From: a virus
Reading direction: 5' to 3' (one strand)
IMG/VR virus record: IMGVR_UViG_3300030104_006237
Span: 29,458-52,435 of that record
Length of the DNA: 22,978 nucleotides
In this document: positions 1-22,978 of the stretch, piece by piece
Position numbering within the stretch: the stretch's first letter is position 1
How the letters are laid out: every line of letters starts with the position of its first letter
Made by a program: the position numbers and the translations under genes
Notes under the pieces: generated by a model
Databases searched by the model: none
What the model saw: only the letters and a program-made list of their open reading frames with translations
What the model was told of the DNA's origin: nothing

Positions 1-3000
1 GTCATCTACTGATGGTGGATTAAATCTTGAATACGCAGGAATCTCTCCTGACCAACTACCACCACCAGGACAAGGAGCATAACCCAACATACCATTTGTA
101 AAGTCGTCATCACAAAGTCCAGCCCCATTTAGAGCATATTCCCATTCTGTATCAATATTTGCACCAGTACCCATTCTAATTTTTCCTGGTTCTTCTGCAG
201 GTGGATTTTCTGTATACCATCCAAATCCCGGCGGCCCATAATTGTCTAAACCTAAACACAACTGTCCAGCTGTATATTCATTCATTCCATATCTACCATT
301 AAAATATTCAATACACTCATTAGTAGTAACATAATTACCCCCACTAATTGAATCACCATCAGTATCTGGTGTTTGATAATGGTTAAATAATTCTAACATC
401 ACTTCCCAATGATATTTTGTTGTACTAATTGATGGTCCTTCAGTTGTAATTGAAGTATCAATAGCAAGACTTGGGTCTATACCCTCAAAGGCTATTATTT
501 CAAATCTCATTTGTTTATTTGTAGACATAGACTTATGAGGAAATACATATAATTTAAATAAATGTTCATAACCCGTATACTGATTACCTAATGGAGTTTT
601 ACTAATTAATTCCAAATTATATAACATATCAGGTGGATTGTTTAAATACAAATAACCATCACTTGTAGGGTTTTCTGATTTAAGTCTACCGTATGATGCT
701 TGAGAAGAAAGATTACCGTTAAAATTAATAGCTATACAGGGATTTTTTACTTCATCTACAAAGGCTTGATGTTGTAAAAATTGAGTAGTAGTTTCAGATT
801 CAAAATATTCAGGATTATTTTTCCAATCATCTAATATTTCAGCTGAAACAAGATAGGGGTTAACATAACCAAACTCACTACAGAGATAGTTACCATCGAC
901 TCCAAATTCTCCCTCTATATCCTCATCAGTAATTGTAAAATATATTGGAACATAATTTGAACTATAATCCATATTTGGTTCATCTGCGTTTCTATCATCT
1001 GCAACTAATGAATTTTGAGTGGTTGAAATGTCAGCCGCAGGAAATGTAAATTGTTCTCTATGTGTATTGTTAATTGGATAATATCCAATATCATTTGGGT
1101 CTTTATATAAATTTGGTATGTCATTCTGCCAACGAGTATAATCCGTTTCTCTATGTATAGAATAAATATCATAACTTTCTTCTGGTGCATTAACCCCGTA
1201 GTGGTCTAAACCAATTTGTTTTACTGGTGGTATAACAGTTGGTGTTCTGTGATGATACGAATGAAAGGTATTAATTGTGTCTGAAGCTTCAGCATCATAA
1301 TTCAAAACTGAATTAATAATATTTAAATTTAAACCATCATTTACTGATGTTACACTTAAATCAAAATTTATTTCTGTATTACATACTGAACTAGTACCAA
1401 CTTCTGCGGAATCACAATCTAAATTAGTAAGATTGATGTTTACTGTTACTGGTGAATCTATTTCCGTATATCCATCTGCACCAAAATCAACAGATTTATT
1501 ATAATAATTTGGTTCTAAAGTTATTTTGTAAACAAACTCTACTATTGATTGGTTTTTAGGACCTTTATGTTGACTTCTATCACCATAATTATGATTAAAA
1601 CAAAAATTAAAAAACCCAGTATTATCTTCCAACAACATGTCATCCATATTTGGTGTTTCTGGAAAATTTGCTCTTTTATAAGATGTGTCACTATAAGTTC
1701 TATAATAACCTGTAATTGGGTCTAAATCTGTACCAACACCACCATTAAACGGCCATAAATGTACATTTTTATATGATGAGATATAAGTGTCATCTGTTTC
1801 GTCTAAATAAGGTAATTTTTTCTTAGGTACAAATCTTGGGTCACATTTATATACAAAATTTGATAAATTACCTTTTATAGGACGCTCTATACCATTATTA
1901 TTAATAACCGAATAATTAGTAAAAATAGGTTGTGAGTCAACCCAATATTCACCTACAGCTTCACCACCCATGCCCCCTTCCCATTCTACAACTAAATCAC
2001 CACCCGTATAAACTGGTAAGTTTACTCCCCAAGTTGGATGTATAGCTGCAATTTTTTCATATTGTGGAGAAGTATCTGTGAGAAATAAATAAGCATAATC
2101 TGAAAATTGAGTTAGTTCATTGTTATTCTCATAAAGATAATTATAATTATGATGAGGAATTATATTATTAAAATTATCTGGTACTGGAGTACCTACAATG
2201 CCAGAATTTTCAGATGGATAATAATATTTTAAAATATCATATGGAGCACCATTTCCCAAAGGAATATGAGAAAATGAATTTGCCCATTCTCTCGAAGAAA
2301 CATCACTTGTACTCTGTAAAGGTTTATGACCAAAAACATATTGAGATGGTTCATCTACTAATATTTCATCATCACCATCCATTTGTACAAGTTGGATACT
2401 AACACCACTAGTATCTCCATTGTTGTCTAATCCACCAGTTAATGTTATTTGACTACTTATATTATCACTAAGTGTAGAATATTCTTGGGGATTAAAAGCC
2501 CTTACTACAAAATAAGCAGTTTTATCTTCTTTCATAGTTACTTTTGATTTTGTCAAACCAGTTCCATTTTTTATAGGTTCTATAAATGGAGCTTTTGTTA
2601 ACCAACCCATTTGATTTATATCACCTGAAGCTTCATTTCCATAATCACTATCAGTATGTAAATTATTCTCTGTCCTTCTATGTCTCGCATATCTAGCCAT
2701 TTGATATTCTGCCAATGCTAAAATACCATTTGTACCAGCTATTGTTCCTTCTTCTGTTAGTCCACCAAAGGAGTAGCCTCCAAGAAGACCAAGTCCTCCT
2801 TTTCCTGAAAGTTCAGTAGCGTACCATGTTGAAGAATCAGCTACATTTATATTTCCAGTACCATAATCTTTTTGAAAAGAAAATGGTCCTATATCTACCC
2901 AAGAAAAACCATTCACCTTACTATCTAAATTTACACTACCACCAACCATTTCCGTTCTTTCAAAGTCTGAGGTATTTATAAAATTATCAGGTATTGATGG

Positions 3001-6000
3001 TAATACCTGAGAAATATTAAGATAGGTATTATGAAATTCATTATCAGAGAAATCTGCGTCTTCACCACCAAATGGTTTTTGATAAAGATAATGTTCATAA
3101 TTATCAGAATATGATGGAACAGTAGCAGTTATGTCATTTGTAAAATCGAAAGTATAAGTAAACACCAAGTTAGTCATATCTGTACCACCAGAATAATGTG
3201 GTGGGGTAAGATGTGGATCGTTTCCTATATTGAGATTAAAATTATCATACATTAATTGAAATTCATAATTATAAAATAAATTTTCATGTGATGAATTTCC
3301 TTCACTATTAATATAACCATTGACAAAATTATTATCATGTATAGATGGTAATTCATTATTAATTAAGTAGTTAGAAAAATTACTGTTATTAAATTTATTT
3401 AATTGAATTGGCATAACTATAGGCCCATCACCAACCTCCGTCACTGCAATATCAATACTTCTTATAGTGGATGTAGTTGTTATACTAGTCATATCATCCG
3501 TGTATTCTGGAAATAAACCATCTACACTTTCTGTGGGTCTTATAATATAACATTGATAGTCAACAAAATCTGTACCAAAAAAGTTAAGATTTCCTTTATA
3601 TTTTACTATCCATTGTCCTGTAAAATTAGGAGAGTTTGGAGTAACATCTGTAATTGTACCAGATGGTGGTGGTCCATTAGGAAACTCTACACCAACTGTA
3701 AAACCAAGACTATTAACAGCAAATTCTAATGAAACTGTTTCCCAATCACTTAATGGTTGTCCAGGTGATGTTGGAACACTAACCTCATTATTATCAACTC
3801 CACAATTTAAAAATATTGTTGTTTCTACATCTTCAACAGCTGTTGTAGCTATATCATCTATAAGTAAATCTATTATAGGAAGCACTCTTATATGTATCTC
3901 ACCAATTTCAGATGTCACATCCGTATCATCTGTTATTGTATATCTGATAATTTCTTCAGATATAAGACCACCAGAAGTTGTATAATTATAAAAATTTGTT
4001 TGTGGTTCATATCTAATTTGAGTTGAACTAAGAGCTCCAGCTTGTCCATTATCAGGTTCACTAATAATTTCAAAAGTAAAAGGTCCATCAGAATCTACAT
4101 CAGTAAAGTTAAAACCCTCTTCTAAAGTTATGTCAATAAATGTGTCTTCAAAAGTAGTGTATGTTTGTGTTTGTATAACAGGTGCATCTAAAACTGGTTC
4201 TACAAATATTGAATGTGTAAGTTCTGTAGTACATGTTTCGTCTTGATTAGTAAGACCATCAAAATCTTGATTACATATAATATAACTAAAACTATCATAA
4301 GTTGCTAATTCGTTTACAGTTGAAAAATAATCTAAATTAGATAAATACATTACTGAATCAATACCAGCTGGTAAGGAACTAATAGTTTGATATCTACATA
4401 GAGCGTGTACTTCTTTATATATTTCATAAAACTGAGCATCAATAGTACCAGAACCAAATAGCTCTCCTGTCGACCAATTAAAATCTTGATGTTGAAGAGC
4501 AATCCAATGTGGTGAGTCGGGGTCTTCTGAAAAACTATTACCACCCCTCCTTCTGACATCATAACACTCATATATATTTTCCATAGTTGAATCATTTGTT
4601 ATTGGATTACAACAAGTACTACCAAAGTTATTATCAAATTGACCCCAATCTCCCGTTTTATCACAAACATCATTATACAAAGAAAATCCAGGCTTGTGTA
4701 AATCACAACATGGATTATTAGGTGTTGAATCTATATCTATTCGAAAACCATTATTAGGAACTTCTTCAAGACAATATGAACCAGTACACAGAATCGCATC
4801 TGAACCATCATAAAAATTAAATATATCCAATTCAAACCAACTACGATAATTTGGTCTAATACCCTCACCATTATCACCACAATATTCTAAATTAAAAGGC
4901 TCCCAATTACCACTTGAACGATAACCCATATTACAATGTTTGTAGGTTACGACATTACTATTACTATACAGTCTACTTTCTTCACCATCTTTGACTAATA
5001 TACTTTGAAAAATAACATTTGGATTATTTGTAGTTATTAATGAATCACAAGCTTCTCTTCCAGTTTCAAATTCATATTCAATATCAGAGCCATTTGCAGA
5101 AAAACATCCTTGTTCTAATCCGAATGTTGGTACATTCCCGTTACATTCGTTTTCATATATTTTAACTGGTGTATCATTTACAGGTAGATTAATTTCATTA
5201 CCATCTAAATCTATTAAAGTGCCATACTCTGGAACTCGTGTTATATGAATTGTTAATTGTGGTACTAATGTTGAAGATAATTCAGAAAAAGGATAAATTT
5301 CTAAAGTTGTTTGTTCATCTTCAAGTACATTAAATTCCGTCTCGTATGCATTTATTACAGGCATTAATGGATTGTATGGAAAGAAATCAAAGTATGTATT
5401 ATTTTCAACAAATTCATCAAATTCTGCTTGGTTATAATTTTCAAATGGGTATTCCGTCCCAATTGTAGTATCTTCAGGTATGGTTTCGAGTTTAACACAA
5501 GGATATTCTCCAGCATTAGGGCCATCAGCTATTACATAAATTGGAACTTCTACATCACCATTTTCAATAGAGCTATCACATATACCACCCGCATCATCAC
5601 AATAATATATTTGAGCAAATTGATAAATAGGGGGTTGATAAAATATATCCGGGCTTCCATCACCATCAAAATCTAAAACATATCTAAATGGATACTCACA
5701 TAATGAATTATCATTTATACAATAATCAAACTCACAACCCACATTACAAGCACCACCAGTTCCAAATGGATTACCTTCTCCAGCTGAATCTAAACAAGAT
5801 AAACAAGATTCATATTCACAAGAACCATCATCGAAATTAGCCATTGGATTATAATTACAAGCATAAGAATCCATACAACCAAAAACTTGAACAGGACATC
5901 CAGTCCAAAGATTTTCGTGTGGTTGTGATGGTAGTAAATTTAATTCTATATTTTGATTTGGATAACTTGATTCAAATATTTGAGTATACAGTGGTGACAT

Positions 6001-9000
6001 AAAATCTAAATTATACCACTCTTGTGTTTCATCAAAAGTAGTCCACGCACCTATATCATTTACCACTAAATTTTTATTAACAAAAGGTTCAAATAATGGA
6101 TTTTTTAAATCACCCCAACCAAAAATTTCAACTCCAGATCTAGTTGGTGAAGATGATACATAATTACCCAGTCTGAAAAATGCATCATAACTCAGGTAGT
6201 TATCATGTATCGCAGCCCCTAAAATACCTGTTTGATTAATAAGCCCATTGTCAAGAAGTTCACGCCCCCAAACAGATTCTGGATCTGCTGCTGTATCTTT
6301 AAATAATGATGGAATTCCATTTGTTGTATCATCAGTAACAGGGTATGAATAGTTTGGATTCATATTAATCAATGGATTATTACTAAAATCATACTGTTTA
6401 AAATCTTTTTGAAAAGTGTGATTATATCCAGGTAAACTTATTCTAAATATATCATCTGTTGTAAATGTTTTATTACTTGAAATTGGATATTCACAACTTG
6501 TTGGATTACAATTTGTTGGTGAAACGGGAAAACCAGTAGAATAACAATAACCATCATTCTCATTCCATGTACAATCGGGACAATCTATACATACTTGTTG
6601 GTCTGTTATATCACAACAAGTTCCAAAACCCCTTAACCACCCACGAGTATAATGATAATACGCATAATGTTCCCAACATTCTTCCTCATTATAAAACCAA
6701 TCAAAATTAATATAACCATCTGTTGGATTAACTATTGTTGAAAAATCATCATATTCTCCGCGACACCATTCTGGAGCGTCATCTTTAATTCTTTGAATAA
6801 TAGTTCCTTGTAATACAGGAACAGAAAATGATTTTTGATTTTGAGGTGGTGTAGCACCCCAAGCTGACAAATCATCCCAACCAATTAATCCCCCACTACT
6901 TAATTCATTCATTGTTGTTGGGCCATTAAAATGGTCTGTAAATCTACAATTAAAAACTTCACAATATGGTTCGTTACCAAACTCATAAAGTGTTGGATGT
7001 TTAAATGGTAATGAGAATGTAGTTTGATGGGCAAGACATTCATCACCCCCACCACATTCATCTAAATTAACTATACTACACGGTTCACCGCTTAAACCAC
7101 ACCGACCATCAATCGTATACATTGTTACTGGTAAGTCAACAATATCTCCGTCTTCAGGATTAAACCCATTAGGTTTCCACTTAATACCTCTATCACTACA
7201 TACACTTACATTAGCAGCGTAAGGGGGATTATCCCAACATTGTAAAGGTAAACCACCTTCCCAAGCCCAAGCTCTACCATAATTACCAGTACTATAAGCT
7301 TCACCACATATACCACAAACATTTAAAGTATATTGATGTAAATCAGAAGCTGTGGGATTTTCAAGATCATCATAACCACAAGCACACAAAGAACCATAAT
7401 CACTACCATAGTTAGGTAAAGATGGGCCATCAGATTGAGCTCCAAATGCAAAACCTGGTAATTCATTTGCAAACATTCTATATGTAGGATTTGATGGATT
7501 TCCAGTAACAGAAGAGTGAAATTTTCGATTCATAGAATAATGATAAGTATTAACTCCTCCTAAAAAACTATTTTCAAAATTTAACACTCCCAATTCATCA
7601 CAATCATCTACTTTAACACCAGTAATTGAACTAATATAACCTGAAGAATAATTATTATATGGGGCAGCATTACCAGAATAAACAGTAGGACAATTTCCAA
7701 AATCGTCTCGTGGTAATACTCCACTACATTCACAAGCAAATTCTGGTATGTTTTGACAATATTGTTCAACATATTCTAAATTTACATCATCACCATCAAC
7801 AGCTTGTTCTAAATCTATACAAACTTGTGAAAATGGTTCTCCAGGATTATCAGAATTTGGACCACCACATAGTTTATGATACGAATCAGGTCTTTCAAAT
7901 AAATAATAATACTCACTCGGCCATGGATAATCCGAAAGTACAGAACTCGCAGGACCTGAATTATCTGTAAATTCAGGATATGCCGGATTAAATAATGTTT
8001 GTCCACATGTCCATGTTGTGTGAGTACCACCACAAACACCAGCACAATCTCTTACAGGACAATCAGTCATCGGGTGTGGGTTTTCATCGGCTAATTGTGA
8101 ATAAAGGTCTGGATTTAAATTATTTATATTATAATCTATACAATAATATTGTGTATCCCCATCACCACAATATTGTGTATCCCCATCAAACGCTTCACAA
8201 GAATCACGAAGTTCATTATTACCACCACAGGTTCCACAATAGTCAAAATATGTACAACAATCATTATCTTCACCACCACCAAAAACACCTCCAGAATTAC
8301 ACGGTTCTGAAGCTAATGGATTATAATTACAAGCTTGTGGATCAGTACAACCTACAATATATTCATCACCAGCATTAACACAAACACCCTCACCAGTTGC
8401 ATCATTTGTTTGTATCCATTCACACTCACTACAAGTTATACAACCCTCTTTTGGTGTAGCCCATTCTCCATCCGCAGCATTAGGAATACCAATTTCTATA
8501 AAATCAGGATCAGGAGGATAACTAAAATAACCACCCCCACCATCAAACTGACCATCAGGAGGAACATTATTAAAATCAGAAATTATAAACCCATCAAATG
8601 CATACACACCACCATATTGAATGGGGCCACCCCAATAATTTCGACCTGGATATGAACCATCTCTTGTTCTATCTATCATAACATTAAATCTATCACAACT
8701 ATAACCATCTACAGGTCTACTATCGTCATCACTTCTCCAACAAGCACATTGTGGCCAATTTTGATTCCCATTTACTCCAAAAAATCCAGGTTGACAATAG
8801 AAAAAATTCCAATCACCTGAAGCCCATCCACCACCACCTCCTCCGGGACCAGAGTTATGTGTTAATATACCATTTGCAAAAAATGTATGGTTATCTTCAA
8901 CAGTTATGTCATATGTTCTTATATTTTTTTCAAGTATATATTCTATATTCTCTACAATAACTTCTTTTAAAGTGTCATCACTATCATCATAATAATGTAA

Positions 9001-9549
9001 AGTGTCGCCCACATCTAATGATTGAATATTATTTCCATTATTACTATCTATTACCCATTGATGAACTCTATTACATCTCTCCTCATCAACAGCAATAAAT
9101 CCTTTTTCTTCTGACCAAAATGGATTAGCAATTGTATTGTGTGTAATGATACCATTATTAAAGGTAACTTTAACTGTAATATCACCATCTTTTAAATTAT
9201 GAGTTTGTGTATATAATTTTGTAACTAATTTATTTTCAAATTGATTTGTTTTTACATTAAAAGATTTAACATAATCTCCGACTTTTATTTCTTCAATATT
9301 TTTATTGGAATTATCAGGTAATAAAACTTTCGTACCAGCTACAAAACATTCTTCAGTAGGTCCACCACCAGGTGAAGTAAATAAATCAGCCATTGAACCA
9401 CCAAAAGGCTCACCATCCAATATTTGATTCCAATCATATGGATTACCATCTGGACCAATCCACACTTCAGGTTGTGTAATACCTTGATGATATAAACCAC
9501 CACTATAAAACATAGTTATTAATTTGTTTTTATTGTTATCAACCGCCAT
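1..9549 (-). CDS. Giant cysteine-rich multidomain tail/fibre protein, intein-containing (3' end beyond window)
   Basis: An ATG at 9549 follows an AAAGG ribosome binding site and opens a frame that has no stop down to base 1, giving at least 3183 residues; the C terminus lies outside the window. Residues 1-67 form a short N-terminal extein that ends in a Gly/Pro-rich stretch. Residues 68-232 are a Hint/intein domain, followed by the extein start SGPGGGGGGW. The next ~1100 residues are rich in Cys, with two GCxDxxACNYNPxA motifs (from residues 400 and 1224) and several CxxCGG motifs. A calcium-loop-like DFDGDGSPD lies at 1293-1301. At least three cadherin-like modules starting with an 'ED.. T' signature follow (around residues 1400, 1785 and 1898). 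No enzyme domain other than the Hint was recognised. It is the last visible gene of the baseplate operon, 14 nt after the LamG protein gene, which suggests a virion surface role such as adhesion or a long tail fibre. That role is inferred. A secreted or host-derived adhesin is less likely in this context. Confidence 0.85.
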   Translation of the reverse strand, partial: MAVDNNKNKLITMFYSGGLYHQGITQPEVWIGPDGNPYDWNQILDGEPFGGSMADLFTSPGGGPTEECFVAGTKVLLPDNSNKNIEEIKVGDYVKSFNVKTNQFENKLVTKLYTQTHNLKDGDITVKVTFNNGIITHNTIANPFWSEEKGFIAVDEERCNRVHQWVIDSNNGNNIQSLDVGDTLHYYDDSDDTLKEVIVENIEYILEKNIRTYDITVEDNHTFFANGILTHNSGPGGGGGGWASGDWNFFYCQPGFFGVNGNQNWPQCACWRSDDDSRPVDGYSCDRFNVMIDRTRDGSYPGRNYWGGPIQYGGVYAFDGFIISDFNNVPPDGQFDGGGGYFSYPPDPDFIEIGIPNAADGEWATPKEGCITCSECEWIQTNDATGEGVCVNAGDEYIVGCTDPQACNYNPLASEPCNSGGVFGGGEDNDCCTYFDYCGTCGGNNELRDSCEAFDGDTQYCGDGDTQYYCIDYNINNLNPDLYSQLADENPHPMTDCPVRDCAGVCGGTHTTWTCGQTLFNPAYPEFTDNSGPASSVLSDYPWPSEYYYLFERPDSYHKLCGGPNSDNPGEPFSQVCIDLEQAVDGDDVNLEYVEQYCQNIPEFACECSGVLPRDDFGNCPTVYSGNAAPYNNYSSGYISSITGVKVDDCDELGVLNFENSFLGGVNTYHYSMNRKFHSSVTGNPSNPTYRMFANELPGFAFGAQSDGPSLPNYGSDYGSLCACGYDDLENPTASDLHQYTLNVCGICGEAYSTGNYGRAWAWEGGLPLQCWDNPPYAANVSVCSDRGIKWKPNGFNPEDGDIVDLPVTMYTIDGRCGLSGEPCSIVNLDECGGGDECLAHQTTFSLPFKHPTLYEFGNEPYCEVFNCRFTDHFNGPTTMNELSSGGLIGWDDLSAWGATPPQNQKSFSVPVLQGTIIQRIKDDAPEWCRGEYDDFSTIVNPTDGYINFDWFYNEEECWEHYAYYHYTRGWLRGFGTCCDITDQQVCIDCPDCTWNENDGYCYSTGFPVSPTNCNPTSCEYPISSNKTFTTDDIFRISLPGYNHTFQKDFKQYDFSNNPLINMNPNYSYPVTDDTTNGIPSLFKDTAADPESVWGRELLDNGLINQTGILGAAIHDNYLSYDAFFRLGNYVSSSPTRSGVEIFGWGDLKNPLFEPFVNKNLVVNDIGAWTTFDETQEWYNLDFMSPLYTQIFESSYPNQNIELNLLPSQPHENLWTGCPVQVFGCMDSYACNYNPMANFDDGSCEYESCLSCLDSAGEGNPFGTGGACNVGCEFDYCINDNSLCEYPFRYVLDFDGDGSPDIFYQPPIYQFAQIYYCDDAGGICDSSIENGDVEVPIYVIADGPNAGEYPCVKLETIPEDTTIGTEYPFENYNQAEFDEFVENNTYFDFFPYNPLMPVINAYETEFNVLEDEQTTLEIYPFSELSSTLVPQLTIHITRVPEYGTLIDLDGNEINLPVNDTPVKIYENECNGNVPTFGLEQGCFSANGSDIEYEFETGREACDSLITTNNPNVIFQSILVKDGEESRLYSNSNVVTYKHCNMGYRSSGNWEPFNLEYCGDNGEGIRPNYRSWFELDIFNFYDGSDAILCTGSYCLEEVPNNGFRIDIDSTPNNPCCDLHKPGFSLYNDVCDKTGDWGQFDNNFGSTCCNPITNDSTMENIYECYDVRRRGGNSFSEDPDSPHWIALQHQDFNWSTGELFGSGTIDAQFYEIYKEVHALCRYQTISSLPAGIDSVMYLSNLDYFSTVNELATYDSFSYIICNQDFDGLTNQDETCTTELTHSIFVEPVLDAPVIQTQTYTTFEDTFIDITLEEGFNFTDVDSDGPFTFEIISEPDNGQAGALSSTQIRYEPQTNFYNYTTSGGLISEEIIRYTITDDTDVTSEIGEIHIRVLPIIDLLIDDIATTAVEDVETTIFLNCGVDNNEVSVPTSPGQPLSDWETVSLEFAVNSLGFTVGVEFPNGPPPSGTITDVTPNSPNFTGQWIVKYKGNLNFFGTDFVDYQCYIIRPTESVDGLFPEYTDDMTSITTTSTIRSIDIAVTEVGDGPIVMPIQLNKFNNSNFSNYLINNELPSIHDNNFVNGYINSEGNSSHENLFYNYEFQLMYDNFNLNIGNDPHLTPPHYSGGTDMTNLVFTYTFDFTNDITATVPSYSDNYEHYLYQKPFGGEDADFSDNEFHNTYLNISQVLPSIPDNFINTSDFERTEMVGGSVNLDSKVNGFSWVDIGPFSFQKDYGTGNINVADSSTWYATELSGKGGLGLLGGYSFGGLTEEGTIAGTNGILALAEYQMARYARHRRTENNLHTDSDYGNEASGDINQMGWLTKAPFIEPIKNGTGLTKSKVTMKEDKTAYFVVRAFNPQEYSTLSDNISSQITLTGGLDNNGDTSGVSIQLVQMDGDDEILVDEPSQYVFGHKPLQSTSDVSSREWANSFSHIPLGNGAPYDILKYYYPSENSGIVGTPVPDNFNNIIPHHNYNYLYENNNELTQFSDYAYLFLTDTSPQYEKIAAIHPTWGVNLPVYTGGDLVVEWEGGMGGEAVGEYWVDSQPIFTNYSVINNNGIERPIKGNLSNFVYKCDPRFVPKKKLPYLDETDDTYISSYKNVHLWPFNGGVGTDLDPITGYYRTYSDTSYKRANFPETPNMDDMLLEDNTGFFNFCFNHNYGDRSQHKGPKNQSIVEFVYKITLEPNYYNKSVDFGADGYTEIDSPVTVNINLTNLDCDSAEVGTSSVCNTEINFDLSVTSVNDGLNLNIINSVLNYDAEASDTINTFHSYHHRTPTVIPPVKQIGLDHYGVNAPEESYDIYSIHRETDYTRWQNDIPNLYKDPNDIGYYPINNTHREQFTFPAADISTTQNSLVADDRNADEPNMDYSSNYVPIYFTITDEDIEGEFGVDGNYLCSEFGYVNPYLVSAEILDDWKNNPEYFESETTTQFLQHQAFVDEVKNPCIAINFNGNLSSQASYGRLKSENPTSDGYLYLNNPPDMLYNLELISKTPLGNQYTGYEHLFKLYVFPHKSMSTNKQMRFEIIAFEGIDPSLAIDTSITTEGPSISTTKYHWEVMLELFNHYQTPDTDGDSISGGNYVTTNECIEYFNGRYGMNEYTAGQLCLGLDNYGPPGFGWYTENPPAEEPGKIRMGTGANIDTEWEYALNGAGLCDDDFTNGMLGYAPCPGGGSWSGEIPAYSRFNPPSVDD
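3430..5365 (-). repeat. Cadherin-like (tandem-type) beta-sandwich modules of the giant protein
   Basis: Three segments share the opening 'xEDxxTxxxI': NVLEDEQTTLEIYPF (from about 5350), TTFEDTFIDITLEEGF (from about 4155) and TAVEDVETTIFLNC (from about 3845). The middle copy is the clearest. It continues with FTDVDSDGPFTFEI, ISEPDNGQ, RYEPQTNFY, a YTITDD strand and a closing EIHIRVLPIID, the usual order for cadherin-like tandem domains of surface adhesins. The first and third copies are weaker. Domain limits are approximate. Confidence 0.5.
5800..8352 (-). repeat. Cysteine-rich repeat region of the giant protein
   Basis: Two diverged copies of a GCxDxxACNYNPxA motif occur, at 8352 downwards (GCTDPQACNYNPLA) and 5880 downwards (GCMDSYACNYNPMA, followed by DDGSCEY). 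Between them are CxxCGG-like elements: CGTCGGNN near 8236, CAGVCGG near 8055, CECSGV near 7735 and VCGICGE near 7320. Motifs of this kind are familiar from long secreted proteins of marine bacteria, notably Bacteroidota; that comparison is from general knowledge, not a search. The copies are too diverged to align as DNA repeats. Confidence 0.65.
8145..8188 (-). repeat. Short tandem duplication (20-nt exact repeat, 24-nt period)
   Basis: The 20-mer at 8145-8164 recurs exactly at 8169-8188, an offset of 24 nt (8 codons). In the protein this gives GDTQYCGDGDTQYYC, a duplicated GDTQY segment inside the cysteine-rich region. The reading frame is preserved. It looks like a recent slippage or duplication event. 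Confidence 0.85.
8854..9348 (-). other. Mini-intein (Hint domain) in the giant structural protein
   Basis: Residues 68-232 of the giant protein (165 aa). The N-terminal splice block is CFVAGTKVLLPD, with catalytic Cys1, followed by the typical 'IEEIKVGDYV' strand. The C-terminal blocks read YDITVEDNHTFF and then ANGILTHN, with penultimate His231 and terminal Asn232; the +1 residue is Ser233. This is the layout of a splicing-competent class 1 intein. At this length there is no room for a homing endonuclease, so it is a mini-intein. Block B is recognisable as TIANPFWSEEKGFIAV, but the expected TxxH histidine is Asn (TIAN). Splicing would join SPGGGPTEE to SGPGGGGGGW. A bacterial-intein-like (BIL) domain that mainly cleaves is the alternative. 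Confidence 0.9.
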
Positions 9550-9563
9550 TGATTACCTTTTAA

Positions 9564-11297
9564 TTAAATTTCTTCTGGAGCAAATCCTCGAGCTCTCAAT
9601 AAATCTGATTTTGATATTATTTCTACTTTACATTTAGCACCTAATTCAGAATTATCTACATATATACCTTCTCCAGTAACATTACCTCTCCAATAATCTG
9701 GATTCTGTAAATAATTTTCTCCAAGTGAATCATCTATCATAGGATTATATGTAGCGACAATAAAGTACCATTCATTAAAATCAATTGGTACTCTTGTATG
9801 AGACAATAAATATTTTTCATCTCCTTTTTCATATGGAATATTTGATGATTCATTTCTACCAAATTCAGGAACAAAGCTTTGTCTATCCATATTAGTCATT
9901 CCTAAATGACTATCATATAATTTTCCAGTTGTTGAGTCTTCCTTATCAAGATTATCTAATACTACAAGTCTAATAAATCTTTCATAATCATTATCTTCAA
10001 ATAAACCAAGTCCTTCCGTTTCTGATATTTCACCCCATGTAGTATAACCATCATCACCTTCATCATTTCTATCTGATGTTAATAAATCATCTCTACCAAG
10101 AACAAATGTTTCTAATCTAAATCCTTTTGGGTCATATCCCCTAAGTGGATTTCCATAATTAAAAAGAGTTCCACGAGTTGTTACATCTAAAAATTTAACC
10201 CACATCGTAATTGTAAAACCATTAACCAAATAATTTGGAGCGTAACCATCTGCAATTAAAAATGTATCACTTGCGTAATCATAGTAAGGATGATAATAAT
10301 CATTTGAATTAGGCTCTATTGGTATTTCTGTATTTTTTTCAATTCCAACATCATCACCCTCTTGTTTTCTTATGATAATACCTTGATTTAAATTTCTTAT
10401 TTTTAGAAATCCTTCTGATTTGTTTTCGTAATCTGGTCTTTCATCTTGTAAAGTAGCTAATGTATCTTGGTCTATATCTTTTAAAAATAAATTTAAATCA
10501 TTTCTTAAATGTTCTAATGTTTTACTTTTATTTTTTTGATTGGTGTCAATATTTAATCTTGTTATAAATGAATTTTGTTCTGATGTTAAAGCTTCATCTG
10601 GATTATCTTGTACAAAAGAAATATCATGTAAAGCATTATATCCTTCTTGAGGTTCTATAAGATAATCTTGTGGGTCTGAATAATCAGCAAAAGCTGGATA
10701 ATCTCCTTTTAATATTTCATATTCTTTAAAAAATGCATTTATTCTTTGTTGACGACTTTGTTGTTGTGGTAGTAATTCGTGAATTCTAGTATCAAAAAAT
10801 TCTTTTATATTATTTGTATCATATGTTGGTGTTTCTTTATTAATATGAATATATTGACTTATATTTAATGGGTTAGTATCATTATTTTCATTTGGAAAAA
10901 TATATGGAGTTATATCAATAGCACCATTAACTGTAAGATTTGTGGTAAGTGAAACTGAAACTTCTTGTTGAGGTGTTACAGATACAGAAACTGTTGGAGT
11001 GGCTACAGAATCTTTTACAAAGGATTCATAAATACTTTTTAAATTATTATAAGTTGAATCACCTGATGTACCACTAAAATTAACATTAAAATCTTCTTGA
11101 TTTGCTTTTTCATCTCTTTGATAGATTAACATTCTATCACCGTCATCAATCATTCTTTGAGCAATACCATCTCTAACTGTTTTTTGGTGTTTTCTTAAAA
11201 ATTCTTTATTATTTAAATCGCCACCACCAGACAGAGTATCTATATTAGTGATTAAAGCATTTGCTATTTCATCTAAAAATTGTTCTATTGATATCAT
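9564..11297 (-). CDS. Virion protein with C-terminal LamG/concanavalin-like domain
   Basis: 577 aa. The N-terminal half (about 1-340) is hydrophilic, with a TVSVSVTPQQEVSVSL beta-rich stretch near 100-120 and charged helical segments near 150-300; no family was recognised there. From about residue 350 the sequence follows a LamG/ConA-like jelly roll: the NGFTITMWVKF strand, then GTLFNYGNP, a long insert, and the paired strand EWYFIVATYN. The C terminus is KVEIISKSDLLRARGFAPEEI. Such lectin-like folds in tail proteins commonly bind glycans. The ATG at 11297 has an AGAGG site and lies 6 nt after the previous gene; the giant gene begins 14 nt downstream. A baseplate-attached adhesion or fibre-anchor role is inferred from context. 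Confidence 0.7.
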   Translation of the reverse strand: MISIEQFLDEIANALITNIDTLSGGGDLNNKEFLRKHQKTVRDGIAQRMIDDGDRMLIYQRDEKANQEDFNVNFSGTSGDSTYNNLKSIYESFVKDSVATPTVSVSVTPQQEVSVSLTTNLTVNGAIDITPYIFPNENNDTNPLNISQYIHINKETPTYDTNNIKEFFDTRIHELLPQQQSRQQRINAFFKEYEILKGDYPAFADYSDPQDYLIEPQEGYNALHDISFVQDNPDEALTSEQNSFITRLNIDTNQKNKSKTLEHLRNDLNLFLKDIDQDTLATLQDERPDYENKSEGFLKIRNLNQGIIIRKQEGDDVGIEKNTEIPIEPNSNDYYHPYYDYASDTFLIADGYAPNYLVNGFTITMWVKFLDVTTRGTLFNYGNPLRGYDPKGFRLETFVLGRDDLLTSDRNDEGDDGYTTWGEISETEGLGLFEDNDYERFIRLVVLDNLDKEDSTTGKLYDSHLGMTNMDRQSFVPEFGRNESSNIPYEKGDEKYLLSHTRVPIDFNEWYFIVATYNPMIDDSLGENYLQNPDYWRGNVTGEGIYVDNSELGAKCKVEIISKSDLLRARGFAPEEI

Positions 11298-11303
11298 AAC
11301 CTA

Positions 11304-12488
11304 TTACCTCTTAACTTTAAATTCAAAATTGTTGTCAATTATTTGTTCTTGATTATCATCATATTTTAACTTATAAATTATTTTATAAGCCCTATCAGGT
11401 TCAAATGTATTCATCCATTGTATAAAATAATTTGAAGTTGAATCACAACTCATTGATGTATAAGAACTAAATGGAATTATTGTTTCTCCTGTTGCTAAAT
11501 CTACAATAGAATAACTACCACTTCCCTCAACTATAAAAGAACCCGTATGTGTTTGTACAGAATTTGTAAATGTTTTTTGTATATATCTTTTTCTAGCTCC
11601 TACTCTAAATTTAACTTTTTCAGTTTCTTTATATGAATCTCGTAAACCAATCATATATAAATAATTATCAGAAGCACCACTCATTGTTAATGGTGTAAGA
11701 CTTCCTGTATTAGAACCACTACAAGCTATATGGTCATCCCACCTTACTTCTAATTTAGGTGAATAAATTGTATGAGTATTTCTTGAAAAGAATTTTAAAT
11801 GTCCAAACGAACCAGTTAATCCCGCCGAATCTTGTGTAATTATTCCATTTGTATGTGCTAAACTTGAACTAAATCTTAAAAGAAATCCATTATTACTAGC
11901 AGATTGTACTAACCAATTATCTACAATACTTGTTACATCCATTTCAATATCAGTTGATTGATATGAAAATGATTGAGAAGCTTCATAACCACTAGCAGTC
12001 ATAATGTTTCCACCATGAAGTCTGACATCAGAACCATCAGAGTGTACTCTACTCCAACTTATAGGGTTTCCTCCAGCTGGATAACTTCTATTTTCCCAAC
12101 TACAACCATTTGTAATTTTTGGATTGTTAGTAAATTTACCAGTTCCCTCATCCCACGATTGAGATAATGCAAAAGCTTGTAATTCATAATCTGAAGATAG
12201 TTCTTTGTTACCTTCTGCTTCATATAATCTTAAATAATATTTAGTTAATCCAGTTGAAGCATGTGGTATATCACCATCTATTACTGATTTAGATATTTCA
12301 TTAAAACCACTACCAGCAAAATTTATTAAAACTCTTGTTTCATAATCAAAACTATTATTAAAGTATTCTTTTTTTAATTCAAGAATTTCATCTTGACCAA
12401 AGTTTTGGTCTCTAAATGATTCTCCAGTTACATTTGAAGAACCACTTGAAATCCAAGAATCTGCTGTTGGGAAAATAAAATAATGCAT
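11304..12488 (-). CDS. Virion protein with N-terminal DNRLRE-like beta-sandwich
   Basis: 394 aa. The N-terminal ~250 residues resemble DNRLRE/CBM96-type sandwiches. They open with ADSWISSGSSN, then QNFGQDEILELK and ETRVLINF, followed by YYLRLYEAEGN and a late MDVTSIVDNWL strand near residue 185, with SPKLEVRW closing the domain. The remaining ~145 residues form a second beta-rich domain (KVKFRVGARKRY, GSGSYSIVDLATGETI) without a clear assignment. The start ATG overlaps the gp6 stop by one base (TAATG) and has an AAGGAG site, so translation is probably coupled to gp6. Its place after gp6 is where T4-type phages often carry gp7/gp8 wedge proteins, but no sequence likeness to those was seen. It is likely a baseplate or fibre component. 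Confidence 0.7.
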   Translation of the reverse strand: MHYFIFPTADSWISSGSSNVTGESFRDQNFGQDEILELKKEYFNNSFDYETRVLINFAGSGFNEISKSVIDGDIPHASTGLTKYYLRLYEAEGNKELSSDYELQAFALSQSWDEGTGKFTNNPKITNGCSWENRSYPAGGNPISWSRVHSDGSDVRLHGGNIMTASGYEASQSFSYQSTDIEMDVTSIVDNWLVQSASNNGFLLRFSSSLAHTNGIITQDSAGLTGSFGHLKFFSRNTHTIYSPKLEVRWDDHIACSGSNTGSLTPLTMSGASDNYLYMIGLRDSYKETEKVKFRVGARKRYIQKTFTNSVQTHTGSFIVEGSGSYSIVDLATGETIIPFSSYTSMSCDSTSNYFIQWMNTFEPDRAYKIIYKLKYDDNQEQIIDNNFEFKVKR

Positions 12489-14620
12489 TATAATACCACT
12501 CCTTTTATATTATTGTTTGGATATTTAAGTTCAAATACTGATGGTGTACCAATTGGGTTAGATGGAATTATCATTCCAAGACCAGTATCAGCTTGAGTAA
12601 AATCATATTTATAATTATAACCAGCGGTTCCGTTTTCAGACATAACACCAGAAGTCGCATCATATAAATAATTATAAAGTTTTGCTCCTGATGGGGGTTC
12701 TTGAGATATAGTTACATCATTAACAGCTCTAACCCCATCTATACCCATCATTTCATACATTAATTGACTAATATTAATAGCCTGATTAAATTGCATTTTA
12801 TCTATGTGAAAATATTCTTTAATTTTTTCTATACACCTCAATTTAACTTCTTGTTTATTAGCATATTTATGAGCAACCACTTCAAAATCAACACCAAAAT
12901 TAATTATATAACCATCTTGTATGTTTACAACATCTGTTAAAATTTTATATTCATTTAAATAATTTTTTATATTTTGTTCTAATAGTAATGTTGTACTGTC
13001 AGTTGTACCTAAACCAGCTGCGTGTGGGTTACCGACTAAATGTTTATTTCTATCATAACCTAAAATATAAATATCAATTGTTCCAAATTTTGTTTGTGTT
13101 TCTGTTGATAAATTTTCTGTATTAGTAGCGATTGGTTGAAAGTAATTATTTACTAAGTCATACATATCTAGCGGAGTACCCATACTCAATATGTTAAATA
13201 TTTCTCCATCAGGATTTAAAGCAGTTTGAAAATCTTGTACCGCTTGATTTAAACCAGAATATAAATTAACACCAATATTGTCTACATCAACACTAGATCT
13301 TGCAACATATACTTTTGATATTCCACCATATTTTGTTGGCATATTTAATATTCTAGCTTCATAATCTTCTTTTGTTACAGCTCTATCTTGTGTAGAAAAA
13401 TTAGCTGTTGCATTGTGTCTAATTTCTTCAATAGTTTCTTGATTTTTACCACCACGAGCAGGTATTTCATTTGTAACACTTAATACTGTTCCAACATCAA
13501 CCAATGTGGCTAAATCTCCAACAGGAACATTACTAGACATACCACCACCTGTTCTATATGTTATGGTTAAAGTTATATTATTTGGTGATTCACCAAGAGT
13601 AGAATATTCATCACCAAGAAGAGGATTTGTTGAACTTTCTAAATCAGTAGTTTGACCTGGTATTACTATTCCAGCCTGTTCTAATTGTAAATAATTACTA
13701 CCTATTGTATCTCCCTTTAAAATACCATTTCCAAATACAAGTGATGTTGTATTGTCTTCATTTACTTCTACTATAAATCTTTTTTCTGTTCTAATATATT
13801 CTAAAGAATATGGAACTGCTATATCACTAATTTCGGTTGTTCCTTCTACTAAAGAAGAATAAGCACTTTCTCTACCATCATCGTTTGAATAATGTGTTTC
13901 AAGTGCTACTTTATCTTGTGCTAGATAGTCTACTTTGTACCATTTATTATTATTAGAATCAACACAATCAATTATATCAATAACATTTTTTTCAGGTAAA
14001 GTTAATCTTAAAAATTTTTCTGGAGCTCCTACAGAAAAAGTATGTGTCTTAGTTTCACCACTAATAGCTTTAACTGTTCTCTCTATTCTGTATGTTTCTG
14101 CTAATTGTGTATTTGAATTTGTTGTTTGTATAACATTGGTATCACCAGAAGCAGTTATTTGAAAATCTAAATATTCTAAAGTTTCAAATACAATATTTGA
14201 ATTTATTGATGATTGAACTTGTAAACCTTTATCAAAATTTGTAGCACTACTATAATTTATAGTAGCTGGATTTTCTGTAGAAGCATTTACATTTTGATAA
14301 AATGTTAAATCAACAAATGCCGGAACTGATGGTTTTATTTTATATCCCATCATTTTTGCCATATTTATAACATTTCTTCTTTCCTCCGCTAAAGGCATTA
14401 ACATTTCTTTATATTGTTGGTCAATGTAAAATGATAACACATCACCAACATACGCTGACATTTCTATTAACATCATACCAGGTGATGATTCATTAAAATC
14501 TTTATATGTATCTGGAAAATAAGATTTAGCGTAATCAATTAAGGATTTTTTTATATCACTAAAATCTTTATTTAAATAGTTTACATTAGATTCTTTAAAG
14601 TCTGTTTCATTATAAGGCAT
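12488..14620 (-). CDS. Baseplate wedge protein gp6-like (J-type)
   Basis: 710 aa, close to the length of T4 gp6 (660). The N terminus carries the hallmark of this family: DIKKSLIDYAKSYFPDTYKDF, then ESSPGMMLIEMSAYVGDVLS, FYIDQQYKEMLMPLAEERRN and a following 'MAKMMGYKIKPSVPA' segment. The middle contains the GGGMSSNVPVGDL and NEIPARGGKNQETIEEIR motifs and RAVTKEDYEARI, all typical of gp6/gpJ-like wedge proteins. In the family, gp6 dimers form the inner ring of the baseplate around the hub and work with gp25. The gene lies 15 nt after gp25 with a GGAG site, and its stop overlaps the next start. The order gp25-gp6 matches T4-like phages. Identification is by motif recall, not by a search. Confidence 0.9.
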   Translation of the reverse strand: MPYNETDFKESNVNYLNKDFSDIKKSLIDYAKSYFPDTYKDFNESSPGMMLIEMSAYVGDVLSFYIDQQYKEMLMPLAEERRNVINMAKMMGYKIKPSVPAFVDLTFYQNVNASTENPATINYSSATNFDKGLQVQSSINSNIVFETLEYLDFQITASGDTNVIQTTNSNTQLAETYRIERTVKAISGETKTHTFSVGAPEKFLRLTLPEKNVIDIIDCVDSNNNKWYKVDYLAQDKVALETHYSNDDGRESAYSSLVEGTTEISDIAVPYSLEYIRTEKRFIVEVNEDNTTSLVFGNGILKGDTIGSNYLQLEQAGIVIPGQTTDLESSTNPLLGDEYSTLGESPNNITLTITYRTGGGMSSNVPVGDLATLVDVGTVLSVTNEIPARGGKNQETIEEIRHNATANFSTQDRAVTKEDYEARILNMPTKYGGISKVYVARSSVDVDNIGVNLYSGLNQAVQDFQTALNPDGEIFNILSMGTPLDMYDLVNNYFQPIATNTENLSTETQTKFGTIDIYILGYDRNKHLVGNPHAAGLGTTDSTTLLLEQNIKNYLNEYKILTDVVNIQDGYIINFGVDFEVVAHKYANKQEVKLRCIEKIKEYFHIDKMQFNQAINISQLMYEMMGIDGVRAVNDVTISQEPPSGAKLYNYLYDATSGVMSENGTAGYNYKYDFTQADTGLGMIIPSNPIGTPSVFELKYPNNNIKGVVL

Positions 14621-14635
14621 TATTTATCTCCATTG

Positions 14636-15124
14636 TTAATATCCACCAGCATCACTAACGGGTGTAATATCACCACCAGTTTGATTAACTTCTACTTGTA
14701 CTGAACTAAGTGTTGTTGGGTCTTGGTTTATATTAAAATCAATTTTTACGGCTACAGTATTTTTATCAAAATTACCATCATCTTCTATTCCAAATATTTG
14801 AATATCTTCAACATTAACGAATGGTAACCAAAAATTTAATTTATTTAAAATATCTTCTTGAATTTCTAAATCTAAATCACCATCCATTTGTTCAAATAAA
14901 ACACTTCTTAAACTTAAACCAAAATGAGGTTGCATAATTCTTTCACCAGCTTCAGTTAGTAATAAGTTTCTTATATTATTTTTTACAGCCTCAATAGTTG
15001 TAGATGTTGATGCAAAATATCCATCCGCACCATCACCTCTTCTTATGGGTAAATCTATTCCAATAAAAATATTTTCATCTCTATCATTTATAAAAGGTTT
15101 TTTTGTTGTATCTTTTATTGCCAT
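14636..15124 (-). CDS. Baseplate wedge protein gp25-like
   Basis: 162 aa, slightly longer than T4 gp25 (132). The family core is clear: FIGIDLPIRRGD near residue 20, TIEAVKNNIRNLLLTEAGER (42-61), MQPHFGLSLRSVLFEQMDG, and a C-terminal strand pair VAVKIDFNINQ. The GER near residue 60 sits at the position of the conserved E-P/E-R region of gp25/GpW-type wedge proteins. In known baseplates gp25 staples gp6 to the sheath initiator. The C-terminal ~20 residues (GGDITPVSDAGGY) are an extra tail. The start ATG lies 1 nt after the upstream stop, with an AAAGGA site inside the end of the upstream gene. Confidence 0.9.
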   Translation of the reverse strand: MAIKDTTKKPFINDRDENIFIGIDLPIRRGDGADGYFASTSTTIEAVKNNIRNLLLTEAGERIMQPHFGLSLRSVLFEQMDGDLDLEIQEDILNKLNFWLPFVNVEDIQIFGIEDDGNFDKNTVAVKIDFNINQDPTTLSSVQVEVNQTGGDITPVSDAGGY

Positions 15125-15125
15125 T

Positions 15126-15731
15126 TTATTTTATTAATCCTTTGTCTATTTTATCAAAGTAAAGATTTACAGCTGTGAAATCATTTTTTGGTTCATTTGT
15201 ATCTGTATTTTCTGTAATGTCTCCCTCTCCTATATACGCGTGTCCATATGATTTTAACTGACTACCATGTTTTCCACCAGTTTTACCCATTACAAGTTTT
15301 TCAGTAATAGTTCCTTGTCCAATAGCACCAGGTAACATACCACCAGGAGAAGAACCACCAGAAACAACTTGTCCTTTTACAACCACATTGTCAGATTTTA
15401 ATCCAACAGGTCCTGATGTTTCAAATTTTTCAATTTCAAGTGAAGCTTTTAATTTAGAAACAGTCCAATATAATTTTGGGTCTGTTAAAAATTTTATAAT
15501 AGCATCTCGTACACCCTCACATTCTTTTTGTTGTGATGGTGTTACGGTTGATGGTTCTTCAAATTCTTGTTCATCTCTTAACAATTGGTCACTTTCAGCT
15601 TTAGCAAGTACTAAATTTCCCAACAAACCTAATTTATCTTTTTTTGATGAATCTCGTAACTCATCTATTGTCTGTCCTACATAGTTTGTACTTGGTATAT
15701 TACCTATTTTTTGACTTTTTTCAACAGCCAT
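15126..15731 (-). CDS. Unknown virion-operon protein (201 aa)
   Basis: No family recognised. The N-terminal ~110 residues are charged and helical (VGQTIDELRDSSKKDKLGLL, then KAESDQLLRDEQEFEEP), followed by a short DPKLYWTVSKLKASLEIEKF segment. The C-terminal ~90 residues are Gly-rich and beta-prone (GQVVSGGSSPGGMLPGAIGQ) and end in VNLYFDKIDKGLIK. The gene sits between the spike and gp25 genes, 4 nt after the previous stop, with a GAGG site. A small baseplate or spike-associated part is plausible from position alone. A spike-tip (PAAR-like) role was considered because of the Gly-rich strands, but no Pro-Ala-Ala-Arg motif is present. Confidence 0.7.
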   Translation of the reverse strand: MAVEKSQKIGNIPSTNYVGQTIDELRDSSKKDKLGLLGNLVLAKAESDQLLRDEQEFEEPSTVTPSQQKECEGVRDAIIKFLTDPKLYWTVSKLKASLEIEKFETSGPVGLKSDNVVVKGQVVSGGSSPGGMLPGAIGQGTITEKLVMGKTGGKHGSQLKSYGHAYIGEGDITENTDTNEPKNDFTAVNLYFDKIDKGLIK

Positions 15732-15735
15732 ATTT

Positions 15736-16125
15736 TTATTTTCCTCGTTTTCTGTCGTCTATTTCTTTAGTTTTTTTTAAAACACTACTATAATCTTTAT
15801 TAACGAATTGTGCCATTGGGTCACTTGAAGGAACAGCTTGTTGTGAATTTCCATTCATCATTTCACCATAGCCACCGCCAACCAATTCATTCATTCTTTC
15901 ACTTGTATATTGTGAACCACCCATTGTTTTCCAATTATCACCCATAGCTGTTTCATTTAACACATCATTTAAAACTTTATTTTTTGAATAATGTTTTTCT
16001 TGAATTGGTTTTTTTGGTTGAGACTGAGTTGGTTGTTTTAATTCAGTTATCACTTCTTGAATTGCCATTGCAACTTCTTCTCTTACTATTGTTCTTACCA
16101 TTGTTCTTAATTCTGATTTTTTCAT
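15736..16125 (-). CDS. Small unknown protein with N-terminal helix (129 aa)
   Basis: No family recognised. The N terminus is one long charged helix with heptad-like hydrophobics (MVRTIVREEVAMAIQEVITE), then a Pro/Gln/Lys linker (PTQSQPKKP) and a low-complexity, Gly/Asn/Met-rich part (GGGYGEMMNGNSQ). It ends in a basic tail (KKTKEIDDRKRGK). The layout suggests a self-associating helix with a flexible tail. The start has a good AGAGG site 5-6 nt upstream, and the gene follows the spike gene by 28 nt, the longest gap in the structural block. It is likely a minor virion or assembly protein; this is inferred from position only. Confidence 0.65.
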   Translation of the reverse strand: MKKSELRTMVRTIVREEVAMAIQEVITELKQPTQSQPKKPIQEKHYSKNKVLNDVLNETAMGDNWKTMGGSQYTSERMNELVGGGYGEMMNGNSQQAVPSSDPMAQFVNKDYSSVLKKTKEIDDRKRGK

Positions 16126-16153
16126 TTTTTCCTCTTATTTATTTTTATTAAAT

Positions 16154-17656
16154 TTATTGTGCACTACCACCAGTACTTTCATCTTGAGAAGATTCACCTT
16201 GTGTTGGGTTTTTTTCTTCATCATTATTTTCTATAAAATGATATATACTTTTTATACTTTCTAATTTATCTTTTATACTTGTTAAACTTCTTCTTCCTAA
16301 TGGATTTCCAGCCGCATCTGTTGAACCACTTATTTCAAATTTAGGATTATCAGCATTTGCTATTTGAACCATCATTGGGTCGACAAGTGGTAGTGGAGAA
16401 CCCAAAGGTCCAACATAACAAGCTGATGCTAAACAATCAACCAGTTCATTTAAAACAGTATAAAGTTGTTCACCTAAAATCATCGGTTCAGGCACAGGTA
16501 AATCTGTGTTTTTATTTTCATCACCATCATCTAATCCCATATTATAATGGTGTATTTTAGATGGGGCTCCTAAGTAAGTATATTTAGAATTTATTATTAA
16601 ATCATTACCAGCGGTAATAGTTATATCTTTACTAGCAGCCATATGTATTTTAGGATGAGCTGATAAATACATATCAGAATTTTTTGAATTTAAAGTTATT
16701 CTATGACTATCAATAACTATTTGAGGTCTGTTATATAAATGTATTTCTTGACTTGGAGTAAAATCTTCACTTAAATTTTCTGTCAGATGTAAAGAATATT
16801 GTAAGTTCCTATTATTATCTTTAATTTTATCAGAAGCTAAATGTAATCCTCTTATTGTATCTATACCTTCACTACCTACTTCCGTACTGTATTTTTGAAA
16901 ATGTTGGAATAAATTTCCCTTTTCTATTAAAGCTATTGTAGAACCTATACCTAAAGTTTCAACTCTATTACCAATACCCAAACCATTAGATAAAATTATA
17001 TATGGGTCTTTATACCTACTACCAACTCTTATACTATTACCATGTCTACCCTCTAACATTAAATCACCATGTGTATGTGTTATATTTGGACTTTCCTTTG
17101 GATTATCTAAATTTGAATGATTTACATCAGAGGCTGTATTATCTCTAATTTTTTGTAGTCTCAGTCGTTGTTTTTCTTTTTGAAAAGAAAGATTTGTTAA
17201 TTTTGGTATTGGACCATCAACCATATCCGCAGAATATCCAACTGGATATAATTTCGATAAAAGTAAATCTTCATTCCAATTTACATTATTTTCTGTATTT
17301 AATGGTCCTAAAAAGAAATTTTGTCCACCAACTGTACATAAAAGAACTGGATCTCCTTGTGCCGGCATTTCATACATACCTCTTAATAAAGGAAAGTATC
17401 TATATTTATCCCAATTCCCCTCTTTGTAAAGGTCTGCTCTTCTTTTTATTTTATTATAGTATGGAAAAGCTATAATTGAATTTACATTTTCAGCATAAGA
17501 TACTAAATCAGGACTTTTAGCAAAATAATCAGTAGGACTAAGCACCACAACTTCTGCTCTACCTGGTACAAATTGCATAAACTGGGGCACATTAGCTTTT
17601 TTACCAAAAGGCATTGTTACTGTAGAGTCTTTCATATTTCTTAAAACAGAACCCAT
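16154..17656 (-). CDS. Baseplate central spike protein, gp5-like, no lysozyme domain
   Basis: 500 aa. Residues 27-120 resemble the OB-fold of gp5/VgrG-type spikes (GRAEVVVLSPTD, IAFPYYN, then GDPVLLCTVGGQNFFLGPLN at 101-120). At about 198-225 is the DLMLEGRHGNSIRVGSRYKD motif common in phage hub proteins. Residues 305-365 are a run of short strands (QIVIDSHRITLNSK, MYLSAHPKIHMAAS, KDITITAGNDLIINS, KYTYLGA) typical of a triple-stranded beta-helix spike. A helical C-terminal extension with an acidic Gln/Ser tail follows. T4 gp5 has a lysozyme domain between OB-fold and spike; no lysozyme-like segment is visible here. The gene starts directly after the previous stop (TAAATG) with a GGGGA site. 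Confidence 0.8.
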   Translation of the reverse strand: MGSVLRNMKDSTVTMPFGKKANVPQFMQFVPGRAEVVVLSPTDYFAKSPDLVSYAENVNSIIAFPYYNKIKRRADLYKEGNWDKYRYFPLLRGMYEMPAQGDPVLLCTVGGQNFFLGPLNTENNVNWNEDLLLSKLYPVGYSADMVDGPIPKLTNLSFQKEKQRLRLQKIRDNTASDVNHSNLDNPKESPNITHTHGDLMLEGRHGNSIRVGSRYKDPYIILSNGLGIGNRVETLGIGSTIALIEKGNLFQHFQKYSTEVGSEGIDTIRGLHLASDKIKDNNRNLQYSLHLTENLSEDFTPSQEIHLYNRPQIVIDSHRITLNSKNSDMYLSAHPKIHMAASKDITITAGNDLIINSKYTYLGAPSKIHHYNMGLDDGDENKNTDLPVPEPMILGEQLYTVLNELVDCLASACYVGPLGSPLPLVDPMMVQIANADNPKFEISGSTDAAGNPLGRRSLTSIKDKLESIKSIYHFIENNDEEKNPTQGESSQDESTGGSAQ

Positions 17657-18052
17657 TTAATTCCCCAAATTAATTGTTTTATCTTTTATATTTGTTAATT
17701 TATCACTTTCATTCTGTAAATCATCAACTGTATCTTGAAGTGTAGCCATCAATTCATCTTTTTCAGCATCAGATAGTAACATTGTTTCATCATTATTACC
17801 AGATGATTTAGAAATAATTCTTTGTAAAACACCAGCTAATTTAACAAGGTGTTCATCATTCTTAACTGCGGTATCCATATATTCTTTTATAATTGGAGCA
17901 ACCATAACTACATCATCTATAGTTTGAATGAATCCGTGTATTTCTGATATTAGTAAATCAATTTGAACTTTACGCTTTGTTGTATTTTCATAAATATCCT
18001 TTGTTAAATCTTGAAAAGTTTTACCCTTGAATATTTCTTTATTATCTGACAT
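17657..18052 (-). CDS. Unknown helical protein, first gene of structural operon (131 aa)
   Basis: The start is placed at the ATG at 18052 (MSDNKEIFKGKTF), which has a GGAGA site 9 nt upstream. The frame is open further, to an ATG at 18133, but that would put 27 hydrophobic, AT-coded residues across the intergenic region and terminator, so it is rejected. The protein is mostly alpha-helical and charged, with no Cys and no membrane segment. Segments such as VQIDLLISEIHGFIQTIDDV and LMATLQDTVDDLQNESDKL suggest amphipathic or coiled-coil helices. No family was recognised. As the first gene after the terminator, immediately before the spike gene, it is probably an assembly or structural factor. 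Confidence 0.75.
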   Translation of the reverse strand: MSDNKEIFKGKTFQDLTKDIYENTTKRKVQIDLLISEIHGFIQTIDDVVMVAPIIKEYMDTAVKNDEHLVKLAGVLQRIISKSSGNNDETMLLSDAEKDELMATLQDTVDDLQNESDKLTNIKDKTINLGN

Positions 18053-18060
18053 TTTTACAT

Positions 18061-18065
18061 TCTCC
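18061..18065 (-). promoter_or_regulatory. Ribosome binding site fixing the start at 18052
   Basis: Minus-strand GGAGA lies 9 nt upstream of the ATG at 18052. It is the only convincing Shine-Dalgarno match between the terminator and the coding region, and so decides against the upstream in-frame ATG. Confidence 0.7.
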
Positions 18066-18112
18066 GTTTGTATGTAACTATTCATATATAAATATAGAAT
18101 TTGTAAAAATAT
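18066..18112 (-). promoter_or_regulatory. Possible promoter region of the structural operon
   Basis: This AT-rich stretch lies just downstream of the terminator and upstream of the first structural gene, where a late promoter is expected. On the minus strand it reads TTTTTACAAATTC then TATATTTATATATG. The T4-type late box TATAAATA is present exactly, but on the plus strand (18087-18094); the minus-strand copy is only an approximate match. The assignment rests on position. Confidence 0.25.
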
Positions 18113-18114
18113 AG

Positions 18115-18151
18115 ATAAAAATAAAAAACCCACTCGAAGATAAGTGGGTTT
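18115..18151 (-). terminator. Intrinsic terminator after the gp55-like gene
   Basis: Perfect 9-bp inverted repeat AAACCCACT / AGTGGGTTT (18126-18134 and 18143-18151) with an 8-nt loop. On the minus-strand transcript the stem is followed directly by the U-rich run UUUAUUUUUAU. It lies 25 nt after the stop of the sigma-factor gene and separates the two operons. Confidence 0.92.
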
Positions 18152-18175
18152 AATATTTGTTGATTAGTATATAAT

Positions 18176-18937
18176 TTAGAAAAATTTTCTAATTTTATTA
18201 TCTTGTTTGGAATTACTATGAAAAAAATTATGTAGAATAATTTTATAATGTTTTTTAAGAACATTAACGACACTAGTAATATGTGATGTATTTACATTTG
18301 TCATTTCTCTTATTAATATATAAAGAGATTTTTTATTAAAATTTTCTATTTCTTCTTTTTGTTTAAATAATTCTAAAATAGCATAAGAAATATCAATATC
18401 TCTTTGTTTTTTAAATATACTTGGAATATTTTCTTCTAAATAAAGTATAACATCATCTGTTAAAGCTAACATATCTTCATCGTGTTCTTCACTTTTATTA
18501 TGTTTGTAATTGTTTAATTTACTAACATCAACATGTTTTTTTAGTTTTTTATAATTAGCATTATTATGTAATATTAAATAATTTTTAGCTACAATTGAAA
18601 AATAACTAAATGCTTTTGAACCTTTTGTATGGTCATATTTATGAATGTTCATTACCATAAAAGCAACCACTTCATGTTTAACATCCCTAAATGGTTCATC
18701 AAAATAAGTAAATTTAAAAGTGTTGATTATATTTTCAGCTAATTTATCAAACGCCTTATGTATTTCCTGACCGTATATTTTATTTCTTAAGGCATGATTA
18801 TCAGGATTAGTATTATATCTAACTATAGCATCTTGAACTTCTGGTCCAAAATATAATTTCTTTTTACTTGGAGGTCTTCCTGGTTTTTTTCTAGGTTTTC
18901 CAGCTTTAGTTAATTCTACTTTTTTAGTTTTTGCCAT
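18176..18937 (-). CDS. gp55-like late-transcription sigma factor
   Basis: 253 aa, longer than T4 gp55 (185). The core around residues 55-125 resembles the sigma region 2 of gp55-type factors: AFDKLAENIINTFKF, then VKHEVVAFMVMNIHKYDHTK, and GSKAFSYFSIVAKNYLI. This part would bind RNA polymerase and melt late promoters. The N terminus is very basic and contains an AT-hook-like KPGRPPSKKK (18-27). The C terminus ends in DNKIRKFF, resembling a sliding-clamp-binding tail (hydrophobic-x-x-aromatic-aromatic). T4 gp55 also contacts the clamp through its extreme C terminus. The start ATG at 18937 has a GAGGAG site inside the upstream gene, overlapping it by 14 nt. It is the last gene before the terminator and lies next to the late structural block. 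A highly diverged homologue, but region 2 and context agree. Confidence 0.8.
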   Translation of the reverse strand: MAKTKKVELTKAGKPRKKPGRPPSKKKLYFGPEVQDAIVRYNTNPDNHALRNKIYGQEIHKAFDKLAENIINTFKFTYFDEPFRDVKHEVVAFMVMNIHKYDHTKGSKAFSYFSIVAKNYLILHNNANYKKLKKHVDVSKLNNYKHNKSEEHDEDMLALTDDVILYLEENIPSIFKKQRDIDISYAILELFKQKEEIENFNKKSLYILIREMTNVNTSHITSVVNVLKKHYKIILHNFFHSNSKQDNKIRKFF

Positions 18938-19211
18938 CTATATTCTCCTCTATAATTTCATTCTCAAAAACACCATCTAATGATAATTGTAATTCTTTTA
19001 ATTGTTCAAAAAAGAATCCTGTTTCATCATCAGATTCATAATGTCCTTTTGAATCTACTAATTTCATTTTTTCAGTTGCAAATGTAACTATTTGTTGAAA
19101 CTCAAGTATTAAATTTTCATATTGATTTATTCTTCTTAATGAAAAATATAATAATGTAGATGATACTACACTAATTAAAAAAAATAAAATCAAAAATATC
19201 CATAACCACAT
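18924..19211 (-). CDS. Small single-pass membrane protein (95 aa)
   Basis: Residues 2-24 (WLWIFLILFFLISVVSSTLL and onward) form one clear transmembrane helix at the extreme N terminus, followed by SLRR, a basic stop that suggests the C-terminal part stays in the cytoplasm. The remaining ~70 residues are charged and helical (EFQQIVTFATEKMKLVDSKG) with an acidic tail. No cleavage site is evident, so a signal anchor fits better than a signal peptide. No family recognised. An AGGAG site lies 8 nt before the ATG; the gene follows the HD gene by 9 nt and overlaps the sigma-factor gene by 14 nt. Holin was considered, but one membrane helix and this position do not decide it. Confidence 0.75.
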   Translation of the reverse strand: MWLWIFLILFFLISVVSSTLLYFSLRRINQYENLILEFQQIVTFATEKMKLVDSKGHYESDDETGFFFEQLKELQLSLDGVFENEIIEENIDGKN

Positions 19212-19220
19212 AATTATCTC

Positions 19221-19958
19221 CTACGCAAACAATTCATCAAACTTCTGTTTGAGATTGTCTACCTTTTTTTGTTCATCTTTACTTTTTGGAACTTTTGTAT
19301 TTACAGGTTCACTATCATCACCATGCCATTCATCAAACTCAATATGCGTCGCCATCATATCAGCCTGATGAAGAATATAACACATATTAGTTCTCAATCT
19401 AAAATCAGGATTATATCCCATTAGATAAGCTTTGTTAGCTTCATCATATAAACCATCAGTTAATTTAATACCAATGTATTCTTTATCTGTAACTTTGACA
19501 CCATAATGTTGAAGTAACCACAAACCTCTATCAGGTACTTTCATATACTGAAGAGATGGATTGTGTTTATAGATAGCACCTTGATTTTTTCTATGCCATT
19601 CCGAATCTTGTGGAATATAATAGTCGTGTTCCAAATCACCAACTTTACCTAAGTCGTGATGCATTGCTGCAAATACCAACTCTTCGTCTGTAAAGTTTAT
19701 GTCTGCTCCATTCTTTTCCCACACCTCTTTAACTTGTAAAGAGAATTGGATAATATGAAGAATGTGTTCAACATATCCACCAGGCATTGCGTTGTGAAAA
19801 TGTCCTTTAGCACTAGCTGGTGCAAACATCATTCTCTCTTCAAAATCTTTATACATCTTTAAAAGATTTTCTTTTCTATCATCATCAATAAAACCTTCAA
19901 TAGTGTCTAATAGTTTTTTCCAATTGTCTTGTATTTGTTCTGCTGATAATTTTTTCAT
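19221..19958 (-). CDS. HD-domain metal-dependent phosphohydrolase
   Basis: 245 aa. Metal ligands are in the expected order: His55 in HFHNAMPGGYVEH, the HD pair His101-Asp102 in AAMHHDLGK, His/Gln/Tyr in LLQHYGVKVTDKE (about 149-161), and Asp200 in ILHQADMMATHIE. The HAMPGG-like motif and the HHDLGK box are typical of phage HD hydrolases that act on nucleotides or nucleic-acid ends; the exact substrate cannot be read from the sequence. Codons are less AT-extreme than in the neighbouring genes. The start overlaps the glycosyltransferase stop (ATGA) and has a GAGG site, so the two are translationally coupled. A role in phage nucleotide metabolism or in processing a modified nucleotide is possible (inference). 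Confidence 0.85.
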   Translation of the reverse strand: MKKLSAEQIQDNWKKLLDTIEGFIDDDRKENLLKMYKDFEERMMFAPASAKGHFHNAMPGGYVEHILHIIQFSLQVKEVWEKNGADINFTDEELVFAAMHHDLGKVGDLEHDYYIPQDSEWHRKNQGAIYKHNPSLQYMKVPDRGLWLLQHYGVKVTDKEYIGIKLTDGLYDEANKAYLMGYNPDFRLRTNMCYILHQADMMATHIEFDEWHGDDSEPVNTKVPKSKDEQKKVDNLKQKFDELFA

Positions 19959-21295
19959 TTTATAACCTCGTATCTATTTTTTGTAAATTTAATTGTCTTT
20001 TCATTTCTTAATCTATTTCTATATCCAGTAAAAGATATTCTCACTCCCCAATTTAGATAATCTAAAATATCTGCTTTAGATACAGAACCTTTTTTATGAA
20101 TAAAATTTAATATTCTTTTATAAGAATCTGTATCATTCTTTAGGGTTGGTAATTTATCTATTGTTTCATTTAACATATTATTAAATTGATGTATAGCTGT
20201 TTCCCACTTACCTTTTTCAAATCTCTCTAATGATTTATCACTCCAATACTTCCTATCTTCGTCATTATCTAAAATAGTATGTATTGTTTGAATAAAATCA
20301 CTATCGTCTTTATAATATATTCCAGCACTATCAGCTAACTCGTGATAATAATTATCATCTGAAAACATATAAGGAACACCCACACTCATACCATCAGTAG
20401 CAGATATAGCCCAACCACCATATCTCTGTTTACAACAAACACCAATATAACAACTTGATAATTTAGAAAAATATCCAAACCTATCATACTTATCATTCGT
20501 CATATATGGTTTTGTAACTGAATCAGATAACGGTACCCACACCTCAAAGTCTTGCCTATCTTCCCACAATCTATCCATCTGTTTTAAGAACCATGGATAA
20601 TCTTTATAAGTGTGAGGTCTGTGATTGTATACTATAATTTTTTTATCAGATGATTGTTTATCATACTTTGGAATCTCCCACCCTAAATAGTTGGGAACAA
20701 TTATCTCATCTAATCGTATAAGTGACTCTTTGTTAAAACTTTTCTTCGCATTCTTTAGTATAAGTTCCTTTTGCCCTAGCGTATTGATACCACACCTCTC
20801 CATCTCTAATAGTCCAAGAATATTAACATCCATCATAGTCATTTCATAATTTGTTATTTCAGGAAATTCTGTCCAATGAGTATAACCAATAAACAATGGA
20901 TTTATATTTGTGTTATTATATAAAAGATTTTTTAATTGTAAAGTATGTTCTGGTAAATGAGTCCATACAATATCATAATGTTTTTTCTTCCAATCAATTT
21001 CTCTTATGATTGTTTTGAAATCAAAATGTGTTCTCATAGCATTTGGATAAGATGGAAGAGGCAATATAATTTGTTCTGTATTATCAAAATCTAAACTATC
21101 TATTTGTTTTGGTGATATTATAGTCCAAAATAAATCATCTCGTATCTTACTTAATTCATTAATTATATTTCCAAGAACAACAACATAAGAATCTTTTTCT
21201 AAATCTTTTTGATAAGTTATGTTTGGATAAACAAGAATGTTATATCCATATTCTTTATCATTGTCCTTAACATCGATGAAGTTATTTAAATTCAT
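19955..21295 (-). CDS. GT-B glycosyltransferase with C-terminal winged-helix domain
   Basis: 446 aa. The first ~385 residues have a two-lobe GT-B layout. The N lobe has NILVYPNITYQK and HYDIVWTHLPEHTLQ. The C lobe has IIVYNHRPHTYKDYPWFLKQ (221-240), FEVWVPL, a GVCCKQRYGGWAISATDGM stretch (285-303), and SVGVPYMFSDDNYYHELA, the usual donor-binding region of GT4-like enzymes. Residues 391-446 look like a separate winged helix: YKRILNFIHKKGSVSKADIL, a recognition-helix-like FTGYRNRLR, and a wing IKFTKNRYEVI. A DNA-binding appendage on a glycosyltransferase points to DNA as acceptor, as for base glucosylation by T-even phages; this is inferred. It overlaps the upstream gene by 1 nt (TAATG) and the HD gene by 4 nt. 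Confidence 0.8.
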   Translation of the reverse strand: MNLNNFIDVKDNDKEYGYNILVYPNITYQKDLEKDSYVVVLGNIINELSKIRDDLFWTIISPKQIDSLDFDNTEQIILPLPSYPNAMRTHFDFKTIIREIDWKKKHYDIVWTHLPEHTLQLKNLLYNNTNINPLFIGYTHWTEFPEITNYEMTMMDVNILGLLEMERCGINTLGQKELILKNAKKSFNKESLIRLDEIIVPNYLGWEIPKYDKQSSDKKIIVYNHRPHTYKDYPWFLKQMDRLWEDRQDFEVWVPLSDSVTKPYMTNDKYDRFGYFSKLSSCYIGVCCKQRYGGWAISATDGMSVGVPYMFSDDNYYHELADSAGIYYKDDSDFIQTIHTILDNDEDRKYWSDKSLERFEKGKWETAIHQFNNMLNETIDKLPTLKNDTDSYKRILNFIHKKGSVSKADILDYLNWGVRISFTGYRNRLRNEKTIKFTKNRYEVIK

Positions 21296-22830
21296 TATTT
21301 AGTATCCTCTAATTCTATTCCATATTCATTTAAAAATGTTTCACCCGTTGGTGTATTCCAAATGTTATTATAGTCAACACCCACCTTTGGTCTTTTAGTT
21401 GGTAAATGTCTAAATCTTATTTTAACTCTCTCACCATTTTTATTTATACAAGGTTGATTTTTTAAAATTTTTTGAAAATATGGTAAACCATTTTTATCAT
21501 CAGATTTAGCATTTCTAAAACTATCAACAGTCATACCAAGTGGATAAGCTAAATCACAAACTATTTCTTCAAGAGGTTCTGACTCTTCTTCTATCCATTT
21601 TAAATTTAATTTTCCATAAGCTGATACTTTAACAGCACCTGCAGATTGTTTAATATTCATAACACCAGTAGATTTTTCAGTTTCTTTTTTTATATTAGTT
21701 TTCCAAGATTTACTATATCCACCAGTATTCCAAGTTATTAAAGCATTGTCTTCTACCTCTAAGTCTCGTTTAGCTATAGCTTTTTCTATAATTTTTTGTG
21801 CTAAGGTTGATTTAATATTATGTGATTTTAAATAAGTGTAATTAATGTCACTATCTATTGGAATATTTCTTTCTTGATATTTTGTAACTAATCTATTTAT
21901 ATAATAATCTTCCCCATTTGTTTGACGAGGTTCGGAAATTTCTTTATTAAAAAGTGAAGCTAAATCGTCAAAATAATCATTTTCAAAATCTTTTACTCGA
22001 TTGATAGGTATCCATAATACTAATATTCTTGAACCATTACCATCTCGTATTCCTTGTTCTCTTGTATTTCCATGTATTAAAAAAGGATTTTCAATAAATT
22101 TTTTGTGAATAACATCATAATATAACTTCATACCATTCTTCAATCTTACTGCTATAACTGGTCTTATTGACATAATTCCTTCTAACATATTACTTGAAAC
22201 CGTTTCAGATACGCTAGTTATAACCGTCTCATCTTCTTTTCTCCCAGCTAATTGAAGTTTATTAGTGCCAAATATATTAATATCTTCTAATGTTATTTCA
22301 AACTCATCATTATTGTATTTATCAAAATCTTGTACTAACATCCACTCATTAAGTGCGTCTTCTACATCATCGTGGAGTTTATAGATTAAATTATCATCCA
22401 TTTCTTTTATATTACTATTACCATTATTACCATTGTAATATAGTGGAGATTGTTGTGCTTTTCTAAACATCAATTCTTTGTTTTCAGCTTTCTTAGCTTC
22501 CTCTCCTAATTTATAAAAATCTATTACTTGAAAACCCCATTCTATATCTGGACTGTCTTTATCTTTAAAAAAATCTATATCTTCAGCAGAACCCCAATAA
22601 CTACCATCTATATAACCTAACGAACCTTTATGGTATCCTAAATAAAAAACAGGTAATTTATCTTTTTCATTTTTAATATCTCTATTTAAAACCATATTCG
22701 TATAGTTAATCCAAATATAAAGGTATCCACTATTTTTAATATTGTACCAATTGGGTGCTAAAAGATTTTTTGTATATATTATATTTCTAATATTGTTAAC
22801 TTTATAATCTTCTACTTCAATTTTTATCAT
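21295..22830 (-). CDS. GIY-YIG-like plus ParB/sulfiredoxin-like fusion protein
   Basis: 511 aa. Residues 34-135 match the GIY-YIG nuclease layout: SGYLYIW (GIY strand), VFYLGYHKG (YIG strand, 62-69), DGSYWGSA, EWGFQVIDFY, then AENKELMFRKAQQSPLYYN, where Glu116 is the likely catalytic acid. Residues 205-285 resemble a ParB N-terminal/sulfiredoxin fold: SIRPVIAVRLKNG (221-233), LIHGNTREQGI (251-261, the conserved G-x-x-R turn) and ILVLWIPINRV. The following ~225 residues contain helical segments (YTYLKSHNIKSTLAQKIIEK) that may bind DNA, and a C-terminal basic region ending in GETFLNEYGIELEDTK. The fusion was not recognised as a named family. The ATG overlaps the upstream stop (ATGA) and has an AGGAG-rich leader. 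It could be a homing-type, repair or modification-linked nuclease. Confidence 0.6.
   Translation of the reverse strand: MIKIEVEDYKVNNIRNIIYTKNLLAPNWYNIKNSGYLYIWINYTNMVLNRDIKNEKDKLPVFYLGYHKGSLGYIDGSYWGSAEDIDFFKDKDSPDIEWGFQVIDFYKLGEEAKKAENKELMFRKAQQSPLYYNGNNGNSNIKEMDDNLIYKLHDDVEDALNEWMLVQDFDKYNNDEFEITLEDINIFGTNKLQLAGRKEDETVITSVSETVSSNMLEGIMSIRPVIAVRLKNGMKLYYDVIHKKFIENPFLIHGNTREQGIRDGNGSRILVLWIPINRVKDFENDYFDDLASLFNKEISEPRQTNGEDYYINRLVTKYQERNIPIDSDINYTYLKSHNIKSTLAQKIIEKAIAKRDLEVEDNALITWNTGGYSKSWKTNIKKETEKSTGVMNIKQSAGAVKVSAYGKLNLKWIEEESEPLEEIVCDLAYPLGMTVDSFRNAKSDDKNGLPYFQKILKNQPCINKNGERVKIRFRHLPTKRPKVGVDYNNIWNTPTGETFLNEYGIELEDTK
22428..22731 (-). other. GIY-YIG-like domain of the 511-aa protein
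   Basis: Residues 34-135. The GIY equivalent is Y36-L-Y38 and the YIG equivalent is Y63-L-G65, with a DGSYWGS turn at 75-81 and Glu116 in the ENKE helix. The YIG motif varies (YLG). Confidence 0.55.
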
Positions 22831-22978
22831 CTTCCGACTTCTCCTAAATATTTATCTTTACATTCTTCCCAAGTCATTCCAACTACATCACCATAAAATA
22901 ATGTCTCAGGTTTAATTCTTTTATCATTGAATAATGTTGTGTATCTTCTGATAGCTTTTGGTTTCCACCAAGAATTAA
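22827..22978 (-). CDS. C-terminal end of an unknown gene (5' part beyond window)
   Basis: The frame is open from the right edge to a TGA at 22827-22829 and gives about 49 residues, ending in PETLFYGDVVGMTWEECKDK and YLGEVGR. It starts with a basic, aromatic segment (SWWKPKAIRRYTTLFNDKR). The stop overlaps the next start in an ATGA arrangement, which supports this as a real upstream gene of the same operon. Too little is present to name it. Confidence 0.75.
   Translation of the reverse strand, partial: NSWWKPKAIRRYTTLFNDKRIKPETLFYGDVVGMTWEECKDKYLGEVGR

Follow-up and report, generated by a model that had tools for sequence, protein, structure and literature searches.

The window, meaning the whole stretch of 22,978 nucleotides analysed here, comprises positions 29,458–52,435 of a 52,435-base virus record (IMGVR_UViG_3300030104_006237). 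Its left end is occupied by a giant virion-type ORF on the minus strand (1..9549), which starts with an ATG at 9549 and runs out of the window at the left. The ORF is located just downstream of the baseplate genes. Upstream of it, all on the minus strand, are the genes for baseplate wedge protein gp25 (14636..15124) and for a wedge protein of the gp6/baseplate J type (12488..14620), both recognized by profile matches, followed by a gene for a CBM96-like virion protein (11304..12488), which was used as the query that retrieved 157 related viral loci, and a neighbouring virion gene with a LamG-like trace (9564..11297), which marks the orthologous position in relatives. Judged by its position, this ORF most likely encodes a virion protein of a phage with a contractile tail. 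By the genes of the baseplate region, the nearest isolates are Microcystis phage Mel-JY01 and Flavobacterium phage immuto, at about 28–34% identity. Also adjoining the structural genes, the intervals 19955..21295 and 19221..19958 gave a weak match to glycosyltransferase group 1 and a PHROG match to a metal-dependent phosphohydrolase.

The giant ORF encodes 3,183 residues inside the window and about 3,193 to the next stop in the parent record, where its true end is uncertain, since that stop comes only a few codons further on, near a run of N. This short run lies at about 29,430–29,470 of the parent record, at the left window end (L008, L009), and a 4,487-residue ORF in the same direction overlaps the end of the giant ORF there. 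The giant protein may thus be longer than 3,193 residues, or two genes may have been fused or split by the N gap. Profile search and the sequence itself identified Cadherin_4/Big_9 domains and Cys-rich “GCxDxxACNYNP..DDGSC” modules. Cys-rich modules of the form “GCxDxxAxNYxxxAxxDDGSC” recur in the giant proteins of the window (1..8853) and of L014, L114, L097 and L126, and look like freely shuffled adhesin modules.

A HINT or mini-intein domain of 165 residues, Cys68–Asn232 (8854..9348, minus strand), is found near the N-terminus of this protein, in one reading frame with the giant ORF and supported by profiles, a structural model and Foldseek. It begins with CFVAGTKVLL, ends with ANGILTHN and is followed by Ser233. 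An earlier, sequence-only reading had described exactly this insert in an ORF of about 9.5 kb; its coordinates were exact, and the strand, which it had left unstated, is minus. In front of the element is a 67-residue N-extein (9349..9549, minus) that ends in SPGGGPTEE, so that the −1 residue is Glu67. Using the residue nomenclature of PMC4031507, block A (9319..9348, minus) carries the nucleophile Cys1, which is Cys68; the block B core T139-I-A-N142 (9124..9135, minus) retains Thr at B:7 (Thr139) and has Asn142 in place of the His at B:10; block F, RTYDITVEDNHTFF (8878..8919, minus), contains Asp214 (F:4) and His221 (F:13); and block G, NGILTHN (8854..8874, minus), which matches TIGR01443, contains the penultimate His231 (G:6) and the terminal Asn232 (G:7). 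The +1 nucleophile, Ser233 (8851..8853, minus), opens the Gly-rich linker SGPGGGGGG (8827..8853, minus) directly after the element. The element has no endonuclease domain, and a search for a promoter or terminator within or around it gave nothing above chance.

The search against HintN/HintC-type profiles that the sequence-only reading had proposed returned PT-HINT as the best Pfam family (1.9e-8, over the curated cut-off), with weaker matches to Hom_end_hint, Intein_splicing and Hint, and the NCBIfam family TIGR01443 (intein C-terminal region) at 1.1e-10 and 41.4 bits, against a cut-off of 15.6. When the element was compared with the PDB by phmmer, the Tetrahymena BIL2 domain came out on top (5.6e-9), followed by a bacterial BIL domain and then by inteins. 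An AlphaFold model built from 13 aligned sequences had a pLDDT of 91.1. Foldseek matched it to HINT structures in the PDB with an E-value of 4e-11, in the order BIL2 (6y75/6tmm; PMC8616854 and the Foldseek listing), Clostridium BIL, and the RecA, CDC21 and DnaB inteins; the matches to the RecA, DnaB and gp41-1 inteins had E-values of 1e-8 to 1e-7. The predicted structure has the HINT fold of class 1 inteins. Hedgehog-type (Hog) domains are distinguished by PF01079 as the best family, an SCYA-type end and the lack of His-Asn; the element matches PF01079 at just 0.0007 and ends in His-Asn. The element is confirmed as a HINT domain, with a similarity far beyond chance.

Besides the window copy, ten further non-identical copies were found in marine viral contigs by three scans and one scan with a host protein as query, which gave L050. 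These are L010 (the same as L002), L013 (L004), L014 (L003), L060 (L011), L117 (L012), the near-identical pair L114 and L118, L050 (with the near-identical L143), L020, which is cut off by the end of its contig, and L141. Identity to the window copy is 59–67% (63% for L141), with homologues at 63–67% in independent viral contigs. Isolated phages yielded no close match, the best being Vibrio helicase inteins at 23–35% identity, and one scan of bacterial and archaeal genomes, with one genome per species, gave two distant matches only.

Cys1, Thr B:7, Asp F:4 and His F:13 are invariant in all copies where they were sequenced, and every complete copy has His-Asn and a hydroxyl residue at +1. Of nine distinct complete copies, eight have Ser at +1 and the ninth (L141) has Thr, a conservative swap of nucleophiles; Ser, Thr and Cys make up just 14% of the 20 residues after +1, although the copies are related and no formal probability can be attached to this. 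At −1, every complete copy has an acidic residue, Asp in L050 and L143 and Glu in the others. Conservation of the −1 Glu was partly built into one scan, which used the pattern ECFVAGT, but acidic residues also came from a scan with different patterns, with Glu in L141 and Asp in L050 and L143. At B:10, the whole clade has Asn instead of His. With dN/dS between copies of 0.08–0.31, the element is under purifying selection. The class 1-type terminal residues pointed out by the sequence-only reading (Cys1, His-Asn and the +1 Ser) are therefore not only intact but conserved under selection, and the relatives with degenerate Cys1 or His-Asn that it had named as evidence against itself were not found, the residues being kept in the complete copies. 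What it overlooked is the change of the block-B His to Asn142, the BIL-like choice of hypervariable linkers and the occurrence of one element across unrelated virion genes.

At least four different proteins serve as hosts of the element, and its sites are without exception variable, mostly Gly-rich linkers. In the window, L013, L014, L114/L118 and L050, it occupies the beginning of the giant gene that follows the LamG gene. L117 and L020 also carry it in the giant gene family, in this case behind about 160–275 residues of another domain. In L060, it is found one gene further downstream, at residue 830 of 1,316, and in L010 in a small protein whose gene is flanked by a neck-like gene and that of the tail sheath. 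The fifth setting, in L141, is a protein of 2,200 residues that carries a “KIYNEVI..WND” module at its N-terminus; two upstream genes of L141 have the same module without a HINT domain. A conserved insertion site, which is usual but not defining for inteins, is not seen among the copies.

Alleles without the element are clearest for the small protein of L010. L132 and L133 have the same N-terminal and C-terminal domains with an ordinary linker between them. For the gene of L060, the Hint-free L075, L092 and L098 join the conserved N-terminal part directly to the conserved last 100 or so residues, and L077, L080, L096 and L120 join the two through other variable sequence. Free insertion into an otherwise unchanged L060 host was considered and rejected, since the variable block with the element, Gly-rich sequence and extra domain sequence is missing as a whole from L075, L092 and L098. 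At the giant-gene position, 41 rows cover 250 residues or more of the gene that follows LamG, and the element is present in 8 of them, some rows being near-identical. The Hint-free L083, L094, L097 and L126 have the His-rich N-terminal module of L014, L114 and L050 and then pass straight into another domain. The locus closest to the window by CBM96 (L052, 84%) was uninformative, with an unrelated gene at the giant-gene position. Residues 233–633 of the window C-extein, used as a query, found no relative in viral contigs, and this variability of the C-extein is why no exact empty site can be given for the giant gene of the window. The intein-free alleles that the sequence-only reading proposed to look for therefore exist in exact form for the L010 host and as Hint-free orthologues of the giant protein, where an exact empty site is obscured by the variability of the flanks.

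A His-rich stretch, RPRPDDGHNxDGHHHHxHxH, was noted near the N-terminus of the giant proteins of L014, L050, L083, L094, L097, L114 and L126, both with and without the HINT domain. It is possibly a metal-binding or attachment module.

Comparison of the copies with their surrounding genes points to mobility. The L114 and L020 copies are 97% identical (dS 0.049), compared to 74% identity (dS 0.68) for the gp6 genes and a dS of 0.57 for the CBM96 genes of the same pair. For L060 and L117, dS is 0.29 for the element vs. 0.78 and 0.59 for the comparison genes. DNA similarity between copies begins and ends at the splice junction codons: between L114 and L020, no difference occurs in the first 60 bases of the element, and upstream of it, past a short GGT run, identity is at chance level. 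Because identity falls to chance outside the junction, the unit of similarity coincides with the splicing unit. The tree of copies is not sorted by host, with the window grouping weakly with L010 and L060 falling inside the giant-gene copies, and the element thus does not track its host protein. L020 provides the strongest case for transfer but is at a contig end, where an assembly chimera is possible; the copies in L060, L010 and L141 lie inside their contigs. Recombination appears to carry the element from one virion gene to another in related marine phages, as an exact splicing unit that enters variable, mostly Gly-rich linkers. Since there is no endonuclease domain, recombination in Gly-coding repeats is presumably the simplest route.

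These comparisons establish the fold, motifs, conservation and presence/absence pattern of the element. By its residues, the segment is probably a class 1-like mini-intein without a homing endonuclease that is spliced after translation, and we infer that the reaction reaches splicing, before or during virion assembly. Cys68 would take the N-extein from Glu67 as a thioester, which would be attacked by Ser233 to form a branched ester; Asn232 would then cyclize, assisted by His231, and an O–N shift would leave the 67-residue N-terminal module joined via ...PTE-E-S-GPGGGGG to a modular protein of about 2,950 residues. Splicing is favoured because the residues for transesterification and Asn cyclization are kept, the +1 residue is selected and the Hint-free allele is clean. 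The mini-intein interpretation of the sequence-only reading gains further support from the HINT assignment, the terminal residues and the absence of the element from relatives of the host proteins. Selection for Ser/Thr at +1 also favours splicing over cleavage by the Hint domain, two outcomes that sequence alone cannot separate. Of the residues expected in class 1, the element has Cys1, F:4 Asp and F:13 His, His-Asn and the +1 Ser/Thr, and in block B it has Thr139 but not the His.

The block-B His is essential for the first step in many inteins, and its replacement by Asn in the whole clade counts against splicing, as do the variable-linker sites, which are those of BIL domains, and the fact that the nearest solved relatives by both sequence and fold are BIL domains rather than inteins. 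However, the absence of the B:10 His is a known, rare variation, and the residue is assisting rather than defining (PMC4031507, PMC6333167). In the very few inteins that naturally lack it, compensation comes from another residue, and in an engineered example from a bulky −1 residue (PMC6333167). The loss may be compensated here too, perhaps by the conserved acidic −1 residue, whose role is a guess, or by some other residue of the active site.

A rather unlikely alternative is BIL-like autoprocessing. The main activity of the HINT domain would then be cleavage, at the C-terminal Asn, at the N-terminal thioester or at both, or else transfer of the N-terminal module to a hydroxyl or amine group on a different protein of the virion or cell surface, with separate or cross-linked chains as the product. 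The best solved matches are indeed Tetrahymena BIL2 and Clostridium BIL, BIL domains habitually insert into hypervariable parts of surface-type proteins (PMC2814812, PMC5874633), with inteins usually at conserved sites (PMC2814812), and isopeptide bonds have been reported for BIL2 (PMC8616854). Loss of the block-B His should also weaken the N–S acyl shift and can uncouple C-terminal cleavage. Against this, A-type BILs lack a +1 nucleophile (PMC4031507), whereas the clade keeps Ser, and once Thr, in unrelated exteins, and the trio of L010, L132 and L133 shows that removal of the element gives an ordinary linker, as excision would. Because of its +1 residue, the element is not filed as a type A BIL but classed by motif as a HINT-superfamily mini-intein with putative splicing activity.

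The lost His would also fit a decayed intein that is inactive or purely structural and retained as a folded spacer, and the host regions are structural and tolerant to insertion. This is improbable, with dN/dS well below 1 and every nucleophile kept; a passive spacer has no need for invariant Cys1, His-Asn, +1 Ser/Thr, F:4 Asp and F:13 His at an overall identity of 60–67%. That PT-HINT is the best Pfam family might suggest a pretoxin-type HINT that frees a C-terminal effector, as in polymorphic toxins. In PT-HINT systems, however, the HINT domain immediately precedes the C-terminal toxin (PMC3482391), whereas the element is near the N-terminus and is followed by about 2,950 residues of adhesin-like modules, in which a Pfam profile search found no toxin family; no immunity gene was seen. 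A pretoxin-type role is accordingly very improbable.

A broader model, doubtful but conceivable, is that of a lineage that spreads without homing. The Cys1-to-Asn unit, with its −1 acid and +1 Ser/Thr-Gly, would be recombined into Gly-coding linkers of unrelated virion genes and, lacking the block-B His, would depend on its own short flanks for activity. It would thereby serve as a portable joint, tolerant of scars, that connects a short module at the N-terminus with adhesin domains that can be swapped, or, in a variant of the model, the module would become covalently conjugated to a partner.

Among known systems, class 1 mini-inteins such as the Mtu RecA splicing domain, Ssp/Npu DnaB and gp41-1 share with the element the HINT fold, Cys1, Thr B:7, F:4 Asp, F:13 His, His-Asn, a +1 Ser/Thr and the lack of an endonuclease domain. 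Unlike them, the element has Asn for the block-B His, and it resides in variable virion-protein linkers of several unrelated hosts rather than at conserved sites of replication, terminase and nucleotide enzymes. Type A BIL domains, including Tetrahymena BIL2, are the nearest solved structures and have the hypervariable surface-protein sites, the His-Asn end and the lack of an endonuclease in common with the element, which differs in its conserved +1 nucleophile and in being phage-borne. Inteins that naturally lack the B:10 His likewise retain the rest of the splicing set, but they compensate through a different residue and through a bulky Leu at −1 (PMC6333167), whereas the element has Glu or Asp at −1 and a virion protein as host.

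DEAD-box helicase inteins from phage and MAG contigs (DE/CFVAGT ... HN/CH, with slashes at the junctions) have the same CFVAGT block A and −1 Glu. They differ from the element in their fixed Walker-B site, +1 Cys and block-B His, most have an endonuclease insert, and they are about 25–46% identical to it. Viral examples were collected as L023–L042, with the DE/C...HN/C(H) site and the CFVAGT block A, and are possible ancestors of the virion-protein clade. Uncultured Caudovirales proteins with Fn3 or collagen repeats (BFVD) also have HINT domains inside structural-type phage proteins, but these are just 13–26% identical to the element. Because these proteins were already deposited, the novelty of the present finding is limited; no study of splicing or mobility was found in the papers searched. 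In the open-access literature that was searched, phage inteins are described for terminases, helicases, polymerases and ribonucleotide reductase, and no such element for virion adhesins.

The known habitat of inteins is the conserved site of a replication or nucleotide enzyme, and that of BIL domains, which have no +1 nucleophile, is the variable surface protein. The clade appears to combine intein chemistry with a BIL habitat, and does so without the block-B His. One element with several unrelated exteins, and alleles with and without it, represents a natural set for testing how a splicing domain lives in fast-evolving virion proteins. The same set bears on endonuclease-free movement and on whether intein and extein can jointly replace a catalytic His. 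If the element splices, it is possibly a useful small intein that tolerates Glu/Cys (E/C) and Ser-Gly (S-G) junctions.

Other HINT domains were encountered in viral contigs. A hedgehog-type HINT is located at the C-terminus of the small protein between the neck-like gene and the tail sheath (L002/L010, 3647–4213; L132, 5001–5570; L133, 370–924), and in L010 the mini-intein comes directly before it. In L002/L010 it matches PF01079 at 5.7e-28 and Drosophila Hedgehog structures at 1.5e-14, and this second domain of L002 is accordingly of the Hog type. Its motifs are TxxH and a hedgehog-like “(N)CSCYAF” end, with a His where the general base D46 of Hedgehog aligns (compared with the D46H mutant structure, 6tyy). 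An AlphaFold model of the Hog-bearing L132 protein had a pLDDT of 42 and was set aside. More distant viral HINT domains were seen in L021 (7001–7468) and L022 (7001–7444), where His-Asn is followed by Lys at +1, as in type A BILs. The block-B His is intact in L021, and both domains are flanked by acidic, Pro/Gly-rich sequence.

Follow-up and report, generated by a model that had tools for sequence, protein, structure and literature searches.

The alpha- and beta-glucosyltransferases of T4 are the described phage enzymes with which GT-wH, the glycosyltransferase reported here, is best compared. They come from T4-like phage, share a GT-B fold with GT-wH and transfer sugar to DNA, the role that we propose for GT-wH. 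GT-wH differs from them in its GT4-like core and C-terminal winged helix, in the lack of a sequence-profile match and in that no hydroxymethylase was found in the 48 records searched. A further T-even enzyme, TAGT (PF20691, phrog_842), is a separate protein that can be encoded beside GT-wH. According to the excerpted text of its description, TAGT of T2 and T6 adds glucose to cytosine that is already alpha-glucosylated, with the first glucose provided by a GT-B enzyme, and the T6 model places TAGT in a superfamily distinct from GT-B (PMC13216743). Outside DNA modification, the GT4 enzymes BshA, MshA, PimA/PimB' and the methylmannose mannosyltransferase 7qsg have a core fold like that of GT-wH (Z 22-26) and use small molecules or glycans as acceptors. 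Their identity to GT-wH is 8-15%, and the alignment stops before the winged helix. The glycosyltransferase of phage HY126 (PDB 9ir0) is likewise a phage GT-B enzyme (Z 21.2), with 11% identity to the GT-wH core. The nearest structural and sequence relative outside our set is an uncultured Caudovirales phage protein, A0A6J5M983, with 31% identity. At 366 aa, and judged from its length only, this protein probably does not carry the tail of GT-wH.

GT-wH was found in a window of 22,978 bases, the final part of a 52,435-base IMG/VR virus record. The open reading frame spans 19955-21295 on the minus strand, starts with ATG and encodes 446 aa, overlapping the upstream gene by 1 nt and the downstream HD gene by 4 nt. 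In sequence scans, Pfam Glycos_transf_1 matched with E 0.0011 and 19 bits, under the curated cut-off of 26.4, and there was no PHROG (E <= 0.1), NCBIfam or PADLOC match. Searches by tblastn with three family members against 50,697 GenBank phage records returned zero matches, and PDB sequence searches with the GT-wH and DruA profiles gave chance-like matches only. The family is widespread in viruses of aquatic bacteria and common in IMG/VR metagenomic viral records. A first IMG/VR scan recovered 26 loci, one profile found relatives in 312 of 330 candidate stretches and another in 263 of 275. The neighbourhood sets consist of the best 80 of the 312 and the best 80 of the 263 relatives, and the counts below do not come from independent lineages, as related phages are among the loci. 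The sole relative from a genome collection (L240, PFHO01000040.1) lies on a metagenome-assembled contig binned as Candidatus Moranbacteria and likely represents a misbinned phage. Literature searches found no title on a winged-helix DNA glycosyltransferase, no paper combining DUF4338, glycosyltransferase and phage, and no description of the GT-wH architecture and locus organisation.

The structure of GT-wH was modelled by AlphaFold2 on 16 relatives (pLDDT 83.4, pTM 0.80). In the model, the core (residues ~17-384; 20144..21247, minus strand) has a GT-B fold and is a GT4-type glycosyltransferase. A fold search with the core placed 971 of 998 chains at Z >= 8. The best solved match is 7qsg (Z 26.2 over 337 residues, rmsd 3.9), and the 50 matches listed contain 49 more entries at Z >= 20.5. 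The T4 glucosyltransferases are not among these 50, a listing that does not exclude them as matches, and neither of the T4 alpha and beta families matched GT-wH in Pfam at E <= 1. An alignment of 19 diverse members shows D301 (20393..20395, minus strand) and R226 (20618..20620, minus strand) as invariant. We take D301 to stand at the second Glu of the GT4 E-x7-E motif and R226 to be a candidate donor-phosphate Arg. K231, which pairs with R226 in the window, varies in distant members.

The tail (residues 388-446; 19958..20134, minus strand) has a winged-helix fold in the model, with the clear topology H-(E)-H-H-E-E, and reaches a pLDDT of 88.7 when modelled alone. A second structural aligner placed 54-59 of the 59 tail residues on winged-helix domains, mostly at an rmsd of ~2 A and with Z values of 6.9-7.8, below the value of 8 under which the aligner cautions that scores can reflect a common arrangement. 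Foldseek gave no E < 0.06 for the tail, which we attribute to the shortness of the domain. Going by their names, we take the 50 tail matches to be winged helices. They presumably include many DNA binders (ROK, MarR and MecI-like repressors, Z-alpha, SSV1 F-112) as well as some binders of RNA (SelB) or protein (cullin WHB, UFL1). An earlier note on this DNA had claimed a gene at 19955-21295 with a GT-B core and a winged-helix-like tail. The gene is real, its reading frame is exact and both folds were recovered in the models. The note would have given up a role on DNA if the C-terminal domain modelled as a fold that does not bind DNA; the domain modelled as a winged helix, with DNA-, RNA- and protein-binding matches. 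Its premise that sugar-transfer enzymes need no DNA-binding tail went too far, since proteins too are ligands of winged helices, as the cullin and UFL1 matches illustrate.

The winged helix is an integral component of GT-wH. Core and tail profiles were run over 13,067 ORFs, and the tail was present in all 270 core ORFs that extend to the C-terminal end of the core (157 distinct when compared over the last 200 aa). Of the remaining complete ORFs, none contained the tail, and six tail-only ORFs were all located at locus ends. Such complete linkage, together with the absence from other complete ORFs, indicates that the winged-helix match exceeds chance. Sequence searches with the tail alone gave weak and scattered matches. 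A scan of IMG/VR with a tight tail DNA motif found only the GT-wH family among the matches listed.

Positive charge is concentrated in the tail. In the window, the tail (residues 387-446) has a net charge of +8 compared to a core maximum of +5, which none of 327 same-length core windows exceeds. Among 45 non-redundant full-length members (38-100% identity to the window), 44 have a tail with positive net charge and one a tail with a net charge of zero, and the net charge of the core is negative in 39. Of 161 proteins, 128 have a tail more positive than any of their core windows, and 33 do not. The best-conserved tail stretch in the alignment of 19 diverse relatives covers residues 416-430 (WGVRISFTGYRNRLR; 20006..20050, minus strand), where 6 of 15 positions are invariant versus 52 of 387 before residue 388. 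The presumed recognition helix (residues 423-430) lies within this stretch and is helical in the AlphaFold2 model. The conserved helix and the basic charge fit a predicted nucleic-acid-reading helix.

The nearest structural matches of the core are glycan and small-molecule GT4 enzymes, which would suit an enzyme that glycosylates a virion component or a host-surface glycan, with the winged helix serving as a protein-protein or dimerisation module. The protein-binding cullin WHB and UFL1 winged helices among the tail matches point in the same direction, as do apparent surface-sugar pathways in two related genomes (G020 and G043, by eye). We consider such a role unlikely, because the tail is strongly and conservedly basic with a conserved recognition helix, and GT-wH is located apart from the surface-sugar clusters, with genes for DNA modification and nucleases around it. 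A second alternative is an RNA acceptor, such as a modified tRNA base. GT-B enzymes glycosylate queuosine in tRNA, and the SelB winged helix, found with RNA, is among the tail matches. A non-systematic inspection of neighbourhoods showed no linkage to queuosine or tRNA genes, and we judge this alternative very unlikely.

Directly upstream of GT-wH lies a hypervariable slot with DNA-modifying and DNA-cutting genes, newly recognised here. Slot genes were counted for 80 of 107 distinct N-terminally complete GT-wH genes, namely those with at least 900 nt upstream, and were grouped by single-linkage blastp with Pfam run on cluster representatives only. The slot gene is on the same strand as GT-wH in 79 of the 80 loci. 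Its overlap with the start of GT-wH measures 1 nt in 33 loci and 4 nt in 16. By cluster, the slot contains DruA-like (12), GmrSD_N-like (10), Mom-like (8), GIY-YIG-like (8), ParB-like (4 and 2), D12 methyltransferase (2), N6_N4 methyltransferase (2), GHKL ATPase (2 and 1) and TAGT (1) genes, and the remaining clusters have no family name. Pfam matches of the representatives were strong for Mom (E 3e-50, 4e-40 and 8e-44), DruA (2e-24 and 1e-22), D12 (4e-25), N6_N4_Mtase (5e-31) and HATPase_c_3 (1e-10 and 7e-14). GmrSD_N matched at 3e-11 together with HNH in L035, and below cut-off at 6e-7 in L084 and 5e-4 in L082. The ParB-like assignment is weak (PHROG E 9e-4, Pfam E 0.08), as is that of GIY-YIG, for which SegE_GIY-YIG matched three of nine aligned members (best E 0.03) and catalytic-looking residues were seen by eye. 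The slot gene of the window itself (21295..22830, minus strand, 511 aa, 1-nt overlap) has a GIY-YIG-like N-terminus by eye, a weak nuclease assignment with no match of the protein to the SegE_GIY-YIG profile. Further slot proteins resemble DUF262-type nucleases with HNH ends by eye, with weak or no Pfam support.

Turnover in the slot is high even between close relatives. Among pairs of GT-wH genes at least 80% identical, the slot genes fall into different clusters in 124 and into the same cluster in 39, where the count of different pairs may be too high if distant DUF262-like nucleases were split over separate clusters. In this position, GIY-YIG-like, TAGT, ParB-like and twice GmrSD-like genes are found in the window and the four relatives listed as nearest to it (90, 87, 84 and 83%). 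Two loci share a short leader (an ORF starting LGTSKRKI), which precedes GT-wH in one and a ParB-like slot gene in the other (L015, L066). This suggests that the leader stays in place and the cargo behind it is exchanged. Mom-family genes are also found elsewhere, with Mom somewhere in 9 of 15 records >50 kb and two or three separate Mom-family genes per phage record in G044, G020, G005, G048 and G001. The slot could be a hotspot for homing endonucleases or other mobile genes that merely abuts GT-wH and is uninformative on the acceptor. Many slot genes are indeed nuclease-like, homing also leaves nuclease genes beside a gene, and the turnover between close relatives is as expected of such a hotspot. 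The slot also contains non-homing DNA modifiers (Mom, two methyltransferase types and TAGT), however, the downstream genes are constant and the pairing of GT-wH with DruA survives relocation. We hold a mere hotspot, which overlaps with the other readings, to be possible but doubtful.

GT-wH is frequently accompanied by a DruA-like gene. Of 139 distinct GT-wH genes, 55 have at least 4 kb of upstream sequence, and in 48 of these 55 loci such a gene is found upstream in the same orientation. DruA was found in 13 of the 15 records >50 kb. It was missing from the window's own record, where the sequence stops shortly after the slot, and from a record in which GT-wH is cut by the record end. In the 166-kb record G043, the DruA-GT pair is located between sliding-clamp-like and clamp-loader-like genes (by eye), with the HD gene far away. 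In a 131-kb record, ~30 kb separate the pair from clamp-like genes. Pelagiphages and cyanophages have DruA-like genes too (31 records), and three inspected regions, from two pelagiphages and a cyanophage, contained no GT-wH-like enzyme beside DruA. A relationship of DruA to Mom was considered, and the profile comparison gave no support (probability 0.9%). The DruA/DUF4338 homologue of Synechococcus phage S-SCSM2R is annotated in GenBank as 'methylcarbamoylase mom', despite the absence of such a profile link.

The adjacency of TAGT in L031 is the strongest single link of GT-wH to DNA glycosylation. In this nearest relative (90%), the gene directly upstream of GT-wH is a TAGT (PF20691, E 7.7e-11, above cut-off) that matches phrog_842, beta-glucosyl-HMC-alpha-glucosyltransferase, over nearly its full length (E 8.7e-28). 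TAGT was found in 3 of 43 records searched, each time at most two genes upstream of GT-wH, and clustering revealed a fourth locus (L083), also two genes upstream. The 131-kb record contains DruA (60681-61880), a GHKL-like gene (59083-60681, by eye), TAGT (58301-59086) and GT-wH (56931-58292) in succession. The TAGT family also occurs outside phages, with one member in a control bacterium. The GT-wH protein itself did not match the TAGT profile at E <= 1. By analogy with T2 and T6, GT-wH may place the first sugar. The proximity of TAGT, which is homologous to an enzyme of T-even phages that acts on DNA, in 3 of 43 records speaks against GT-wH being tethered to DNA in order to modify a DNA-bound protein, such as RNA polymerase, a histone-like protein or a nuclease, for host takeover or counter-defence. 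A protein acceptor would be in line with the winged-helix tail, the conflict-gene neighbourhood and the failure of the PF00303 search across 48 records to find a base-hydroxylating enzyme. The data suggest no protein partner, and we regard this option as decidedly improbable.

Downstream of GT-wH, the gene order is stable. The HD phosphohydrolase-like gene (19221..19958, minus strand; phrog_28876, E 1e-12) overlaps GT-wH by 4 nt. Among 81 loci, HD is present in 74, followed by small membrane-protein-like and sigma-factor-like genes in 71 each, the sigma match itself being weak, and then by baseplate genes. A larger set takes in 127 of the 139 distinct GT-wH genes, for which at least 1.5 kb of downstream sequence is available, and HD is found in 96 of them. 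By its HD gene, the nearest cultured phage is Flavobacterium phage immuto (L214), which has the same block, from HD through small genes to the baseplate genes, at 14822-22013. This block does not include GT-wH, and a T5orf172-domain gene lies just upstream. A 57-residue immuto gene at the same place was considered as a free-standing tail and rejected by its sequence. Giant minus-strand ORFs of 943 to >3,000 aa lie downstream of the baseplate genes in the window (1-9549) and in L029/L030; some have Cys/Gly-rich stretches, and two contain unreadable codons (X). Near the start of the window's own record (L029, 255-1896), overlapping phosphomannomutase-like HAD and RimK-like ATP-grasp genes adjoin primase-like and recombination-nuclease-like genes (by eye). 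G020 contains NeuA/NeuB-like, aminotransferase-like and glycosyltransferase-like genes at ~72.9-88.9 kb, an apparent nonulosonic-acid or surface-sugar pathway (by eye). The surface-sugar clusters of G020 and G043 are large and include further glycosyltransferases (by eye).

Taken together, we think there is a somewhat better than even chance that GT-wH is a DNA-acting glycosyltransferase. We count in favour the fixation of the tail to the core, its basic charge and conservation, the slot with DNA modifiers and TAGT, the pairing with DruA, the retention of this pair after relocation in G043, and the position of GT-wH outside surface-sugar clusters. The hypervariable slot of DNA-modification and nuclease genes makes DNA glycosylation better supported than it was from the tail alone. 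Against it we count that a hydroxymethylase was not found, that the T4 families gave no profile match and that the structural neighbours are GT4 enzymes for glycans and small molecules. Further points against are the variable K231, core windows at least as positive as the tail in 33 of 161 proteins and the 366-aa relative that appears to be tail-less. In the window type of locus, GT-wH also lies among late baseplate genes rather than replication genes, two pelagiphages and a cyanophage have DruA without such an enzyme, and winged helices can bind protein. Enzymes of the GmrSD family cut glucosylated cytosine DNA, according to the excerpted text of their description (PMC13390438). Given this activity, GmrSD neighbours could serve as weapons against rivals whose DNA is modified, or could attack the product of GT-wH.

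The earlier note had proposed a DNA glycosyltransferase while remarking that no hydroxymethylase was visible in the window. The remark holds, and PF00303 is absent from the whole record. The proposal itself stood in part: the fold, tail linkage, charge and a neighbourhood including TAGT agree with it, and the hydroxymethylase and a match to the T4 families are missing. No dCMP/dUMP hydroxymethylase was found in the 48 records, which are possibly fragments, with PF00303 matching in two of them. One of these matches was read and rejected, as it is a normal thymidylate synthase with what looks like a DHFR gene next to it (by eye); the other is in L310. The TET/JBP search was silent everywhere, positive controls included.

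GT-wH is a constant component of a cassette, together with a DruA-like gene and an exchangeable gene for DNA modification or a nuclease. We suggest that the winged helix would dock the enzyme on the phage's own DNA. With a nucleotide sugar as donor, the core would then transfer the sugar, after replication, to a modified or hypermodified base that bears a hydroxyl. The acceptor hydroxyl might be made by DruA, Mom or an oxygenase. Where a T-even-type TAGT adjoins GT-wH, TAGT would attach a further sugar to the first one, as is reported for T6. The sugar would shield the genome from host nucleases, and perhaps also from the nuclease encoded in the slot. A more far-reaching and tentative proposal, which we consider improbable as it stands, is that DruA and GT-wH form an unrecognised two-step pathway of DNA hypermodification. 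The DruA-like protein would prepare the base, and GT-wH, reading DNA with its tail, would add the sugar. The gene between the two would be exchanged for other nuclease or modification genes, and the whole cassette would thereby act as a weapon of the phage that resembles restriction-modification, with the sugar marking self.

If GT-wH does act on DNA, it would add an architecture of DNA glycosyltransferase with a GT4 core and an obligate winged helix. This architecture is frequent among metagenomic viruses, and the search of 50,697 GenBank phage records did not find it. GT-wH would also point to a locus at which phages exchange genes for DNA modification and nucleases, linked to a DruA-like gene. 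Such a locus would yield new modified bases as well as modification-dependent nucleases and counter-defences. Should the two-step pathway prove true, it would provide a biochemical lead on DruA, the Druantia protein that gives the Pfam family its name.
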